A stretch of 64,000 bases of DNA, from the NCBI RefSeq assembly GCF_900113835.1, contig NZ_FOQV01000010.1, forward strand, positions 1-64,000, given 5' to 3'. This DNA comes from Allobosea sp. OK403. GTDB lineage: Bacteria; Pseudomonadota; Alphaproteobacteria; Rhizobiales; Beijerinckiaceae. Shown piece by piece: positions 1 to 64,000 of this stretch (its first letter is position 1; every line of letters begins with the position of its first letter). A model generated the notes under the pieces. The model was given only the letters and a program-made list of their open reading frames with translations. It was not told the DNA's origin and ran no database searches. The translations under genes and the position numbers were made by a program.

Positions 1-167
1 GTCGCCTCGAAGGCGACGAAGCTGGCCTGGCAGTCGAGCGACGACAACCAGGTCGCGATCGCCTCGCTCGTATTGGCGATGCGAAGGCTCGTCCCGCTCG
101 TCTCCTCGAACAGGTCGAGATGGCTCTTGGCGATATCGCAACCGATGAAGCAGGGGTGTATGGTCAT
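1..167 (-). CDS. IS110-family transposase, N-terminal fragment cut by window edge
   Basis: Reading leftward from an ATG at 167, 55 codons give a protein beginning MTIHPCFIGCDIAKSHLDLF and continuing to the window edge. The GCDIAKSHLDLF stretch is the first block of the RuvC-like DEDD domain of IS110-family transposases, and the D of CDIAK would be the first catalytic acidic residue. These enzymes recombine DNA guided by a structured RNA transcribed from the element's non-coding end. The rest of the gene lies outside the window, so whether it is intact cannot be judged. Confidence 0.85.
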   Translation of the reverse strand, partial: MTIHPCFIGCDIAKSHLDLFEETSGTSLRIANTSEAIATWLSSLDCQASFVAFEA

Positions 168-330
168 GGTGCCTGTCCCTGTGCTGCGAGGTCCGGTGCA
201 AGCGGCCTCGGTCAACTGTTCAGGATGGGGTCTTCGAACGCGGGCGGGAACCGAGCCGGAACGCGGTGTTTGCCACCGGGAATCCAACGGCTTCCCGCCC
301 GCACCAATCATAACACCAATCAAACACACA
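168..330 (-). mobile_element. IS110 non-coding end, candidate bridge-RNA locus
   Basis: These 163 bases lie upstream of the transposase start. They end exactly where a dispersed repeat begins: from 331 on, the sequence matches the copy that starts at 11294, while the bases left of 331 do not match the bases left of 11294. This places the element boundary at about 330/331. In IS110-group elements the end upstream of the transposase encodes the bridge RNA and is of similar length. The RNA itself is inferred and was not folded. Confidence 0.55.
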
Positions 331-515
331 GGAATCCATCATAGAGTTCCGGAGCCCTCCGATGGATTCCGGATCAGCGCCGCTGACGCGGCTTGTCCGG
401 AATGACGGCGCAGGTCATGACGAGCGATCAGCGGCCCTTGATATTGCTCGATTCATTTCGGGGCGGCCTATGAGGCGACGCGAAGCGGCTCCTCAGGATG
501 AGGGCTCACATATCC
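331..515. repeat. Dispersed intergenic repeat, left-truncated copy
   Basis: This contains the blocks GGAATCCATC, TGGATTCCGGATC, GCTTGTCCGGAATGACGG and CCTCAGGATGAGGGCTCA. The same blocks recur in the same order at 11260-11545, and individually near 1600, 27200, 49550 and 54240. The copy starts abruptly at the inferred IS110 junction. No gene is seen here. Confidence 0.75.
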
Positions 516-546
516 AAATGGGCGCCGGGGCGGATTGCGATAGGCC

Positions 547-1311
547 ATGAAAAGCGAACATTGGGCGATCACCGCCACCATCCTGGCCGGCCTCTCGCTC
601 GCCGGTTTCTTCGCCGCCCCGAAACTGCTCGGCGGACCGCCGCGTGACGCCGAGACGCTCTGCAGGAAGAGCGGGCCGGTCGGGCATACGCTGATCCTCG
701 TCGACAAGACCGACCCGTGGAGCGAGGTCCAGGCGGCGCGGCTGAAGAAGCTGGTCAAGGACGTCGGCGAGGCGCTGCCGGCTGACCGATTGATGTCGAT
801 CTATGTCTTCAAGGACGTGTTCGAGCCGAATTTCCCGCCGCTGCTGGCGCTGTGCAATCCCGGCCGCACGGTCAGCGAACTGATCGGCAATCCGCGCCGC
901 GACTATGTCAGATGGGTCGAAAAATTCGGCCGCCCGCTCGACGAGGCGCTGACGGTGCTGGCCCAGCCGGCCAAGGGCAACCTCTCGCCGATCGTCGAGG
1001 CGATCGGCGATGTGATGGCGCGCCGCGAGAACCGCGTGCCAAGCGGAGACCGGGCGCTGCTGCTGGTCTCCGACATGCTGCAGAACTCGCCGCAATTCAC
1101 CGTCTTCGGGAACAGCCCCGGCGCGCGCGATCCCGAGCGCCTGCGCCGGCTCGTCGGCAAGACCTGGACCGAGGCTGACGGCGCCTCATGGCGCCTGCAG
1201 GTGCACCAGGTCCGGGGCGTCTATGATGCGGCCCGGCTCGAACAGGCGAGCGCGCTCTGGCAGCAGGCTTTTCGGGCGCTCAACATCCCCTTCGCCTGGG
1301 ACCGGCTTTAG
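547..1311 (+). CDS. Hypothetical membrane-anchored protein, VWA-like
   Basis: The 254-residue protein starts with a hydrophobic segment at about residues 8-28 (ITATILAGLSLAGFF), suggesting an N-terminal membrane anchor or uncleaved signal. A buried strand with acidic residues (LILVDKTDPW, about 47-56) and a later LLLVSDM strand resemble the alternating strands and metal-site edge of von Willebrand A-like folds, but the canonical DxSxS motif is not present. I do not recognise a named family. It stands alone between two repeat regions, next to the IS110 remnant, so a transferred cargo gene is possible. Reading-frame quality is good over the whole length. Confidence 0.7.
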   Translation: MKSEHWAITATILAGLSLAGFFAAPKLLGGPPRDAETLCRKSGPVGHTLILVDKTDPWSEVQAARLKKLVKDVGEALPADRLMSIYVFKDVFEPNFPPLLALCNPGRTVSELIGNPRRDYVRWVEKFGRPLDEALTVLAQPAKGNLSPIVEAIGDVMARRENRVPSGDRALLLVSDMLQNSPQFTVFGNSPGARDPERLRRLVGKTWTEADGASWRLQVHQVRGVYDAARLEQASALWQQAFRALNIPFAWDRL

Positions 1312-1362
1312 AGCCGGAAGCTCAGCCGACCTTAAGAGGCTGTCATCCCGGACAAGCGGCTT

Positions 1363-1435
1363 TAGAGCGTTTTCAAGCGAAGTGGACACCGGTTCCCCCG
1401 CGACAAACGCGAAGCGTTTGCGCGGAGAAAACGCG
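1363..1435. repeat. Dispersed repeat, TAGAGCG family (copy 1)
   Basis: It begins TAGAGCGTTTTCAAGCGAAG and continues GTGGACACCGGTTCCCC, then a small hairpin ACGCGAAGCGTTTGCG. Related copies are at 7951-8003, 9096-9180, 40855-40895 (short) and 62660-62718 (inverted). Confidence 0.8.
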
Positions 1436-1447
1436 ATAAAACAAGGA

Positions 1448-1492
1448 GCAAGAGCATTTCCGCGATTCGGAGGAGCGCGGAAATGCTCTTGC
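1448..1492. repeat. Perfect 17-bp inverted repeat
   Basis: The arms GCAAGAGCATTTCCGCG (1448-1464) and its exact complement (1476-1492) are separated by 11 bases. There is no T-run, so this looks like a repeat-family hairpin rather than an intrinsic terminator. It sits between the hypothetical gene and the convergent TetR gene and could still stop or protect both transcripts. Confidence 0.75.
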
Positions 1493-1497
1493 CGCGC

Positions 1498-1702
1498 TGA
1501 TCCGGGATCCATTCCGGGGCGTCATTCTCAGGTTTGCGCCCTGGGAATCCCGGGCCAGACAATGACGGGGTGGCAGCCGTGCCGCAGCCCTATCCCCGCG
1601 GCCCTTATCCTGAGGAGCCGCGCAGCGGCCTCCCGAAGGATGATTCAGGAGGCTCCCGAGTACGCTGGAGCATCCTTCGGGACGTAGCCTGAAGGCTGCT
1701 CC
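1498..1702. repeat. Dispersed repeat block abutting the TetR 3' end
   Basis: Blocks of the same intergenic repeat as at 331 and 11260 (GATCCGGGATCCATTCCGG, CCTGAGGAGC, GAAGGATGATTCAGGAGGC, CATCCTTCGGGACG) fill the gap. The repeat continues to about 1718, so the last codons and the stop of the adjacent TetR gene lie inside it. No gene is seen in this stretch. Confidence 0.7.
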
Positions 1703-2305
1703 TCAGGATGAGGGCTCAGAAAGCTGCGGTTCGCAATCCTTTGCGAGACAAGCGTGCATGAGCTTTTCGATCATGGGGCAGATCTGGTCCTTGGATGCAT
1801 CGCGCAGCACCCCGATGCAGAGCACGTCGCGCAGCAGCGCGATGCCGGCGAGGCAGGCGATGGCCAAGGCTGCCTGCAGTTCGTCGCCGCAACCGAGCCT
1901 CTGCGTCAGAGGCAGGATGAAATCCTGCTGCACCAGCTCGCGCAGGATCGGGTTAGCGCGGTCGCTGCTCAGCGAATGCGTGACGATATCGAGCGGGTCG
2001 ACCATCTTCAAAGCCTGATCGAGCCGCGGCTGCAGGAAATGCGCCGCCATGGCGGCGCCGAGATCGGGCGCCTCCACCGCGCGCTGGAACCCGTCGTCTA
2101 ACGCGACCCTCGCGGCCTGCCGGAAGAGCTCCTCCTTCGAGCCGAATGAGCGATGGACCAAGGCGACGTCGATGCCGACATCGGCAGCGATGTCGCGCAG
2201 TGTTGTTGCCTCGTAGGAAGACCGCGAGAACCGAAGGATGGCGGCCTCCAGGATGCGCTGGCGTGTGAGGCTCGCTGAACGCCTGACCGTCAATGCCTCC
2301 GGCAT
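1703..2305 (-). CDS. TetR/AcrR-family transcriptional regulator
   Basis: The 200-residue protein begins MPEALTVRRS. Its N-terminal helix-turn-helix is typical of TetR repressors (TRQRILEAAILRFS, then TTLRDIAADVGIDVALVHRS, roughly residues 13-50), followed by a helical ligand-binding domain. I start at 2305 because the helix-turn-helix then sits near the N-terminus; a longer in-frame start at 2371 would add a tail unlike the family. The gene is divergent from a phasin-like gene and an HlyD/ABC export operon, so it probably represses that operon in response to an exported compound. Its last residues (SEPSS and stop) are encoded by a dispersed repeat. Confidence 0.88.
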   Translation of the reverse strand: MPEALTVRRSASLTRQRILEAAILRFSRSSYEATTLRDIAADVGIDVALVHRSFGSKEELFRQAARVALDDGFQRAVEAPDLGAAMAAHFLQPRLDQALKMVDPLDIVTHSLSSDRANPILRELVQQDFILPLTQRLGCGDELQAALAIACLAGIALLRDVLCIGVLRDASKDQICPMIEKLMHACLAKDCEPQLSEPSS

Positions 2306-2364
2306 GGAAACTCCGCGCCAATTCGGTTGCTGCACTGCGCCAACCGTCACTACCGCGGCGCCTG

Positions 2365-2388
2365 TCAACATTCGTTGATCTCAATCAA
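2365..2388. promoter_or_regulatory. Candidate TetR operator
   Basis: Two overlapping short dyads occur between the divergent TetR and export operons: TCAAC-ATTC-GTTGA (2365-2378) and TTGAT-CTCA-ATCAA (2375-2388). The arms are only 5 bp, so this is suggestive. The position is right for autoregulation plus control of the divergent operon. Confidence 0.4.
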
Positions 2389-2470
2389 TGCAGGCCCAAC
2401 CGCCGCGGCCCAGATTTGCTGCGCCGCAAACAAACCGCAGCGGTGCCGACAACTTCGAAAGGCCTCCCTC

Positions 2471-2767
2471 ATGCCGCCCGAAAGAGCTTCGAGCCCGAAA
2501 CAGGCAGACAGCCTCCCCTTTGCGGCGATGGAATGGTGGAAGCCGCAGGCGGTGGCGCTTCAATCCCTCCATGGTGAAGCCCTGCCCCTCGCTGAGGCGC
2601 AGCTGCGCAAACAGGCGGATCGGCTTCACGAACGCGCGGGCTCGCAGGATTTTTCCGAAGTCCTGAAGACCCAGATCAACTTCCTCCAGGCGTTCTGGGC
2701 CGATTCCAAGGGGGGCGTCCTGACGGCGTTCGCCAGCCTGCGCAGGGACGCCGGCGCCGAAGGGTAA
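2471..2767 (+). CDS. Small phasin-like protein
   Basis: The 98-residue protein starts MPPERASSPKQADSLPF, with a GAAAGG ribosome-binding site about 10 bases upstream of the ATG. The centre and C-terminus are amphipathic helical (QLRKQADRLHERAG, LKTQINFLQAFWADS) and resemble phasin-type coiled-coil proteins, but the match is by pattern only. It is the first gene after the divergent TetR promoter and lies 79 bases before the HlyD gene, so it is probably co-transcribed with the exporter. I cannot say whether it binds polyhydroxyalkanoate granules. Confidence 0.6.
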   Translation: MPPERASSPKQADSLPFAAMEWWKPQAVALQSLHGEALPLAEAQLRKQADRLHERAGSQDFSEVLKTQINFLQAFWADSKGGVLTAFASLRRDAGAEG

Positions 2768-2846
2768 TGGCAAGGGAGCCGGCGGCTCCTCGCCTTCGCG
2801 GCTGCACGCTTCATCCCATTTCCGAATCTGAAGGAGATTCGATCTC

Positions 2847-3917
2847 ATGACGGGCTCGAAGACCGGCTGGCTGCTGGCCGGCGTCGCTGCATGCCTTGCC
2901 ATCGGCGGTTACTTCGCCTGGCAGGTGCTGAAGCCAGGCGGCCTTCCCGAGGGGATCGCCGGCGGCAACGGCCGCATCGAGGCCGTCGAGATCGATATCT
3001 CCACGCGGGTCTCCGGCCGGATCAAGGAGATCCTCGCGAGCGAAGGCGATTTCGTCACTGTCGGGCAGGTCATCGCCCAGATGGACACCGAACAGCTCCA
3101 GGCCCAGCGCAGCGAGGCCGAGGCCGGGCTACAGCGCGCCGTCATCGCCATCGACACGGCGCGCAGCCTGGTGACGCAGCGAGAGGCCGAGCGGGAGACC
3201 GCGCAAGCCATCATCGCCCAGCGCGAGGCCGAGCTGGACGCCGCGAGACGGAAGCTTCATCGTTCGGAGCAGCTTTCGGAGCGCGGCAACGTGTCCGAGC
3301 AGGTGCTGGACGACGATCGGGCGCGGGCGCAGGGCGCTACGGCGGCTGTGGGCGCTGCGAAGGCGCAGCTTGCGGCGTCCGAGGCGGCTATCAGCTCCGC
3401 CAGGTCGCAGGTCGTCTCGGCGGAGGCAAGCACGGTGGCAGCGCGTGCCACCGTCCGGCGGATCGATGCCGATATCGACGACAGTGCGCTGAAGGCGCCA
3501 CGCGACGGCCGCGTGCAGTACCGCGTCGCGCAGCCGGGCGAAGTGCTCTCCGCCGGTGGGCGGGTGCTCAACTTGGTCGATCTCAGCGATGTCTACATGA
3601 CCTTCTTCCTGCCGACGGCGCAGGCCGGGCGCGTGGCAATCGGCTCCGAGGTGCGTCTCGTCCTCGACGCGGCGGCCAGCTACGTCATCCCGGCGACCGT
3701 CTCCTTCGTCGCCGACGTCGCCCAATTCACGCCCAAGACCGTGGAGACCGTCGAGGAGCGGCAGAAGCTGATGTTTCGGGTCAAGGCCCGGATCGCGCCC
3801 GAGCTGCTGCGCAAATATATCCAGCGGGTGAAGACCGGCCTGCCGGGCATGGCCTATGTCCGGCTCGATCCGCAGGCGCAATGGCCTGCCCTGCTGCAGG
3901 GCCCGCTCGCGCAATGA
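2847..3917 (+). CDS. yhiI: HlyD-family periplasmic adaptor subunit
   Basis: The 356-residue protein has an N-terminal membrane anchor ([18 protein letters not shown], about 8-25), a first half lipoyl domain with [14 protein letters not shown] near residues 55-68, a long alanine-rich coiled coil (about 77-205), and a second lipoyl half ([19 protein letters not shown]). Adaptors of this type link an inner-membrane ABC exporter to an outer-membrane channel. Its stop overlaps the start of the next gene by four bases (ATGA). The order HlyD, double-ATPase fusion, permease matches the E. coli yhiI-rbbA-yhhJ cluster. An AAGGAG ribosome site precedes the start. Confidence 0.9.
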
Positions 3918-6694
3918 GCATAGGCCGCTCCCGCACGGCAGTTCCGGGTTTCGCCACGCCGGTCGTGCGGCTCGAGGGGCTCTGCCTCTCCTATGGCAAG
4001 ACCCGGGCGCTCGATGCGATCAGCCTCGATCTGCCGTCGGGCTGCATGGTCGGGCTGATCGGGCCGGACGGCGTCGGCAAGTCGAGCCTGTTGTCCTTGA
4101 TCGCCGGTGCACGTGCGGTCCAGGACGGGCGCGTCGAGGCGCTTGGCGGCGACATGGCGGATGCCCGCCACCGGTCCCGGGCCTGCCCGCGCATCGCCTA
4201 TATGCCGCAGGGGCTCGGCAAGAACCTCTATCCGACCTTGTCGGTCTTCGAGAACGTCGATTTCTTCGGCAGGCTCTTCGGCCATGACCGGGCGGAACGC
4301 GAGCGACGCATCGGCGAGCTTCTGGAGAGCACCGGGCTTGCTGCTTTCGTCGATCGCCCGGCGGGCAAGCTCTCGGGCGGCATGAAGCAGAAGCTCGGCC
4401 TATGCTGCGCGCTGATCCACGATCCCGACCTGCTGATCCTCGATGAGCCGACCACAGGCGTCGATCCGCTGTCGCGGCGGCAGTTCTGGGATCTGATCGA
4501 CGAAATCAGGCAGGGCAGGCCCGGTATGAGCGTATTGGTCGCGACAGCCTATATGGAGGAGGCGGCCCGTTTCGACTGGCTCATGGCGATGAATGCCGGC
4601 CGCGTCCTGGCGACCGGAACACCGGCCGAGCTGCTCGCGCAAACGGGTACGGCGACGCTCGACGACGCCTTCATCGCGCTCCTGCCGCAGGACCAGCGCA
4701 GCCGCCACCACGCGGTCGCGATCCCTGCGCGCGATACACGCCATGACGATGTCGTCGCGATCGCCGCCGCGGGATTGACCATGCGCTTCGGCGATTTTAT
4801 CGCCGTCGACAACGTCAATCTGCGCGTCCCCAAAGGCGAGATATTCGGCTTCCTCGGCTCGAACGGCTGCGGCAAGACCACGACGATGAAGATGCTGACC
4901 GGCCTGCTGGAGGCCAGCGAGGGCACGGCCAGCCTGTTCGGCCGCCCGGTCGATCCGCGCGACATCGAGACGCGCCGGCGCGTCGGCTACATGAGCCAGG
5001 CCTTCTCGCTCTATTCCGAGCTGACGGTCCGGCAGAATCTCGAGCTGCACGCGCGTCTCTTTCAGATGCCGGACGAGGCGATTGCGCCGCGCGTCGCAGA
5101 GATGGCGCAGCGCTTCGACCTCGCCGAAGTCATGGACGCAATGCCTGAGGCGCTGCCGCTGGGCATCCGTCAGCGGCTCTCGCTGGCCGTCGCGATGGTG
5201 CACGGGCCGGAGATGCTGATCCTCGACGAGCCGACTTCCGGCGTCGATCCGATCGCGCGCGACGCGCTCTGGCAGATCCTGGTCGATCTCTCGCGCCATG
5301 ACGGCGTCACCATCTTCATCTCGACCCATTTCATGAACGAGGCAGAGCGCTGCGACCGCATCTCGCTGATGCATGCTGGAAAGGTTTTGGTCAGCGACAC
5401 GCCGGCCGGCATCGTCGCCAAGCGCGGCAGTGCCGATCTGGAAGAGGCCTTCGTCGCCTATCTCCAGGAGGCCATCGGCGGGACGCCGACCCCAGCGAAG
5501 CCGGCATCCGTGCCAGCGGCGCCCGCCGCGCCGGACCGGCGCCATGAAGCCGCCTCCGCCCGGCGCATCTTCGATTTCAGGCGCATGCTCAGCTATACGC
5601 GCCGCGAGACGCTGGAGCTCAGCCGCGATCCGATCCGCGCCACGCTGGCTCTCGTCGGCAGCGTGCTGCTGATGTTCGTCATCGGCTACGGCATCAGCCT
5701 GGACGTGGAGAACCTCTCCTTCGCCGTGCTCGACCGCGACCAGACCACGGTGAGCCAGAACTATGTGCTCGACATCGCGGGCTCGCGCTATTTCGTCGAG
5801 CGTCCGCCGATCGCCGATTATGACGAGCTCGACCGCCGCATGCGCGCCGGGGAGATCAGTCTCGCCATCGAGATTCCGCCCGGCTTCGGCCGGGACGTCG
5901 CGCGCGGCAAGACCGTCGAGATCGCGGCCTGGATCGACGGCGCGATGCCGACGCGCGCCGAGACCGTGCGTGGCTATGTCCAGGGCATGCACGCCCATTG
6001 GCTGACCGAAAAAGCCCGCCTGCTGCTGGGCCCCAAGGCGGCGACGCCGGCATTCAGCATCGAGACCCGATACCGTTACAACCCCGACATCAAGAGCCTC
6101 GTTGCCATGGTGCCGGCAGTGATTCCGCTGCTGCTGCTGCTCATCCCGGCAATGCTGGCGACGCTCTCCGTGGTGCGCGAGAAGGAGCTCGGTTCGATCG
6201 TCAACCTCTATGTCACGCCGGTGACGCGCACCGAGTTTCTGCTCGGCAAGCAAATCCCTTATATCGGCCTCGCCATGCTGAACTTCCTGCTGCTGACTGC
6301 AGCCGCGGTCTTCGTCTTCGGCGTGCCCTTCACCGGCAGCTTCGCGGCCTTCACCGTGGCGGCGCTGCTCTACGTCACAGCGGCGACCGGCATGGGGCTC
6401 CTGATCTCGACCTTCATGAACAGCCAGATCGCCGCGATCTTCGGCACCGCGATCCTGACCCTGCTGCCGGCCGTGCAATATTCCGGCATGACCGATCCAG
6501 TCTCCTCGCTAAAGGGCGCCGGCGCCGTCATCGGCCAGATCTATCCGGCGACACATTTCATTACGATCTCGCGCGCCACCTTCTCCAAGGCGCTTGGCTT
6601 CGGGGACCTGACGGGCTCCTTCCTGCCGCTGCTGCTGGCGGTTCCGGTGCTGCTCACGGCCAGCGCACTGCTTCTCAAGAAGCAGGCGAGCTAG
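3914..6694 (+). CDS. rbbA: RbbA-type fusion: two ABC ATPase domains plus ABC-2 permease
   Basis: The 926-residue protein starts [10 protein letters not shown] at the ATGA overlap with the HlyD gene. ATPase 1 has Walker [10 protein letters not shown] (50-58), signature LSGGMKQKL and Walker [14 protein letters not shown]. ATPase 2 has Walker [11 protein letters not shown] (about 315), Walker [13 protein letters not shown], and a degenerate signature PLGIRQRLS in place of LSGG. From about residue 555 an ABC-2 membrane domain follows, with one helix, a large periplasmic loop and about five C-terminal helices. E. coli RbbA has the same architecture and length; it was first named as a ribosome-associated ATPase, but with the HlyD and permease partners an export role is more likely here. 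Confidence 0.92.
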
Positions 6695-6697
6695 GCC

Positions 6698-7810
6698 ATG
6701 CGCGCCTCGAACGTCCTCAATCTCGGCGTCAAGGAACTGCGCGGCCTGCAGCGCGACCCGATGCTGCTGCTGCTCATTCTCTATGCCTTCACCGTGGCGA
6801 TCTATACCGCTGCCAGCGCGATGCCGGAGACGCTGAACAAGGCGCCGATCGCCATTGTCGACGAGGATCGTTCGCCGCTCTCCGCCCGCATCGCCGGCGC
6901 CTTCCAGCTTCCCTATTTCACGCGGCCACAACTCATTACCGCCGCCGAGATGGACCGACGCATGGATGCCGGGCTCGACACCTTCGCCCTCGACATTCCG
7001 CCGAATTTCCAGCGCGACCTGCTCGCCGGCCACGCGCCAACGATCCAGCTCAATGTCGACGCCACGCGCATGACGCAGGCTTTCAGCGGCGCCGGCTATA
7101 TCGGCAGCATTGTGACCAGCGAGGTCAACGAGTTCAGCCAGCGCTATCGTGCCGAAACGGTCGTGCCTGTCGAGCTTGTGCTGCGTGCGCGCTTCAATCC
7201 GGAGCTGAACAAGGGATGGTTCGGCGCGGTGATGAACGTCATCAACAGCATCACCATGCTGGCGATCGTGCTCACCGGCGCCGCTCTCATCCGCGAGCGC
7301 GAGCACGGTACGATCGAGCATCTGCTGGTCATGCCGATCACGCCGGTCGAGATCATGGTCAGCAAGGTCTGGTCGATGGCGCTGGTTGTCCTCGTCGCCG
7401 CCGCCGCATCGCTGATCTTCGTGGTTCAGGGCCTGCTGAGAGTGCCTATCGAGGGCTCCGTGCCGCTCTTCCTGGCCGGGACGGCGCTGCACCTGTTCGC
7501 GACCACTTCGCTGGGCATCGTGCTCGCGACGCTCGCTGGCTCGATGCCGCAGTTCGGTCTGCTGCTGATGCTGGTCCTGCTGCCGCTCCAGGTGCTGTCG
7601 GGCGGAATGACACCGCGCGAGAGCATGCCGGACATCGTGCAGGTGATCATGCTCGCTGCGCCGAACACGCATTTCGTCATGCTCGCCCAGGCGATCCTCT
7701 ACCGTGGCGCCGGCTTTTCCGTCGTCTGGCCGCAGTTCCTGGTGCTTGCTGGCATTGGGGCGGCGCTGTTCACCTTCGCGCTCGGGCGGTTCCGCAAATC
7801 GTTGAAATGA
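6698..7810 (+). CDS. yhhJ: ABC-2 type transporter permease (YhhJ-like)
   Basis: The 370-residue protein begins three bases after the fusion ATPase stop. It has one N-terminal helix (LLLLILYAFTVAIYTAAS), a periplasmic domain of about 130 residues, and a C-terminal block of five to six helices beginning MNVINSITMLAIVLTGAAL. The motif REREHGTIEHLLVMPITP is characteristic of the ABC-2 family. It probably pairs with the membrane domain of the RbbA-like protein to form the channel of a tripartite exporter controlled by the divergent TetR. Confidence 0.92.
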   Translation: MRASNVLNLGVKELRGLQRDPMLLLLILYAFTVAIYTAASAMPETLNKAPIAIVDEDRSPLSARIAGAFQLPYFTRPQLITAAEMDRRMDAGLDTFALDIPPNFQRDLLAGHAPTIQLNVDATRMTQAFSGAGYIGSIVTSEVNEFSQRYRAETVVPVELVLRARFNPELNKGWFGAVMNVINSITMLAIVLTGAALIREREHGTIEHLLVMPITPVEIMVSKVWSMALVVLVAAAASLIFVVQGLLRVPIEGSVPLFLAGTALHLFATTSLGIVLATLAGSMPQFGLLLMLVLLPLQVLSGGMTPRESMPDIVQVIMLAAPNTHFVMLAQAILYRGAGFSVVWPQFLVLAGIGAALFTFALGRFRKSLK

Positions 7811-7950
7811 CGCGGTAAGGATCGTGCAGGCCGCTGGCAGCATCCGACCACTGCATCATTTCAACGATCTCGACGGTAAGCTGACTTTCAGGAATGGGAG
7901 CCGTCAGGCGTTATCGAAGTCAGCGCCGTCAACGCGATCAAGGGCTGCCC

Positions 7951-8003
7951 TAGAGCATTTTCGAGCGAAGTGGACACCGGTTCGCGTGAAGAAAATACTC
8001 TAG
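7951..8003. repeat. Dispersed repeat, TAGAGCG family (copy 2)
   Basis: It begins TAGAGCATTTTCGAGCGAAG and ends ATACTCTAG. It lies inside a gap of about 630 bases (7811-8445) between yhhJ and the DUF992 gene. In the rest of that gap I see no gene, hairpin or promoter I can support; short open frames there have no family features. Confidence 0.75.
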
Positions 8004-8445
8004 CTCAATGGGATTCGCGGGAGAATCGGGACGCACTTGATCCTGGTCAACGCGAGCGGCAGCCGTTGGCACTATCGATCAATAAAGAGCGGCGGACCCA
8101 ATCGCGTGACAACGAGATCGAGGGCATCGTCGCCGACATCCGGCGCATCTCACGGAAATGGACCCGGGTTCTTCGATGACGAGTTCCATCGAAAAGCCAC
8201 GACCATCGAAGGTCTGCGTCGTTTTCCGCCCCTGAGTGCGCGCTCGTTTGGCTTTAGAAGGAAGGCTCGGTCCGATTGCAAGGCCGAGGCAGAGCTCGCG
8301 TGACTCTCCCTTCCATGAGTGCCGACGGCATGCCTCCACGACCCTCAAAATGAGCGTCTCAGCCATGCCCGGCTTTCAATGGCGGCGCGAAATTCCGAGC
8401 CGCCGAGACGCACACGACCCTCCCCACAAGACAACAGGTGACATC

Positions 8446-8979
8446 ATGAAAACAACCACACAACTCTTCGCAGCTCTGGCTGCCTCGCTGGCGCTTTTCC
8501 CGATCGGCGCATCCGCAAAGGCGACGGTGCGAGCTGGTGAACTGGTCTGCAACGTGGCCAGCGGAACCGGCATGATCCTGACCTCCGAGAAGGCGCTGAC
8601 ATGCCGCTATGACGCCTCCAACGGTCATGTGGAGTTCTACACCGGAACGATCAAGAAATTCGGCCTCGATATCGGCAAGACGACCGAAGGCGGGATGATC
8701 TGGAGCGTCGTAGAGCCCGCCTTAAGGCCCGGCGGGCTGAATGGGATCTATAGCGGCGTGACGGCCGAGGTCACTGTGGGTGTCGGCGCTGGCGCCAGCG
8801 TGCTGGTAGGCGGCAATGACGGCGCTGTGACCCTCCAGCCTCTGTCTTTCCAGGGGCAGACGGGCGCCAACCTGGCCGTGGGCGTTGGTGAACTGACGCT
8901 TACAGAAATCTCGGCACCGCCTGCCAGGCGGTCGCATAAGCGCCGTCACAGCCAACATGGCGGGATGCATCAGGGCTGA
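8446..8979 (+). CDS. DUF992 secreted protein
   Basis: The 177-residue protein starts MKTTTQLFAA with a clear signal peptide (cleavage likely after GASA, about residue 23). The mature part matches the DUF992 pattern: LVCNVASGTGMIL, LTCRYD, VEFYTGTIKKFGLDIG, a Gly/Ala-rich VTVGVGAGASVLVGG, and TLQPLSFQGQTG. The function of DUF992 is unknown; members are small periplasmic or secreted proteins common in Hyphomicrobiales. The C-terminus carries a basic, His-rich tail (RRSHKRRHSQHGG) that is unusual for the family and could be a frameshift-derived or added end. It has no operon partners. Confidence 0.85.
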   Translation: MKTTTQLFAALAASLALFPIGASAKATVRAGELVCNVASGTGMILTSEKALTCRYDASNGHVEFYTGTIKKFGLDIGKTTEGGMIWSVVEPALRPGGLNGIYSGVTAEVTVGVGAGASVLVGGNDGAVTLQPLSFQGQTGANLAVGVGELTLTEISAPPARRSHKRRHSQHGGMHQG

Positions 8980-9095
8980 TCCTGTCGCCCTTGTTCAAGC
9001 GATGATCGGCCCTGGCGTGACCGATGTCCAAACCGCCCTGGGCCGAGCTCTCCTCCGCCCAGGGCAATCTATGTGGTCGCCATCGCCAGGATTCC

Positions 9096-9180
9096 TAGAG
9101 CGTTTTCGAGCGAAGTGGACACCGGTTCCCCCGCGACAAACGCGAAACGTTTGCGCGGAGAAAACGCGTCAAAACAAAGA
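9096..9180. repeat. Dispersed repeat, TAGAGCG family (copy 3)
   Basis: This is nearly identical to the copy at 1363-1435, including the CGCGACAAACGCGAAACG hairpin. It lies between the DUF992 gene and the convergent chemoreceptor gene. A short CCCCACTGACGTGGGG hairpin follows near 9227-9242 and may act as a weak bidirectional stop. Nothing else is seen in 8980-9304. Confidence 0.8.
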
Positions 9181-9304
9181 GCTGGCGGAGTTTCAGTTGA
9201 TAGCTGACGTAACATCGACGCCGGCCCCACTGACGTGGGGCTGAGCCCTGGGGATCGCGCGTGCCGTGCGATCGATCAGCCGGCCTTGCGCGGCTTCTGG
9301 CCGA

Positions 9305-11077
9305 TCACATCCGATACGCCATGCGCACGCCGCCCCAGTGGCGGCCATTGATCCGGAGCGGCGCATCGACCTCGCGCATCAGGTCGGTGACGCCGCCGCC
9401 CATGTCGCGCCGATAGGATTGTACCAGGAAGGGGCGTACCGAACGCGCCGCCATGATGCCGGCCCGATCGTCGAAGATGCGCCGGTTGCGGCTATGGGCG
9501 ATGTTCCAGGCCGGATCGCCCAAGCGCTGCGGCTGCGAGAAGGCAGCGTTGTGGACCGGGATATAGCCGTTGCGGTCGATCGGCAGGGCAAAGACCAGGC
9601 GGGGATCGCTCGCCAGGGTCTTCGCCAGCAGCGGCGGCAAGACCGCTTCGAGCGCAGGCAAGGCGAGGTTGGCGTATTGCGGCGGGTCAGTCTGCGGCAG
9701 CAGCCGGTAGTCGATGTCGAAGAGCTCGTCCTCGCTCAGCTGGCGCGCCCGCAGCGCCTGCTGCATGACTTCGGCGATGCTCTCGGCAAAACTCTGCGCC
9801 GCCACGATCAAGGGCCTGTATGAGCGCTCGATCTCGCCCAGCAGCGCCCGCAAGGGCGCATTCGCCTCGACCGCGCCCGGCTCGAAGGCGACATGCAGGC
9901 CGAGTTCGCTCGTCGCCATCAGGCGGCAGGCGAGCGGCGGAAGCTCATCGATCCTGATCGCTCCCCTGGCGCCCAGCCGCGGTGCCTGGGCGACGCTTGC
10001 AAGCAGCGCGCCGCCGAAGCCGAGATCGATGGTCTGGCTGACGATGCGTTGCGCGCCGAGGCTGACCTCGGCGCGGTGCTCGGCGGGAAAGCGGTCATAT
10101 TGGCGGCGGTCGGCGAAGGCGGCATGCCGCAAGGTCGGGATGAAGCGCCGCAGCATGTTGTCGGCCTGGCGCACGCCATCGGACAGGGAGCTGCGCGCCC
10201 GGGCGCTGCCGTCAGCGGCCGAGAGTGCGACACGGTCGATCTCGTCGACACGGTGCAGCACGGTCTCGACGAAGCGCGCCGTCTCACCGGCGCTGCGGGA
10301 GAGCTCGGCCGCAGCCGCAGCCTGCTCCTGCGCGGCGCCGCCGATGGAGGCGATCACCGGGTTGACGTCTCGCACCATGCCCAGCGCCTCGTTGACGATC
10401 GCGGCCGAGCCCTGCGCCGTCTGGGTGAGATGATCGACGCGACGGCGGATATGGTCGACCGCCTCGCGCACCTCGACCGAGAGCGTCTTGACCTCCTGCG
10501 CCACGACGCCGAAGCCGCGCCCGGCCTCACCGGCGCGCGCAGCCTCGATCGTCGCGTTGAGCGCGAGCAGATTGGTCTGCCTGGCGATCTCGGCGATCGA
10601 ATCGACGATGCTGCGGATCTCGAGCGTGGCGACGGCGAGGCCGGTCATCATTTCCGTCGCCTCACCGGCACGCGTAGCGGCGGCATCGAGGCTGTCGCGG
10701 GCGCTGATCATGGTCGCGCCGACATGCTCGGCCGCGTTCGAGACCTGCTGCGTCGCGGTCGCCAGCGCGGCCGAATTCATGCTGGCGGTGAAGGTCGCGG
10801 CGCGCACGGCCGTGATGCTGTCATGGATTTCGCGCGAGCTCTCCTCGGCATGGGCGGAGAACTGCTCGGCCTCGCCAAGACCGCCGGTCAGGCGGCGCAT
10901 CGCCGCCACGACATCCTGTTCCAGCGTGCTGACGGCCTCGTGCAGCGCGCCGTCGTCATAGGTCCCCTCGAGCGAGACCTCGTTGACAGACACCGACAGC
11001 GCTTCGCCCATGGCGGAACCCTGCCCGGCCGCCACCTGGTTTCGACTGCCTATCCAGCGCCGAACCTTGCCGAGCAT
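9305..11077 (-). CDS. Soluble methyl-accepting chemotaxis protein with PilZ and cache-like domains
   Basis: The 590-residue protein has no transmembrane segment. Residues 50-310 are a chemoreceptor coiled coil with the hairpin tip [17 protein letters not shown] (178-194), which contacts CheA/CheW. Residues 324-402 look like a PilZ domain, with RRQYDRF (324-330) and DLGFGG (351-356) as the c-di-GMP-binding motifs; the second has F where many PilZ domains have S. Residues 415-590 form a C-terminal domain with [15 protein letters not shown] and [10 protein letters not shown], resembling helical cache sensors. Signalling first and sensor last is the reverse of ordinary chemoreceptors. A cytoplasmic receptor joining c-di-GMP and small-ligand input to chemotaxis is inferred. 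Confidence 0.88.
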
Positions 11078-11177
11078 TAGCCAATCCTGGAGTGAAGAGA
11101 ACGCAATCGTTTATCAGCCGACATCATTAACAAAGCTTCACCGGCGCGGGCCGCAGACCGGCCGAGAGACTTCGCCG

Positions 11178-11560
11178 TTTGGCAACTCCAGCCCTCATCC
11201 TGAGAGCCTGGCCTGAAATGAACCCAATGATATCCATGCCTCAGCCTTGATCACCCCACCGCCGTCATTCCGGGCGCAGCGAAGCGAAGACCCGGAATCC
11301 ATCGTAGAGTTCTGTGGCCTCCGATGGATTCCGGATCTGCGCCGCTGACGCGGCTTGTCCGGAATGACGGCGCGGGTGCGTGCACACGATCGGAGACCCT
11401 CGATATCGCTCGATGCATTTCAGGCCAGCCTCTGAGGAGCCATTCCCTTGGGAATGGTGTCTCGAACGATGCTCCAGGAGGCTCCCGAACCATCTGGAGC
11501 ATCCTTCGAGACGCCGCGTGCCGCGGCTCCTCAGGATGAGGGCTGGCGTTTCCAAACGGG
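11178..11560. repeat. Long composite dispersed repeat
   Basis: It contains CCCTCATCCTGAG, GTCATTCCGGGCGCAGCGAA, GGAATCCATCGTAGAG, GCTTGTCCGGAATGACGG, GATGCTCCAGGAGGC, CATCCTTCGAGACG and CCTCAGGATGAGGGC. Several blocks occur as inverted pairs, so the region can fold into nested hairpins. It is the fullest copy of the element seen near 331, 1500, 27190 and 49545. No gene is supported here. Confidence 0.8.
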
Positions 11561-11576
11561 CGCCAAAAGCGAGCCC

Positions 11577-11622
11577 AGGATCGATGCGAAAAGCCGGTCC
11601 CCAGTTTTTCGCATCCTGCGCT
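11577..11622. repeat. Dispersed repeat, GAGCAGGAT family (degenerate copy)
   Basis: The segments CAGGATCGATGCGAAAAGCC and TTTTTCGCATCCTGCGC are related to the better copies at 18789, 22293 and 53982. Confidence 0.65.
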
Positions 11623-11694
11623 AGACCTTCTGGGCATGGACCCTGGGGAAAGCGGACGCTAAAGCTCTGCGCCCGCCTCGCCTGTTGCCGCCAG

Positions 11695-11779
11695 AGCCCA
11701 GTCCTTGCCTGAGCCCGGTCCTTGCCCAAGCCCAGTCCTTGCCCAAGCCCAGTCCTTGCCAAAGCCCAGTCCTTGCCCA
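11695..11779. repeat. Five tandem 17-bp units just upstream of the oxidase start
   Basis: The unit AGCCCAGTCCTTGCCCA is repeated five times without gaps (starts 11695, 11712, 11729, 11746 and 11763) with one or two substitutions, followed by a partial AGCC. The array ends 23 bases before the ATG at 11803. Because 17 is not a multiple of three, a change in copy number would shift the reading frame of any upstream start. Confidence 0.95.
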
Positions 11780-11802
11780 AGCCTTTTGCCAGAGTCCCTG
11801 CC

Positions 11803-12942
11803 ATGACGAGCCATAGCTACGATGTCATCGTCGCCGGTGTCGGGGCCATGGGCTCGGCCGCCTGCTGGCACCTCGCCAAGCGCGGCCTCAAGGTGCTCGG
11901 GCTCGAACGCTTCGACCTCGGCCATGCCATGGGCTCCTCGCATGGGCTCAGCCGCATCATCCGCCTCGCCTATTTCGAAGGCTCGCATTACGTGCCGATC
12001 GTGCGGCGCGCCCATGAGTTGTGGCGCGTGACCGGAGATGAGGCGGGGATGAAGCTCCTGCACGTCACCGGCTCGATCGATCTCGCGCCGGAGGGTGCCG
12101 GCCCCGTCGAATCCTCGCTGCAATCCTGCCTCGACCACGGGCTCGTCCATGAGCGGCTCGACGGCGCTGAGATCGCCCGGCGTTTCCCCGCCTTCCAGCT
12201 GCCGGCGGGCCATGTCGGCCTGTGGCAGCCCGATGGCGGCTTCGTCGCCTCGGAAAAGGCGATCTACGCCCATGTCGGCCTGGCGCAATCGCGCGGCGCC
12301 GACATCCGCACCGGCGAGCCGATGCTCGACTGGACCCCGACCGCGCAAGGCGGCGTCGTGGTGCGCACCGAGCGCGGCACTTACTCGGCCGGACGATTGG
12401 TGATCACCTCGGGCGGCTGGATCGCCGACGCCGTGCCGGCGCTCGCCAGCAAGGTCTCGACCGTGCGCCAGGCCATCGGCTGGTTCACGACGCGCCGGCC
12501 GGAGCTGTTTCGCGAGGGCGCCTTTCCGGTGTTCATCCTCAGCGTCGAGGAAGGCGCGTTCTACGGCTTCCCGCTCTACGAGCATCCGGGCTTCAAGCTC
12601 GGCGGCCCGCATTTCGGCCGGGAGCCGATGGATCCGCGCGACGACGACCGCACGCCGAGCCCGCGCCAGGTCGCGCTGATCCGCGAATGCCTGCGGCGCT
12701 ACATCCCCGACGCCGCCGGCGACCCGCTGACCCTCAAGGGCTGCGTCTACACCGTCTCGCCCGACGAGGATTTCATCATCGATGCGGTGCCGGGCGTGCC
12801 GCAGGCCGTGTTCGCCTCCTGCTGCTCCGGCCACGGCTTCAAATTCGCCAGCGCGATCGGCGAAATCCTCGCCGATCTCTCCACCTCCGGCCAATCGGCC
12901 TTCGACCTCACGCCGTTCTCGCTCGCCCGCCTCGCGGCCTGA
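11803..12942 (+). CDS. solA: SolA-type FAD amine oxidase (N-methyltryptophan/sarcosine oxidase family)
   Basis: The 379-residue protein starts MTSHSYDVIVAG; an in-frame extension to 11722 would be translated repeat and is rejected. The FAD-binding Rossmann motif is GVGAMGSAACWHLAKRG (about 13-29). The segment GSSHGLSRIIR and the C-terminal CVYTVSPDEDFIID and SGHGFKFASAIGE are hallmarks of monomeric sarcosine/N-methyltryptophan oxidases, in which a Cys in the CxYT segment holds FAD covalently. It oxidises a secondary N-methyl amine, giving H2O2 and formaldehyde; the exact substrate cannot be read from sequence. Two exporter genes follow closely, which may remove products or analogues. Confidence 0.85.
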   Translation: MTSHSYDVIVAGVGAMGSAACWHLAKRGLKVLGLERFDLGHAMGSSHGLSRIIRLAYFEGSHYVPIVRRAHELWRVTGDEAGMKLLHVTGSIDLAPEGAGPVESSLQSCLDHGLVHERLDGAEIARRFPAFQLPAGHVGLWQPDGGFVASEKAIYAHVGLAQSRGADIRTGEPMLDWTPTAQGGVVVRTERGTYSAGRLVITSGGWIADAVPALASKVSTVRQAIGWFTTRRPELFREGAFPVFILSVEEGAFYGFPLYEHPGFKLGGPHFGREPMDPRDDDRTPSPRQVALIRECLRRYIPDAAGDPLTLKGCVYTVSPDEDFIIDAVPGVPQAVFASCCSGHGFKFASAIGEILADLSTSGQSAFDLTPFSLARLAA

Positions 12943-12969
12943 GCGACAGCCGCGCAACGAAAGCCCGCC

Positions 12970-13866
12970 TTGGCCAGTGCAGCCACAAACCGCCGCGGCA
13001 TCATCGCCATGCTGACGGCGATGTCGCTCTTCGTCTGCAATGACGCCCTGATGAAACTGGCGCGCGAAGCCTATCCGGTCGGCCAGGCGATCGCCTTGCG
13101 CACCGTCTTCGCGATGGTGGCGGGGCTCGCTCTGGTGCTTGCCTTCCGCGAGGGCGACAAGCTGATGCTGGCGCTGCGCCCCGTGGTGGTGCTGCGCGGC
13201 GTGATCGAGGCGAGCGTCGCCCTGTCCTTCGTCTGGGCGCTCGGCCGGTTGCCGCTCGCCAACATCACCGCCATCGGCATGGCCTCGCCCCTGATCATCG
13301 TCGTGCTCGCCGTGCTGATGGGCATCGAGAAGGTCGGCTGGCGGCGCACGGCGGCCGTCACGGTCGGTTTCTGCGGCGTGCTGATCGTCGTCAGGCCGAC
13401 GGCGGAAGGCTTCAGCCCGGCTGCGATCGTGGCCCTGCTCAGCGCCCTGCTCGTCGGCTTCCGCGACCTCCTGACCCGCAGGATCGATAAGGACATCCCC
13501 TCGACCGTGGTCTCCTTCACCACGACGATGATCATCGGGATCATCGCCCTGGGCTACGGCATCGCCGAGAATTGGGAGCCGGTCTGGCGGCGCGAGACGG
13601 TCTATGTCGCGGCCGCGGCCGTGCTGGTCTCGACCGGCAGCTTCTTCATCATCAGCGCCTTCCGCGACGCCGATGTCGGCGTCATCTCCGGCTTCCGCTA
13701 TTCCATCGTGATCTTCGCCGTCATCCTCGGCTATCTCGGCTGGGGCGAGGTTCCAGACCCCCTCGCCTTCGCCGGCATCGCGCTCATCGTCGGCAGCGGG
13801 CTCTACACGATGCACCGGCAGCGGGTGCGCCCCGATTCCAATCTCAAGATCGCCAGAGCCGAATGA
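12970..13866 (+). CDS. DMT-superfamily (EamA) transporter
   Basis: The 298-residue protein is almost entirely hydrophobic, with about ten helices in two EamA repeats (first near 10-140, second near 150-285). The likely start is a TTG (MASAATNRRG) 28 bases after the oxidase stop; an internal ATG (MLTAMSLF) is the alternative. DMT proteins export metabolites or amino acids. The stop overlaps the next start in an ATGA, so it is translationally coupled to the MFS gene and probably shares the oxidase promoter. Confidence 0.88.
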   Translation: MASAATNRRGIIAMLTAMSLFVCNDALMKLAREAYPVGQAIALRTVFAMVAGLALVLAFREGDKLMLALRPVVVLRGVIEASVALSFVWALGRLPLANITAIGMASPLIIVVLAVLMGIEKVGWRRTAAVTVGFCGVLIVVRPTAEGFSPAAIVALLSALLVGFRDLLTRRIDKDIPSTVVSFTTTMIIGIIALGYGIAENWEPVWRRETVYVAAAAVLVSTGSFFIISAFRDADVGVISGFRYSIVIFAVILGYLGWGEVPDPLAFAGIALIVGSGLYTMHRQRVRPDSNLKIARAE

Positions 13867-15065
13867 ACGCCGCCGCGATGCGCGACACGTCTCTGCGCCC
13901 CAAGCCGACGCTGACCGTGCTGGTGGCGATCTCGACGCTGCAGCCGATCGCGCTCAACCTGCTCGCCCCCTCGACGCCGACGCTCGCCCGGCATTTCACC
14001 GCGAGCTACGCCACGATCCAGCTCACGCTGACGCTGTTCCTCGTCGCCGTCGCGCTGATGCAGCTCGTTATCGGCCCGCTCTCGGACAGGTTCGGCCGGC
14101 GGCCTTGCGTCAATGCCGGCATCGCGTTGTTCCTGCTCGGCTCCGTGCTCGGCGCGGTCTCGCACTCGACCGGCATGCTGCTGCTGGCGCGCGTGCTCGA
14201 AGGCGCGGGCGCGGGCTCGGCCTTCGCCCTGTCGCGCGCCATCATCCGCGACAGCGCCAGCCGCGACGAGGCGGCAAGCCAGATCGCCACCGTCACCATG
14301 GTGATGGTGGTGGCGCCGATGCTGGCGCCCTATCTCGGCGGCCATATCGAGACCTGGTTCGGCTGGCGCATGATCTTCTGGTTCATGACGGCGTTCGGAG
14401 CCGGCGTGCTGCTGCTGACGATCGCAAGGCTGCCGGAGACCGCGCCCAATCTCGGCCAGCGCAGCTCCTTGTTTGGCGTCTTCCGCGCCTTCCCGCTGCT
14501 GATCGGCGACCGCGGCTTCGTCACCAATGTGATCGCGCTATCGATGACCTCGGGGGCGTTCTTCGGCTTCGTCGCTGCGGCCCCCTTCATCGTGGTCGAG
14601 ACGATGGGGCATGGACCCGACGCCTATGGCGCCTATTTCATCCTGAACGCCTTCGGCTACATGGTCGGCAATTTCGCGATGTCACGCCTGGCCATGAAGC
14701 TCGGCACGAGACGGTTGATCCGCAACGGGCTGATCATCTCATGCGTGGCGATGAGCGTGGCGCTGGCGCTCTCGCTGAGCCCGGCCTGGACGCCGCTCGC
14801 CCTGTTCCTGCCGCTGGCCTTCAACGCAGCCGGCAATGGGCTGACGATCCCCGGCGCGACGGCCGAGGCGCTCTCGGCCAGGCCCGAGCTCGCGGGCTCG
14901 GCGGCGGGGCTGATGGGCGCGATCCAGCTCGGCTCCAGCGCGCTGGCAACCATTCTCATCAGCTGGCTCGTTACACTTTGGCCGCAGGCGCTCGTCGTGA
15001 TGATGTGGCTGATGATGGCGGTGGGGTTATTCGCGTTGCGTTTCAACAGGATCGCGCGCGATTGA
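13863..15065 (+). CDS. MFS transporter, Bcr/CflA-like drug efflux family
   Basis: The 400-residue protein starts MNAAAMRDTSLRP at the ATGA overlap with the DMT gene. It has twelve predicted helices and the MFS motif GPLSDRFGRRP after helix 2; STPTLARHFTASYATIQLTL and LSRAIIRDSASRDEAAS are typical of the Bcr/CflA multidrug subfamily. It probably exports a small amphipathic compound by proton antiport. Two exporters in tandem behind an amine oxidase suggest a detoxification or secretion unit. Confidence 0.88.
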   Translation: MNAAAMRDTSLRPKPTLTVLVAISTLQPIALNLLAPSTPTLARHFTASYATIQLTLTLFLVAVALMQLVIGPLSDRFGRRPCVNAGIALFLLGSVLGAVSHSTGMLLLARVLEGAGAGSAFALSRAIIRDSASRDEAASQIATVTMVMVVAPMLAPYLGGHIETWFGWRMIFWFMTAFGAGVLLLTIARLPETAPNLGQRSSLFGVFRAFPLLIGDRGFVTNVIALSMTSGAFFGFVAAAPFIVVETMGHGPDAYGAYFILNAFGYMVGNFAMSRLAMKLGTRRLIRNGLIISCVAMSVALALSLSPAWTPLALFLPLAFNAAGNGLTIPGATAEALSARPELAGSAAGLMGAIQLGSSALATILISWLVTLWPQALVVMMWLMMAVGLFALRFNRIARD

Positions 15066-15197
15066 TGCGAATGATCCTTTAGTGGGAAACCCCGCCGACC
15101 GCGCCGCACAATCTTGTACTGCCCTACACCTTGATATAACAGCGCTGCATACCCGCCATAAGCGGGACACAGGCGAGACGCTGCGCGCTTCGGGAGG

Positions 15198-15803
15198 ATG
15201 GACGTGGAAGGACTACTCAAGGTCAGCCGCGTGATCGACACGATCAACGGCCAGATCGGCAGGAAGATGGCCTGGCTGATCCTGCTCGCCGTCATCGTCG
15301 CGACGGTCAACGCGATCATCCGCAAGGTCTTCAACGTCTCGTCCAATGCCTGGCTCGAACTGCAATGGATGCTGTTTGGCGCGGTGTTCCTGCTCTGCGC
15401 CTCCTGGACGCTGCAGGTGAAGGAGCATATCCGCATCGACATCGTGAACAGCCAGTTGCCCAAGAGCGTGCAGCGCTGGATCGACCTGATCGGCCACGCG
15501 CTCTTCCTGATGCCGTTCTGCGTCCTGATGATCTATCATTCCTGGCCGTTCTTCACGCGCTCCTATGCGATCGGCGAGCAGTCGCTCTCGGCCGGCGGCC
15601 TGCCGCAATGGCCGGCCAAGGGTTTGCTGTTCATCGGCTTCCTGATGCTCGCCTTCCAGGGCGTCTCCGAGATCATCAAGCAGATCGCGATCATGCGCGG
15701 ACATCTCGAAGACGACGAGACCTTGCGCGGCCATGCCGCCGCGGCGGAAGCCGAAGCCCAGCGCCTGCTCGACCAGGCCAAGGCTCAAGGCCTCACTTCG
15801 TGA
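15198..15803 (+). CDS. dctQ: TRAP transporter small permease (DctQ)
   Basis: The 201-residue protein has four helices (about 20-42, 58-76, 100-118 and 140-160), matching DctQ. WLELQWMLFGAVFLLCASW and KEHIRIDIV are family hallmarks. The C-terminus is a charged Ala/Glu-rich helix (HAAAAEAEAQRLLDQAKAQG) longer than usual, similar to large-type TRAP systems. It pairs with DctM downstream. No DctP gene is adjacent; two TakP-type DctP genes lie 13.5 kb away at 31.1-33.7 kb. Confidence 0.93.
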   Translation: MDVEGLLKVSRVIDTINGQIGRKMAWLILLAVIVATVNAIIRKVFNVSSNAWLELQWMLFGAVFLLCASWTLQVKEHIRIDIVNSQLPKSVQRWIDLIGHALFLMPFCVLMIYHSWPFFTRSYAIGEQSLSAGGLPQWPAKGLLFIGFLMLAFQGVSEIIKQIAIMRGHLEDDETLRGHAAAAEAEAQRLLDQAKAQGLTS

Positions 15804-15833
15804 AGAACCTTGGCCTCGTGAACAACCCTGGCC
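15798..15833. repeat. Tandem 18-bp duplication at the DctQ/DctM junction
   Basis: TCGTGAAGAACCTTGGCC (15798-15815) is followed directly by TCGTGAACAACCCTGGCC, with two differences. Each unit carries a GTG in frame with DctM; the first overlaps the DctQ stop as GTGA. Confidence 0.95.
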
Positions 15834-15868
15834 GCGCAGACACCTCCAGAGACGTCCGGACCCCTTCC

Positions 15869-17656
15869 ATGACCGCATCCCGCCTCGCGCGCGGCGCCGG
15901 CCTTCTGGTCGCGCTCACCGTCACCGCCTTCTTCAGCCTCCATACCGGTGACGCCCAGGCCGCCGGTCTCGGCGACTTCCTGCGCGTCAACATGGCGCCG
16001 GTGATGTTCGCGGCGCTCGTGCTGTTCCTGCTGCTGGGCTACCCCGTCGCCTTCGCGCTCGCGGCCAACGGCCTGTTCTTCGCCATCATCGGCATCGAGC
16101 TCGGGCTGTTCCAGGAGAACTTCCTGCAGGCGCTGCCGGAGCGCATCTACGGCACGATGAACAACGACGTGCTGCTGGCGATCCCGTTCTTCACCTTCAT
16201 GGGGCTGGTGCTGGAACGCTCCGGCATGGCGGAAGACCTGCTCGACACGATCGGCCAATTATTCGGGCCGATCCGCGGCGGCCTCGCCTATGCGGTCATC
16301 TTCGTCGGCGCGCTGCTGGCCGCCACCACCGGCGTGGTTGCGGCCTCCGTCATCTCGATGGGCCTGATCTCGCTGCCGATCATGCTGCGCTACGGCTATG
16401 ATCGCCGCCTCGCCTCGGGCGTCATCGCGGCCTCGGGCACGCTGGCGCAGATCATCCCGCCCTCGCTCGTCCTGATCGTGCTCGCCGACCAGCTCGGCCG
16501 CTCCGTCGGCGACATGTATGAGGGCGCCTTCATTCCCGGCCTCGTGCTGGCGGGCCTTTATGCGGGCTATGTCTTCCTGGTCACGATCGTCTATCCCGAC
16601 CGGGCGCCCGGCCTGCCGCCGGAGGCGCAGACCCTGCGCGACTCCGACGGCCAGACGCGGCGGCGCTCGCTGCTGGTGGTGACGATCCTCTCCTTCGGCA
16701 TCGCCATCGCCTATATGAAGTACTTCACCAATGTCGGCGCTGGCGCCGACTTCGTGGTGCTGACCATGTCGATCGCAGTGGGCGTGTCCTTCGTGCTCGC
16801 GCTCGCCAACAAATGGCTGGGCCTGGGCCTGCTCTCGCGCATGACCGAGCAGGTCGTGTTCGTGATGGTGCCGCCGCTGGCGCTGATCTTCCTGGTGCTC
16901 GGCACGATCTTCATCGGCCTCGCAACCCCGACTGAAGGCGGCGCGATGGGCGCGGCCGGCGCGATCCTGCTCGCTTTCGGCAAGCGGCGCCTGTCCTTCG
17001 ACCTGCTCAAGCAGGCGACCGAGTCGACCGCCAAGCTCTCGGCCTTCGTGCTGTTCATCCTGGTCGGCGCGCGCGTGTTCTCGCTGACCTTCTACGGCGT
17101 CAACGGCCATGTCTGGGTCGAGCATCTGCTGGTCGGCCTGCCGGGCGGCGCGACGGGCTTCCTGATCGTCGTCAACGTGATGGTGTTCTTCCTCGCCTTC
17201 TTCCTCGACTTCTTCGAGCTCGCCTTCATCGTGGTGCCGCTGCTGGGTCCCGCGGCGGAGAAGCTCGGCATCGACCTGATCTGGTTCGGCGTCATCCTGG
17301 GCGTCAACATGCAGACCTCGTTCATGCACCCGCCCTTCGGCTTCGCGCTGTTCTTCCTGCGCTCGGTGGCGCCGAAGAACCCCTATCGCGACAAGGTGAC
17401 GTCGAAGATGATGGAGCCGGTCACGACCGCGCAGATCTACTGGGGGGCCGTGCCCTTCGTGGTGATCCAGTGCATCATGGTCGCGCTGGTGGTGATCTTC
17501 CCGAGCATGGTGATGCACTACAAGGCCTCAGCCGTGCAGCTCGACCAGAAGTCGATCGACAAGCAGTTCGACTCGATCCAGATCCCGGGCCTCGGCGGCT
17601 CCGGCGGCCTTCCCGGGCTCGACCTCAACGCCCCGCCGAAGCTCAACCTGAACTGA
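15869..17656 (+). CDS. dctM: TRAP transporter large permease (DctM)
   Basis: From the ATG at 15869 the protein has 595 residues. GTG codons at 15800 and 15818, inside a tandem duplication, are in-frame alternatives that would add 17-23 residues; GTG 15800 overlaps the DctQ stop and would suit translational coupling. The protein starts with a hydrophobic signal-like helix, then the DctM core of about 12 helices: FLLLGYPVAFALAANGL, IPFFTFMGLVLERSGMAE, SGTLAQIIPPSLVLIVLADQ and LATPTEGGAMGAAGA. It transports organic acids with sodium, taking substrate from a periplasmic binding protein. The C-terminus has a Gly/Pro-rich tail (GLGGSGGLPGLDL). A strong terminator follows. Confidence 0.92.
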   Translation: MTASRLARGAGLLVALTVTAFFSLHTGDAQAAGLGDFLRVNMAPVMFAALVLFLLLGYPVAFALAANGLFFAIIGIELGLFQENFLQALPERIYGTMNNDVLLAIPFFTFMGLVLERSGMAEDLLDTIGQLFGPIRGGLAYAVIFVGALLAATTGVVAASVISMGLISLPIMLRYGYDRRLASGVIAASGTLAQIIPPSLVLIVLADQLGRSVGDMYEGAFIPGLVLAGLYAGYVFLVTIVYPDRAPGLPPEAQTLRDSDGQTRRRSLLVVTILSFGIAIAYMKYFTNVGAGADFVVLTMSIAVGVSFVLALANKWLGLGLLSRMTEQVVFVMVPPLALIFLVLGTIFIGLATPTEGGAMGAAGAILLAFGKRRLSFDLLKQATESTAKLSAFVLFILVGARVFSLTFYGVNGHVWVEHLLVGLPGGATGFLIVVNVMVFFLAFFLDFFELAFIVVPLLGPAAEKLGIDLIWFGVILGVNMQTSFMHPPFGFALFFLRSVAPKNPYRDKVTSKMMEPVTTAQIYWGAVPFVVIQCIMVALVVIFPSMVMHYKASAVQLDQKSIDKQFDSIQIPGLGGSGGLPGLDLNAPPKLNLN

Positions 17657-17695
17657 GGCGAACAGCGCTACCAAAGGCGCGGCCCTCAAAACGTG

Positions 17696-17726
17696 AAAGG
17701 CCCCGGAGCGATCCGGGGCCTTTTTC
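17696..17726 (+). terminator. Rho-independent terminator after dctQM
   Basis: The stem AAGGCCCCGG / CCGGGGCCTT has a 6-base loop AGCGAT and is followed by TTTTT. It ends the DctQM transcript; no sense gene follows on the plus strand for 1.3 kb. Confidence 0.93.
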
Positions 17727-17760
17727 TTGGCCGCCTTTTTTGGCTGCTTTTTTCTTGGCC

Positions 17761-17846
17761 GTCATTGCGAGGAGCGCAGCGACGAAGCAATCCAGGGGGG
17801 CTTGGAGCCCGTCCTCTGGATTGCTTCGCTTCGCTCGCAATGACGG
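17761..17846. repeat. Dispersed repeat, GTCATTGCGAG family (copy 1)
   Basis: It begins GTCATTGCGAGGAGCGCAGC and ends CTCGCAATGACGG, with GAAGCAATCCAGGGG and TCTGGATTGCTTCG as inverted inner arms. Copies occur at 33823-33910 and 57596-57694. Confidence 0.88.
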
Positions 17847-17881
17847 ACGGAGCGAATGACGGGCGCAGCGCGTGCGGGCGC

Positions 17882-18748
17882 TCAGTCTTCGAGCCGCGCG
17901 ATCAGGCTCGAGGTGTCCCAGCGCCGTCCGCCCATCTTCTGGACTTCGGCGTAGAACTGGTCGACCAGCGCGGTGACGGGAAGCTGCGCGCCGTTGCGGC
18001 GCGCCTCCTCCAGCACGATGCCGAGATCCTTGCGCATCCAGTCGACGGCGAAGCCGAAATCGAACTTGCCGGCATTCATGGTCTTGCCGCGGTTCTCCAT
18101 CTGCCAGGAGCCGGCCGCGCCCTTGGAGATCACCTCCAGCATGGCCTCGACATCGAGCCCGGCGCGCTTGGCGAAATGGACACCCTCCGACAGGCCCTGG
18201 ACGAGGCCGGCGATGCAGATCTGGTTGACCATCTTGGTGAGCTGGCCGGAGCCGGCCGGGCCCATCAGCTTGCACATGCGCGCGAAGCTCGCGATCACCG
18301 GCTCGGCGCGGGCATAGACCTCGCGCTCGCCGCCGCACATCACCGTCAGCACGCCGTTCTCGGCGCCGGCCTGGCCGCCCGAGACAGGCGCGTCGATGAA
18401 GCTGAAGCCGGCCGCGCTCGCCGCCTCGTCGAGCTCGCGGGCGACGCCGGCGGAAGCCGTGGTGTGGTCGACGAAGATCGCGCCCTTCTCCATGCCGGAG
18501 AAGGCGCCGCCCTCGCCCAATGTCACCGAGCGCAGATCATCGTCATTGCCGACGCAGGCGAAGACGATCTCCTGGCCCTTGGCCGCCTCGGCCGGGGTCG
18601 GCGCGCTGACGCCGCCATGCTGGGCGACCCAGGCCTTCGCCTTCGCCGGGTTGCGGTTGTAGACCGTGACCTCGTGGCCCTTGGCCTTGAGATGGCCGGC
18701 CATGGGATAGCCCATCACGCCGAGACCGAGGAAGGCGACTTTGGTCAT
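17882..18748 (-). CDS. NAD(P)-dependent 3-hydroxyisobutyrate dehydrogenase-family oxidoreductase
   Basis: The 288-residue protein has an N-terminal Rossmann motif GLGVMGYPMAGHLKAKGHEV (about 7-26), the family signature FIDAPVSGGQAGAENG and the lysine segment GSGQLTKMVNQI, whose Lys is catalytic in the beta-hydroxyacid dehydrogenases. Length fits 3-hydroxyisobutyrate dehydrogenase or tartronate-semialdehyde reductase, and sequence alone does not decide. It is a single gene convergent with dctQM and divergent from the methionine aminopeptidase gene; a hairpin repeat lies in the divergent gap. Confidence 0.88.
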   Translation of the reverse strand: MTKVAFLGLGVMGYPMAGHLKAKGHEVTVYNRNPAKAKAWVAQHGGVSAPTPAEAAKGQEIVFACVGNDDDLRSVTLGEGGAFSGMEKGAIFVDHTTASAGVARELDEAASAAGFSFIDAPVSGGQAGAENGVLTVMCGGEREVYARAEPVIASFARMCKLMGPAGSGQLTKMVNQICIAGLVQGLSEGVHFAKRAGLDVEAMLEVISKGAAGSWQMENRGKTMNAGKFDFGFAVDWMRKDLGIVLEEARRNGAQLPVTALVDQFYAEVQKMGGRRWDTSSLIARLED

Positions 18749-18788
18749 GTTTCGCTCCGCTGCTTTTCTTGAAATGCTGGAACGGACT

Positions 18789-18910
18789 TAGAGCAGGATG
18801 CGAAAAAGTGGAAACCGGTTTTTCGCATCGATCCTGCTCTCACTTCTGATGAGAGCCGGATGATTTCAGATGGGATCACTGCGTGATGCCATCTGAAATC
18901 ATCCGGCTCT
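18789..18910. repeat. Dispersed GAGCAGGAT repeat plus 22-bp perfect hairpin
   Basis: The first part (18789-18840) is an inverted repeat with AGAGCAGGATGCGAAAAAG and TTTTTCGCATCGATCCTGCTCT. The second part has perfect 22-bp arms, 18852-18873 (AGAGCCGGATGATTTCAGATGG) given here as start AGAGCCGGATG and end CAGATGG, and 18889-18910, around a 15-base loop that itself contains ATCACTGCGTGAT. A similar two-part unit is at 22293-22418. Confidence 0.88.
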
Positions 18911-19014
18911 GGTGTGGCAGGCCAACTGAAAAGCAGCGCGCCCATGCCCCGCTCATGCGCGCAACGGACAGCGCATGTTGTCGCCCGCCGCCGGACCGGA
19001 TAGGGCATGCGGCC

Positions 19015-19764
19015 ATGACCATATCCAATGATGACGATCTGAAGGCGTTGCGCGAGATCAGCCGCATCGTCGCCAACACGCTGGCGGCGATGGGCAAGGC
19101 GCTCGAACCCGGTATGACGACGGCAGAGCTCGACCAGATCGGTCGCGCCGCGCTGGAAAGCGCCGGCGCCCGCCCGGCTCCAGAGCTTGCCTACAGCTTT
19201 CCCGGCGCGACCTGCATCAGCGTGAACGAGGAGATCGCCCACGGCATTCCCGGCCCGCGCCGGATCAAGGCCGGCGATCTAGTCAATATCGACGTCTCCG
19301 CCGAGAAGAACGGCTTTTTCTCCGATACCGGCGCCTCCTTCGCGGTGCCGCCGGTCTCGCGCCGCACTGAGCGGCTTTGCCGCGACGGCCGCCGCGCGCT
19401 TTGGGCCGGGCTCGGGCAGGTCGGCGCCGGCAAGCCGCTTGCGGGCATCGGGCAGGCTGTCGGCCGCTTTGCCGAAAAGAACGGCTATACGCTGGTCCGC
19501 AACCTGGCGAGCCATGGCGTCGGCCGCTCGCTGCATGAAGAGCCGACCGAGATCGCGACCTGGCCGGAGCGCTCGGAGCGCCGCCTGATGCAGAACGGCC
19601 TGGTGTTCACGGTCGAGCCGTTCCTGTCGCTGGGGTCGAACTGGGCTGAGAGCGGCGACGACCCCTGGACGCTCTATGGCGAACCGCGGGCACCGACGGT
19701 CCAGTACGAGCACACGGTCGTGGCGACGACGAACGGGCCGTTGGTTCTGACGCTTCCGGGCTGA
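19015..19764 (+). CDS. map: Type I methionine aminopeptidase
   Basis: The 249-residue protein starts MTISNDDDLKALREIS, the usual type I length. Catalytic and metal-binding residues are in place: H76 (AHGIPG), D93 (NIDVS), D104 (SDTGA), H167 (ASHGVG), E201 (TVEPF) and E232 (YEHTV). It removes the initiator methionine from nascent proteins in the cytoplasm. Genomes of this group often carry more than one map gene; this one stands alone rather than near ribosomal genes, so it may be an accessory copy. Confidence 0.92.
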   Translation: MTISNDDDLKALREISRIVANTLAAMGKALEPGMTTAELDQIGRAALESAGARPAPELAYSFPGATCISVNEEIAHGIPGPRRIKAGDLVNIDVSAEKNGFFSDTGASFAVPPVSRRTERLCRDGRRALWAGLGQVGAGKPLAGIGQAVGRFAEKNGYTLVRNLASHGVGRSLHEEPTEIATWPERSERRLMQNGLVFTVEPFLSLGSNWAESGDDPWTLYGEPRAPTVQYEHTVVATTNGPLVLTLPG

Positions 19765-19777
19765 TGGCTACGCCTGG

Positions 19778-20494
19778 TCAGCGCAGCGCCATATGCCGGG
19801 TCAGCCTGATTTCGACCCTGTCCCAGATGCGCCTGATCACCTCGACCAGCACGAGATAGATCAGCGCCGCATAGAGATAGATCGTCAGGTCGAAGGAGCG
19901 GGAGAAGGCGAGCTTGGTCGCGCCCATCAGATCGTAAAGCGTCACCAGCGAGGCGACCGCGCTCGACTTGATCATCACGATCAACTCATTGCCGAGCGGG
20001 CGCAGCCCCAGGATCATCGCCTGGGGCATGATGACATGGCGCAAGGTCGCCCAGCGATGCAGGCCGAGCGACAGCGCGCCCTCGAACTGGCCGCGCGGGA
20101 TCGACTGGATGGCGCCGCGCAGGATCTCGGCCTGGTAGGCGGCAGTGTTGATGGTGAAGGTGAAGAGCGCGCAATAGAACGGCTCGCGGAAGAACCACCA
20201 CAGCCCGACATCCTGCCAGAACGGGCGGAACTGGCCGAGGCCGTAATAGATCAGGAAGAGCTGGCAGAGCAGCGGCGTGCCCCGGAAGAAGGTGGTGTAG
20301 CCGTTGATCGCCATTTGCGCCCAGCGCGGCCCGTAGAGCCTCGCAATGGCGAGCCCGACGGCCAGCATGAAGCCGATCGCGACGGAGATGACGACCAGCT
20401 CGGTGGTGATCCAGAGGCCGCCCGCCATGCGGCAGCCATAGTTCTGGAAGACCTCGCTGCCGAGGAGCCAGCCGGGATATTCGCACCAGTTCAT
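19778..20494 (-). CDS. Polar amino acid ABC transporter permease (HisM-like)
   Basis: The 238-residue protein has about five helices and the permease EAA-loop segment YQAEILRGAIQSIPRGQFEGA, shown here up to RGQ as the recognisable block (positions roughly 120-140). FFRGTPLLCQLFLIYYG is typical of the HisM/GlnP family. Its start overlaps the stop of the other permease gene by four bases (ATGA). Together with the binding protein upstream it forms an amino acid importer, but no ATPase gene follows; the next gene downstream is the convergent map. Confidence 0.92.
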   Translation of the reverse strand: MNWCEYPGWLLGSEVFQNYGCRMAGGLWITTELVVISVAIGFMLAVGLAIARLYGPRWAQMAINGYTTFFRGTPLLCQLFLIYYGLGQFRPFWQDVGLWWFFREPFYCALFTFTINTAAYQAEILRGAIQSIPRGQFEGALSLGLHRWATLRHVIMPQAMILGLRPLGNELIVMIKSSAVASLVTLYDLMGATKLAFSRSFDLTIYLYAALIYLVLVEVIRRIWDRVEIRLTRHMALR

Positions 20495-21219
20495 CGCGTC
20501 GCGCCCCCGAAGGCGGCGATGCCGCGATTGCTGCGGGCCTCCAGCTTCGCCACGCCCCAGGCCGAGGCCAGCGAAAAGGCAAGATAGATCAGCATCGCCG
20601 CGCCGAAGAACAGGAACGGCTCCTTGGTCGTGACATTGGCGCGCGTGGTGATGAACATGATGTCGGGCAAGGTGATGACCGAGACCAGCGAGGTCTCCTT
20701 CAGCAGCACCATCCAGTTGTTGCCGAGCCCGGGCAGCGCCACTCGGATGAGCTGCGGAAACACGATCAGGCGAAAGGCCTGGCTCCGGGACAGCCCGAGC
20801 GCGGCGGCAGCCTCGCGCTGGCCCTTCTGGATCGAGTTCAGCGCGCCGACCCAGACCTCGCTGGAAAAGGCCGAGAGCACGACGCCGAGCGCGACCATGC
20901 CCGCGACGAAGGGCGGCATCGAGAAATTGCCGGGCAGGCCCAGGCGGTGCCAGAGCTCCTGCAGCACCACCTGGATGCCGAAATAGATGATGTAGAGCGT
21001 CAGCAGCTCGGGCACGCCGCGGAAAACCGTGGCGTAGACCGTCGCCAGCCAGCGCGGAATGGTTTTCTCGGAGCGCTTGCCGAGCGCGACGATCAGGCCG
21101 AGCGCCAGGCCGAAAGGCAGGGTCGCGAGCGCGATCGAGATGGTGATGCCGGCGCCCTGGAGCAGAGGAAGACCCCAGCCGCCGGGGCCGAAGCCGAGCA
21201 AAGCAAACTTATCGAACAT
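20491..21219 (-). CDS. Polar amino acid ABC transporter permease (HisQ-like)
   Basis: The 242-residue protein has the family motifs VFRGVPELLTLYIIYFG and EVWVGALNSIQKGQREAAAA (EAA loop that contacts the ATPase). It lies between the binding protein gene and the second permease gene, all on the minus strand. A 9-bp-stem hairpin separates it from the binding protein gene, consistent with stronger expression of the binding protein. Confidence 0.92.
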   Translation of the reverse strand: MFDKFALLGFGPGGWGLPLLQGAGITISIALATLPFGLALGLIVALGKRSEKTIPRWLATVYATVFRGVPELLTLYIIYFGIQVVLQELWHRLGLPGNFSMPPFVAGMVALGVVLSAFSSEVWVGALNSIQKGQREAAAALGLSRSQAFRLIVFPQLIRVALPGLGNNWMVLLKETSLVSVITLPDIMFITTRANVTTKEPFLFFGAAMLIYLAFSLASAWGVAKLEARSNRGIAAFGGATR

Positions 21220-21252
21220 GCAGCAGCCGGTGCTCGGGGCCGAAGGTGTGAG

Positions 21253-21275
21253 CCGGCGCGGAGGACCCGCGCCGG
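21253..21275 (-). terminator. Intercistronic hairpin between binding protein and permease genes
   Basis: The stem CCGGCGCGG / CCGCGCCGG has a 5-base loop AGGAC and no T-run. Such hairpins after a binding-protein gene commonly stabilise its mRNA or reduce read-through into permeases. The function is inferred from position. Confidence 0.6.
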
Positions 21276-21293
21276 TCGATCAAGCCGACCCGA

Positions 21294-22073
21294 TCAGATG
21301 ATCGGGATCTTGAAATACTTGTCGGCGATCTTCTTGTGCGAGCCGTCGGCCAGCGATTCGGCGATGGCCTTGTTGAACATCTCCTTCAGCGCAACGTCTT
21401 CCTTGCGCACCGCGCCGGCGACGCCGGGGCCATGGATCGACGGGTCACGCTCGATCACGCCGATCTGCTTGCAGCAATCCTTGCCCTTGCCGTTGAGGAA
21501 ATCCTCGAGCGAGAGCGAGTCGGCGATGATGTAGTCGAGCCGGCCGCTGAGCAGGTCGAGGTTGGCCTCCTCCTGCGTCGGATAGGGGCGCGCGGTCGAG
21601 TCCTTGTAGACCTTCTCGACGAAGTTGGCGTGAACGGTCGAGCCCTGGACGCCGATCGCCTTGCCCTTGAGCGCAGCCGGCGAGACATCGGTCGAGGTCG
21701 TCGACTTCGGCCCGATCACCCAGATCGGGGTCTTGGTGTAGACCGTGGTGAAATCGACCCGCTTCTTGCGCTCATCGGTGGCGTTCATGCCGGCGATGAT
21801 GATGTCGTATTTGCTGGCGAGCAGCGCCGGGATGATGCCGTCCCAGTCCTGGACGACCCAGGTGCATTTCACCTTCATCTTCTCACAGAGAAGATTACCG
21901 TAGTCGATCTCGAAGCCTTCCAGCTCCTTCTTGGCGTTGAGGTTGTTGAAGGGGGGATAGGCGCCTTCGGTGCCGATCCGGATCTCCTTCCACTCCTTGG
22001 CTTGCGCCAGAGCGCCGGTCGCGCCGACGACCGTCAACGCGGCCGCGGCGATAAAACGAACGAAACCTTTCAT
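21294..22073 (-). CDS. Periplasmic polar amino acid-binding protein (ArgT/HisJ-like)
   Basis: The 259-residue protein starts MKGFVRFIAAA after a GGGAGG ribosome site, with a signal peptide cleaved near GALAQ (about residue 23). IRIGTEGAYPPFNN, FEIDYGNLLCEKM, CTWVVQDWDGIIPALLASKYD and VGVQGSTVHANF-like segments (here IGVQGSTVHANF) are typical of family 3 amino-acid-binding proteins for Lys/Arg/Orn/His. Four cysteines (LCEKMKVKC and DCC) could form disulfides. With the ornithine aminotransferase and agmatinase-like genes nearby, a basic amino acid is the likely ligand. Confidence 0.92.
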   Translation of the reverse strand: MKGFVRFIAAAALTVVGATGALAQAKEWKEIRIGTEGAYPPFNNLNAKKELEGFEIDYGNLLCEKMKVKCTWVVQDWDGIIPALLASKYDIIIAGMNATDERKKRVDFTTVYTKTPIWVIGPKSTTSTDVSPAALKGKAIGVQGSTVHANFVEKVYKDSTARPYPTQEEANLDLLSGRLDYIIADSLSLEDFLNGKGKDCCKQIGVIERDPSIHGPGVAGAVRKEDVALKEMFNKAIAESLADGSHKKIADKYFKIPII

Positions 22074-22292
22074 AGGACCTCCCACAGGTTCGGCCGGCCG
22101 GGCGTTTCGAGTTCCCTGGTCCAGCTCGTGCTCATAGATTGGGCGATCTTGCATCCTTGCCGCAAGTGGGCATGCGCGCCTTTTATGGGCCGGCGCGCCC
22201 AATTATTCCGCAGACCAATCCGCTGTTTTCATTGGGAAAATCTGCCGTCCAGCGAAAAACGGCCCGCTGCTTCAGCCGATGCGATGGGCGCG

Positions 22293-22418
22293 CGAGCAGG
22301 ATGCGAAAAAGTGGAAGCCGGTTTTTCGCATCGATCCTGCTCTCACTTTTAGTTGAGAGACGGATTCAGATGTCAGATGGGGATCACTTCGTGAACCCCA
22401 TCTGACATCATCCGGCTC
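22293..22418. repeat. GAGCAGGAT repeat plus hairpin that runs into the MFS gene
   Basis: This is the same two-part unit as at 18789-18910: GAGCAGGATGCGAAAAAGTG with TTTTTCGCATCGATCCTGCT, then a stem-loop CAGATGGGGATCAC / GTGAACCCCATCTG ending in CATCATCCGGCTCT. The second part covers the last 14 or so codons of the MFS gene, which ends at 22373. Confidence 0.85.
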
Positions 22419-23641
22419 TTGCGGCGCGCGGCCGCGCTGAGACAGTCGTCGAGGAGTGCAATCAGCCAGACGGCGAGCCCGCCCAGCGCCAGAGCGACGC
22501 CGACCCAGCCCGTCGAGGTCCAGCCATAGCCGGCCGCGATCGCCATGCCGCCGAGCCAGGGACCGAGCGCATTGGCGGTGTTGAAGGCACTGTGGTTGAG
22601 CGCGGCCGCAAGCGTCTGCGCATCCTCGGCCACATCCATCAACCGGGTCTGCAGCACGATGCCGAGCCCGCCGCCGCAGCCGATCAGGAAGACCACCAGC
22701 GAGATCGTCCAGATGTTGCCGGCGGCGAACGGAAAGAGCGCGAGCGAACCGGCGCTCCACAGCAGCATCGCGCCGGCGGCCGGCATGGTCGCCTTGTCTG
22801 CGGCCCAGCCGCCTACGAGCGTGCCCGCCGTCAGGCCGAGCCCGAAGATGGCGAGCACCATCGGCAGCAGCGCCGGCGAAACCTGGGTCACCTCCAGCAG
22901 GGTCGAGGCGACATAGGTGTAGACCGCGAACATGCCGCCGAAACCGATGGCGCCGATGCCCAGCGTCAGCCAGACCTGCCGGCGCTTCAGCGCGCCGAGC
23001 TCGCGCAAGGGGCTGGCGCCCGGCTGCAGGCGATCGCGCGGCACGAAGGCGTAGACCAGGAGCGCGGTGGCGACCGCCAGCAATGCGACGATGCCGAAGC
23101 CCCAGCGCCAGCCGAGCGCCTGGCCCATCCAGTTGGCGAGGGGCACGCCGAGGATGGTGGCGATGGTCAAGCCCAGCATCACGCGCGCGACGGCCTGGGC
23201 GCGCCGGTTGGGCGGGGAGAGCGAGGCGGCGACCAGCGCCGCCACGCCGAAATAGGCGCCATGCGGCAGGCCGCTGAGGAAGCGGAAGGCGAGCATCCAG
23301 CCATAGCTCGGCGCCAGCGCGCTCAGCAGATTGGCGACGGCGAAGACGCTCATCAGGCCGATCAGAAGGGTGCGGCGCGTGATCCGCGCCGCCAGCACCG
23401 CAATGATCGGCGCGCCGACGACGACACCCAGCGCATAGGCGCTGATCACATGCCCGGCCATGGGCTCGTCGATGCCCAGCCCCCTGGAGAAGAAGGGCAG
23501 CAGGCTCATCGCGGCGAATTCGGTCGTGCCGATGGCGAATCCGCCCATGGCGAGCGCGAACAGGACCAGCGCCAGATGCGTCGACCGCTGGCCGACCGCC
23601 ACGGCGATGTCGGCATGGCGCGTCTCGGTCGCGGCCGTCAT
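22373..23641 (-). CDS. MFS transporter, AraJ/PbuE-like
   Basis: The 422-residue protein starts MTAATETRHADIA, with a GAGAGG ribosome site; longer in-frame starts exist but lack family sequence. It has twelve helices, GFAIGTTEFAAMSLLP near the N-terminus, RITRRTLLIGLM after helix 2 and GLPHGAYFGVAALVAASL, all typical of the AraJ/PbuE/YdhP drug:H+ antiporter subfamily (arabinose polymers, purines or drugs). The C-terminal SRMMSDGVHEVIPI is encoded by a dispersed repeat, so the native end was probably replaced. Confidence 0.88.
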   Translation of the reverse strand: MTAATETRHADIAVAVGQRSTHLALVLFALAMGGFAIGTTEFAAMSLLPFFSRGLGIDEPMAGHVISAYALGVVVGAPIIAVLAARITRRTLLIGLMSVFAVANLLSALAPSYGWMLAFRFLSGLPHGAYFGVAALVAASLSPPNRRAQAVARVMLGLTIATILGVPLANWMGQALGWRWGFGIVALLAVATALLVYAFVPRDRLQPGASPLRELGALKRRQVWLTLGIGAIGFGGMFAVYTYVASTLLEVTQVSPALLPMVLAIFGLGLTAGTLVGGWAADKATMPAAGAMLLWSAGSLALFPFAAGNIWTISLVVFLIGCGGGLGIVLQTRLMDVAEDAQTLAAALNHSAFNTANALGPWLGGMAIAAGYGWTSTGWVGVALALGGLAVWLIALLDDCLSAAARRKSRMMSDGVHEVIPI

Positions 23642-23802
23642 GAATGTCGTCCCTCTCGATACCGGCAGCGCAGCAATCACGCTGCGGTGCAGCATGAGTG
23701 TTACCCATGCTGCCTGCGCCGGATCAACAGGCAATGGCGGGACGAGCCATGCCTTGATCGCATGGTGGGGATGTGCCTCCCGCGCCCATTTTGAATGACA
23801 CC

Positions 23803-23978
23803 GGAACCTCGACGGAGAACCCTCTCCTGTAAGGAGAGGGCAGGGTGAGGTGTAGGCCGTTATCGGGCGGGGACGAGCCCTCACCGGCGCGCACGGTTGG
23901 CTTTTCGCTTTACTGGTCGAGGGGCCGACACCTCATCCCTGCCCTTCTCCTTACAGGAGAAGGGTTCCCCGCGCCTTT
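23803..23978. repeat. Dispersed repeat, CCTCTCC / TTCCCCGCGCC family (copy 1)
   Basis: It starts GGAACCTCGACGGAGAACCC, with CCTCTCCTGTAAGGAGAGGG, and ends CCTTCTCCTTACAGGAGAAG then GGTTCCCCGCGCC. It is two hairpins facing each other across about 90 bases. Copies with an extra inserted cassette are at 28880-29233 and 60781-60992. No gene is seen in 23642-24058. Confidence 0.85.
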
Positions 23979-24058
23979 CGCCCACTCATGTCAGGCCGAC
24001 CGCTCAGGATGAGCGGCGGGGGGGCAAATGCGATAGCCTCATATGCGGTGCGCGGCGC

Positions 24059-25279
24059 TCAGGCCGCCGCCCTGGCCCCGGAGGCTACCGCCTCCTTGAA
24101 CACCGCCTCGCAGCGGGCGAGCCCCCAGTCGAGCTCGGCGCGCGTGATGGTCAGAGGCGGGGCGAAGCGGATGACGGTTTCATGCGTCTCCTTGGTCAGC
24201 ACCCCGGCCCCGGCCAGGGTCTTGACCAGCGCCTTGGCCGAAGCGACGCTGGGATCGATCTCGACGCCGACCCAAAGGCCGAGGCCGCGCACGGAACGGG
24301 CGAGGCCCGCGCTCATCGCCTCCAGCCGTGCCTTCATATAGGCGCCCAGCTCGGCCGAGCGCTCGACCAGGCGCTCCTCCGCGATCACGGTCAATGCCTC
24401 CAGCCCGATCGCGGCGGCGAGCGCATTGCCCCCGAAGGTCGAGCCATGCGAGCCGGGCTCGAACAGGCTCATCACCGCCCGCGAGGAGAGGAAGGCCGAG
24501 ACGGGGTAGACGCCGCCGCCCAGGGCCTTGCCGACGATCAGCCCGTCGGGCTGGACGCCCTCATGCTGATGCGCGAACCAGCGCCCGGTGCGGCCGAGCC
24601 CGGATTGGACCTCGTCAAGGATGAGCAGGATGTTGTGCCGGTCGCAGAGTGCGCACAGCGCGCTGAGATAGCCGGGCGGCGGCACGACGATGCCGGCCTC
24701 GCCCTGGATCGGCTCGATCAGGATCGCAGCGGTATTGGGCGTGATCGCGGCCGCTATTGCCGCCTCATCGCCGAAGGGCACGGTGACGAAGCCCGGCGCG
24801 AACGGACCAAAACCGTCGCGATAACTCTCCTCCGAGGAGAAGCCGACGATGGTCGTGGTGCGCCCGTGGAAATTCCCGGCCGCGACGATGATCTCGACTG
24901 CGCCGTCGCGAATGCCCTTGACGCGGTGGCCCCAGCGCCGCGCTGCCTTGATCGCGGTCTCGACGGCCTCGGCGCCGGTGTTCATCGGCAGCGCCATCTC
25001 CTGCCCGGAGACCTCGCAGAGCTTGGCCAGGAACGGGCCGAGCGGCTCGGTGTGGAAGGCGCGGCTGGTGACCGCGAGCTTGCGCGCCTGCTCGGAGAGC
25101 ACCTTCAGGATGCGCGGATGGCCATGGCCGAGGCTGACGGCGGAGTAGCCGCTCATCATGTCGAGGCGGCGGACGCCGGCGGTATCGGTCAGCCAGACGC
25201 CCTCGCCATGGGAGAGCATGATCGGCAGCGGCGCATAATTCTGCGCGCAGACGGCCTGTTCCCGGTCAATGGCGTTCAT
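24059..25279 (-). CDS. rocD: Ornithine aminotransferase
   Basis: The 406-residue class III aminotransferase starts MNAIDREQAVCAQNYAPLP after a GGGAGAG site. Signature segments are NTGAEAVETAIKAARRWG, GNFHGRTTTIVGFSSEESYR, EPIQGEAGIVVPPPGYL, LILDEVQSGLGRTG and the PLP-lysine segment LIVGKALGGGVYPVSA, all typical of ornithine-oxo-acid transaminases. It converts ornithine plus 2-oxoglutarate to glutamate semialdehyde and glutamate. The nearby basic amino acid importer and ureohydrolase support a role in arginine/ornithine catabolism. A 13-bp duplication lies just upstream. Confidence 0.92.
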   Translation of the reverse strand: MNAIDREQAVCAQNYAPLPIMLSHGEGVWLTDTAGVRRLDMMSGYSAVSLGHGHPRILKVLSEQARKLAVTSRAFHTEPLGPFLAKLCEVSGQEMALPMNTGAEAVETAIKAARRWGHRVKGIRDGAVEIIVAAGNFHGRTTTIVGFSSEESYRDGFGPFAPGFVTVPFGDEAAIAAAITPNTAAILIEPIQGEAGIVVPPPGYLSALCALCDRHNILLILDEVQSGLGRTGRWFAHQHEGVQPDGLIVGKALGGGVYPVSAFLSSRAVMSLFEPGSHGSTFGGNALAAAIGLEALTVIAEERLVERSAELGAYMKARLEAMSAGLARSVRGLGLWVGVEIDPSVASAKALVKTLAGAGVLTKETHETVIRFAPPLTITRAELDWGLARCEAVFKEAVASGARAAA

Positions 25280-25300
25280 GGCGGCTCTCCCTGGCAAGAT

Positions 25301-25327
25301 CTGCTCGCAAGCCCTGCTCGCAAGGCC
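25301..25327. repeat. Tandem 13/14-bp duplication upstream of rocD
   Basis: CTGCTCGCAAGCC (25301-25313) is followed by CTGCTCGCAAGGCC (25314-25327), in the leader of the minus-strand aminotransferase gene. Confidence 0.9.
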
Positions 25328-25473
25328 CGAGGATAGGCCCGTCGGGGCAGCCGAACATGTCCGGGCGCAGGAGGAACGCAGCCGAATCTGTCGTTCAGGC
25401 GACAGGACCGGGTGGCCGGGCTCGCCGCCACGCCGCGACGAGGCTATAGCCGTGCCTGCCCTGCCCCCTGCCC

Positions 25474-25514
25474 TGCCGTGAGACCCTTTGCCGTGAGACC
25501 TTGGCCGTGATCCC
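25474..25514. repeat. Near-tandem triplication at the start of the spermidine-synthase-like gene
   Basis: TGCCGTGAGACCCTT, TGCCGTGAGACCTTG and a partial GCCGTGATCCC follow each other. They bring GTG codons at 25478, 25493 and 25507. The first two share a frame that ends in a TGA overlapping the third GTG (GTGA), so a five-codon mini-ORF (25493-25510) abuts the real start. Confidence 0.93.
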
Positions 25515-26175
25515 CTGGACCCTGATCGACAGCGCGAAACTGCCCGGCCAGGGCGAGCTCAGGCTGAAGCGGCGCGGCAGCGAATTCTCGATCATGCTCG
25601 GCACCAACGAATTGATGAACAGCCGGCTGAGCGGCTCAGAGGAAGCGCTCGCCACGCTGGCTTGCGCGCGCCTGCGGGATGCGCCGCAGCCCCAGATCCT
25701 GATCGGCGGGCTCGGCATGGGCTTCACCCTGCGCGCGGCGCTTGAGGTTCTGGGCCCCGGGGCCAGGGTCGAACAGGCAGAACTGGTGCCCGAGGTCGTC
25801 GCCTGGGCGAAGGGCCCGATGGCGGAGGTCTTCGCGGGCTGCCTCGACGATCCCCGCGTCACCGTGACGGTTGCCGATGTCGGCGCCGTCATCGCCGCGC
25901 CTGCGCGCTACGACGCCATCCTGCTCGATGTCGACAACGGCCCGGAAGGGCTGACCGTGCCCAGCAATGACGGGCTCTACAGCGAAGCGGGCCTGGATAC
26001 CGCACGCCGCGCCTTACGCCCCGGCGGCGTGCTCGCCGTCTGGTCGCAAGGGCCGGACCGCCGCTTCACGCAAAGGCTGCGACAGGCGGGTTTCACGGTG
26101 GAGGAGAAGACGGTGCGGGCCAATAAAGGCCGCAGCGGCGCGCGGCATGTGATCTGGCTGGCGGTGCGGCGCTAG
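25507..26175 (+). CDS. Spermidine-synthase-like methyltransferase-fold protein
   Basis: From GTG 25507 the protein has 222 residues. The Rossmann motif GGLGMGFTLRAAL (about 74-86), acidic loop EQAELVPEVVAWA and LLDVDNGPEGL are those of the spermidine synthase superfamily, but the protein is shorter than true synthases (about 285) and lacks the usual N-terminal beta-barrel. It may aminopropylate an amine or be a SAM-binding relative. It is divergent from rocD, which fits the polyamine/arginine theme. The start lies in a triplicated segment with a mini-ORF overlapping it; TTG 25501 is an alternative start. Confidence 0.8.
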   Translation: MIPWTLIDSAKLPGQGELRLKRRGSEFSIMLGTNELMNSRLSGSEEALATLACARLRDAPQPQILIGGLGMGFTLRAALEVLGPGARVEQAELVPEVVAWAKGPMAEVFAGCLDDPRVTVTVADVGAVIAAPARYDAILLDVDNGPEGLTVPSNDGLYSEAGLDTARRALRPGGVLAVWSQGPDRRFTQRLRQAGFTVEEKTVRANKGRSGARHVIWLAVRR

Positions 26176-26192
26176 ATGATTGCACCGGAACC

Positions 26193-26390
26193 ACCGCCGT
26201 CATTCCGGGGCAGGCCGAAGGCCTGAGCCCGGAACCCAGAACCGATGCGCCTTGCCGCCGAAGCTCGGCTGCGGGCCGCTTTTTTCGGAAGCCGCATCGG
26301 TTCTGGGTTCCGGGCTCTTCGCGGAGTTTATCCTTGGGCCGACCAAAGGTCGGACCCGAGGGCGAAGCCCCGGAATGACGGCGGTGGTTC
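26193..26390. repeat. Large imperfect inverted repeat
   Basis: The outer arms CCGCCGTCATTCCGGGGC / GCCCCGGAATGACGGCGG and inner arms GAACCCAGAACCGATGCG / CGCATCGGTTCTGGGTTC can form one long hairpin between two convergent genes. It shares GTCATTCCGG blocks with the other dispersed repeats. No gene is present. Confidence 0.85.
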
Positions 26391-26468
26391 CAACTCAAGT
26401 TATCGCTCTCTCGAGCTCAGAACGCGCCGCTTTGGCGCGAAAGTGCCGCGTCATTGCGCCTGACGCCA

Positions 26469-26735
26469 TCACGCAACGTGGCGGCGGGCGTTCTCAAGCA
26501 GAAAGCGCTGTCCCAAGGCGGTCGCCGCGACCATCACGCTGCAGCCCGGCGCCTGGGTTCTCGCCACATAGCCGCGATCGACGGCATCCTCCCAGATCGA
26601 CAGCCGCGGACAGGATGTTCGCCAGGTCTCCATCACCTCGGAATAGGATCGCGGTTCGCGTGCGACCCATTCGACAAGGTCGAGCACAAGGGGATCGTTC
26701 ACATCGGCCATAGCCATCTCCATGGCGTCCGACAT
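26469..26735 (-). CDS. Conserved small hypothetical protein
   Basis: The 88-residue protein starts MSDAMEMAMADVNDPLVLDL and continues LVEWVAREPRSYSEVMETWR, CPRLSIWEDAVDRGYV and LGQRFLLENARR. The pattern (short helix, turn, helix, then a strand pair) resembles winged-helix-like small proteins seen widely in Hyphomicrobiales. I know no assigned function. It lies 53 bases downstream of the DUF1330 gene on the same strand and may be co-transcribed with it. Confidence 0.75.
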   Translation of the reverse strand: MSDAMEMAMADVNDPLVLDLVEWVAREPRSYSEVMETWRTSCPRLSIWEDAVDRGYVARTQAPGCSVMVAATALGQRFLLENARRHVA

Positions 26736-26788
26736 CGGATCAGGTCCGCGCCATCGCGACCAGCAACCTCGATCGGACAGGTCGCAGT

Positions 26789-27139
26789 CTATAGATTGGA
26801 CAAGCCTTCGTCCAAGGCCGCGGCGCGCGGCGGCAGCACATCTGCATCCTCGACGCCTTCGACCAGGATGAGGTTGCGCGTCAGCGCTGCCTGGCGAAAG
26901 GCGAGCGCTTCGGCATAGAGCGGCGAGCCGTACCAGGCCCGTGCGGTCGCGGCATCGGCGAATTCGGCGATCACGACCGCGCTCGGCCGCCAATCGCCTT
27001 CCAGCACACCGATCTCGCCGCCGCGCACGAGATAGCGCCCGCCAAAGGCCGCGATCGACCGGGCTGCCAGCTCCCGGTAAGCCGCCAGCGCCTCGCCATC
27101 CCGGAGGGTCACGTCGGAGATCACATAAGCGCGCGCCAT
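26789..27139 (-). CDS. DUF1330 domain protein
   Basis: The 116-residue protein starts MARAYVISDVTLRDGEAL with an AAGGAG site. The ferredoxin-like (dimeric alpha/beta barrel) pattern is clear: YRELAARSIAAFGGRYLVRGG, VVIAEFADAATARAWYGSPLYAEAL, RNLILVEGV. Members are often annotated as stress-related or monooxygenase-like, but no reaction is established. It heads a small two-gene unit with the hypothetical gene downstream. Confidence 0.88.
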   Translation of the reverse strand: MARAYVISDVTLRDGEALAAYRELAARSIAAFGGRYLVRGGEIGVLEGDWRPSAVVIAEFADAATARAWYGSPLYAEALAFRQAALTRNLILVEGVEDADVLPPRAAALDEGLSNL

Positions 27140-27177
27140 GCCATGCTCCTTCCCGGATGGATCAAGCCCTTGGAGCG

Positions 27178-27471
27178 GGTTTGGAAACTCCAGCCTCACC
27201 CTGAGAGGCCTGAAATGAACCGAGCGATATCAGCGGTTTCCGATCGACCGACATCCTTCCCGCGCCGTCATCCCGGACAAGCGGCGAAGCCGCGCCGATC
27301 CGGGATCCATGCCTGAGCCTAACCAGGCAGCGCTCCGGCATGGATCCCGGGTCTCCTTGCAGTCGCCCGGGATGACGGCGCGTTTCGAGGCGGAATTCCG
27401 ACCCGCTGAAATCCTTGCACACATTATCGGCCAGGCGCTCAGGATGAGGGCTCACGTTTCCAAACAATCTC
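27178..27471. repeat. Composite dispersed repeat
   Basis: It contains AACTCCAGCCTCACCCTGAG, CGCCGTCATCCCGGACAAGC, GATCCGGGATCCATGCC, its inverted GGCATGGATCCCGGG, GGGATGACGGCG and CAGGATGAGGGCTCA. It is the same element as at 331 and 11178, fills the gap between the isochorismatase-like and DUF1330 genes, and encodes no supported gene. Confidence 0.78.
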
Positions 27472-28059
27472 TCAGGCCTTGTGCCCGAGCGCGGCGATGA
27501 TGTCGGCGCTGCTGCGGATGCGCGAAACGCGCGGCAGCGTCTTCGTGAGGGCAAATTCATGCATCTCCGCGCCCAGCGACGTCGATGCGTCCTGCGCGAC
27601 GATGACGGCATAGCCATGCTGCCAGCCATCCCGTGCCGTCGATTCGACCCCGAAATTGGTGGCGATGCCGCCGATCACGATGCTGGTGATGCCGCGCCGC
27701 CGCAATTGCAGGTCGAGTTCGGTGCCGAAGAAGGCGCTCCATTGGCGCTTGACGATGCGGACCGTGGCCGGCAGCGCGGCGATCTCGGGCGCCAGTTCAG
27801 ACCAGCCGGGAGGTGGCCCCCCGGCGGGCAATTGCATGGGCATGTCGACAGCCTGCGCGAGCCGGTCGCCGCCATCCCCGGAGAACGCGATCGTCACGAT
27901 CACGATCGGCGCCCCGGCGGCCAGGAAGGCTTGCCCGAGCCGCTGCGTCGCCGTGATGAGCGTGGCGCGGTCATAGGGCGCCAGCGGCATGGCGAGCGTG
28001 CCGTTCTGGACATCGATGAGAACAAGGGCGGTTTTGCCAGGGTCGAGATGAAAGGTCAT
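27472..28059 (-). CDS. YecD-like isochorismatase-fold hydrolase, lacks the nucleophilic Cys
   Basis: The 195-residue protein starts MTFHLDPGKTALVLIDVQNG. The aspartate of LIDVQNG and lysine of IVKRQWSAFFGT match the catalytic Asp and Lys of cysteine hydrolases, but in GGIATNFGVESTARDG the usual Cys position is occupied by Gly, as in YecD and in EntB/PhzD-type isochorismatases. So nicotinamidase-like amidase chemistry is unlikely, and an isochorismatase-like or non-catalytic role is possible. It is divergent from a TetR gene with paired operators between them, suggesting direct regulation. Confidence 0.85.
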   Translation of the reverse strand: MTFHLDPGKTALVLIDVQNGTLAMPLAPYDRATLITATQRLGQAFLAAGAPIVIVTIAFSGDGGDRLAQAVDMPMQLPAGGPPPGWSELAPEIAALPATVRIVKRQWSAFFGTELDLQLRRRGITSIVIGGIATNFGVESTARDGWQHGYAVIVAQDASTSLGAEMHEFALTKTLPRVSRIRSSADIIAALGHKA

Positions 28060-28123
28060 GGTGATCTCCGGAAGCCGGGGCGTCGCGCTCGGGCAGATTC
28101 GGGCCAGGCGGCGCTCGTTAATA

Positions 28124-28164
28124 TGAGACAATCCTCACATTTGTGATTTATGAGAATGGACTCA
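28124..28164. promoter_or_regulatory. Paired TGAG-N6-CTCA operators plus a central dyad
   Basis: TGAG-ACAATC-CTCA (28124-28137) and TGAG-AATGGA-CTCA (28151-28164) are spaced 27 bp apart, with TCACA-TT-TGTGA (28135-28146) between. The second site overlaps the first ATG of the TetR gene. The layout fits a TetR that represses itself and the divergent hydrolase gene. Confidence 0.7.
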
Positions 28165-28812
28165 CAAAAGTCAAGCGCAGGCGCGAGCAAGACCGCCAAG
28201 ATCACCAAGACGCCCAGCCGTGGGCGGGGCGTGCAGCGCGTCTCGGCCCTGCTCGACGCCGCATCCGCCGTGTTTGCCGAGACCGGATACGAGGCTGCGA
28301 CCACGACCGAGATCGCGCGGCGCGCCAAGGCCTCGATCGGCTCGCTCTATCAGTTCTTCCCGACCAAGGAGCATCTGGCGGCGGCCCTGCATGCCCGCCA
28401 TCTCGAAAGCCTTGCCGCCGTCTTCGACAGTCTCGCAGCCGAGGCGCAAGGCGCTGCGAACGAGCAAGGCGCGGCGAGCGACGGCATCATCGACGAATTG
28501 TTCCAGCGCCTGCTGGTCTATCTTGAGGCCAATCCGGCCTTCCTCGTGCTGGGCGAGCGCCGCAGCCTCGATCCGGCGGTCAAGAAGCAGGCACGGGCAC
28601 GGCTGCGCGGCGGCATTGCCGGCCTGCTGCAGACGATCGAGCCGCCGGTGCCGCGCGAACGAATAGCGCCTCTGGCCGCCCTGATCCTGCATCTGATCCG
28701 CATGGCGGCGATGCTGCGCGCCGACGATGATCTTACCATTCGCGACCCTGCGGTTGCAGAGCTGCGCGAGATGCTGCGGCGGCATCTCGCCGCGACGCAG
28801 GTGAAGGCTTGA
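28150..28812 (+). CDS. TetR-family regulator
   Basis: The 220-residue protein starts MRMDSQKSSAG; the second Met (28156) is an equally plausible start, because the first ATG lies inside a predicted operator. A basic N-terminal arm is followed by the TetR helix-turn-helix: RVSALLDAASAVFAETGYEAATTTEIARRA and SIGSLYQFFPTKEHLAAAL (about 31-77; quoted here in part). The C-terminal half is a helical ligand pocket. It is divergent from the YecD-like gene. The start codon is very close to the operator, so a leaderless or short-leader transcript is likely. Confidence 0.88.
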   Translation: MRMDSQKSSAGASKTAKITKTPSRGRGVQRVSALLDAASAVFAETGYEAATTTEIARRAKASIGSLYQFFPTKEHLAAALHARHLESLAAVFDSLAAEAQGAANEQGAASDGIIDELFQRLLVYLEANPAFLVLGERRSLDPAVKKQARARLRGGIAGLLQTIEPPVPRERIAPLAALILHLIRMAAMLRADDDLTIRDPAVAELREMLRRHLAATQVKA

Positions 28813-28879
28813 TTGGCGCGGCGTTAGACTGACGGGTTTTGACACCGGCTTATGGCTGAGGCTCCACCACATGGAAGCG

Positions 28880-29233
28880 CGGAACCTCGACGGAGAACCC
28901 TCTCCCGGAGGGAGAGGGCAGGGTGAGGGGTCGGCCGCTTGACGCTTTGGCCGTGACCTCACCGTTGCATCGCTGTGAGGTTGGCGTTCAACTGGTCCAG
29001 GGGCCTACACCTCACCCCTGCCCCTCTCACTGAACCCGGGTATACCCGGGTTCAGCACTAAGAGTGTCGAAGTCGGGTATACCCGACTTCGATGCAGGAG
29101 AGGGGTTCCCCGCGCCTTTTGACACCTCGTCCCTGCCCTTCTCACTGATCTCGGGCTTGCCCGAGATCAGCACTCAAAGTGTCGAAGTCGGGTAAACCTG
29201 ACTTCGATGCGGGAGAGGCGTTCCCCGCGCCCC
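28880..29233. repeat. CCTCTCC-family repeat carrying two double-palindrome cassettes
   Basis: The frame is the same as at 23803: GGAACCTCGACGGAGAACCC ... GGTTCCCCGCGCC. Between CCCCTCTCAC and GGAGAGGGG two cassettes follow each other. Cassette 1 has 24-bp perfect palindromes at 29031-29054 (half TGAACCCGGGTA) and 29068-29091 (half CGAAGTCGGGTA). Cassette 2 has one at 29146-29169 (half TGATCTCGGGC around TT) and a decayed one at 29183-29206. No gene is seen in 28813-29248. Confidence 0.9.
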
Positions 29234-29248
29234 GCACTCGCAGGCGCG

Positions 29249-29734
29249 CTACTCCTCACCCAGAGGATAGCCCTCGAACTCCTTCAGCGCCTTGAGCGCG
29301 AAGGTGGTGGCGATTCTCGCCACGCCGAGCTGCGCGTCGGCGAGCCAGGCGCCGGTCAATTCCTCGTAATCCGCCAGCGAAGCCGCGACGATGCGGGCGA
29401 GATAGTCGGCCTCGCCGCTGACGACCTGGACCTCGACCACGTCGGGACAGCTCTTCAGCACCTTCTCGACGCGCTCGCGCCGACCGACAGAATGGTCGCG
29501 CAAGGAGATCTGGGCGAAGGCGACGATGGCGTGGCCGGCGAGCTCCGGCGCAAGGCGTGCGCCATAGCCCCGGATCAGGCCCGACGTCTCGAGCTTTCGC
29601 ACGCGCTCGAGGCAGGGCCGGGCGGAGAGCCCGACCCGCTCGGAGAGGGCCTGGTTGGTGATGCGCCCCTCCCCGCGCAGGACCGCGATGATCCGGCGGT
29701 CGATCGCGTCGAGCGTCAGCGTCTTGCGCTTCAC
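29249..29734 (-). CDS. Lrp/AsnC-family regulator
   Basis: The 161-residue protein begins at GTG 29734 (MKRKTLTLDAIDRRIIAVL), overlapping the ureohydrolase stop as GTGA. It has an N-terminal helix-turn-helix (RITNQALSERVGLSARPCLERVRKLE) and a C-terminal RAM ligand-binding domain (VVEVQVVSGEADYLARIVAA). Such regulators sense amino acids. It is translationally coupled to the ureohydrolase and likely controls it and perhaps other arginine/ornithine genes nearby. Confidence 0.92.
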   Translation of the reverse strand: MKRKTLTLDAIDRRIIAVLRGEGRITNQALSERVGLSARPCLERVRKLETSGLIRGYGARLAPELAGHAIVAFAQISLRDHSVGRRERVEKVLKSCPDVVEVQVVSGEADYLARIVAASLADYEELTGAWLADAQLGVARIATTFALKALKEFEGYPLGEE

Positions 29735-30798
29735 GGCCTGCCCTTGCCCAGGGCGCGGGCTTCCGCGATGAGGCACAGTTCGGTGAAGAGCACCTGCGCC
29801 GCGCATTGGGCCGTGTTGGAGGTCGCATCATATTGCGGCGCGACCTCGACCACGTCGGCGGCGACGATGTTCGCGCCCTTCAGCCCGCGCAGGATGGCGA
29901 GCGCCTCGCGCGGGGTGAGCCCGCCGACCTCGGGCGTGCCGGTGCCCGGTGCAAAGGCCGGATCGAGCGAATCGACATCGAAGGAGACGTAAGTCGGCCC
30001 GTCGCCGATGACGGCAAGCGCCTTGGCGATGACGGCGTCGAGCCCGAGCTCGTCGACCTCATTAGCGTGGATCACGGTCATGCCGCTCTCATAGGAGAAC
30101 TCCCAGAGATACTCGGCCCCGCCCCTGATTCCGATCTGGATCACGCGATCGGGGTCGAGCACGCCGTCGAGCACCGCCTGCCGGAACGGGCCGCCATGAT
30201 GGAATTTCGAGCCCTCATAGGGTCCCGAAGTGTCGCAATGGGCGTCGATATGGACCATGCCGAGCGGGCGCTTCTCGCCGACCGCCCGCATGATCGGATA
30301 GGTGATCGAATGATCGCCGCCGACCGCGAGCGGCGAGACGCCGGCTGCGACGATGGCCTTGAACGTCGCCTCGATGTCCTCATGGCAGCTTTCCAGCGAA
30401 TAGCGCGAGCGGAACGGCACGTCGCCGATATCGGCCGCTTTCAGCATGCCGAAGGGGGCTGTGCCCAGGACGTGGTCCATCGGCCCCATGCGCTCGACAG
30501 CGCGCACGGCGCGGGGTCCAAGCCGCGTGCCGGCGCGGTTGGTGACGCCGAGATCCATCGGCAGGCCGATGATCGCGACATCGAGCCCGCCGAGATCGGG
30601 CAGGCTCAGCGCATCCGGCCGATAGGGCGCGCTGATGAAGGTGGCGACGTCCGAAAACGGCCATTTGCGCTTGTCGCCCTTGAACTGGTCGGCGGCAACC
30701 TTGGCGAAGCGCGAATCGTGGATATCGGCCCCGCTCGCGCCGGCATAGCGCGCCCTCAGACTAGCGAGTTTATCCTGGTCCAATTTATCCCCGGCCAT
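29731..30798 (-). CDS. speB: Agmatinase-family ureohydrolase
   Basis: The 355-residue protein starts MAGDKLDQDKLASLRARYAG with an AAAGG site; Met codons upstream (30816, 30852) are less likely. The manganese-binding motifs are present: GGDHSITYP, HIDAHCD and SFDVDSLDP. The family covers agmatinase, guanidinobutyrase and guanidinopropionase; the long N-terminal extension (about 60 residues before the core) is seen in several non-agmatine members, so the substrate is uncertain. It hydrolyses a guanidino group to urea and an amine. It is operonic with the Lrp/AsnC gene. Confidence 0.85.
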   Translation of the reverse strand: MAGDKLDQDKLASLRARYAGASGADIHDSRFAKVAADQFKGDKRKWPFSDVATFISAPYRPDALSLPDLGGLDVAIIGLPMDLGVTNRAGTRLGPRAVRAVERMGPMDHVLGTAPFGMLKAADIGDVPFRSRYSLESCHEDIEATFKAIVAAGVSPLAVGGDHSITYPIMRAVGEKRPLGMVHIDAHCDTSGPYEGSKFHHGGPFRQAVLDGVLDPDRVIQIGIRGGAEYLWEFSYESGMTVIHANEVDELGLDAVIAKALAVIGDGPTYVSFDVDSLDPAFAPGTGTPEVGGLTPREALAILRGLKGANIVAADVVEVAPQYDATSNTAQCAAQVLFTELCLIAEARALGKGRP

Positions 30799-31106
30799 GT
30801 CGCGCGCCTTTCGCATTTCGTCCGCATCAGATCGGGCGGAGGTTGACCGCACGCGTGAAAAGTTTCATGCGCTCCCGGCGCAGCCGTGCCATGTTCCAGG
30901 CGCAATTGTCGAGCCCGCAGGATTGCTCGACGGTCACAGGATGTTTGGGGAGATGTGCGAGAAAAACGTGCAAGTATAGGGCCGAAAACACGAGCGCGTT
31001 GCACCAAAGAACAATGCGCCCGGCCTTGATGATTGCTGCCGCCAGCCATCATTGTCCTGAAACACCGCAGGATGGGAGCAAACCCGTCTGCGCATCATTT
31101 TGCTGA

Positions 31107-32213
<1,107 letters not shown>

Positions 32214-32304
32214 GGCGAGTGCCGCGCGTCAGCGCGGCCCTTTCACTACCACGACGGCCGCGCTCCGGCGCGGCGTTTCCACGGCCACGACGATTCATCC
32301 TTAA

Positions 32305-32330
32305 AGCCCGGCAGGTTGCCGGGCTTTTTT
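32305..32330 (+). terminator. Rho-independent terminator after takP copy 1
   Basis: The stem AGCCCGGCA / TGCCGGGCT has a 2-3 base loop and is followed by TTTTTT. It separates the two takP-like genes into different transcripts. A second, weaker GC-rich inverted repeat lies at 32229-32275. Confidence 0.92.
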
Positions 32331-32342
32331 CATGTTCCGTGA

Positions 32343-33668
<1,326 letters not shown>

Positions 33669-33711
33669 AAAGAGCGACCGGCCAGTTTTCTGGCCAACTC
33701 GATGCCTGTCG

Positions 33712-33738
33712 AACCCCGGTCGCAAGGCCGGGGTTTTT
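33712..33738 (+). terminator. Rho-independent terminator after takP copy 2
   Basis: The stem AACCCCGG / CCGGGGTT has an 8-base loop and is followed by a T-run. Confidence 0.92.
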
Positions 33739-33822
33739 CCTTTGGAGCCTTGCGCGAAAAACTGGGTAACGGTTTTTCGCAGAAGCAATGCCCTAGGGGG
33801 TGATTTTGGCCTGAAACACACC

Positions 33823-33910
33823 GTCATTGCGAGCGCAGCGAAGCAATCCAGGGGACGTAGAGCTCTGCCGTCTCTGGATTGCTTCGTCGCTTTGCTCCTC
33901 GCAATGACGG
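33823..33910. repeat. Dispersed repeat, GTCATTGCGAG family (copy 2)
   Basis: GTCATTGCGAGCGCAGCGAA opens it and CTCGCAATGACGG closes it, with the same inner arms as copy 1 at 17761. A decayed GAGCAGGAT-family piece (GCGAAAAACTGGGTAACGG) lies just before it at about 33755-33785. Confidence 0.88.
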
Positions 33911-33985
33911 CCTGGATGGCATTGAAACCTGGATATCGAGGCTCTTGCCATGGCTTCGTCGGAATTCTGTCGTTATCATCGTCGC

Positions 33986-34408
33986 ATGGCGCATCCGAAG
34001 GTCCCGACCGTGCTGATCCGATTCCAAGCATTCGCGTTTCTTGCATTCGCGACGCTCGCGGTCGCCGCTGGCCCCGCCATGGCGCAAGTCATCGGCGAGC
34101 CGATTCCCGGCCAGAGCACGACGACCTCCAAGGCGACGCCCTGGAAACCCACTAAGACCGCCCGGCCCTGCCCCGAATACGGCCCGGGCTTCGTGCGCAT
34201 GGAAGGCAGCACGGCCTGCGTGCGTCTCGGCGGCTCGGTTGCCGTCGAATACGGCGTCCGCACGGGCGGCCGGAGCGGCTCGGCGGCCACAGCCGGCGTG
34301 CGTCTCGAAACCCGCGACCAGACGACCCTGGGCCCGGTCAGCACCGTCATCCAGGCCAGGGGCCGCATCGACCGCGGGCTCGACGGCTACACTTACGGCT
34401 ATCGCTGA
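33986..34408 (+). CDS. Small secreted protein resembling the N-terminus of Porin_2
   Basis: The 140-residue protein starts MAHPKVPTVLIRFQAF (ATG 33950 is an alternative), with a signal peptide cleaved after AMAQ. The mature part contains CPEYGPGFVRMEGSTACVRL and GGSVAVEYGV, a pattern seen at the start of alphaproteobacterial Porin_2 barrels (CPxYGxGFxxxPGTxTCxxxGG), then VRLETRDQTTLGPVSTVIQARG. It ends where a porin would need a further 300 residues. It is either a miniature outer-membrane protein or a porin remnant; the intact signal peptide and frame favour a functional small protein. Confidence 0.72.
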   Translation: MAHPKVPTVLIRFQAFAFLAFATLAVAAGPAMAQVIGEPIPGQSTTTSKATPWKPTKTARPCPEYGPGFVRMEGSTACVRLGGSVAVEYGVRTGGRSGSAATAGVRLETRDQTTLGPVSTVIQARGRIDRGLDGYTYGYR

Positions 34409-34508
34409 GCCGGCGGGGGCATCGACGCATCCTGCTCTCATACCAACGGCGTTTGACCCCGAGTTATTGCTGAAGCTCCGCCGTCGCTCAGTGCTGAAGG
34501 CCGTCAGT

Positions 34509-35141
34509 TTAACTCTTCGAAACGAGCCGCGCGATCTCGGCGTGCAGGACCGGCACCAGTTCCGCCTCGAACCAGGGGTTGCGCGTCAGCCAGGCATTGT
34601 TGCGCCAGGAGGGATGCGGCAGGGGCAGCACGCGCGGCATGACCGGCCGCTCCAGGATTGCGCGCCAGTTCGCCATCGTCTGGGAGAGCGTCGCCCCCTC
34701 GCTTGGCCCCAGATGCCAGGCCTGGGCATAGCGGCCGATCGCCAGCACCAGTTCGATCTCCGGCAGCGCCGCGAGGACTAGGCTGCGCCAATGCGGCGCG
34801 CATTCGCGGCGCGGTGGACGGTCGCCGCCCTTGGCGTCGAGGCCGGGGAAGCAATGTCCCATCGGCACGATTGCGACCCTCGCCTCATCGTAGAAGGCGG
34901 CCTCGTCGAGCCCGAGCCAGTTGCGCAAACGAACGCCGGAGGGATCGGTGAAGGGCTTGCCGCTGGCATGGACGCGCGTGCCCGGCGCTTGCCCAGCAAT
35001 GCAGAGCCGCGCCGTCGCGCTCGCCTGGATGACCGGGCGCGGCTCATGCGGTAGGGGTGGCGGATAAAGCGGCGCATCGCGGCAGATCCGGCAGGCGCGC
35101 AGATCCCGCAGCACCGCCTCGAGCGGCTCCGCCAGGCTCAT
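34509..35141 (-). CDS. Uracil-DNA glycosylase family protein
   Basis: The 210-residue protein starts MSLAEPLEAVLRDLRACRIC at an ATGA overlap with the secreted-protein gene. Motif 1 is GQAPGTRVHASGKPFTD and motif 2 LPLPHPSWRNNAWL, as in the UDG superfamily (family 4/5-like uracil-DNA glycosylase). C36 and C39 (ACRIC) could be part of an Fe-S site as in family 4, though the full four-Cys set is not evident. It removes uracil from DNA or is a relative with another role. It is the last gene of a four-gene operon. Confidence 0.85.
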   Translation of the reverse strand: MSLAEPLEAVLRDLRACRICRDAPLYPPPLPHEPRPVIQASATARLCIAGQAPGTRVHASGKPFTDPSGVRLRNWLGLDEAAFYDEARVAIVPMGHCFPGLDAKGGDRPPRRECAPHWRSLVLAALPEIELVLAIGRYAQAWHLGPSEGATLSQTMANWRAILERPVMPRVLPLPHPSWRNNAWLTRNPWFEAELVPVLHAEIARLVSKS

Positions 35142-35608
35142 CGCCGCGCCAGGCGGGATCGGCCGGGCGCGCGCGAGATCAGCCCGTCGCAGGTCCATTG
35201 CGCAGCGCCGGCGCTGAAGCCATGCGGATCGCCGGGCTCAATGGTGGCGATGCCGTTGATGCGCCCGCTCGGCCGGCTGCGCAGCACATAGAGCCGGCCG
35301 CTCAATTCCACCGTGAAGCAATAGGTCCGGCGCGTCTCGGTCGGTCCATAGTAATAGCAGACCGCATCCGCCGTGGTGATCCAGCAGGCGTCCGTATTGG
35401 CGACATTGCGGTTGTGACCGCTGGCGCGGCCGTCGGGATGGTGGAATTCGCTGAAAGGCAGGTTGTTGCCGGAATAGCGGCCGCTCACCGTACTGCCCTC
35501 GAAGGCCTTGCGGATGGCGTCGCCGCTCAGGCGCTCGGCGGCATGGCCGACGGCACCCACGGGAACCGACAAAGCCACGACCAGGGCAGCGCAGGCGAGC
35601 CGCCGCAT
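35138..35608 (-). CDS. Secreted Cys-containing protein, paralogue B
   Basis: The 156-residue protein starts MRRLACAALVVALSV with a signal peptide cleaved after GHAA. The mature part begins ERLSGDAIRKAFEGSTVSGR and has DACWITTADAVCYYYGP, TYCFTVELSGRLYVLRS and WTCDGLISRAP: four conserved cysteines that could make two disulfides. The next gene upstream encodes a paralogue with the same cysteine pattern. I do not recognise the family. TGA/ATG overlap with its neighbour indicates coupled translation. Confidence 0.8.
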   Translation of the reverse strand: MRRLACAALVVALSVPVGAVGHAAERLSGDAIRKAFEGSTVSGRYSGNNLPFSEFHHPDGRASGHNRNVANTDACWITTADAVCYYYGPTETRRTYCFTVELSGRLYVLRSRPSGRINGIATIEPGDPHGFSAGAAQWTCDGLISRAPGRSRLARR

Positions 35609-36093
35609 CACCGGGCCGCGAATCTGCGCCGCGACATCGGCAGGGCCGGCGCGCGCGAGATCAGCCCGTCGCAATACCAGGGCGCGCCATTGTCGCTGTG
35701 CTTGCGCGGATTGCCGAGCTCGACCGTCGCAAAGGCATTGATCTGGCCGTTGGAGACGTTGCGCAGCACATAGAGCTTCTCGGTGGCCTCGACCGTGAAG
35801 CAATGCACCGTGCGGTCGGTCGGCGGGCCGTAATAATAGCAGACCTGATCCTCCTTGGTGATCCAGCAGGCGTCCTTGTTGGGTTGCCAGCCATTATGGC
35901 CGAGCGCGCGGCCATCGGCGTCATGGTACTCGGTGAAGAAGCCGCCATTGGTGTAGCGGCCGCTGACCGTGTTGCCCTCGAAGGTGCGCTTGATCGCCTC
36001 GCCGCTCAAGCGCTCGGCGGCGGAGGCGGGTGATACCAGCGCCAGAGATGCCAGCGCCAATGTTGCCAGCACTAAGACGACAATCGCGCGCAT
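35608..36093 (-). CDS. Secreted Cys-containing protein, paralogue A
   Basis: The 161-residue protein starts MRAIVVLVLATLALASLALV, signal cleaved near ASAA, mature start ERLSGEAIKRTFEGNTVSGR. DACWITKEDQVCYYYGP, VHCFTVEATEKLYVLR and WYCDGLISRAP match paralogue B closely. The pair arose by tandem duplication. Its stop shares an A with the next ATG (TGATG), and its start lies directly against the GST stop. Periplasmic location is inferred from the signal peptide; no function is known to me. Confidence 0.8.
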   Translation of the reverse strand: MRAIVVLVLATLALASLALVSPASAAERLSGEAIKRTFEGNTVSGRYTNGGFFTEYHDADGRALGHNGWQPNKDACWITKEDQVCYYYGPPTDRTVHCFTVEATEKLYVLRNVSNGQINAFATVELGNPRKHSDNGAPWYCDGLISRAPALPMSRRRFAAR

Positions 36094-36705
36094 TCAGGCC
36101 TTCCAACTCGGGCGCGCCGAGAGCTCGGCGTGCCAGCGGCGGATATGGACGAAATCCTCGGGCAGCGAAATACGCGAGGGCTTCATGAAATCGATCGCGA
36201 TGCCGGCCGTGATATCCGCCACGGTCAGGTTTTCACCGCAGACGAAGCGGTTGCCGGCGAGCTGGAGCTCGAGGATCCAGAGATGGTCGTCGATCTGCTC
36301 GCGATTGGCCTCGGCCCATTCGGGAACCTGCTCCTCCAGTTCCGCCATCGAGGGGTGGCTGTGGCGGAAGACGGCGGTGACGCTGTTGAAAAGACCAAGC
36401 TCGACGCGGCGGTTCCACATCTCGGTCAGCGCCTGCTGCTTCGGATCGGCCCCGAACAGCGGGGGCTGCGGATGGAGGCTCTCGATATAGCGGCAGATCG
36501 CGATGGTCTCGGCGAGTGCGGTGCCGTCGTCGAGCACGAGCACCGGCAAACGCTGCAGCGGGTTGATGCGCGTGAAGCTTTCGCTCTTGTGCTCCTTCTT
36601 GGCGATATCCACCGGCACGAGCTCGGGCAGGGGCACGCCCTTCTCGGCGAAGAAGATCCGCACCCGCCGTGGATTGGGCGCCCGCCCGCCATCATAGAGC
36701 TTCAT
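36094..36705 (-). CDS. gst: Glutathione S-transferase
   Basis: The 203-residue protein starts MKLYDGGRAPNPRRVRIFFA. It has an N-terminal thioredoxin-fold domain with RINPLQRLPVLVLDDGTALAETIAICRYIE, quoted here in part (PVLVLDDGTALAET is the cis-Pro and glutathione-contact segment), and a helical C-terminal domain with GENLTVADITAGIAIDF, the GST N-capping motif region. It conjugates or reduces substrates with glutathione in the cytoplasm. It is the first gene of the operon with two secreted paralogues and the UDG-family gene. Confidence 0.92.
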   Translation of the reverse strand: MKLYDGGRAPNPRRVRIFFAEKGVPLPELVPVDIAKKEHKSESFTRINPLQRLPVLVLDDGTALAETIAICRYIESLHPQPPLFGADPKQQALTEMWNRRVELGLFNSVTAVFRHSHPSMAELEEQVPEWAEANREQIDDHLWILELQLAGNRFVCGENLTVADITAGIAIDFMKPSRISLPEDFVHIRRWHAELSARPSWKA

Positions 36706-36832
36706 CGAAGACCTCTCCCTTTTGCGGGCCGACCCGACCATGGCGAGGCCTTGGCGGTCAACAGGATGACGCCATTTCATGATCGATGTTTGGCGATGAC
36801 GATGACGGGAGACGCGCGAAAGCGAGCCTTGC

Positions 36833-36874
36833 CTAGAGCTGTTGAACCATCCAATTGGATCGGAAACTGCTCTA
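36833..36874. repeat. TAGAGC...GCTCTA palindromic repeat (copy 1)
   Basis: The imperfect palindrome CTAGAGCTGTTGAACCATCC / AATTGGATCGGAAACTGCTC matches the nearly perfect copy at 62615-62654. It lies between the arsenic operon end and the GST promoter. Nothing else is seen in 36706-36970. Confidence 0.82.
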
Positions 36875-36970
36875 GCAACTGGAAGGGCTCGATGACATGC
36901 GGGCTCTATGCCAGCTTTACGGAAAACTTTGCGTGAGATCCTGCCGGCGAGGCTGTGGCCGGAGCGGTGG

Positions 36971-37867
36971 TTATGCGGCCTGCTCCAACGATTTGTCGGT
37001 CGCTCCGTCCATCCGGCCGATGGCGATCAGAACAGGCTCCAGCTCGCGCAGCGGCATCTCCTCGAATGGCAGGTTGACGAAGGCCGTGACGCGAGCGGTC
37101 AGGTCGCGATAGCTCTGCAGGAAGGCGGCACGCTTGGCCGCTTGCGGGCCCGAGACCGACGCAGGATCGTCCAGCCCCCAATGCACCCGCATCGGCGCGC
37201 CAGGGAAAGCTGGACATATCTCCTCGGCCGCGTCGTCGCAGACCGTGATGACGAGATCGAGTTCAGGAGCGGCAGGACCAAAGAACTCGTCCCAAGACTT
37301 CGAGCGCATTGCCGAGACGTCATAGCCGAGGTCATCGAGCAAGCCGAGAGCCAGCGGATGAGGCATCTCCTGCGGACGGCTGCCAGCCGAATAGGCCTGG
37401 ATCCGCCCGAGCCCTTCTCGGTTCAGGACCGCCTCGGCCATGATCGAGCGGGCCGAATTACCCGTGCAGACCACGAGCACGCGTAAGGGGCGCTCGCTGG
37501 CAACGAACTCCCGGCGAGCCGGGACGGATAGCGAAACGGGCGCACATCCCACTGGCCTCTCGCTGCAGCAGGCGTCGGAGAGGAAGGCGAGCAGCGCGTC
37601 AGCGCGCGGGGCCTGAGCAGCGAAAATGATGTGGCGGCCTTCCCGCCGCGACGCCAGCAGTCCGACCTGTTCGAGCGCGCCCAGATGGGTCGACAAGGTG
37701 TTGTGCGCCACGGCCAGCAGCCGGCCGATGTCTCCGGCGGCAAGCCCATGCGGACGATACCGCATGAGCAGGCGGAAGATCTCCAGCCGCGTCGGCTGCG
37801 CCAGCGCGCCGAGCAGCGCCACTGCATCGGGAGAATCCAGCCTCGATGCGTCAAGTCCTGGCGTCAC
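36971..37867 (-). CDS. ArsR-ArsC fusion: arsenic-responsive repressor plus low-MW-phosphatase-type arsenate reductase
   Basis: The 298-residue protein joins an ArsR/SmtB winged helix (about 14-95; GALAQPTRLEIFRLL, AVAHNTLSTHLGALEQVGL) to a low-molecular-weight phosphatase-like domain (about 127-298). C100, C101 and C108 (ACCSERPVGC) match the CC-x(5-6)-C arsenite site known from Acidithiobacillus-type ArsR. The phosphatase loop CTGNSARS (134-141) has the CX5R signature of thioredoxin/glutaredoxin-coupled arsenate reductases. The start overlaps the upstream arsC stop (ATGA). It likely represses the divergent arms and also reduces arsenate, or the second domain has become structural. Confidence 0.88.
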   Translation of the reverse strand: MTPGLDASRLDSPDAVALLGALAQPTRLEIFRLLMRYRPHGLAAGDIGRLLAVAHNTLSTHLGALEQVGLLASRREGRHIIFAAQAPRADALLAFLSDACCSERPVGCAPVSLSVPARREFVASERPLRVLVVCTGNSARSIMAEAVLNREGLGRIQAYSAGSRPQEMPHPLALGLLDDLGYDVSAMRSKSWDEFFGPAAPELDLVITVCDDAAEEICPAFPGAPMRVHWGLDDPASVSGPQAAKRAAFLQSYRDLTARVTAFVNLPFEEMPLRELEPVLIAIGRMDGATDKSLEQAA

Positions 37868-38382
37868 GCCGCGTCGTCCCTTCTGCCCATGTCCTTCCCG
37901 ATAGCGTCGAGACGGTGCTGCAGCGCCATGCCTTGCAGCGTTGACAGCGGCAAGCTCGAAAAGATCGAAATCCGATTATTGAGCATGCGGTAGGCGTCCG
38001 CGAAGGCAAGCGCCTTCTGCACGTCTTCCCCTTGGAAGGCAGCAGGATCGGGCAGCGTCCAGAGCGCAGCCATCGGGTTGCCGGGCCAAGCGGGCGGCAC
38101 CGCGTTGGCTGCGGTCTCGGACAAGGTGAAGACGAAGTCGAGCTCTGGCGAGCCAGCTTGGGCGAACTCGTTCCAGCTCTTGGGATGCAGGCCCGCCATA
38201 TCGTGATTCAGGGATTTCAGCAGCCGAGCGACGAATGGGCTGACCTCCGGCTGCGGTTGGCTTCCGGCGCTAAAGACCATGAACTTGTCGCCGGCGAGCC
38301 GCCGCATGATGGATTCCGCCATGATCGAGCGGGCGTGGTTGCCCTTGCAGACGAAGAGGACCTTCAGGGGCGCCGTTTCCAT
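37864..38382 (-). CDS. arsC: Arsenate reductase, low-MW phosphatase family
   Basis: The 172-residue protein starts METAPLKVLFVCKGNHARSI. The P-loop CKGNHARS (12-19) fits CX5R; SWNEFAQAGSPELDFVFTL carries the segment before the second redox region. It reduces arsenate to arsenite in the cytoplasm, or in this context may act on related phosphate-like compounds. It is the first gene of the minus-strand arm of the arsenic locus and is coupled to the ArsR-ArsC fusion. A second phosphatase domain in the next gene makes two ArsC domains in one operon. Confidence 0.86.
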   Translation of the reverse strand: METAPLKVLFVCKGNHARSIMAESIMRRLAGDKFMVFSAGSQPQPEVSPFVARLLKSLNHDMAGLHPKSWNEFAQAGSPELDFVFTLSETAANAVPPAWPGNPMAALWTLPDPAAFQGEDVQKALAFADAYRMLNNRISIFSSLPLSTLQGMALQHRLDAIGKDMGRRDDAA

Positions 38383-38402
38383 GGGATAATCTCGTTATAT
38401 CG

Positions 38403-38457
38403 TTCATGATCGACATGAATGCTGCCCGAGTAATATGTCGTAATCAACCGACATATT
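38403..38457. promoter_or_regulatory. Two inverted repeats in the divergent arsenic promoter
   Basis: TTCATG-ATCGA-CATGAA (38403-38419) and AATATGTCG-N8-CGACATATT (38432-38457) are both perfect. The second resembles ArsR operators in size and AT content. Their position between arsC and the GAPDH gene fits ArsR control of both arms. Confidence 0.8.
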
Positions 38458-38516
38458 GACATGTAGCCTTCATTCAGGCGATGGACCGTTCAGGATCATC
38501 GTAGGGAGCATGGATC

Positions 38517-39560
38517 ATGCGGGTCGGCATCAACGGCATGGGGCGCATCGGGCGCCTGGCTCTGAGGGCAGCTCTCGGCGCCGCCGAGCGCCAGGGCGAC
38601 GATCCGCGTGCCGGCAACCGACTCGACGTCGTGCATCTCAACGAGATCAAGGGCGGAGCCTTGGCGACGGCCCATTTGCTGGAATTCGACAGCATGCAGG
38701 GCCGTTGGCGCGCCGACATAGGCCCAGAGAGTGAGAACGGAATCCGCATCGGCGAGCGCCGGATGGGCTTCTCGGCTCACGCTGCGCCCGAAGATATCCC
38801 TTGGGGTGACCTCGGCGTCGATGTCGTGCTCGAATGTACCGGCAAATTCCTGATGCCTGCCACGATCGAGGGGCATCTGAAGCGCGGTGCCAAGCGCGTC
38901 ATCGTGGCTGCACCAGTCAAAGATGCGTCGGTCCTCAACGTGGTCGTCGGCATCAACGAACATCTCTACAAGCCTGATTTGCATCCGATCGTGACGGCAG
39001 CTTCCTGCACCACCAACTGCCTCGCCCCCGTGGTGAAGGTCGTTCATGAGAACCTGCGTATCCGCCACGGCCAGATCACCACGATCCACGACCCGACGAA
39101 CACGAACGTTGTCGTCGATGCACCGCACAAGGATCTGCGCCGCGCCCGCTCCGCCATGCTCTCGCTCCAGCCGACGACGACCGGCAGCGCCACTGCGATC
39201 GCGCTGATCTATCCTGAACTCAAGGGAAAGCTCGACGGCCACGCCGTTCGTGCGCCGGTGCTCAACGCCTCGCTGACCGATTGCGTCTTCGAGCTGGAGC
39301 GCCCGACGACGGCCGCTGAGGTCAACGAGCTGTTCAAGGCTGCTGCGAAGGGGCCGCTTGCCGGCATCCTGGGCTTCGAGGCGCGGCCGCTGGTCTCGAT
39401 CGACTACCAGCGCGACACGCGCTCCTCGATCATCGACGGTCTGTCGACGCTCGTCACCGATGGGACGATGTTGAAGGTGTACGCCTGGTACGACAACGAG
39501 ATGGGCTATGCCTGCCGCATGGTCGATCTTGCTTGCCACCTCGAACAGGTCGGGATCTGA
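38517..39560 (+). CDS. ArsJ-associated glyceraldehyde-3-phosphate dehydrogenase
   Basis: The 347-residue protein starts [17 protein letters not shown], with the NAD-binding [10 protein letters not shown] and catalytic SCTTNC (C164). The length and the divergent variant sequence are those of GAPDHs linked to arsJ. In that pathway (established for arsJ operons) the enzyme uses arsenate with glyceraldehyde-3-phosphate to form 1-arseno-3-phosphoglycerate, which ArsJ exports. It is followed at one base by arsJ and preceded by ArsR-type operators. Confidence 0.93.
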
Positions 39561-39561
39561 C

Positions 39562-40806
39562 GTGACCGAGGGCTCGCGCAACTACGCCATCGTCACCGCC
39601 GCCTATTGGGGCTTCACGCTGACCGATGGCGCGCTGCGGATGCTCGTGCTGCTGCACTTCTTCCGGCTCGGCTATTCGCCCTTTACACTCGCCTTCCTCT
39701 TCGTTCTCTATGAGGCGGCCGGTATCGCAGCCAACCTGATCGGCGGCTGGCTCGCGGCCCGCTATGGCATCACGCGCATGCTGGCGGTGGGGTTGACGAC
39801 CCAGATCGCGGGATTCCTGCTGCTCTCAGGCCTTTCGCCGGACTGGACCGCGGCCGCCTCAGTGACTTGGGTCGTCATGGCGCAGGGAATCTGCGGGGTC
39901 GCCAAGGATCTGACCAAGACCGCCTCGAAATCTGCAATCAAGGTGGCGGAAGCCACCGCCAAGGCCGAAGACGCGGAGGGCCGCTTGTTCCGTTGGGTTG
40001 CGTGGTTCACCGGCTCGAAGAACGCCATGAAGGGCATCGGCTTCTTCCTCGGCGGGCTGCTGCTGGAGGCGCTGGGCTTCCGTGGCGCGCTTTGGGCGAT
40101 GGCGGCCATGCTCGCGCTGATCCTATTGGGCGTCGTCACCTCGCTGCCGGCGATGCTCGGCAAGGCGAAGGCAAGCAAGACTGCCCGCGAGCTCTTCGCC
40201 AAGAACCGGGCCGTCAACCTGCTGGCACTCGCCCGCGTCGCGCTGTTTGGCGCTCGCGATGTCTGGTTCGTGGTGGGCGTGCCGGTGTTCCTCTATGCGT
40301 CCGGGTGGACCTTCACCATGGTCGGCACCTTTCTGGCGCTCTGGACTATCGGATATGGTGTCGTTCAGGCAGCGGCGCCCGCATTCGTAAAGAGGAGCTC
40401 CGACGGGCTTTCGGCGGAGGTGCCGGCAGCGCGGATGTGGTCTTTGGCCCTTGCCATCGTGCCGGTGGCTATCGCCGCGGTCCTTGCCAGCGCCGCTGGC
40501 CTGCCGGCTGACATGGTTTTGGTCGTGGGGCTATGCGTCTTCGGCTTCGCTTTCGCAGTGAATTCTTCAGTGCACTCCTACCTCATCCTGGCCTATGCCG
40601 GCTCTGAGAAATCGGCAGAGGATGTCGGCTTCTACTATGCGGCGAACGCGCTCGGCCGCTTCGCGGGGACGCTTCTTTCGGGCCTGCTCTACCAAGTCGG
40701 GGGTATCTATGCCTGCCTGATCGGTTCCGCCCTGATGTTGGCAGCCTGCTTCCTCGCGACGCTTGCACTGCCAGGACGTGGTACTTTTGTAACCGCGCGA
40801 GGCTGA
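39562..40806 (+). CDS. arsJ: Organoarsenical efflux MFS protein ArsJ
   Basis: The 414-residue protein begins at GTG 39562 (MTEGSRNYAIVTAAYWGFTL), one base after the GAPDH stop. The N-terminus and GVAKDLTKTASKSAIK with RWVAWFTGSKNAMKGIGFFLG are characteristic of ArsJ. It has about twelve helices. It exports 1-arseno-3-phosphoglycerate, which breaks down outside to arsenate, giving arsenate resistance without arsenite efflux. No arsB or acr3 gene is in the window, so arsenite made by ArsC would need another exit. Confidence 0.93.
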   Translation: MTEGSRNYAIVTAAYWGFTLTDGALRMLVLLHFFRLGYSPFTLAFLFVLYEAAGIAANLIGGWLAARYGITRMLAVGLTTQIAGFLLLSGLSPDWTAAASVTWVVMAQGICGVAKDLTKTASKSAIKVAEATAKAEDAEGRLFRWVAWFTGSKNAMKGIGFFLGGLLLEALGFRGALWAMAAMLALILLGVVTSLPAMLGKAKASKTARELFAKNRAVNLLALARVALFGARDVWFVVGVPVFLYASGWTFTMVGTFLALWTIGYGVVQAAAPAFVKRSSDGLSAEVPAARMWSLALAIVPVAIAAVLASAAGLPADMVLVVGLCVFGFAFAVNSSVHSYLILAYAGSEKSAEDVGFYYAANALGRFAGTLLSGLLYQVGGIYACLIGSALMLAACFLATLALPGRGTFVTARG

Positions 40807-40854
40807 AAGCAGCCTTCAACAAGCGCATCCTGCGGCTCGATCGGCGATGACTAC

Positions 40855-40895
40855 GCGAAGCGAAGTGGATACCGCTTCGCTCGAAAATGCTCTAA
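40855..40895. repeat. TAGAGCG-family fragment and hairpin between convergent genes
   Basis: GCGAAGCG (40855-40862) and CGCTTCGC (40873-40880) form a stem with a 10-base loop, followed by TCGAAAATGCTCTA. It lies between arsJ and the last gene of the MarR operon and may serve as a bidirectional terminator. Confidence 0.65.
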
Positions 40896-41710
40896 CGGCC
40901 GGCCGAGCGGTGGCGGATCGCGCGCTCCAGCGACAAGAGCCCGCCATTCGCCAGCACCGCGAAGAGCGCCAGGAACACGCCGATCGCCATGATCGTGTCG
41001 AGATCGCCCAGCCCCATCGCGTTGACGGCGGTGAAGCCCAGGCCCCGCTTCGAGGCGAACATCTCGCCGATCAGGACGCCGAGAAGGCTCAGCGAGAAAC
41101 CGATCCGGATACCGGCGACGAGTTCGGGAATGATCGCCGGCAACACGACTGATCGCACCGCCTCGAACGCGCTGAGCCGCATCACCTTGGCGGTGCGCAG
41201 ATAGACCGGCTTCAATTGGGTGATGGCGTTGCGCGTCAGGAGCGTGATCGGCACGAGCCCATGCATGATGCCGAAGGCGATCTTCGCCGGCATTCCGAGC
41301 CCGAAGATCAGCAGCACCAGCGGATAAAGCGTCACCTTCGGCAGCGAGTAGAAGGTCACCAGGATCGGCTCCATCACCTCGCCGACCGGCCGCAGCAAAG
41401 CGAGCGCGACGCCAAGCCCGATGCCGAGCACGATCGACAGCACCAGCGCCCAGGCGAAAGCCGTGCCGGTCTCGGCAACGTCGAGCCAGAAACGGCCGCT
41501 CCCCATCAATACGACGAGCCGCGCCAAGGTGGCGGCTGGTGAACTGATCGCGCCCGATGCGGTGGCGAGGTGCAGGCCCTGCCAGCACAGGATCAGGACC
41601 AGGGCCAGCACGATCGGCGGCACGATGTTTCGCAAGGCTTCGCCTGGCAGGGTTCGGCTCGGCAGGGTTTTGCTCGCCATGGTTTTGCTCGCCAGGACTT
41701 TGCTCGACAT
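40892..41710 (-). CDS. NMT1/taurine-type ABC transporter permease, second
   Basis: The 272-residue protein has six helices and the EAA-loop region IIPELVAGIRIGFSLSLLGVL. Its first 25 residues (SKVLASKTMASKTLPSRTLP) are translated from four 15-bp tandem units (41646-41705) and have no counterpart in the family; M11 is an alternative start within the array. It follows the first permease by eight bases. The pair forms the membrane channel of an importer of the SsuC/TauC/ThiX type. It is the last gene of the MarR operon. Confidence 0.9.
   Translation of the reverse strand: MSSKVLASKTMASKTLPSRTLPGEALRNIVPPIVLALVLILCWQGLHLATASGAISSPAATLARLVVLMGSGRFWLDVAETGTAFAWALVLSIVLGIGLGVALALLRPVGEVMEPILVTFYSLPKVTLYPLVLLIFGLGMPAKIAFGIMHGLVPITLLTRNAITQLKPVYLRTAKVMRLSAFEAVRSVVLPAIIPELVAGIRIGFSLSLLGVLIGEMFASKRGLGFTAVNAMGLGDLDTIMAIGVFLALFAVLANGGLLSLERAIRHRSAGR
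41646..41705. repeat. Four in-frame 15-bp tandem units in the permease N-terminus
   Basis: Units on the plus strand are GGCAGGGTTCGGCTC, GGCAGGGTTTTGCTC, GCCATGGTTTTGCTC and GCCAGGACTTTGCTC, followed by GACAT, which holds the complementary start codon. One unit contributes a second in-frame ATG (41680). Confidence 0.95.
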
Positions 41711-41718
41711 CTTGAACC

Positions 41719-42468
41719 TCAGCGGCGCAGGCGCGATTGCAGGCGGCGGTCGAGCCTGTCGAGCGTCATGTTGACGAGCGTGACCGCGATCACGATCAGC
41801 AGCATCAGCCCGTACATCTGCCGGTTCTCGAAATTGTTGTAGGCATAGGCGATGGCGTAGCCGAGCCCGTCGCCCGACAGGATGAACTCCGAGGCGATGA
41901 CGCCGATGAAGGAGTAGGCCACGCTCAGCCGCGCCCCGGTGAAGAAATACGGCGCCGCCGCCGGCAGCTGGATCAAGAGCGCGGTCTTGACCGGCGACAG
42001 GCGCATGATCCGGGCGGTGCGCAGCAGCACGGTCGGAATCCGGTCGAGGCCGTTCATCGTGGCGGTGATCATCGCCACGATCGAGAGCAGCACGGCGATG
42101 GCGATGATGGCGGCGCTGTTGACACCGAACAGCACGATAAAGACCGGATAGAAGATGAAGGTCGGGACGGCGTAGTAGCTGGCGAGATAGGGCTCGACCG
42201 CGCGCCGCAGAAAATCGCTGGCATGGATCGCGACGCCCAGCACGAAGCCTGCCGAAATCGAGATCACGACCGAGATCATCACATTGGTCAGGGTCAGGGC
42301 GATCGCGCGGTTGAACTCGCCCGACCAGAGGATGTCGCGGAGGCTGCCGACCATCTCGCTGGGCGGGATAATCACGGTCCTGGCGACCCAGCCCAAGGCG
42401 CAGGCCAGTTCCAGCGCCAGCACGCAGGCCAGCACGACGGCCAGGGTGACGAGCGCACGATATCTCAT
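41719..42468 (-). CDS. NMT1/taurine-type ABC transporter permease, first
   Basis: The 249-residue protein has six helices, YAVPTFIFYPVFIVLFGV and the EAA segment PAAAPYFFTGARLSVAYSFIG typical of the TauC/SsuC permease group (quoted up to GARLS as the key block). Its start overlaps the ATPase stop (ATGA). Two different permeases suggest a heterodimeric channel, less common than the single permease of taurine systems and closer to HMP/riboflavin-precursor importers such as ThiXYZ-like or RibXY. Confidence 0.9.
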   Translation of the reverse strand: MRYRALVTLAVVLACVLALELACALGWVARTVIIPPSEMVGSLRDILWSGEFNRAIALTLTNVMISVVISISAGFVLGVAIHASDFLRRAVEPYLASYYAVPTFIFYPVFIVLFGVNSAAIIAIAVLLSIVAMITATMNGLDRIPTVLLRTARIMRLSPVKTALLIQLPAAAPYFFTGARLSVAYSFIGVIASEFILSGDGLGYAIAYAYNNFENRQMYGLMLLIVIAVTLVNMTLDRLDRRLQSRLRR

Positions 42469-43316
42469 CGCGGTCCGGCGCCTTGCGTCTGCATGTGCTT
42501 CATCGTTTCAGTGCGCAGCTTCTCCCAGATCCGGCCGGTCATCTCGCCGAAGCGCGGATCGGCGACGATCCGGCTGTCGCGGTCGCTGGGCCAGCCGGTC
42601 TCGATGATGTCGATGAACAGGCCGGGCCGCGCCGACATCACCCCGACGCGGTCGGCCAGCATCGCGGCTTCGTCGAGCGAATGCGTGATCAGCAGCACGG
42701 TCGCCCTGGTCTCGCGCCAGAGCCGCAGCAATTCGTCGCCCATGATCAGCCGGGTCTGCTGGTCGAGCGCGCCGAAAGGCTCGTCGAGCAGGATCAGCCG
42801 CGGCTGCAGCACGAGCGTGCGTGCGATGCAGACGCGCTGCCGCATGCCGCCCGAGAGCTGCGCCGGATAGGATTGCCGGAAATCGCGCAGGCCCATGAAG
42901 CCGACGGCATAATCGACGCGGCGATCGATCTCGGCCTGGCCGATTCCAGCCCGCTTCAGGCCGAAGGCGACATTGGCCTCGACCGTCAGCCAGGGAAACG
43001 AGGCGTCCTCCTGGAAGACGACGCCGATGCCGTCGGGCACGCCGGCGATCGGCTTGCCCTCGAAGCTCGCCGTGCCTTCGCTGGGCGGGTTCAGCCCCGC
43101 CAGCACATCGAGCAGCGTCGATTTTCCGCAGCCCGACGGGCCGACGACCGAGAAGAACTCGCCCTGCCGGAGATCGAGATCGATCGGCCCCAGCGCGTGC
43201 AGCGTCTTAGCCCCGCCGGGGAAGCGGTAATGACGCGTCACGCCCCTGAGGCTCGCGGCCGGCGGCTCGATTGCGGCTTTCGGCGCGTCGCGCGACGCCA
43301 TGGCGAGGACCGTCAT
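42465..43316 (-). CDS. ABC transporter ATP-binding protein (SsuB/TauB-like)
   Basis: The 283-residue protein starts MTVLAMASRDAPKAAIEP at the ATGA overlap with the binding-protein gene. Walker A GPSGCGKST, Q-loop VFQEDASFPWLTVEANV, signature LSGGMRQRVCIARTL, Walker B LILLDEPFGALD and switch His ITHSLDEA are all intact. It energises import through the two downstream permeases. The C-terminal 50 residues after the core (FGEMTGRIWEKLRTE) are standard for this subfamily. Confidence 0.93.
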   Translation of the reverse strand: MTVLAMASRDAPKAAIEPPAASLRGVTRHYRFPGGAKTLHALGPIDLDLRQGEFFSVVGPSGCGKSTLLDVLAGLNPPSEGTASFEGKPIAGVPDGIGVVFQEDASFPWLTVEANVAFGLKRAGIGQAEIDRRVDYAVGFMGLRDFRQSYPAQLSGGMRQRVCIARTLVLQPRLILLDEPFGALDQQTRLIMGDELLRLWRETRATVLLITHSLDEAAMLADRVGVMSARPGLFIDIIETGWPSDRDSRIVADPRFGEMTGRIWEKLRTETMKHMQTQGAGPR

Positions 43317-44302
43317 TGGTCGGTCTTGAGGTCGGCCGGCAGGAAGGAGCGGTCGATCAGCGCCCCCCAATCCGGCAAGGCCGAGATTTCACCGACGAGC
43401 TTGAGGCCCTCGCCGATCCGGTTCAGCTCGGCCGTGCTGAAGCCGCCTTCGCTCCACATCTGCGGCTCGATCATGTTCAGCATCGCGACCTTGGCCAGGC
43501 CCGGATCCATGTTGAACTGCTTGGCGACCATGTCGGAGGCGGCTTCCGGCGCGCGGTAGATCGCCTGCACGCCCATGCGGCGGCCGGCGATCAGGGCCTT
43601 CAGCTGCTCGGGCTTGGCCTTGGCGAAATCGCGGGTGGTGATGCCGACCGAAGTCGTCATCGCCGGCAGCAGGCCCTTGGCCGCGATCACCGTGCGGTAG
43701 CGGTCCTTGCGCAGGATCGACAGCGGCTCGATCAGGACGGCGGCCGAGACGGCTCCCTGTTCCAGCATGGTCAGCCCCTGCGTATAGCCGCCGGACGCGA
43801 TGCGCTGGATCTTCGAGGCGTCGATGCCCTTCGCCGCCAGCTCCATCAGGAAGACCATTTCGGAGGTCGATTTCGGCGAGGTGATCGCGACCTTCTTGCC
43901 GACGAGGTCCTCGAGGCTCTTGATCTCCGAGTTCGGCATCGTCACCAGGCTGGCCTCGGCGACCGTGCGGGTGCCGGAATGGATCAGCACGACCGGCAGC
44001 CCCTGCCTGGCGGCCGCCAGCGCTGCGGCCGTGGCGACCTCGCCATAGGGTACCTCGCTCGCCAGGATGTTGCGAACGCTCGTGCCGCCGCCGCCCGAGC
44101 CGACCACGCCGGTCACATCGATGCCAGCCTTCTTGAAATCGCCCTGCTCGATTGCAACAGCCACCGGAGCGCCATAGAGGCTCGCGCCCCATTGGGTGAT
44201 CGAGATCTCGACCGCGCCGGCCGGGCCCGACAGTATCGACGTCGCGGCGAAGGCGAGCGCCCCCACCAGGGCTCGAGCGTGACTGCGTGTCTTGAAAGCC
44301 AT
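43313..44302 (-). CDS. NMT1/THI5-like periplasmic binding protein
   Basis: The 329-residue protein starts MAFKTRSHARALVGALAFAA after a GGGAGAAAT site, with signal cleavage near GPAGA. It has ISITQWGASLYGAPVAVAIEQGDFKKAGIDV (quoted in part: GASLYGAPVAVAIEQG), a Gly-rich VVGSGGGGTSVRNIL, DLVGKKVAITSPKS and a two-lobe layout typical of NMT1/SsuA-type proteins that bind thiamine pyrimidine, riboflavin or aromatic sulfonates. Ligand is unknown. Given NadC and nucleotide-salvage enzymes in the operon, a nitrogen heterocycle is a reasonable guess. Confidence 0.88.
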   Translation of the reverse strand: MAFKTRSHARALVGALAFAATSILSGPAGAVEISITQWGASLYGAPVAVAIEQGDFKKAGIDVTGVVGSGGGGTSVRNILASEVPYGEVATAAALAAARQGLPVVLIHSGTRTVAEASLVTMPNSEIKSLEDLVGKKVAITSPKSTSEMVFLMELAAKGIDASKIQRIASGGYTQGLTMLEQGAVSAAVLIEPLSILRKDRYRTVIAAKGLLPAMTTSVGITTRDFAKAKPEQLKALIAGRRMGVQAIYRAPEAASDMVAKQFNMDPGLAKVAMLNMIEPQMWSEGGFSTAELNRIGEGLKLVGEISALPDWGALIDRSFLPADLKTDQ

Positions 44303-44359
44303 ACGATTTCTCCCGAAAATCGCCGCCCGCACTCCGAAGGGGAGAACGCGGCCGCAGTT

Positions 44360-44433
44360 GATAGCCAAAGCCCGTGGATAGCCAAGCCCCGTGGTCAGCA
44401 AGGCCGGGCTGTGTTCAGAACGACTCGGCTGTG
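44360..44433. repeat. Tandem 17-bp and 20-bp duplications between the fusion and binding-protein genes
   Basis: GATAGCCAAAGCCCGTG and GATAGCCAAGCCCCGTG (44360-44393) are followed by GTCAGCAAGGCCGGGCTGTG and TTCAGAACGACTCGGCTGTG (44394-44433). The last unit reaches the stop codon of the PhnN fusion gene (44435-44437). The region 44303-44434 holds no gene. Confidence 0.9.
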
Positions 44434-44434
44434 C

Positions 44435-46486
44435 TCAGACCGTCTCGAAAACCTCGCTCAGCGTGATGCCCGATCGTCTCGACGACAATTCGACGGCCGC
44501 GTCCAGATCGGCCGCTCCCGTCGCGTGAATGGTGTAGAGCGCCCCGCCGGCCGCGACGCGCTGCCCCACCGATGTCGCAAGATCGATGCCTGCGGCCTTG
44601 ACGGCCGGCGCGCCGGCGCTGCGCGCGACGCCGGCCAGCTGCCAGCCGTCGACGCTTACGACGCGGCCCGCCTGGGCGGCCCGCACGACATGGGTCAGGG
44701 GTCCTGGCTCGATCCGGGCCGTGCGCCCCTGCGCCGCCACGATGCGCTCGAAGCGGTCGCGGGCCGCGCCCGACGCCAGCAGCGCCTCGGCCCGCGCCCG
44801 TCCGCGCGTGGAATCGCCGATTGCGGGATCGAAGGACAGGATCTCCGCGGCGAAGGTCAGCGCCTTCTCGCGCAGATCGCTGGGGGCCGCCGGGTCGCAA
44901 TCCAGCACCAGGCCGACATCGCGCAGCTCCAAAGCGGGCCCGATGCCGCGGCCGATCGCGCTGCTGCCGTCAGTGGCCAGCGCGCGCACCGTAAGGCCGA
45001 GCCCGGCGCCGACCAGCTCGAAGACGCGGCAGAGTTCGCGCGCGTCAGCCAGGGTCTTCAGCTTGGCGTTGGGGCCGTAGGGACAATCGACCGCGACATG
45101 GGTCGATCCCGCAGTCCATTTCTTCGACATGATCGAGGCGACCGACCAGCGATTGCTGTCGAGGCCGAGCGGCCGCGTGATCGCATTGACCACGTCGTCG
45201 AGCGCGGAATGGTTGAGCCGGCCGTTCCAGGCGATGCAGGCGCCGGTCTCGCGCACGACGCGGGCGACATCTTCAGCCGTCAGGTCGACCCGGCAGGCGG
45301 CTTCCATTGCATCGGCCGTGCCCGATGCCGAGGTGATGGCGCGCGACGAGGTTTTGGGCATCAGCAGCCCGTGGGCGGCGACGATCGGGACCACGATCAG
45401 GGTGATGCGGCTGCCGGGAATACCGCCGAGCGAATGCTTGTCGACGACGATCGGCGCGTCCCAGGCGATCCTGGGCATGAAGCGGCAGCGCGCCTGCGCC
45501 ACGGCGACGACCTCGGTATCGTCGAGGTTCTGGATCGTCCTGACCAGGAAGGCCGAGACCTCGCTCTCGGGATAACGATCCTCGACGATGTCGCGGAACA
45601 GCGTCTCGTATTCATCGGCGCAGAGGCGCCCGCCATCGATCTTGCGGCAGAGCAGCGCGCGGCTGCCGGGTGTCGGCGTGCGCCTGATCGACACCCTGTG
45701 GCCCTCCGGCAGCGCCAGTGCGTCGAAGGCCTCGGCCGAGAGGCCGATCTCGTCATCGCGCAGAAGCGCGCCCGGCTCCACCATGCTGACCGCGGCCCGC
45801 ACGCTGCGCCCCGCCGCCATGAGCTCGATGCGCCCGCTGCCGGCATAGGTCGCGGCCGGCACCGCGCTGCTGTCCTGCGGCAGGAACGCCATGTTCGCGC
45901 GCCCCGCATGGATCGGCATGCGGCGCAGCGCCATGCGCGCGGCGGCGCTCTCGATCACTGCGACAAGGTGCTCGATCCCGGCCTCGACGCTCGCATCATT
46001 GGCAACCGTCAGGAGCTCGATCCTCTCCGGCAGCGGATCGGGACTGCGGTCGAGGCGCCGGTCGATCTCGGCTGCGCTCTCGCGGCCACGCGCCAGGATG
46101 CGCTCCCGCAATCTTGCGCGTGGCGCCGTGATCTCGACGACGACGAGACGCGGCACGACGTCGATCAGCCCCGCCAAGGCCCCTCGCGAGCCATTGGCGA
46201 CGACATGGCGCCCGGCCTCGAGCTCGGCGCGCAGCTCAATCGGCAGCCCGTAACTCAGCCCATGCGCCTGCCAGCGATGCAGGAAGCCGCCGGCCGCGAC
46301 ACGGCGTTCGAACTCTTCGGGAGAGACGGGCTCGTGATCCTCGCCCGGCCCTTCCGCGCGCGTGATCGCCCGCCGGCAGGCGACATAGCGGCCCGACGCC
46401 GCAAGAGTGGTCATCGCGCCGGCGATCAGCGTGTCCTTCCCGACACCGCTCGCACCAACAATGACGAAGAGAATGCCGGGTTTCAT
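44435..46486 (-). CDS. Fusion of PhnN (ribose 1,5-bisphosphokinase) and AMP-phosphorylase-like enzyme
   Basis: The 683-residue protein has two parts. Residues 1-185 are a PhnN/guanylate-kinase-like domain with Walker A VGASGVGKDT (10-19) and SYGLPIELRAELEAG; PhnN turns ribose 1,5-bisphosphate plus ATP into PRPP. Residues about 190-683 are a DeoA/AMP-phosphorylase-type domain: an N-terminal small barrel, then VVDKHSLGGIPGSRIT, PIVAAHGLLMPKTSSRAITS, GTADAME and ASIMSKKWTAGSTHVAVD. These match archaeal AMP phosphorylase blocks (KHSxGGxPGxR, PKTSSRAITS) more than thymidine phosphorylase. Archaeal AMP phosphorylase makes ribose 1,5-bisphosphate from NMP and phosphate. The fusion would therefore channel NMP to PRPP; that is inference. 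Confidence 0.9.
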   Translation of the reverse strand: MKPGILFVIVGASGVGKDTLIAGAMTTLAASGRYVACRRAITRAEGPGEDHEPVSPEEFERRVAAGGFLHRWQAHGLSYGLPIELRAELEAGRHVVANGSRGALAGLIDVVPRLVVVEITAPRARLRERILARGRESAAEIDRRLDRSPDPLPERIELLTVANDASVEAGIEHLVAVIESAAARMALRRMPIHAGRANMAFLPQDSSAVPAATYAGSGRIELMAAGRSVRAAVSMVEPGALLRDDEIGLSAEAFDALALPEGHRVSIRRTPTPGSRALLCRKIDGGRLCADEYETLFRDIVEDRYPESEVSAFLVRTIQNLDDTEVVAVAQARCRFMPRIAWDAPIVVDKHSLGGIPGSRITLIVVPIVAAHGLLMPKTSSRAITSASGTADAMEAACRVDLTAEDVARVVRETGACIAWNGRLNHSALDDVVNAITRPLGLDSNRWSVASIMSKKWTAGSTHVAVDCPYGPNAKLKTLADARELCRVFELVGAGLGLTVRALATDGSSAIGRGIGPALELRDVGLVLDCDPAAPSDLREKALTFAAEILSFDPAIGDSTRGRARAEALLASGAARDRFERIVAAQGRTARIEPGPLTHVVRAAQAGRVVSVDGWQLAGVARSAGAPAVKAAGIDLATSVGQRVAAGGALYTIHATGAADLDAAVELSSRRSGITLSEVFETV

Positions 46487-46508
46487 CAGGGTTCGTCCGT
46501 CCGCCTCG

Positions 46509-47345
46509 TCAGCGCGGCTCGTCGAGGCCGATATCGACCGCCGGCGCCGATTGCAGCGGCCGGCTCGTCGAGACGTAGTCGACGCCGGTCTCGGCGATCG
46601 CCGCGATGGTATCGAGCCTGATCCCGCCCGAGGCCTCCAGCGCCGCCCGGCCAGCGACGAAGAGGACGGCTTCGCGCATCGCCGGGATCGCCATATTGTC
46701 GAGCATGATCACATCGGCGCCGGCCGCCAGCGCCTCGCGGACCTGCTCCAGCCGGTCGCATTCGACCTCGATCTTGGTCAGCGCCGGAACCTTCAGCTTC
46801 GCCCGGCGAACCGCCTCAGAGATGCTGCCGCAGACCGCGATGTGGTTGTCCTTGAGCATCACGCCATTGTCGAGGCCAAGCCGGTGATTGAGCGCACCGC
46901 CGCAGGCTGAGGCATGCTTCTCCAGCATCCGCAGGCCCGGCGTCGTCTTGCGGGTGTCGAGCAGCCGCGCCTTGGTGTGGGCGATGGCGGAGGCATATTT
47001 CGCGGTCTCGGTCGCGATGCCCGAGAGGCGCTGGACGATGTTGAGCGCCACGCGCTCGGCGGTGAGCAGGGCCTGGGCCGGCCCGCTGACGATCATCAGC
47101 ACCGCGCCCTTGTCGACGGCTTGCCCGTCCTCGACCTTCAGCTCCACCTGGCAGGATGGCTCGTAGCGCGTGAAGACGGCGGCGGCGACCTCGATGCCGG
47201 CGACCGTAATCGGCTCGCGCGCATTCATGTGAAAGGTGGCCCGGGCCTTCGGATCGATCATCAGCTGGGCCGTCAGGTCGAAGAAGCCGATGTCCTCCGC
47301 CAGCCAGAGGTCGACCATGCGAAGTGCGGAGAAGCGGTCATACAT
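46509..47345 (-). CDS. nadC: NadC-type (quinolinate) phosphoribosyltransferase
   Basis: The 278-residue protein starts MYDRFSALRMVDLWLAEDIG. The signature LLDTRKTTPGLRMLEKHA, CGGALNHRLGLDNGVMLKDNH and DVIMLDNM are those of nicotinate-nucleotide pyrophosphorylase (NadC), which makes nicotinate mononucleotide from quinolinate and PRPP with CO2 release; ModD-type paralogues share the fold. No nadA or nadB is adjacent, so it may be a specialised paralogue. It precedes the PRPP-making fusion by 22 bases. The segment between it and marR holds a 15-bp tandem duplication. Confidence 0.85.
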   Translation of the reverse strand: MYDRFSALRMVDLWLAEDIGFFDLTAQLMIDPKARATFHMNAREPITVAGIEVAAAVFTRYEPSCQVELKVEDGQAVDKGAVLMIVSGPAQALLTAERVALNIVQRLSGIATETAKYASAIAHTKARLLDTRKTTPGLRMLEKHASACGGALNHRLGLDNGVMLKDNHIAVCGSISEAVRRAKLKVPALTKIEVECDRLEQVREALAAGADVIMLDNMAIPAMREAVLFVAGRAALEASGGIRLDTIAAIAETGVDYVSTSRPLQSAPAVDIGLDEPR

Positions 47346-47364
47346 GCGTCTTGCCTCACGATGC

Positions 47365-47394
47365 TGCGAATGGGTTGGATGCGAACGGGTTGCG
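47365..47394. repeat. Tandem 15-bp duplication upstream of nadC
   Basis: TGCGAATGGGTTGGA (47365-47379) is followed by TGCGAACGGGTTGCG (47380-47394), in the 51-base gap between the marR stop and the nadC start. Confidence 0.92.
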
Positions 47395-47396
47395 GG

Positions 47397-47879
47397 TCAG
47401 AACATTTTCCGGAGAACGAAGATCGCCGCCGCCTGCTCGGCGGGATTGAGCTCCGCTAGGGTGCGGTGCGTGATGTCGCGCGCCCGGGGAATCATCTCGT
47501 CGAGCAGGGCCCGCCCCGCCGGCGTGATCGCGACCAGGACCTTGCGGGCGTCGTGGCGGTCCTTGTCGAGGGTGATGCAGCCGCGCGCGTGCAGGCGCTC
47601 GAGAATGCCGCGGATCGTGCCCTGGTCGATCGCCGTGGCGGCGATGAGATCCTTCTGGGAGGCCTGGCCCTGGCGCTCAAGGGCGCACAAGGTCGCGAAC
47701 TGGACCGCGGTCATCTGCGGGTCGCCGATATGCTCCTGGAAGATCGCGAGATGGCGGTGATAGGCGCGCCGCAGCAAGTAGCCGATCTGCTCGGTGACGT
47801 CGTAAGGCTCAGGCAGCGTCGCGCGGGCCGCGTTCTCGGCAGCGTCATGGGCCGGTCCCGACTGTCCTGACGCGAGCAT
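47397..47879 (-). CDS. MarR-family regulator of the downstream operon
   Basis: The 160-residue protein starts MLASGQSGPAHDAAENAARA. The winged helix MTAVQFATLCALERQGQASQKDLIAATAIDQGTIRGILERL (about 56-96; key block QKDLIAATAIDQGTIRGIL) and wing DKDRHDARKVLVAITPAG are typical MarR. It is the first gene of a seven-gene minus-strand run ending at 40892, and a palindrome lies 50 bases upstream. It probably represses itself and the operon until a phenolic or heterocyclic ligand binds. Confidence 0.92.
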   Translation of the reverse strand: MLASGQSGPAHDAAENAARATLPEPYDVTEQIGYLLRRAYHRHLAIFQEHIGDPQMTAVQFATLCALERQGQASQKDLIAATAIDQGTIRGILERLHARGCITLDKDRHDARKVLVAITPAGRALLDEMIPRARDITHRTLAELNPAEQAAAIFVLRKMF

Positions 47880-47929
47880 GCGAGTCCTTCCGCTGGGGGA
47901 GACACAGGCGCTTTTGAAGTCTTCGATTT

Positions 47930-47945
47930 ATAGAGTGCACACTAT
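47930..47945. promoter_or_regulatory. MarR-type operator
   Basis: ATAGAGTGCACACTAT is a 16-bp palindrome with a single mismatched pair (positions 5 and 12), centred 58 bases upstream of the marR start. Length and symmetry fit a MarR dimer site. Confidence 0.78.
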
Positions 47946-48549
47946 TCCAAAGGGAGCGTCAATAGCGCCTTGCAGCCGAGATGCCGCCGCATACGGCAAA
48001 AGCGATCCAAAAAATCGGCAGTTTGAACCGAGATTGGGATTCCGCATTGCAGGCCGGCAGCCAGAAAGAAGAGTGTACCCTGTTTATTCGGGCGAAATCC
48101 GACTCTTGCGGCGTCTCCTCGGCGTCGGTGCACGGCGATCGTCGCCGGGCCTATTGAGCCTTGTGCAGTCGCTGGATCCGAGCTGGGCTTGGGAGTGGTC
48201 GATCGCGAGAAGGGGAAGACGATGCTCGGCTCGATCAGGACCATCCAGGCCGTCATTGCGAGCGGTGCAGTTCAGGCTGGAATCATCCCCCCCTAGGCCG
48301 AACCGAGGCTAATCGTGCCCAGTCGCCGATCGGCGCCTTATGCCCCAATGATTGGAGTTGAAGTCGCGTGGAGCGAGTTCCGCTGCATCGCCGATGCTCA
48401 TCAGATTGTCACAACGCCAAATCCACGATCATGACCGATCATGGTCGACATTTCGTCCGTGCCCGGATTGCTGCGTGTTGGAACCGCAATGCGCATGCGA
48501 CGTTATCTGTGTTGACGATGTAGATACGAGTATGGCTTATCAACTCTGT

Positions 48550-48575
48550 GTTGACCGATCGGCAGATCGATCAAC
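48550..48575. promoter_or_regulatory. Candidate toxin-antitoxin operator
   Basis: GTTGACCGATC (48550-48560), GGCA, GATCGATCAAC (48565-48575) form an inverted repeat with one mismatch, 47 bases before the antitoxin start. Antitoxins of this class repress their own promoter. In the rest of 47946-48621 I see no supportable gene, although the region is visibly more AT-rich than its flanks. Confidence 0.6.
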
Positions 48576-48621
48576 CCGCGCAGCCAAGCGCGATCAACCC
48601 GGAGAGAATGGAACCCTGACA

Positions 48622-48927
48622 ATGCCACCCGCCGCAGCTGTCGAGAAGCGACCGGCATCGGAGACGAAGACGACAACGATAAATCTGAGAGTACCCCGGC
48701 AGACACGAGATCTCATCGATACCGCTGCAAATGTCGTCGGGAAAACGCGTACGGAGTTCATGCTGGAGAGTGCGAAGCAGCACGCGATCGATGTCTTGAT
48801 CGATCAGAAGCTGTTCTCTCTGAATGAGGCGCAGTTCGAAGCGTTTATGGATGTCCTCGACAATCCGCCGCCGCCTAGCTCACGACTGAAGAGACTGTTC
48901 GCAGAGAAATCCCCATGGGAGACGTAA
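48622..48927 (+). CDS. DUF1778 antitoxin (TacA-like)
   Basis: The 101-residue protein starts MPPAAAVEKRPASETKTTTI. The ribbon-helix-helix is TTTINLRVPRQTRDLIDTAA followed by VVGKTRTEFMLESAKQHA; the C-terminal tail (LFSLNEAQFEAFMDVLDNPP, SSRLKRLF) is the toxin-neutralising segment of DUF1778 antitoxins. It overlaps the GNAT toxin gene by 13 bases. The frame is open further upstream to 48352, but that part has no family similarity. Base composition is more AT-rich than neighbours, suggesting transfer. Confidence 0.9.
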   Translation: MPPAAAVEKRPASETKTTTINLRVPRQTRDLIDTAANVVGKTRTEFMLESAKQHAIDVLIDQKLFSLNEAQFEAFMDVLDNPPPPSSRLKRLFAEKSPWET

Positions 48928-49442
48928 CGGACATATCGACGAAGCTCGGGAGCGGTCTTTCGCCCCCGAGCCCTATCACCTCTCATCACGATCTGAGCCG
49001 GTTCGCCTGCGGCCACGATGCCCTCGACGATTGGCTGAAGGCTCGCGCTGTGAAAAGCGAGGGGCAAACCAGCCGCACATATGTCTGCGCCGAACGCAAT
49101 CTCGTCGTGGGCTACTACTGCATTTCGAGCGCCTCTGTCAGATTGAGTACAGCGCCTGGAAAGTTGCGGAGAAATAGCCCAGATCCCGTGCCGATGATCG
49201 TGCTTGGCCGCTTGGCGGTGGGCACATCTCACGAGCGACAGGGTATTGGCGCAGGCCTTCTGAAGGACGCTCTTCTTCGGGCAATCCAAACCTCCAAGAT
49301 CATCGGCGTGCGCGGCGTCCTCGTGCACGCTATCGATGATCGTGCCGCGGCCTTCTACACGCGTTTCGACTTTGTCGAGTTCCCTGCGGAGAGCAGGACG
49401 ATGTTCATACCGATTGAGACCGCGATCAGGGCTCTCAGTTGA
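48915..49442 (+). CDS. GNAT-family toxin (TacT-like acetyltransferase)
   Basis: The 175-residue protein starts MGDVTDISTKLGSGLSPPSP. The acetyl-CoA binding motif is SHERQGIGAGLLKDAL, and the FYTRFDFVEF segment holds the Tyr position used by TacT. FACGHDALDDWLKARA at the N-terminus is typical of the DUF1778-partner GNATs. Known members acetylate charged tRNAs and stop translation. The gene pair forms a complete type II toxin-antitoxin module. Confidence 0.92.
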   Translation: MGDVTDISTKLGSGLSPPSPITSHHDLSRFACGHDALDDWLKARAVKSEGQTSRTYVCAERNLVVGYYCISSASVRLSTAPGKLRRNSPDPVPMIVLGRLAVGTSHERQGIGAGLLKDALLRAIQTSKIIGVRGVLVHAIDDRAAAFYTRFDFVEFPAESRTMFIPIETAIRALS

Positions 49443-49544
49443 ACACAGCGAAGTTCAACGAAATCTCACAAGGCTGCAGTCGAGCATTGCCCTTATGAAA
49501 AACCGACACCCGGCTCTCGCAGCAAGGCTCTAAGACACCGTTTG

Positions 49545-49866
49545 GAAACTCCTGCCCTCATCCCGAGGAGGCCCGCAAGGGCCGTCTCGAAGGATGCTCC
49601 AGATGGTTCGGGAGCCTCCTGGAGCATCCTTCGAGACGCCATTCCTGCCGGAATGGCTCCTCAGAGCCTGACCGGAAATGAATCGAGCGATATCAAGAAC
49701 CTCCGTTCGCTTGCCATCATCCGCACCGTCATTCCGGACAAGCCGCGCCAGCGGCGCAGATCCGGAATGACGGCGCAGGGGTGGTCAACGCAGAGCCATT
49801 GAAATCCTTGATGTCATTTCCGGCTAGCCTCTCAGGATGAGGGCTGAGGGAATTCCCAAACGGGCT
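49545..49866. repeat. Composite dispersed repeat after the toxin gene
   Basis: It contains AACTCCTGCCCTCATCC, GAAGGATGCTCCAGATGG, GAGCATCCTTCGAGACG, GTCATTCCGGACAAGC, GATCCGGAATGACGGC and CAGGATGAGGGCTGAG. It is the same element as 11178-11560, with the blocks in similar order. No gene is supported in 49443-49866. Confidence 0.8.
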
Positions 49867-50418
49867 CTAACGCGGATGTTCCCGCCGCCAGGTCTCGGGC
49901 CGCTCGAAGTCGAGCGCCCAGAGCCCGCGCCCGGCCGCCCTCGCCTGCTCTTCCTCATTGCGATAGCCGCCATAGGCGACCGCCTGGCCCTGCCGCACCA
50001 GCTCGGCGTTGATGTCGATCTCGCCCACACGGCAATGGGCAAGCCCGCGGCCATAGCGATCGAGCTTGCTGATCTCGCAGGTGACGAGGCCACGCTCCAG
50101 CAAATCGGCCAAGGCGCGGCGCGCGCTGCGTCCGCAATCGACCGGCCTGCCAGCCTTGGTCATGCAGCTCTGGCGATATTCGGGCGCATCCAGCCCTTCC
50201 AGGCGCAATTCCTCGCCGTTCAACCTGAGCGAATCGCCGTCGATCGCCTGCGCCGCGCCGGTCAGCAGGCGCGCAGGCCCGAGCCGATATTGCAGCACGG
50301 CGCCCGCTATCGCCAGTAAACCAAGGATTCCAAAGGCGACCACGAGATCGACCAGCCGGCTGACGCGTCGCCAGCCGAAGGGGCCTGACCTGAAACGACC
50401 GAATCCGAAGCGCGCCAT
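49867..50418 (-). CDS. Membrane-anchored thermonuclease (SNase-like) protein
   Basis: The 183-residue protein starts MARFGFGRFRSGPFGWR; a transmembrane helix lies at about 24-44 (LVDLVVAFGILGLLAIAGAVL). The SNase-like domain has DGDSLRLNGEELRLEGLDAPE (key block GDSLRL and LRLEGLDAPE), DCGRSARRALADLL, CEISKLDRYGRGLAHC and DINAELVRQGQAVAY. The R of LRLEG, the E of APE and the R of YGR occupy the places of the Staphylococcal nuclease catalytic set. It probably degrades nucleic acids outside the membrane. It is divergent from the kinase gene. Confidence 0.88.
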   Translation of the reverse strand: MARFGFGRFRSGPFGWRRVSRLVDLVVAFGILGLLAIAGAVLQYRLGPARLLTGAAQAIDGDSLRLNGEELRLEGLDAPEYRQSCMTKAGRPVDCGRSARRALADLLERGLVTCEISKLDRYGRGLAHCRVGEIDINAELVRQGQAVAYGGYRNEEEQARAAGRGLWALDFERPETWRREHPR

Positions 50419-50462
50419 CAGGAAGAGCTTAACGATTTACAGACCATGATGGCGAGCCGGCG

Positions 50463-52022
50463 GTGCATCCTGCGCTGCCGGGCGAGGACATTTTTGCTCC
50501 GATCATGGCGGAAGTCACGGCTGAACAGGTGCAACGCGGGCGTGGACCCGACCCGACCGCATTGGCGCGCCGCAAGCTCGTCACGCGCGAGGTCAAATCG
50601 GTGCGCGAGCGACTGACCTCCTCGACCGGGCTGGTGCGCGCCTTCGACTACGAATTGCTGCGGCTGTTTGCGCAATACCGGATGAACGGCACCGCCGGCA
50701 CGCTGGTGCTCGCGCTTTGCATCGCGGCTGCGGCCTGCCTGTGGACACCGATCTCCAGGGTCGCGCCCTGGGTCGGTGCCGTCATCCTCAGCTCCCTGGT
50801 CATCGTGATCCTGTGTCGGCGTTTCCTCCAGCAGGAGACCGGCGATGTCCGGATCGGGCTGTGGCGCCGTCTCTTCGCCCTGGCGGAAGGGGTCCATGGC
50901 TTCACCTGGTCGCTGATCCTGTTGCTGTTCGCGCAGAGCGGCGCGCCGGGCGCCAAGGTCTTCGTCACCACGACCCTGCTGATTGTCAGCGCGCTGACCG
51001 TGATGCTGTCGGCCTCGATTCCGATCGCGGTCTATGCCGGATTGCTTCCGATCACCGTCGGCATCGGCCTGTTCTTCTGGGGCCGCAACGATATCGACAG
51101 CGTGACGATGGCGCTGATGGCGGCGTCCGCCCAGTTCTTCTTCATCTTCCTGGCCAACCGGCTCTATGCCAGCTCGGTCTCGACCATCGAATTCCGCGCC
51201 GAAAAGGACGCGCTGATCGCGGAGCTGGAAACCGCGACCGCCAATTCCGACGAGGCCCGGCGCAAGGCGGAGGAAGCCAATCTCGCCAAATCGCGCTTCC
51301 TGGCCACGATGAGCCATGAGCTGCGCACGCCGCTCAACGCGATCCTGGGCTTCTCGGAGGTGATGAAGAACGAGGTTTTCGGCGGGCACGCCAACGCCGC
51401 CTACAAGGAATATTCCGCCGACATCCACGGCTCGGGCCAGCATCTGCTCGAGCTGATCAACGAGATCCTCGATCTCTCGCGCATCGAGGCCGGCAAATAC
51501 GAGCTGAACGAGGAGGCGCTCTCGCTCGCCGCCATCGCCGATGATTGCCGCCACATGCTGAACCTGCGCGCCAAGGCCAAGGGCCAGACGATCCGCGAGG
51601 CGATTGAGCCGCATCTGCCCAAGGTCTGGGCCGATGAGCGGGCGATCCGGCAGGTGGTGCTGAACATCCTCTCCAACGCGATCAAGTTCACCCCGCAGGG
51701 CGGCGAGATCTCGATCAAGGTCGGCTGGACCGCCAATGGCGGGCAATATGTCTCGATCACCGATACGGGACCGGGCATTCCGGAGGATGAAATCCCGATC
51801 GTGCTGCAGACCTTCGGGCGCGGCTCGCTGGCGATCAAGACAGCCGAGCAGGGCTCAGGCCTGGGCCTGCCGATCGTGAAGGGGCTGATCGACCTGCATG
51901 GCGGCGGCTTCCACCTGAAGTCGAAGCCGCGCGCCGGAACCGAAGTGACGATCACGCTCCCGGCCGAGCGGGTGATGGATACGCTGGCAGCCCTGCCGGA
52001 ACCGACGACGCGGGCAGCCTGA
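50463..52022 (+). CDS. Membrane sensor histidine kinase, PleC/DivJ-like
   Basis: The 519-residue protein begins at GTG 50463 (ATG 50505 is an alternative). Five to six helices cover about 65-240 with little periplasmic sequence. The HisKA domain contains MSHELRTPLNAILGFSEVM with phospho-acceptor H285, then HLLELINEILDLSRIEAGKYEL. The HATPase domain has the N box NILSNAIKF (N405), G1 DTGPGIPEDE (D434) and GSGLGLPIVKGL. The architecture is that of alphaproteobacterial kinases tied to DivK/PleD cell-cycle signalling. No response regulator is adjacent. A hairpin terminator follows. Confidence 0.92.
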   Translation: MHPALPGEDIFAPIMAEVTAEQVQRGRGPDPTALARRKLVTREVKSVRERLTSSTGLVRAFDYELLRLFAQYRMNGTAGTLVLALCIAAAACLWTPISRVAPWVGAVILSSLVIVILCRRFLQQETGDVRIGLWRRLFALAEGVHGFTWSLILLLFAQSGAPGAKVFVTTTLLIVSALTVMLSASIPIAVYAGLLPITVGIGLFFWGRNDIDSVTMALMAASAQFFFIFLANRLYASSVSTIEFRAEKDALIAELETATANSDEARRKAEEANLAKSRFLATMSHELRTPLNAILGFSEVMKNEVFGGHANAAYKEYSADIHGSGQHLLELINEILDLSRIEAGKYELNEEALSLAAIADDCRHMLNLRAKAKGQTIREAIEPHLPKVWADERAIRQVVLNILSNAIKFTPQGGEISIKVGWTANGGQYVSITDTGPGIPEDEIPIVLQTFGRGSLAIKTAEQGSGLGLPIVKGLIDLHGGGFHLKSKPRAGTEVTITLPAERVMDTLAALPEPTTRAA

Positions 52023-52025
52023 ACA

Positions 52026-52061
52026 GGCCAATGGCGAAGGTGCTACGCTTCGCCATTGGCC
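52026..52061. terminator. Bidirectional hairpin between kinase and ilvD
   Basis: Perfect 14-bp arms, GGCCAATGGCGAAG (52026-52039) and CTTCGCCATTGGCC (52048-52061), surround an 8-base loop. It lies between two convergent genes, without a T-run. Confidence 0.85.
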
Positions 52062-52078
52062 GGCCATCCCCGCTGAAT

Positions 52079-53920
52079 TCAGTCCACGACCCGGACTGCG
52101 CCTTTGGCTGCGCTCGTCGTCATCGCGGCATAGGCCTTGAGCGCGGTGGTGATCTTGCGCTTGCGCGGCGCGGCGGGCTTCCAGGCGTCCTTGCCCTTGG
52201 CCTCCATCGCGGCACGCCGGCGCGCCAGCTCCTCCTCCGAAACCTGCAGGCTGATGCCGCGGTTGGGGATATCGATGGCGATGATATCGCCATTCTCGAC
52301 CAGACCGATCGTGCCGCCCTCCGCCGCCTCAGGCGAGACATGGCCGATCGATAGGCCCGACGAGCCGCCCGAGAAGCGCCCGTCAGTGACCAGCGCGCAG
52401 GCCTTGCCGAGCCCCTTCGACTTCAGATAGCTCGTCGGATAGAGCATTTCCTGCATGCCCGGCCCGCCGCGCGGTCCCTCATAGCGAATGACGACAACGT
52501 CGCCCTCTTTGACCTTGCGGTTGAGGATGCCCTCGACGGCGGCGTCCTGGCTCTCGAAGATCACCGCCGGCCCGGAGAAGCTCAGGATCGAGGCGTCGAC
52601 GCCGGCCGTCTTCACGATGCAACCGTCGAGCGCGATGTTCCCGGAGAGAACGGCGAGCCCGCCATCCCTGGAATGGGCATGATCCTTGTCGCGGATCACG
52701 CCGCCGGCGCGGTCGAGATCGAGCTCCTCGAAGCGGCGCTCCTGGCTGAAGGCGACCTGCGTCGGCACACCGCCAGGCGCTGCGCTGTAGAAGCTCTTCA
52801 CCGCCTCGCTTTGCGTCCGCGTGATGTCCCAGCGCGACAGGGCCTCAGCCATCGTCGCCGCATGGACGGTCGGCAGCGAGGTGTCGATCAGCCCGGCGCG
52901 CTCGAGCTCGCCGAGGATCGCCATGATGCCGCCGGCGCGGTGGACATCCTCCATATGGACGTTGGCGACCGAGGGCGCGACCTTGCACAGCACCGGCACG
53001 CGCCGCGACAAGCGGTCGATATCGGCCATGGTGAAAGCGATCTCGGCCTCATGGGCGGCGGCGAGCAGATGCAGCACCGTATTGGTCGAGCCGCCCATGG
53101 CGATGTCGAGCGTCATCGCATTCTCGAAGGCCTTGAAGCTCGCGACATTGCGCGGCAGCACGCTCGCGTCGTCCTGCTCGTACCAGCGCCGGGCGATGTC
53201 GACGATCAGGTGCCCCGCCTCGACGAAGAGACGCTTGCGGTCGGCATGCGTCGCCAGCACCGAGCCGTTGCCCGGCAGGGCCAAACCCAGCGCCTCGGTG
53301 AGGCAGTTCATCGAATTGGCGGTGAACATGCCCGAGCAGGAGCCGCAGGTCGGGCAGGCGGAGCGCTCGATCACATCGACTTCGCTGTCGGAATATTTGC
53401 TGTCGGCGGCGGCGACCATCGCATCGACGAGGTCGACCTTCTTGAGCACGCCCTCGGCGATGTATTTGCCCGCTTCCATCGGCCCGCCGGAGACGAAGAC
53501 GGTGGGGATGTTGAGCCGCATCGCCGCCATCAGCATGCCGGGCGTGATCTTGTCGCAGTTCGAGATGCAGACCATGGCGTCGGCGCAATGGGCGTTGACC
53601 ATGTACTCGACGCTGTCGGCAATGATCTCGCGCGAAGGCAGGCTGTAGAGCATGCCGTCATGGCCCATGGCGATGCCGTCATCGACCGCGATGGTGTTGA
53701 ACTCCTTGGCGACGCCGCCAGCCTGCTCGATCTCGCGGGCGACGAGCTGGCCGAGATCCTTGAGATGGACATGGCCCGGCACGAACTGGGTGAAGGAGTT
53801 GACCACGGCGATGATCGGCTTGCCGAAATCGCTGTCCTTCATGCCAGTGGCGCGCCACAGGCCGCGCGCGCCGGCCATGTTGCGGCCCTTGGTGGTGGTG
53901 TCTGATCTCAGCTTCGGCAT
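52079..53920 (-). CDS. ilvD: Dihydroxy-acid dehydratase
   Basis: The 613-residue protein starts [20 protein letters not shown], the length of the E. coli-type enzyme. Fe-S ligand regions CDKITPGM and [18 protein letters not shown] are intact, as is [20 protein letters not shown]. It dehydrates dihydroxyisovalerate and dihydroxymethylvalerate in valine/isoleucine synthesis. It stands alone with no other ilv genes in the window. Confidence 0.96.
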
Positions 53921-53981
53921 GATTCACCCTCTCCGCCCGGGAGACTGGACGTCAAAACATCGCCGGCTCTCATCAACGCGT

Positions 53982-54034
53982 GAGAGCAGGATCGGCGCGA
54001 AAAACCGGTCCCCACTTTTTCGCATCCTGCTCTA
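53982..54034. repeat. Dispersed repeat, GAGCAGGAT family (copy 3)
   Basis: GAGAGCAGGATCGGCGCGAA opens and TTTTTCGCATCCTGCTCTAA closes an imperfect inverted repeat in the gap between ilvD and the LysR gene. Confidence 0.85.
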
Positions 54035-54171
54035 ATCGCTATGCCGCCGCCGGCAAAATTGAATTCTTCGATTTCCAGGATCGACGCGGCCGATCGCAGC
54101 GAGAGCATCGGCCCAAAAAGTGCGAACCCGTTTTCGGAACAAGCCCCAGCACTTGGCCCGGGAACACCTGG

Positions 54172-54341
54172 CTCGGAAACACGCCGTCATCCCGGGCGAA
54201 GCCCTCGGGTCCGATCTTCGATCGGCTCAAGGATAAACTCCGCGCAGACCCGGGATCCATTCCTGAGCCCCGCCGATCAATGCTCCGGAATGGATCCCGG
54301 ATCGGCGCCGCTAACGCGGCTTGTCCGGGATGACACGCCCT
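54172..54341. repeat. Dispersed repeat with CGTCATCCCGGG / GTCCGGGATGACACG arms
   Basis: ACACGCCGTCATCCCGGGCG at one end and CTTGTCCGGGATGACACG at the other form outer arms; GATCCATTCCTGAG and CCGGAATGGATCCCGGATC lie inside. Blocks are shared with 331, 1498 and 27178. No gene is seen in 53921-54447. Confidence 0.78.
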
Positions 54342-54447
54342 GTATGTCCATCTGATTGCAGCCTGCTAGCTGGAGACGGCGCGCCGGAGTCGGCATAACG
54401 GGGCATGGCCGGCGATTTCGACGGCAGGCGCGTCCGGAAAACACCGC

Positions 54448-55329
54448 ATGATCCGCAATATCGACATCGACCTGATGCGCTGCCTGGTGACTATCGCCGA
54501 GAAGGGCAGTTTTACGCGCGCCGCGGCAGCGCTGTTCCGCAGCCAGTCGACGATCAGCTCGCAGGTGCGCCGGCTGGAGGAGCTGGTCGGCCACACCTTG
54601 CTGCAGCGCTCGCCCCATGAGGTGGCGCTGACGCGCGCCGGCGAGGATTTCCTGGGTTATGCGCGCCGCATCGTGGCCTTGCATGACGAGGCGCTCGACG
54701 TCGCCGATGCGCAGAGCGTGAGCGGGCCGGTGCGATTGGCGGTGATGGACGACTACGCCACGATCGTGCTGCCGGAGACGCTCGCCCGCTTCGTGCGCTC
54801 CCATCCCGATGTCGAGCTCGAGGTCACGACCGGCTTCACCCGCGATCTGCTGACCAGGCTCGGCGAAGAGTTCGACCTCGTGCTCACCACCCAGAAGCAG
54901 GGCGACGGGCGCGGCGAGGTGCTGCGCAGCGAACGGACGCTCTGGGCCTGCTCCGACCGGCATGGCCTGTCATTGGAACAGCCCCTCAAGCTTGCGCTGC
55001 TCAGCGCCCCCAACATGTACCGGGAATGGGGGCTTGCTGCCCTGAACACGGCGGGGCTGAGCTGGCGCATCCTGTTCAGCAGTTCCAGCATCGGCGCAGT
55101 CGAGGCCATGGCGGCTTCGGGCGCCGCCGTGACCATCGTCAAGGCCGGCACGGCGCGGCCGGGCTTGCGCTTGCTCGACGCCAGCGACGGCTTGCCGGCC
55201 CTGCCGGCCTCCGAGATCGCGCTGCATATGGCGCCGGGGCGCGCCAGCCCCGCCATGCGGGCGCTCCGCGACTTCCTACGGCAGGCGCTGACGCAAGGCG
55301 GCCACGAGAGCAGCCAGGGCGAAGCCTGA
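54448..55329 (+). CDS. LysR-family regulator
   Basis: The 293-residue protein starts MIRNIDIDLMRCLVTIAEKG. The N-terminal helix-turn-helix is GSFTRAAAALFRSQSTISSQVRRLE (about 20-44; key block RAAAALFRSQSTISSQ), then QRSPHEVALTRAGEDFLGYA. The remainder is the periplasmic-binding-like inducer domain. It is convergent with cobT, with a seven-base gap, and has no obvious divergent target, so its regulon cannot be read from context. Confidence 0.92.
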   Translation: MIRNIDIDLMRCLVTIAEKGSFTRAAAALFRSQSTISSQVRRLEELVGHTLLQRSPHEVALTRAGEDFLGYARRIVALHDEALDVADAQSVSGPVRLAVMDDYATIVLPETLARFVRSHPDVELEVTTGFTRDLLTRLGEEFDLVLTTQKQGDGRGEVLRSERTLWACSDRHGLSLEQPLKLALLSAPNMYREWGLAALNTAGLSWRILFSSSSIGAVEAMAASGAAVTIVKAGTARPGLRLLDASDGLPALPASEIALHMAPGRASPAMRALRDFLRQALTQGGHESSQGEA

Positions 55330-55336
55330 CGACGCC

Positions 55337-56416
55337 TCAGGCCTCCGCCGTCCCCTTCCCCGCCACACCGGCCTGAGCGAAGGTCGCCATGCCGGAATGG
55401 ATCGCGGCGGCGGCCTTGACCAGCGAGGCGGCAAGCGCCGCGCCCGTGCCCTCGCCCAAACGCATGTCGAGCGCCAGCAGCGGCTGCTTGCCGAGCCGGG
55501 CCAGGACCTGCGCATGCGCGCCCTCGGCCGAGAGATGACCGGCGAGGCAATGGTCGATCGATGACGGCTCCAGCGCGTGCAGGATCGCGGCGGCGGCAGT
55601 GACGACATAGCCGTCGAGAATGACCGGGATGCGCTGCGAGCGCGCGGCGATGATGGCGCCGCAGATCGCCGCGATCTCGCGCCCGCCGAAGCGGCGCAGG
55701 ACCTCGAGCGGGTCACCGAGATGGGCCGCGTGCAGGGCAAGCCCCGCCTCGACGGCGGCGACCTTGCGCTTCAGACCCGCATCATCGACGCCGGTGCCGC
55801 GGCCGCACCACATCGCCGCATCACCGCCATAGAGCGCGGCATAGATAGCGGCGGCCGAGGTGGTGTTGCCGATGCCCATCTCGCCGAGGCATAGCAGATC
55901 AGCCCCGCCCGCGAGCGCCTCCATGCCGAAGGCCATGGTGGCGACGCAGGCGCGCTCGTCGAGCGCGTCCCCTTGCGTGAAATCGCCGGTCGGCAGGTCG
56001 AGCGCGAGGTCAAAGACCTTGAAGCCGATATCGAAAGCCGCGCAGATCTGGTTGATCGCCGCGCCGCCGGCGGCGAAATTCTCCAGCATCTGGCGCGTCA
56101 CCGCCTGCGGAAAGGCGGAGACGCCCTGGGCCACGACGCCGTGATTCCCGGCGAAGACGCAGACCAGCGGCCGGTCGACGCGCGGGATCGGCTTGGCCTG
56201 CCAGGCGGCGAGCCATTCGGCGATCTCCTCCATGCGGCCGAGGCTGCCGGCGGGCTTGGTCAATTCCTTGTCGCGGGCGCGCACCGCATTGGCCGCGGCC
56301 ATGTCGGGGCCAGGCATGGCGGCAATGAGCTGGCGGATATCGTCGAAGGGCAAGCCGGAAGCGGGCATGGGCGTCTCGTCGGGCGATGCGGAGATGGGCA
56401 CCGGGCGCTTCGCCAT
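55337..56416 (-). CDS. cobT: Nicotinate-nucleotide-dimethylbenzimidazole phosphoribosyltransferase
   Basis: From ATG 56416 the protein has 359 residues; ATG 56368 (MPASGLPFDD) is an alternative closer to the family's usual length. KPAGSLGRMEEIAEWLAAWQ, FAGNHGVVAQGVSAFPQAVT, CLGEMGIGNTTSAAA and the catalytic segment RLGEGTGAALAA are CobT hallmarks. It makes alpha-ribazole phosphate for the lower ligand of cobalamin. It is divergent from cobS, 81 bases apart. No cobalamin riboswitch was recognised between them. Confidence 0.95.
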   Translation of the reverse strand: MAKRPVPISASPDETPMPASGLPFDDIRQLIAAMPGPDMAAANAVRARDKELTKPAGSLGRMEEIAEWLAAWQAKPIPRVDRPLVCVFAGNHGVVAQGVSAFPQAVTRQMLENFAAGGAAINQICAAFDIGFKVFDLALDLPTGDFTQGDALDERACVATMAFGMEALAGGADLLCLGEMGIGNTTSAAAIYAALYGGDAAMWCGRGTGVDDAGLKRKVAAVEAGLALHAAHLGDPLEVLRRFGGREIAAICGAIIAARSQRIPVILDGYVVTAAAAILHALEPSSIDHCLAGHLSAEGAHAQVLARLGKQPLLALDMRLGEGTGAALAASLVKAAAAIHSGMATFAQAGVAGKGTAEA

Positions 56417-56482
56417 GGCGGCCGGCTCGCCGCTGCTGCTATAGGCTCGGGCGCATGAAGACAATCGAGGACAACGAGACGG

Positions 56483-56510
56483 CATGAGCGAAACACCATG
56501 AGCGAGACGC
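56483..56510. repeat. Tandem 14-bp duplication of the cobS start
   Basis: CATGAGCGAAACAC (56483-56496) is followed by CATGAGCGAGACGC (56497-56510). The upstream ATG opens a five-codon mini-ORF (ATG AGC GAA ACA CCA TGA, 56484-56501) whose stop overlaps the cobS start as ATGA. Confidence 0.95.
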
Positions 56511-57388
56511 AGGCCGAGAGCGCAAACGCCCCGCGAAACGAGCCGTCATTTCAAGACGAGCCGTCATCTCAGGACAAGCCGACTTGGCCGGGCTGGCTGG
56601 CGGCAACCGCGATCTGCGTGCGCTTCTATTCGCGGCTGCCGTTTCCGCGCCTGGCGAGCGAGGGCGAGGTCCACGCCATGCCAGATTTCCGGCTGGTGCC
56701 GCGCGCCTTGCCGCTCGCCGCCCTCCTCATCGCGCTGCCGGCAGCGCTGATCCTGCTGGGCGCGGGCCTTGCCGGCATCAACCCGACGCTTTCAGCCGTG
56801 CTCGCCGTCACCGCCCTCGTGCTCACCACCGGGGCCTTCCATGAGGACGGTCTCGCCGACACCGCCGACGGGCTGTTCGGCGGACATAGCCCGGAACGGC
56901 GCCTGGAGATCATGAAGGACAGCCGCGTCGGAACTTTTGGGGCGATGGCGCTGGGATTGTCGCTGCTGCTGCGCGTCACGACGCTGGCCGCGATCCTGGC
57001 GGCGGCGGGCCCTTGGGCTGCGGCCGGCGCCGTCCTCATCGCCGCGCCCTGGTCGCGGGCGGAGGGCATCTATCTGCTCGCGACCGAGAAACCGGCGCGC
57101 ATGGAGGGCGCATCGGTGGCGGTCGGCCGGCCGACGGGACGCACGGCCCTGATCGCATTTTGCCTGTCGGCTGCCTTTGCGATCGTTCTTGACACCTCAT
57201 TCGCCCTGCCGCCCTTCGGCCTGGTGCTCGGCTGGTTCCTCAGCGTCGGCACCGTGGCGGTCTTCAAGCGGCTCTGCCGCCGCCTGATCGGCGGGCAGAC
57301 CGGCGATATCGTCGGCGCGATGCAGCAGCTCTCCGAGATCGCGATCTATCTCGGCTTCGCGCTCATGCTGGGAGCGACCAAGCCGTGA
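56498..57388 (+). CDS. cobS: Adenosylcobinamide-GDP ribazoletransferase
   Basis: The 296-residue membrane protein starts MSETQAESANAPRNEPSFQD. The metal/phosphate-binding segment HEDGLADTADGLFGG and RRLEIMKDSRVGTFG are intact, and about six helices are seen. It joins adenosylcobinamide-GDP with alpha-ribazole in the last step of cobalamin assembly. Residues 14-27 come from an in-frame 18-bp duplication (56538-56580). The start is in a second duplication. It is coupled by GTGA to the DUF1289 gene. Confidence 0.95.
   Translation: MSETQAESANAPRNEPSFQDEPSSQDKPTWPGWLAATAICVRFYSRLPFPRLASEGEVHAMPDFRLVPRALPLAALLIALPAALILLGAGLAGINPTLSAVLAVTALVLTTGAFHEDGLADTADGLFGGHSPERRLEIMKDSRVGTFGAMALGLSLLLRVTTLAAILAAAGPWAAAGAVLIAAPWSRAEGIYLLATEKPARMEGASVAVGRPTGRTALIAFCLSAAFAIVLDTSFALPPFGLVLGWFLSVGTVAVFKRLCRRLIGGQTGDIVGAMQQLSEIAIYLGFALMLGATKP
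56538..56580. repeat. In-frame 18-bp tandem duplication in the cobS N-terminus
   Basis: ACGAGCCGTCATTTCAAG (56538-56555) and ACGAGCCGTCATCTCAGG (56556-56573) are followed by a partial ACAAGCC. It encodes the repeat NEPSFQD / DEPSSQD / DKP. Confidence 0.93.
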
Positions 57389-57582
57389 CGGCGGCATCGA
57401 GTCCAAGCCTATCGAGTCCCTGCGTCAAGGTCTGTGTGATCGACCCCGCCAGCAAGCTTTGCCAGGGCTGCTGCCGGACGCTCCGAGAAATCGCGCAATG
57501 GACCGGGATGAGCGAGGCGCAGCGGCTGGCGGTTATGGCGCTGCTGCCCGAACGCATGCGGGCGCAAGTCGATCGAAACTGA
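57385..57582 (+). CDS. DUF1289 small Cys protein
   Basis: The 65-residue protein begins at GTG 57385, overlapping the cobS stop (GTGA). SPCVKVCVIDPASKLCQGCC has the four cysteines (CxxxC...CxxC) of DUF1289, followed by LREIAQWTGMSEAQRLAVM. The fold is a small likely metal-binding domain; function is unknown. Its N-terminus (SSPSLSSPC) comes from a 15-bp in-frame duplication at 57396-57425. Confidence 0.9.
   Translation: MTAASSPSLSSPCVKVCVIDPASKLCQGCCRTLREIAQWTGMSEAQRLAVMALLPERMRAQVDRN
57396..57425. repeat. In-frame 15-bp tandem duplication in the DUF1289 gene
   Basis: ATCGAGTCCAAGCCT (57396-57410) is followed by ATCGAGTCCCTGCGT (57411-57425). Confidence 0.9.
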
Positions 57583-57595
57583 GCAGCCGCCGCCC

Positions 57596-57694
57596 GTCAT
57601 TGCGAGCGGAGCGAAGCAATCCAGGGGGGACTGGGCGAGGTGTCCTACCCAGTCCCGCTGGATTGCTTCGTCGCTTCGCTCCTCGCAATGACGG
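57596..57694. repeat. Dispersed repeat, GTCATTGCGAG family (copy 3)
   Basis: GTCATTGCGAGCGGAGCGAA opens and CTCGCAATGACGG closes it; inner arms are GAAGCAATCCAGGGGG and CTGGATTGCTTCG. It sits between convergent genes. Confidence 0.9.
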
Positions 57695-57713
57695 GTGCGG
57701 GCGCCGAGGGGGC

Positions 57714-58205
57714 CTATTCCGACCCTGTCGCCGTCGCGACGAGCGCTTCGCCCGCCAGCCGGTAGAAGATCTTCTCCCGCTGCGCGACCGCGCCCAGGCT
57801 CTCATAGAAGCGCAGCAATTCGGGATTGGCGGCGTCCGCCGTCCAGTCGAGACGCTTATGGCCGCGCACTAGGGCGAGGTCGGCAAGGGCGCGCATCAGG
57901 GCGCGGCCGATGCCGGCTCCGCGCGCCTCACGCGCCACGTAAAGCTCCTTCAGGAAGAAGCCCGAGGTCAGGCCGGGGCCGGGATAGATCGCCGCCGCCG
58001 CCGCGAAGCCGAGCAGCGCCGCCCCATCCCCAGCGATAAGAAGCTCGACGCCGGCCGGCGGCGCCGCGATTCCGGCCAGGATCTGCGCCGGCTCCGGGCA
58101 TGGCACGCGGTAATGCCCCTGCATCTCGACCATCAGCGCCACCAGCGCCGGATGGTCAGCTTCCGTGAGAGGACGAATGCGGATTTGCCGGGTCTGAGCA
58201 GCCAT
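57714..58205 (-). CDS. GNAT-family N-acetyltransferase
   Basis: The 163-residue protein starts MAAQTRQIRIRPLTEADHPA. GFFLKELYVAREARGAGIGRALMRAL contains the acetyl-CoA motif RGAGIGRAL, and LDWTADAANPELLRFYESLGA is a typical C-terminal GNAT strand/helix. The substrate is unknown. Its ribosome site and ATG are duplicated in tandem, giving the mini-ORF ATG AAG GGA GGC AAG TGA (58222-58205) whose stop shares an A with the real start. It follows the TauE/SafE gene and is probably co-transcribed. Confidence 0.9.
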   Translation of the reverse strand: MAAQTRQIRIRPLTEADHPALVALMVEMQGHYRVPCPEPAQILAGIAAPPAGVELLIAGDGAALLGFAAAAAIYPGPGLTSGFFLKELYVAREARGAGIGRALMRALADLALVRGHKRLDWTADAANPELLRFYESLGAVAQREKIFYRLAGEALVATATGSE

Positions 58206-58236
58206 CACTTGCCTCCCTTCATCACTTGCCCCCTTC
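58204..58236. repeat. Tandem duplication of ribosome site plus start codon (GNAT gene)
   Basis: On the plus strand ATCACTTGCCTCCCTTC (58204-58220) is followed by ATCACTTGCCCCCTTC (58221-58236). Read on the minus strand, each unit carries AAGGG(A/G)GG then AAGTGATG, i.e. a Shine-Dalgarno site and ATG. Confidence 0.95.
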
Positions 58237-59068
58237 AGACAAGCAGCGACCAGAGGAAGCGTGAGGCGATGACCAGCAGGAACAGCCCGAAGGCCACCTC
58301 CAGCTTGCGCTTCGAGAGCCTGTGCGCCAGGCGCGCGCCGATCGGGGCCGTCCAGATCGAGGTCGGGATGAAGAGCAGGAAGCCGATGAAGGAGACATAG
58401 CCGAGCGAGAGCGGCGGCAGGAGGTTCATCTTCGGCCAGCCGGCATAGATGAAGCCGAGCGCGCCGGGGATCGAGATCAGCACGCCCAGCCCCGAGGAGG
58501 TTGCGACAGCCTGGTGGATCGGGCGGCCATAGAAGGTCATGAACAGGCTCGACAATTGGCCGCCGCCAATGCCCATCAGGGCCGAGAGCACGCCGATGAT
58601 GCCGCCATAGACCGTCATCAGCGGCCTGCCCGGCATCTCGGAGCCGAGCTGCCAGCGATCCGAGGCGAAGAGCAGGCGCATGGCGCTGGCGACCGCGACG
58701 ACGACGAAGACGATCTTGAACAGGTCGGGCGGCGCGAAGCGGGCGACATAGCTGCCGAGGATGACGCCGAGCACGACCGGCACGGCCCAGACCTTGAGAA
58801 TGTCGAGATCGACCAGCCCCTTGGCGCGATGGGCGTTGAAGGAGCGGATCGAGGTCGGGATGATGATGGCAAGCGAGGTGCCGACGCAAAGCGGCATGCG
58901 CACCTCTTCGGGCACGCCGATGACGCGGAAGACCTCGTAGAGCACCGGCACGATGACCGCGCCGCCGCCGACGCCGAAAAGGCCCGCGAGCACGCCGGTG
59001 AAGGCGCCTGCGACGACGAGCGAGACGGCGAGGAAGACGAGATCGCCGATCGGTATTCCAGCAAACAT
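58235..59068 (-). CDS. TauE/SafE-family membrane exporter
   Basis: The 277-residue protein starts MFAGIPIGDLVFLAVSLVVA, with about eight helices in two repeats; GVLAGLFGVGGGAVIVPVL and LMGIGGGQLSSLFM are the paired TauE/SafE motifs. The family exports sulfite or sulfoacetate-type anions. Upstream Met codons exist to 59230 but without membrane sequence. It is followed by the GNAT gene. The region 59069-59405 upstream shows no gene. Confidence 0.9.
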   Translation of the reverse strand: MFAGIPIGDLVFLAVSLVVAGAFTGVLAGLFGVGGGAVIVPVLYEVFRVIGVPEEVRMPLCVGTSLAIIIPTSIRSFNAHRAKGLVDLDILKVWAVPVVLGVILGSYVARFAPPDLFKIVFVVVAVASAMRLLFASDRWQLGSEMPGRPLMTVYGGIIGVLSALMGIGGGQLSSLFMTFYGRPIHQAVATSSGLGVLISIPGALGFIYAGWPKMNLLPPLSLGYVSFIGFLLFIPTSIWTAPIGARLAHRLSKRKLEVAFGLFLLVIASRFLWSLLV

Positions 59069-59405
59069 GGGATGAGCCCGGTGGTGGTCAGCCACATCCT
59101 GTGGGCGATTTCGCCGGTGACGGCAAGGCGCCTGCGGCAGAGCCGGCATGCCAAGACAGGACGGGCCAGACAGGTGCCGGGCAAGCAAGAGCCGGACCGT
59201 AGCGAGGCTCATCCCATGCGGTAGCGGCAAGGCAGCCCCGCTGCCATGAGGGCTCGACCGAGCGCAACAGCCCGGCCGATCCTGAGGCCGCGTCCCAGGC
59301 GACGCCGCTGCAACCCATCATCGGAAAGGAACAGAGACCACCCAGGGATGGCACGCAGCACCCGGATTAAATCGTTTCAATCAATAAAAATTGAGGGAGG
59401 TTAGG

Positions 59406-60632
59406 ATGACAGACCCCTATGAAGCGACATCTCCAGAAGGCGCGCTTTCGCGGCGTGCCCTGATCAGGACGGCCGGCGCCGGCGTGCTCGCCGCGGCAGC
59501 CGGCCCCGTTCTGGCGCAGACCGCCGCCAGCCCCGCCGCTCCGCCGACCACCATCACCAACCCGCCGCGCGATTTCAGCCCGCGCGGCGCGCCGACGACC
59601 TATTTCTGGGATCCCGACGTCATCGCGGTCGACCCGTCCTTCAATGGCCTGGCCCAGCCCAATGCCTCGATCAAACGGCTCTGGACCGGCGGGCTCTGGG
59701 TCGAGGGGCCGGCCTGGAGCGCACAAGGGCAATATCTGGTCTGGAGCGACATCCCGCGCAACCGCCAGATGCGCTGGATCGAGGATGACGGCCATGTCAG
59801 CGTCTTCCGCGCGCCCTCGGGCAACAGCAACGGCAACAGCTTCGATTTCCAGGGCCGGCAGCTCTCCTGCGAGCATCTCAACCGCCGCGTCGTGCGCTAT
59901 GAGCTCGACGGCTCGGCGACAGTGCTCGCCGACAGTTTCCAGGGCAAGAAGCTGAACTCGCCCAACGATATCGCGGCCCATCCCGACGGCAGCTACTGGT
60001 TCACCGATCCGCCCTATGGCGGCCAGCTCTATGAGGGCGCACCGGACGCGGCCGGCGGCCCGAGCAACGCCAGTGGCAAGATCAATCCGCGGCTCGGCCA
60101 GCTGCCCGGCATCGGGCTGGCGAAGCGCGAATTGCCGACCAACACCTACCGGCTCGATCCGAGCGGGCGCCTCGACATCGTCACCACCGAGCAGCAGGTG
60201 CCCGACCCGAACGGGCTCGCCTTCTCGCCCGACTACAAGAAACTCTACATCTGCTCGACTGGAAAAGGGCCGGGCGACACCGGGCCGGGCGGCAAGGGCG
60301 ACATCCATGTCTTCGATGTCGGCGCCGACAACAAGCTCTCGAACCAGAAGCTCTTCGCCGATTGCATGATCGACGGCATCAATTGCGGGCCGGACGGCTT
60401 GCGCTGCGATGTCGAGGGCAATCTCTGGGCCTCGTCCAATGCTGGGCGCAATGTCGGTTATAACGGCGTCACGGTGTTCAACCCGGCCGGCAAGGTGATC
60501 GGCCGGATCAGGCTGCCGGAGGTCTGCGGCAACATCTGCTTCGGCGGCCCCAAGCGAAACCGGCTGTTCATGGCCGCGAGCCAGTCGATCTACGCGGTGT
60601 ATCTCGCGACGCAGGGGGCTGGGCCGGGCTGA
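59406..60632 (+). CDS. SMP-30/gluconolactonase-family protein with Tat signal
   Basis: The 408-residue protein starts MTDPYEATSPEGALSRRALI after a GAGGGAGG site. SRRALIRTAGAG followed by an Ala-rich stretch is a Tat signal, cleaved near VLAQ. The beta-propeller has WVEGPAWSAQGQYLVWSDIP, KLNSPNDIAAHPDGSYWFTD, DPNGLAFSPDYKKLYI and GPDGLRCDVEGNLWAS, giving the Glu, Asn and Asp metal ligands of gluconolactonases. It probably hydrolyses a sugar lactone in the periplasm. Confidence 0.92.
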   Translation: MTDPYEATSPEGALSRRALIRTAGAGVLAAAAGPVLAQTAASPAAPPTTITNPPRDFSPRGAPTTYFWDPDVIAVDPSFNGLAQPNASIKRLWTGGLWVEGPAWSAQGQYLVWSDIPRNRQMRWIEDDGHVSVFRAPSGNSNGNSFDFQGRQLSCEHLNRRVVRYELDGSATVLADSFQGKKLNSPNDIAAHPDGSYWFTDPPYGGQLYEGAPDAAGGPSNASGKINPRLGQLPGIGLAKRELPTNTYRLDPSGRLDIVTTEQQVPDPNGLAFSPDYKKLYICSTGKGPGDTGPGGKGDIHVFDVGADNKLSNQKLFADCMIDGINCGPDGLRCDVEGNLWASSNAGRNVGYNGVTVFNPAGKVIGRIRLPEVCGNICFGGPKRNRLFMAASQSIYAVYLATQGAGPG

Positions 60633-60780
60633 GCCAGCCTGATGTCACTCATGGAGGAGCCCCGGGGCGTCTGCTCCGAGGCTCCTCCGTCATTCCGGCG
60701 GCACAGCGGATGGCCTTATACTGACGGCCTTCAGCGACGACCGATGGCGTTATTCTCGAGGCTGCGCGCCTCGTCGAGAG

Positions 60781-60992
60781 GCGCGGGGAACCCTTCTCCC
60801 GGATGGGAGAAGGGCAGGGATGAGGGCCTGCCGCTGATTGTTGGGGCACAACCGCGCCGCAGCGCCTTCTACTGAGAGGGCACACCCTCACCCCTGCCCC
60901 TCTCACTGAACCCGGGTATACCCGGGTTCAGCACTCAAAGTGTCGAAGTCGGGTATACCCGACTTCGATGCGGGAGAGGGGTTCCCCGCGCC
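60781..60992. repeat. CCTCTCC-family repeat with one double-palindrome cassette
   Basis: The frame GAACCCTTCTCCCGGATGGG ... GGTTCCCCGCGCC matches 23803 and 28880. The cassette has perfect 24-bp palindromes at 60907-60930 (half TGAACCCGGGTA) and 60944-60967 (half CGAAGTCGGGTA), with GCACTCAAAGTGT between. No gene is seen in 60633-61009. Confidence 0.9.
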
Positions 60993-61009
60993 CGCCGAAG
61001 ACCTCGGCC

Positions 61010-61720
61010 TTACGCGTCGAGGATCGGCCTGAAGCCACCATGGATCAGGCGCTTGCCGTCGAAGGGCATCTCGCGCTGCATCCGCGGATCGGCCATGACC
61101 TTCTGCCAGCCGGCATCGCGGACCGCCTTTGAGGGCCACTCGATCCAGGAATAGACCACCTTCTCGTCACCCGTCGCTTTCACTGCCCGCGTGAAATCGG
61201 TGAGCTTGCCGTCGGGAACATCCTCGCCCCAGCTGTCGACGACGCGGGCAGCCCCGTGTTCGCGCAGAACGGCGCCATGATGCCTGCAGAAGTCGCGATA
61301 GGCGTCCTTGTTGCCGGTCGGAACCGCTGCGACCATGCCGTCGACATAGGCCATGCCACTGCTGACGCCCTGCTCGGCAAGCGACGCGAAACCGCCATAG
61401 ATCATGCGCTTGCCGTCGAAGGGCATGGACGCGCCCATCTCCTTCATGCGCGGGTCGCTCATCATCTTCTCATTTGCCGCGTCGGCGACAGCCTTGTCGG
61501 GAAATTCGAGCCAGGAGAAGACGACGACCTCGTCTGGCGCAGCGTTCACTGCGCCCTTGAAGTCGGTCAGCTTGCCGTCGGGGATGTCGTCGCCCCAGGC
61601 CTCGACGAGGCGGGTCGCGCCGAACTCCCTGAAGATCGGGGCGGCATCAGCGGCATGCTTGCGATAGGCCTCCTTGTTCGCGGCCGGAACGGCGACGACG
61701 AATCCTTGCACATAGGTCAT
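61010..61720 (-). CDS. Tandem DUF1428 protein
   Basis: The 236-residue protein contains two DUF1428 units. The first is about 1-120 (MTYVQGFVVAVPAANKEAYR, EAWGDDIPDGKLTDFKGAV, MPFDGKRMIYGGF), the second about 122-236 (AYVDGMVAAVPTGNKDAYR, DSWGEDVPDGKLTDFTRAV, MPFDGKRLIHGGF). Single-unit proteins are about 117 residues, so this is an internal duplication. The fold is a ferredoxin-like dimeric barrel; the fused form would mimic a dimer. Function is unknown. Confidence 0.9.
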   Translation of the reverse strand: MTYVQGFVVAVPAANKEAYRKHAADAAPIFREFGATRLVEAWGDDIPDGKLTDFKGAVNAAPDEVVVFSWLEFPDKAVADAANEKMMSDPRMKEMGASMPFDGKRMIYGGFASLAEQGVSSGMAYVDGMVAAVPTGNKDAYRDFCRHHGAVLREHGAARVVDSWGEDVPDGKLTDFTRAVKATGDEKVVYSWIEWPSKAVRDAGWQKVMADPRMQREMPFDGKRLIHGGFRPILDA

Positions 61721-61792
61721 GGCTTCACTCCCTTGGGTTCGAGGCGGGTTAGAGGAATGTCCGATCTGATTAGATCGTTCAGTTGAGCGGCC

Positions 61793-62542
61793 TCAGCCGC
61801 AGCAGGCGCTCGCGGGCGCCGGCTCGGAGGCTCCCGTCGCGGCGGGTTTGTCCTCGTAGCGATCATGGTGGCGCATCCAGTCCATGATCGTCGTTTCGTT
61901 GCGGCCCTTCGGCATCATGTCGAGAAAGTTGTTCGCCCCGATCAGCAGGTCGCCGCCGCGCGCATAAGTCGAGTAGGTGTGGAAGATCTCGCCGGCCTCG
62001 TTGCGATAGAACACGCTGAAGCCCGGCATCTCGCCGCCCTCCCCGTCATGCATCTCGTAATTGTAGTCGTAGCGGCGCGCCGCACGCTCGGCCGGGCTCG
62101 GCGAGACGTGGAAGTCGTCGTTGAAGGCGCAGCCCTCCGAGGAGACCCAGGCGAAATCCCAGCCCATGCGCTTCCGGAACGGCTGGAACTCCGCATAGGG
62201 CGCCCGCGACACGGCGACGAGGCTGACATCATGATGCTTCAGATGCAGGTTTGCGCCGTCGAAATGGTCGGCGAGGAAGGAGCAGCCCGGGCAGCCTTCC
62301 GTCCAGCCCGGCCCGAACATGAAATGATAGATCACGAGCTGGCTGTTGCCGCCGAACAGATCGGCCAGCGTCAGGCGGCCACCCTGCCCCTCAAAAGCAT
62401 AATCCTTGTCGACCCTGACCCAGGGCAAGGCGCGCCGCTCGGCGCTGAGCGCGTCACGCTGCCGGGTGAACGCCTTTTCGCGGGCGAGATGGGCCTTACG
62501 GGCCGAGAGCCAGTCTTCGCGGGATACGACTTGATGTTGCAT
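61793..62542 (-). CDS. DUF899 thioredoxin-like protein
   Basis: The 249-residue protein starts MQHQVVSREDWLSARKAHLA. FMFGPGWTEGCPGCSFLADH contains the CxxC pair at the thioredoxin-like position, and WDFAWVSSEGCAFNDDFHVS follows; this is the DUF899 pattern. The C-terminus ends CCG. A redox role is inferred from the fold. An in-frame extension to 62743 is translated repeat sequence and is rejected. Confidence 0.88.
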   Translation of the reverse strand: MQHQVVSREDWLSARKAHLAREKAFTRQRDALSAERRALPWVRVDKDYAFEGQGGRLTLADLFGGNSQLVIYHFMFGPGWTEGCPGCSFLADHFDGANLHLKHHDVSLVAVSRAPYAEFQPFRKRMGWDFAWVSSEGCAFNDDFHVSPSPAERAARRYDYNYEMHDGEGGEMPGFSVFYRNEAGEIFHTYSTYARGGDLLIGANNFLDMMPKGRNETTIMDWMRHHDRYEDKPAATGASEPAPASACCG

Positions 62543-62614
62543 CGTCTCGTCTCCTTGTTGGGCAGGCTTTTTGGTTGGGCCGGGCTCTTGTCGACAGCAG
62601 TTTGCCCGGTCGGT

Positions 62615-62654
62615 TAGAGCAGCTTCCGATTCAATTGGATCGGAAGCTGCTCTA
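62615..62654. repeat. TAGAGC...GCTCTA palindromic repeat (copy 2)
   Basis: TAGAGCAGCTTCCGAT, TCAATTGG, ATCGGAAGCTGCTCTA: a 40-bp almost perfect palindrome, related to 36833-36874. Confidence 0.92.
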
Positions 62655-62659
62655 ACTCC

Positions 62660-62718
62660 TTGTTTTGACGCGTTTTCTTCACGCGAACCGGTATCCACTT
62701 CGCTCGAAAACGCTCTAG
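62660..62718. repeat. Dispersed repeat, TAGAGCG family (inverted copy)
   Basis: GACGCGTTTTCTTCACGCGA, ACCGGTATCCACTTCGC, TCGAAAACGCTCTAG: the reverse complement of the element at 9096. Confidence 0.85.
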
Positions 62719-62749
62719 TCTCCAAAGCCGTTGCCGATCGCATCCGCGA

Positions 62750-63205
62750 TCAGGCGAACAACGCCTCCAGCTTGACCATCGAGCCGGTCCAGCCATGGGT
62801 GTGGCTCTTGACCACCTGCTCGTCGAAGAGCTGCTCGTGCAGCAGCGTCAGGATGGTGATGTCGCCATCGGGCTTCAGCGTGACCGTGACGCGCGAGACG
62901 CGCTCGGGCGTCGTCACCCAGGACCAGCTGAAGACCAGCCGCTCGTTTGCGACGACCTCCTGATAGGCGCCCGAAACCTGATGCCGCACGCCGGTGTTTT
63001 CCAGCATCACGATGCGGTAGACGCCGCCGACCCGGACATCGAGCTCAGCCTCCAGCGTCTCGACATTCTCCGGCCCGAACCAGCGCGTCAGCAGCTTGGG
63101 ATCGGTCCAGGCCCGATAGACCTCGGCGGGGCTGGCGTTCAAGCGCCGCTTCATCGTCAGGCTCGGAGTGGTCTTGGTCGGAGTGGTTTTGGCTCGAGCG
63201 TCCAT
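62750..63205 (-). CDS. SRPBCC (AHSA1-like) domain protein
   Basis: The 151-residue protein starts MDARAKTTPTKTTPSLTMKR after a GGGAGG site. KRRLNASPAEVYRAWTDPKLLTRWFGPE is the AHSA1/START-like entry (key block YRAWTDPKLLTRWFGP), and VFSWSWVTTPERVSRVTVTL with GWTGSMVKLEAL completes the helix-grip fold. It is downstream of an ArsR-family repressor, a common pairing. The KTTPT/KTTPS residues come from a 15-bp in-frame duplication (63161-63190). Confidence 0.92.
   Translation of the reverse strand: MDARAKTTPTKTTPSLTMKRRLNASPAEVYRAWTDPKLLTRWFGPENVETLEAELDVRVGGVYRIVMLENTGVRHQVSGAYQEVVANERLVFSWSWVTTPERVSRVTVTLKPDGDITILTLLHEQLFDEQVVKSHTHGWTGSMVKLEALFA
63161..63190. repeat. In-frame 15-bp tandem duplication in the SRPBCC gene
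   Basis: On the coding (minus) strand AAAACCACTCCGACC is followed by AAGACCACTCCGAGC. Confidence 0.9.
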
Positions 63206-63260
63206 CGCATCGCCTCCCGGCGCGTTTCTTGTTTCAGGCGCCGCCCTCGTTCGGGCGTCG

Positions 63261-63304
63261 TCTTTCAGGTCTTCTCTTTCAGGTCTTCTCTCTTTCACGT
63301 CTTC
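63261..63304. repeat. Three near-tandem 14-bp units at the ArsR 3' end
   Basis: TCTTTCAGGTCTTC (63261-63274), an identical unit (63275-63288), two bases, then TCTTTCACGTCTTC (63291-63304). The last unit contains the ArsR-family stop codon (63295-63297), so the other two look like copies of the gene end. Confidence 0.95.
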
Positions 63305-63639
63305 TCTTGGCGCTGCGCGTTCAGCATCGCCTCCAGCGCGTCGAGGCGCTGCGTCCAGAACCGTTGGTAGCGCGCGAGCCAGCCCATCGCCTCCTCCATC
63401 GGTTCCGCGTTGAGGCGGCACGACACCGTGCGCCCCTGCTTCGAGCGCGTGACCAGCCCAGCATCGGAGAGCACGTCGAGATGCTTCATGATCGCCGGCA
63501 GCGAGACCGGAAAGGGCCGCGCCAAGTCGCTGATCGAAAGCCCGTCCTCCCCCTCAAGACGCGCCAGCAGCGCCCGCCGCGTCGGATCGGACAGAGCGGA
63601 AAAGGTGCGGTCGAGCTGTGTCTCTTGAAACTTAACCAT
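63295..63639 (-). CDS. ArsR-family repressor (SRPBCC-linked)
   Basis: The 114-residue protein starts MVKFQETQLDRTFSALSDPT. The winged helix has DPTRRALLARLEGEDGLSIS, LARPFPVSLPAIMKHLDVLS and the wing RSKQGRTVSCRLN. There is no cysteine metal site; this subfamily pairs with SRPBCC proteins and responds to other signals. A perfect operator spans its start codon, so it is almost surely autoregulated. The 89-base gap to the SRPBCC start contains the 14-bp triplicate. Confidence 0.92.
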   Translation of the reverse strand: MVKFQETQLDRTFSALSDPTRRALLARLEGEDGLSISDLARPFPVSLPAIMKHLDVLSDAGLVTRSKQGRTVSCRLNAEPMEEAMGWLARYQRFWTQRLDALEAMLNAQRQEKT

Positions 63640-63651
63640 TGGGTTAAGTTT
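63628..63651. promoter_or_regulatory. ArsR-family operator over the start codon
   Basis: AAACTTAACC (63628-63637), ATTG, GGTTAAGTTT (63642-63651) is a perfect inverted repeat that includes the ATG at 63639. Confidence 0.85.
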
Positions 63652-63889
63652 AGGCGTGCGACACGGCGCCGTCAAGCCTAGCTTCGCGCTTCGCGACTGT
63701 CGCAGATGCATCAATGCAGGAGGTTTGCCGGTATAAGGCGGCAGTGAGCCGGCGCAGGCGAGCGAAGCTCGTCGGCATTACCGACTACCAAAAGACGCGG
63801 GTTAATCGATGCACTTCTTCTCTGGTGCGCAACGCCCGGTCGAGAATAGCTTTCGAGATAGGCCGATATTTGAATTGTGTCGTTCTGCG

Positions 63890-64000
63890 CTAGATGCCGT
63901 GCAGCGCGATCCACAGCGTGAAGTGGCAGACCGTCGCGTCGAGCACCTTCAGGAATGCTCGTGCCCTCTCAGCAAAGGCAGGCCCATGATGAGCGTGCCT
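63890..64000 (-). CDS. C-terminal fragment of an unrecognised protein at the window edge
   Basis: On the minus strand a frame open from the right edge ends in TAG at 63890-63892 and reads ...ERARAFLKVLDATVCHFTLW and IALHGI. The start lies outside the window. I do not recognise it, and with 36 residues it may not be a real gene. The region 63640-63889 shows nothing else supportable. Confidence 0.35.
   Translation of the reverse strand, partial: RHAHHGPAFAERARAFLKVLDATVCHFTLWIALHGI

Follow-up and report, generated by a model that had tools for sequence, protein, structure and literature searches.

A PhnN–phosphorylase fusion encoded beside nadC may recycle PRPP in a putative route from quinolinate to nicotinate

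Here, we describe a protein encoded in the window (the whole stretch of Allobosea sp. OK403 DNA that was analysed, 64,000 nucleotides long) in which a PhnN-type kinase is fused to a phosphorylase-like domain. From its sequence and setting, it is probably a nicotinate mononucleotide (NaMN) phosphorylase and ribose 1,5-bisphosphokinase, partnered with the adjacent NadC so that PRPP is recycled.

In the proposed cycle, quinolinate would be imported by an uptake system and would react with PRPP on NadC to give NaMN, CO2 and PPi. The C-terminal domain of the fusion would then split NaMN with Pi into nicotinate and ribose 1,5-bisphosphate, from which the PhnN domain, using ATP, would make PRPP and ADP, returning PRPP to NadC, while nicotinate would enter the nicotinate catabolic genes. 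The net reaction would be quinolinate + ATP + Pi -> nicotinate + CO2 + ADP + PPi, and PRPP, as the carrier, would be recycled. The NadC and PhnN reactions are established enzymology of their families; uptake, phosphorolysis, the entry of nicotinate into catabolism and the cycle as a whole are what we infer. A pyridinium N-riboside has an energy-rich glycosidic bond, and its phosphorolysis should be favourable. We lean towards a catabolic cycle, in which PRPP would be a regenerated activating group and quinolinate would be ribosylated and decarboxylated before nicotinate is freed. The proposal draws on what can be read from the sequences compared, namely the domain make-up of the fusion, its conserved catalytic residues and gene context, its clade and its changed alignment columns.

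Domain structure of the fusion

The fusion protein is real; the plus-strand reading of 44435–46486 is its antisense frame (Table 1), and B. psychrotolerans has a copy that is 97% identical. Residues 4–179 pass the NCBIfam PhnN model TIGR02322 (161.5 bits, cut-off 156), and GASGVGKDT, found in the translation, meets the pattern GxSGxGKD and aligns with GPSGSGKDS of E. coli PhnN, in agreement with the original prediction of an N-terminal PhnN domain with an intact Walker A motif. Plasmid records annotate the fused protein as PhnN only.

Residues 185–677 pass two further NCBIfam models, NF003338 (581.1 bits, cut-off 434) and TIGR02645 (444.9 bits, cut-off 434.6), and miss the cut-off of the AMP phosphorylase equivalog TIGR03327 (382.8 against 535 bits). 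The nearest solved structures to this domain are those of the T. kodakarensis AMP phosphorylase (4ga4, 4ga5 and 4ga6; 4ga5 at 3.9e-82). The predicted KHSxGGxPGxR and PKTSSRAITS blocks are present in the translation as KHSLGGIPGSR and PKTSSRAITS. A DeoA/PyNP-type identity, which the prediction had likewise dismissed, is out, with scores far below the cut-offs of those models (TIGR02643, 115.4 against 570.7 bits; TIGR02644, 145.9 against 409.05 bits). The proposed synthesis of PRPP from nucleoside monophosphates stands in part: the protein is bifunctional, has its motifs intact and would be able to do so in principle, but the AMP-type identity given to its phosphorylase is doubtful, as the TIGR03327 cut-off is missed, the domain falls in a separate clade and base-site columns differ (see below). 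Together, that cut-off and the altered columns lead us to reject plain AMP phosphorylase as the most likely identity. NaMN is likely to be the substrate rather than AMP, with AMP, CMP and UMP as possible alternatives.

Table 1 Features of the fusion gene, its surroundings in the window and the transport systems beside nadC–fusion pairs
Feature	Position or locus	Strand	Basis or remark
phnN::phosphorylase fusion gene	44435..46486	minus	683 aa; single intact ORF and family profile matches
PhnN (ribose 1,5-bisphosphokinase) domain, aa 1–182	45941..46486	minus	TIGR02322 and alignment to E. coli PhnN
Walker A GASGVGKDT, aa 11–19	46430..46456	minus	translation; alignment to E. coli PhnN
AMP-phosphorylase/thymidine-phosphorylase-2-like domain, aa 183–683	44438..45940	minus	NF003338; 4ga5
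Arg333	45488..45490	minus	Met in 54/54 stand-alone rows and archaeal AMP phosphorylase
KHSLGGIPGSR, aa 350–360	45407..45439	minus	His351 aligned with human TP His116
PKTSSRAITS, aa 377–386	45329..45358	minus	alignment
Segment aa 420–451, expected base site	45134..45229	minus	N421, R423, H426, N434, A435, T437, S448 mark clade; R438, S451 conserved
MarR-family regulator	47397..47879	minus	family profiles; 51 bp upstream of nadC
nadC, quinolinate phosphoribosyltransferase	46509..47345	minus	TIGR00078; conserved neighbour; 22 bp upstream of fusion
ABC substrate-binding protein, NMT1/SsuA type	43313..44401	minus	start uncertain, 44401 or 44320; 33 bp from fusion if 44401
ABC transporter ATPase	42465..43370	minus	family profiles
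ABC transporter permease 1	41719..42468	minus	family profiles
ABC transporter permease 2	40892..41710	minus	family profiles
ABC system by nadC–fusion	window, L004, L104, L193		
TRAP-TAXI by nadC–fusion	L063, L074, L086, L087, L133, L105, L194, L195		
TTT binding protein by nadC–fusion	L103		
MFS by nadC–fusion	L134, L135		

Gene neighbourhood and host genome

The fusion gene lies in a one-strand row that runs from a MarR-family regulator through nadC and the fusion to an ABC binding protein, an ATPase and two permeases; downstream of the binding-protein gene, successive genes overlap or sit 8 bp apart. The window NadC scores 321.1 bits with TIGR00078 (cut-off 198.4) and 105.4 bits with the ModD model, below the 178.85 set for that model. 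The operon is adjoined by arsenic genes (36971–40806), among them those for an ArsJ organoarsenical exporter (39508–40806) and its GAPDH partner (38517–39560), and we take the ORFs upstream of this pair to resemble ArsR and arsenate reductase. ORFs at 55337–57388, ~8 kb from nadC, presumably resemble cobT and cobS. CobT likewise consumes nicotinate mononucleotide, freeing nicotinate.

As the original prediction had held, PhnN is here outside its phosphonate context. Queries with E. coli PhnF, G, H, I, J, L, M, P and D gave no match in the window to any ORF of at least 90 aa at 1e-8, PhnC and PhnK queries matched ABC ATPases only (25–32% identity; 25–28% for PhnK), and the PhnN query found the fusion. 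A phn cluster elsewhere in the genome with a phnN of its own, raised in the prediction as a point to check, is present: contig C13 carries phnF, G, H, I, J, K, L and M with a separate phnN (L097), so the fusion is an additional phnN. The fusion as part of a phosphonate cluster is out, there being no phnG–M genes beside its phnN.

The host nadA lies on contig C15 (L184), beside a nadB-like ORF (FAD_binding_2) and an NrtR-like regulator, with no nadC near these genes, and the window nadC is the sole QRPTase_C match in the host genome. De novo NAD synthesis in this host seems to rely on the window's nadC. Since this is the only NadC detected and nadA and the nadB-like gene are elsewhere, the window NadC would serve NAD synthesis too, in which case NaMN in this host would be contested between NAD synthesis and the fusion.

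Fused phosphorylase domains form one clade linked to nadC

Relatives were collected from family, order and phylum samples, one order scan, plasmids and L004, a locus nearly identical to the window. One sample's 48 places were reduced by seven (the second copies in G633 and G672, and the places in G596, G407, G656, G480 and G611), and five of 154 plasmid records were used (H1, H2, H3, H14 and H16), with H4 and H5, also above 80% coverage, left out. A tree was built from 75 rows, comprising 20 fused and 54 stand-alone phosphorylase domains and the archaeal AMP phosphorylase; L065, L068 and L129 (covering the same places as retained rows), the partial L141, and L067 (another genome, but equal in length and score to the kept L066) were omitted. 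All 20 fused domains form one clade with a support of 100/100, apart from the stand-alone domains and the archaeal AMP phosphorylase. The stand-alone enzymes (NF003338/TIGR02645) are 37–45% identical to the window's phosphorylase domain.

At 1e-120, 300 genomes from the order to which G624 belongs yielded one fusion and two stand-alone relatives. Searched at 1e-130, a threshold at which divergent fusions were possibly missed, 385 genomes of the class yielded three more fusions, in other families. These three and the 20 tree rows make up 23 fused loci, representing fewer than 23 independent events given the near identity of L004 to the window and the single genus of L062 and L064. PhnN covers at least aa 4–171 in all 22 fused loci other than the window. 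In L104 (near 18543–18601) and L135 (near 9311–9330) the phosphorylase domain is without its first 80–90 residues, and a full-length PhnN joins the phosphorylase core almost directly. G110 and G629 were not counted as fusions; the PhnN part without a phosphorylase in the former (L070) and the interrupted, partial phosphorylase without PhnN in the latter (L136) suggest loss of the fusion.

A nadC gene lies within 600 bp of 14 of the 20 fused tree rows versus none of the 54 stand-alone rows (Fisher p = 8.5e-11, uncorrected for kinship). It also adjoins the fusion in all three later loci, bringing the totals to 17/23 and 0/54. NadCs linked to fusions are 59–82% identical to the window NadC (98% in L004); G337 and G624 each have a second NadC copy, 42–43% identical to it. 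Six genomes with a nadC–fusion pair (G004, G011, G052, G189, G337 and G756) gave no nadA match, so NadC is unlikely to complete the aspartate route there. The fused tree rows without nadC beside them (L085 and L088–L092) form one subclade within one genus-level group, and their genomes gave no match to nadC or nadA. These six fusions adjoin cytochrome bc1 genes, a setting that is uninformative for function.

Uptake systems of several types are found beside the pair or within ~2 kb of it in 15 of the 17 nadC–fusion loci (Table 1), and no transporter was recognised beside the pair in L062 and L064. The three later fusions each have an ABC or TRAP-TAXI system adjoining, and the ABC system is common to Bosea, a Paraburkholderia plasmid and G1352. 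With nadC and a transporter beside the fusion, the likely nucleotide is nicotinate mononucleotide. Additionally, an FRG-domain protein (a similarity cluster named by Pfam in L104 and by annotation in L103) is encoded beside or near the pair in L104 (19870–20712), L103 (15484–16293) and L135 (12028–12804), and a SIR2-like domain protein adjoins the fusion in L134 (7979–9184).

Changed residues at the expected base site

In human TP, the base is hydrogen-bonded by His116, Arg202, Ser217 and Lys221, according to the part of PMC2719695 available to us. A mapping to human TP based solely on sequence alignment, with hand-counted numbers and a one-residue gap near Arg202, places human His116, Ser117, Arg202, Ser217 and Lys221 at H351, S352, R438, S451 and K455 of the fusion. 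These five residues are kept in 20/20 fused tree rows; in the later row L195, Arg438 is replaced by Gly. The position of human Tyr199 is Ala435 in all 20 fused rows, and that of human Leu148 is Ile in all rows.

Ten of 491 columns have no residue in common between the fused rows and the stand-alone plus archaeal rows (308, 333, 336, 353, 361, 421, 426, 434, 437 and 448), and half of them lie at 421–448 (binomial p = 5.7e-4, uncorrected for kinship, for 420–458, a stretch picked after seeing the data). Relative to the stand-alone enzymes, the fused domains have R333 for Met, H426 for Leu, N434 for Ile/Val and T/N/V437 for an invariant Glu. R333, H426, N434 and the loss of Glu437 are kept in all three later fusions and also in the fused genes without nadC. 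R423 occurs in 20/20 fused tree rows, and also in seven of the 54 stand-alone rows; the later L194 has Asn423. The added positive charge and the lost Glu would fit a carboxylate-bearing base, and R333, R423 and H426 may face it. Column 448, at the position of human Ile214 lining the base pocket, holds S/D/A in fused rows versus Met/Leu; an anionic base is not obviously favoured by Asp448, which is found in 8/20 fused rows. AlphaFold2 run on the fusion without an alignment gave a pLDDT of 39.9.

Link to nicotinate catabolism

The nearest tie to nicotinate catabolism is seen in L063 (G004), where eight successive genes on one strand encode NadC, the fusion, an FAD subunit, a MoCo/2Fe-2S subunit, Hnr, UPF0280 and two AA_synth proteins. 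In L062 and L064, nadC is flanked in divergent orientation by hnr, UPF0280 and two AA_synth genes; the divergent hnr is ~0.3 kb from nadC (G011 and G052). The nicotinate-cluster genes were located by tblastn, and the name hnr (6-hydroxynicotinate reductase) was taken from plasmid annotation at 66–70% identity. An annotated Neorhizobium stretch contains hnr, with nicB at a distance of ~8 kb, together with proteins that match UPF0280 and AA_synth. The available part of PMC3511419 assigns the hnr cluster to nicotinate degradation (Azorhizobium, Bradyrhizobiaceae). The window's host genome has its nicotinate-type genes (FAD subunit–MoCo subunit–hnr–UPF0280) clustered on contig C19, a different contig from the fusion.

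Across 56 hand-picked genomes (16 with an intact fusion, 16 with a stand-alone enzyme only and 24 with neither, including G110 and G629), hnr is present in 11/16, 9/16 and 4/24, respectively. The comparison of 11/16 fused with 13/40 of all others gives p = 0.018, uncorrected for kinship, and hnr was not found in the fused genomes G189, G296, G756, G676 and G624. As nine of the 16 stand-alone carriers also have hnr, its presence at genome level fails to separate fused from stand-alone. By contig and coordinates, however, hnr lies less than 5 kb from the fusion in three of the 11 fused genomes that carry it, and near the phosphorylase in none of the nine stand-alone hnr genomes, where it is separated from the phosphorylase by hundreds of kb or lies on a different contig; closeness of hnr, unlike mere presence, does speak for a link to the fusion. 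All three later fused genomes have hnr, versus 64/376 genomes of the class, as do five of the six genomes with a nadC-less fusion. A Pfam scan of eight flanking proteins of L135, L104 and L133 recognised no nicotinate genes. In L134 and L064, MoCo/cytochrome c proteins encoded near the fusion may be nicotinate dehydrogenases.

These observations bear on three other readings. In the first, the fusion would degrade AMP, CMP and UMP to supply PRPP to NadC, and scavenged quinolinate would pass through NaMN to NAD, which is the original prediction with nadC added and is near the role that PMC11452294, in the part available, gives to phnN beside nadC. The adjacency of nadC to a PhnN that yields PRPP agrees with such a supply, as does the seeming dependence of the window genome on this NadC for de novo NAD, and the archaeal homologue takes AMP, CMP and UMP (PMC9700705, available part); however, nicotinate catabolic genes in a row with the pair are left unexplained, and so are base-site changes at columns that are constant or nearly so in the 54 stand-alone enzymes and the AMP phosphorylase. 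We consider this reading unlikely.

Less probable still is a NaMN/NAD turnover valve, which would break down excess NaMN, whatever its origin, to nicotinate while saving the ribose as PRPP, making the tie to quinolinate incidental. Such a valve would be compatible with the nadC-less fusions, which retain R333, H426, N434 and the Glu437 loss in genomes that mostly (5/6) have hnr, and with a second role of the window NadC in NAD synthesis, but not readily with nadC adjoining 17/23 fused loci and transporters being encoded near the pair in 15/17. General scavenging of AMP or other NMPs to PRPP, with no special pyridine tie, is very improbable in view of the separate clade, the nadC adjacency and the changed columns, despite the NF003338/TIGR02645 family placement and a stand-alone relative that neighbours a PRPP-synthetase-like gene on a plasmid of Sphingobium.

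Discussion

Our preferred reading remains NaMN phosphorolysis coupled to PRPP recycling with NadC, against which stand the six fused loci without nadC, the part that the window NadC would have in NAD synthesis, the lack of an hnr match in five of the 16 fused genomes of the hand-picked set and the location of the window genome's hnr on another contig. To our knowledge, no member of the fused clade has a measured activity. Among the matches listed in a search of open-licence PMC, there was no report of NaMN phosphorylase activity, and nothing on NaMN phosphorolysis by such a fusion or on a PRPP-recycling quinolinate pathway; PMC13141931, in the part available, cites a paper on quinolinic acid degradation by Alcaligenes faecalis JQ191.

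If the proposal is true, it would add an entry route from quinolinate into nicotinate catabolism, with quinolinate as food, and a pyridine-specific nucleotide phosphorylase. In bacteria that lack nadA, some nadC genes would then belong to catabolism and not to vitamin salvage. It would also be a second case, beside C-P lyase, of PhnN recycling a ribosyl carrier after cleavage of a hard bond. In the C-P lyase pathway, PhnN rebuilds PRPP once the ribosyl carrier has served, and by analogy the logic of the cycle would be the same, with quinolinate replacing the phosphonate. The kinase family is the same, and in both cases the spent carrier would return to PRPP via ribose 1,5-bisphosphate, although the fusion lies outside a phn cluster.

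Among phosphorylases, the archaeal AMP (NMP) phosphorylase TK0352 (T. kodakarensis, 4ga4–4ga6) shares the fold family and the HS.GG.PG and PKTSSRAITS motifs, and by this likeness the fusion would be expected to cleave a nucleoside 5'-monophosphate phosphorolytically to ribose 1,5-bisphosphate. It differs from TK0352 in having a PhnN part, a nadC neighbour and a score under the AMP phosphorylase cut-off, and in the replacement of the equivalents of M146, L239 and I247, of the Glu before the base Arg and of the Met at 448. The stand-alone thymidine phosphorylase 2 enzymes (NF003338/TIGR02645) have the same catalytic residues as the fusion, but none of the 54 is beside nadC and their base-site columns differ.

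A closer parallel in gene order is the nadC–phnN–bug27 arrangement of Variovorax and Jezberella described in PMC11452294, which is the kind of locus seen in L103, with a member of a quinolinate-binding family by nadC. In the part of that paper available to us, the Bordetella TTT proteins Bug27 and Bug69 are reported to bind quinolinate in vitro, and orthologues of bug27 are noted next to nadC and phnN in Variovorax; phnN is tied to the PRPP that NadC consumes in NAD metabolism, with no recycling proposed, and the term 'thymidine phosphorylase' is absent from its main text. Finally, the hnr type of nicotinate degradation (PMC3511419, available part) has its counterpart in L063, where hnr, the FAD/MoCo dehydrogenase, UPF0280 and AA_synth are encoded beside the pair; compared with that pathway, the fused loci would add a quinolinate entry step, formed by NadC and the fusion, in front.
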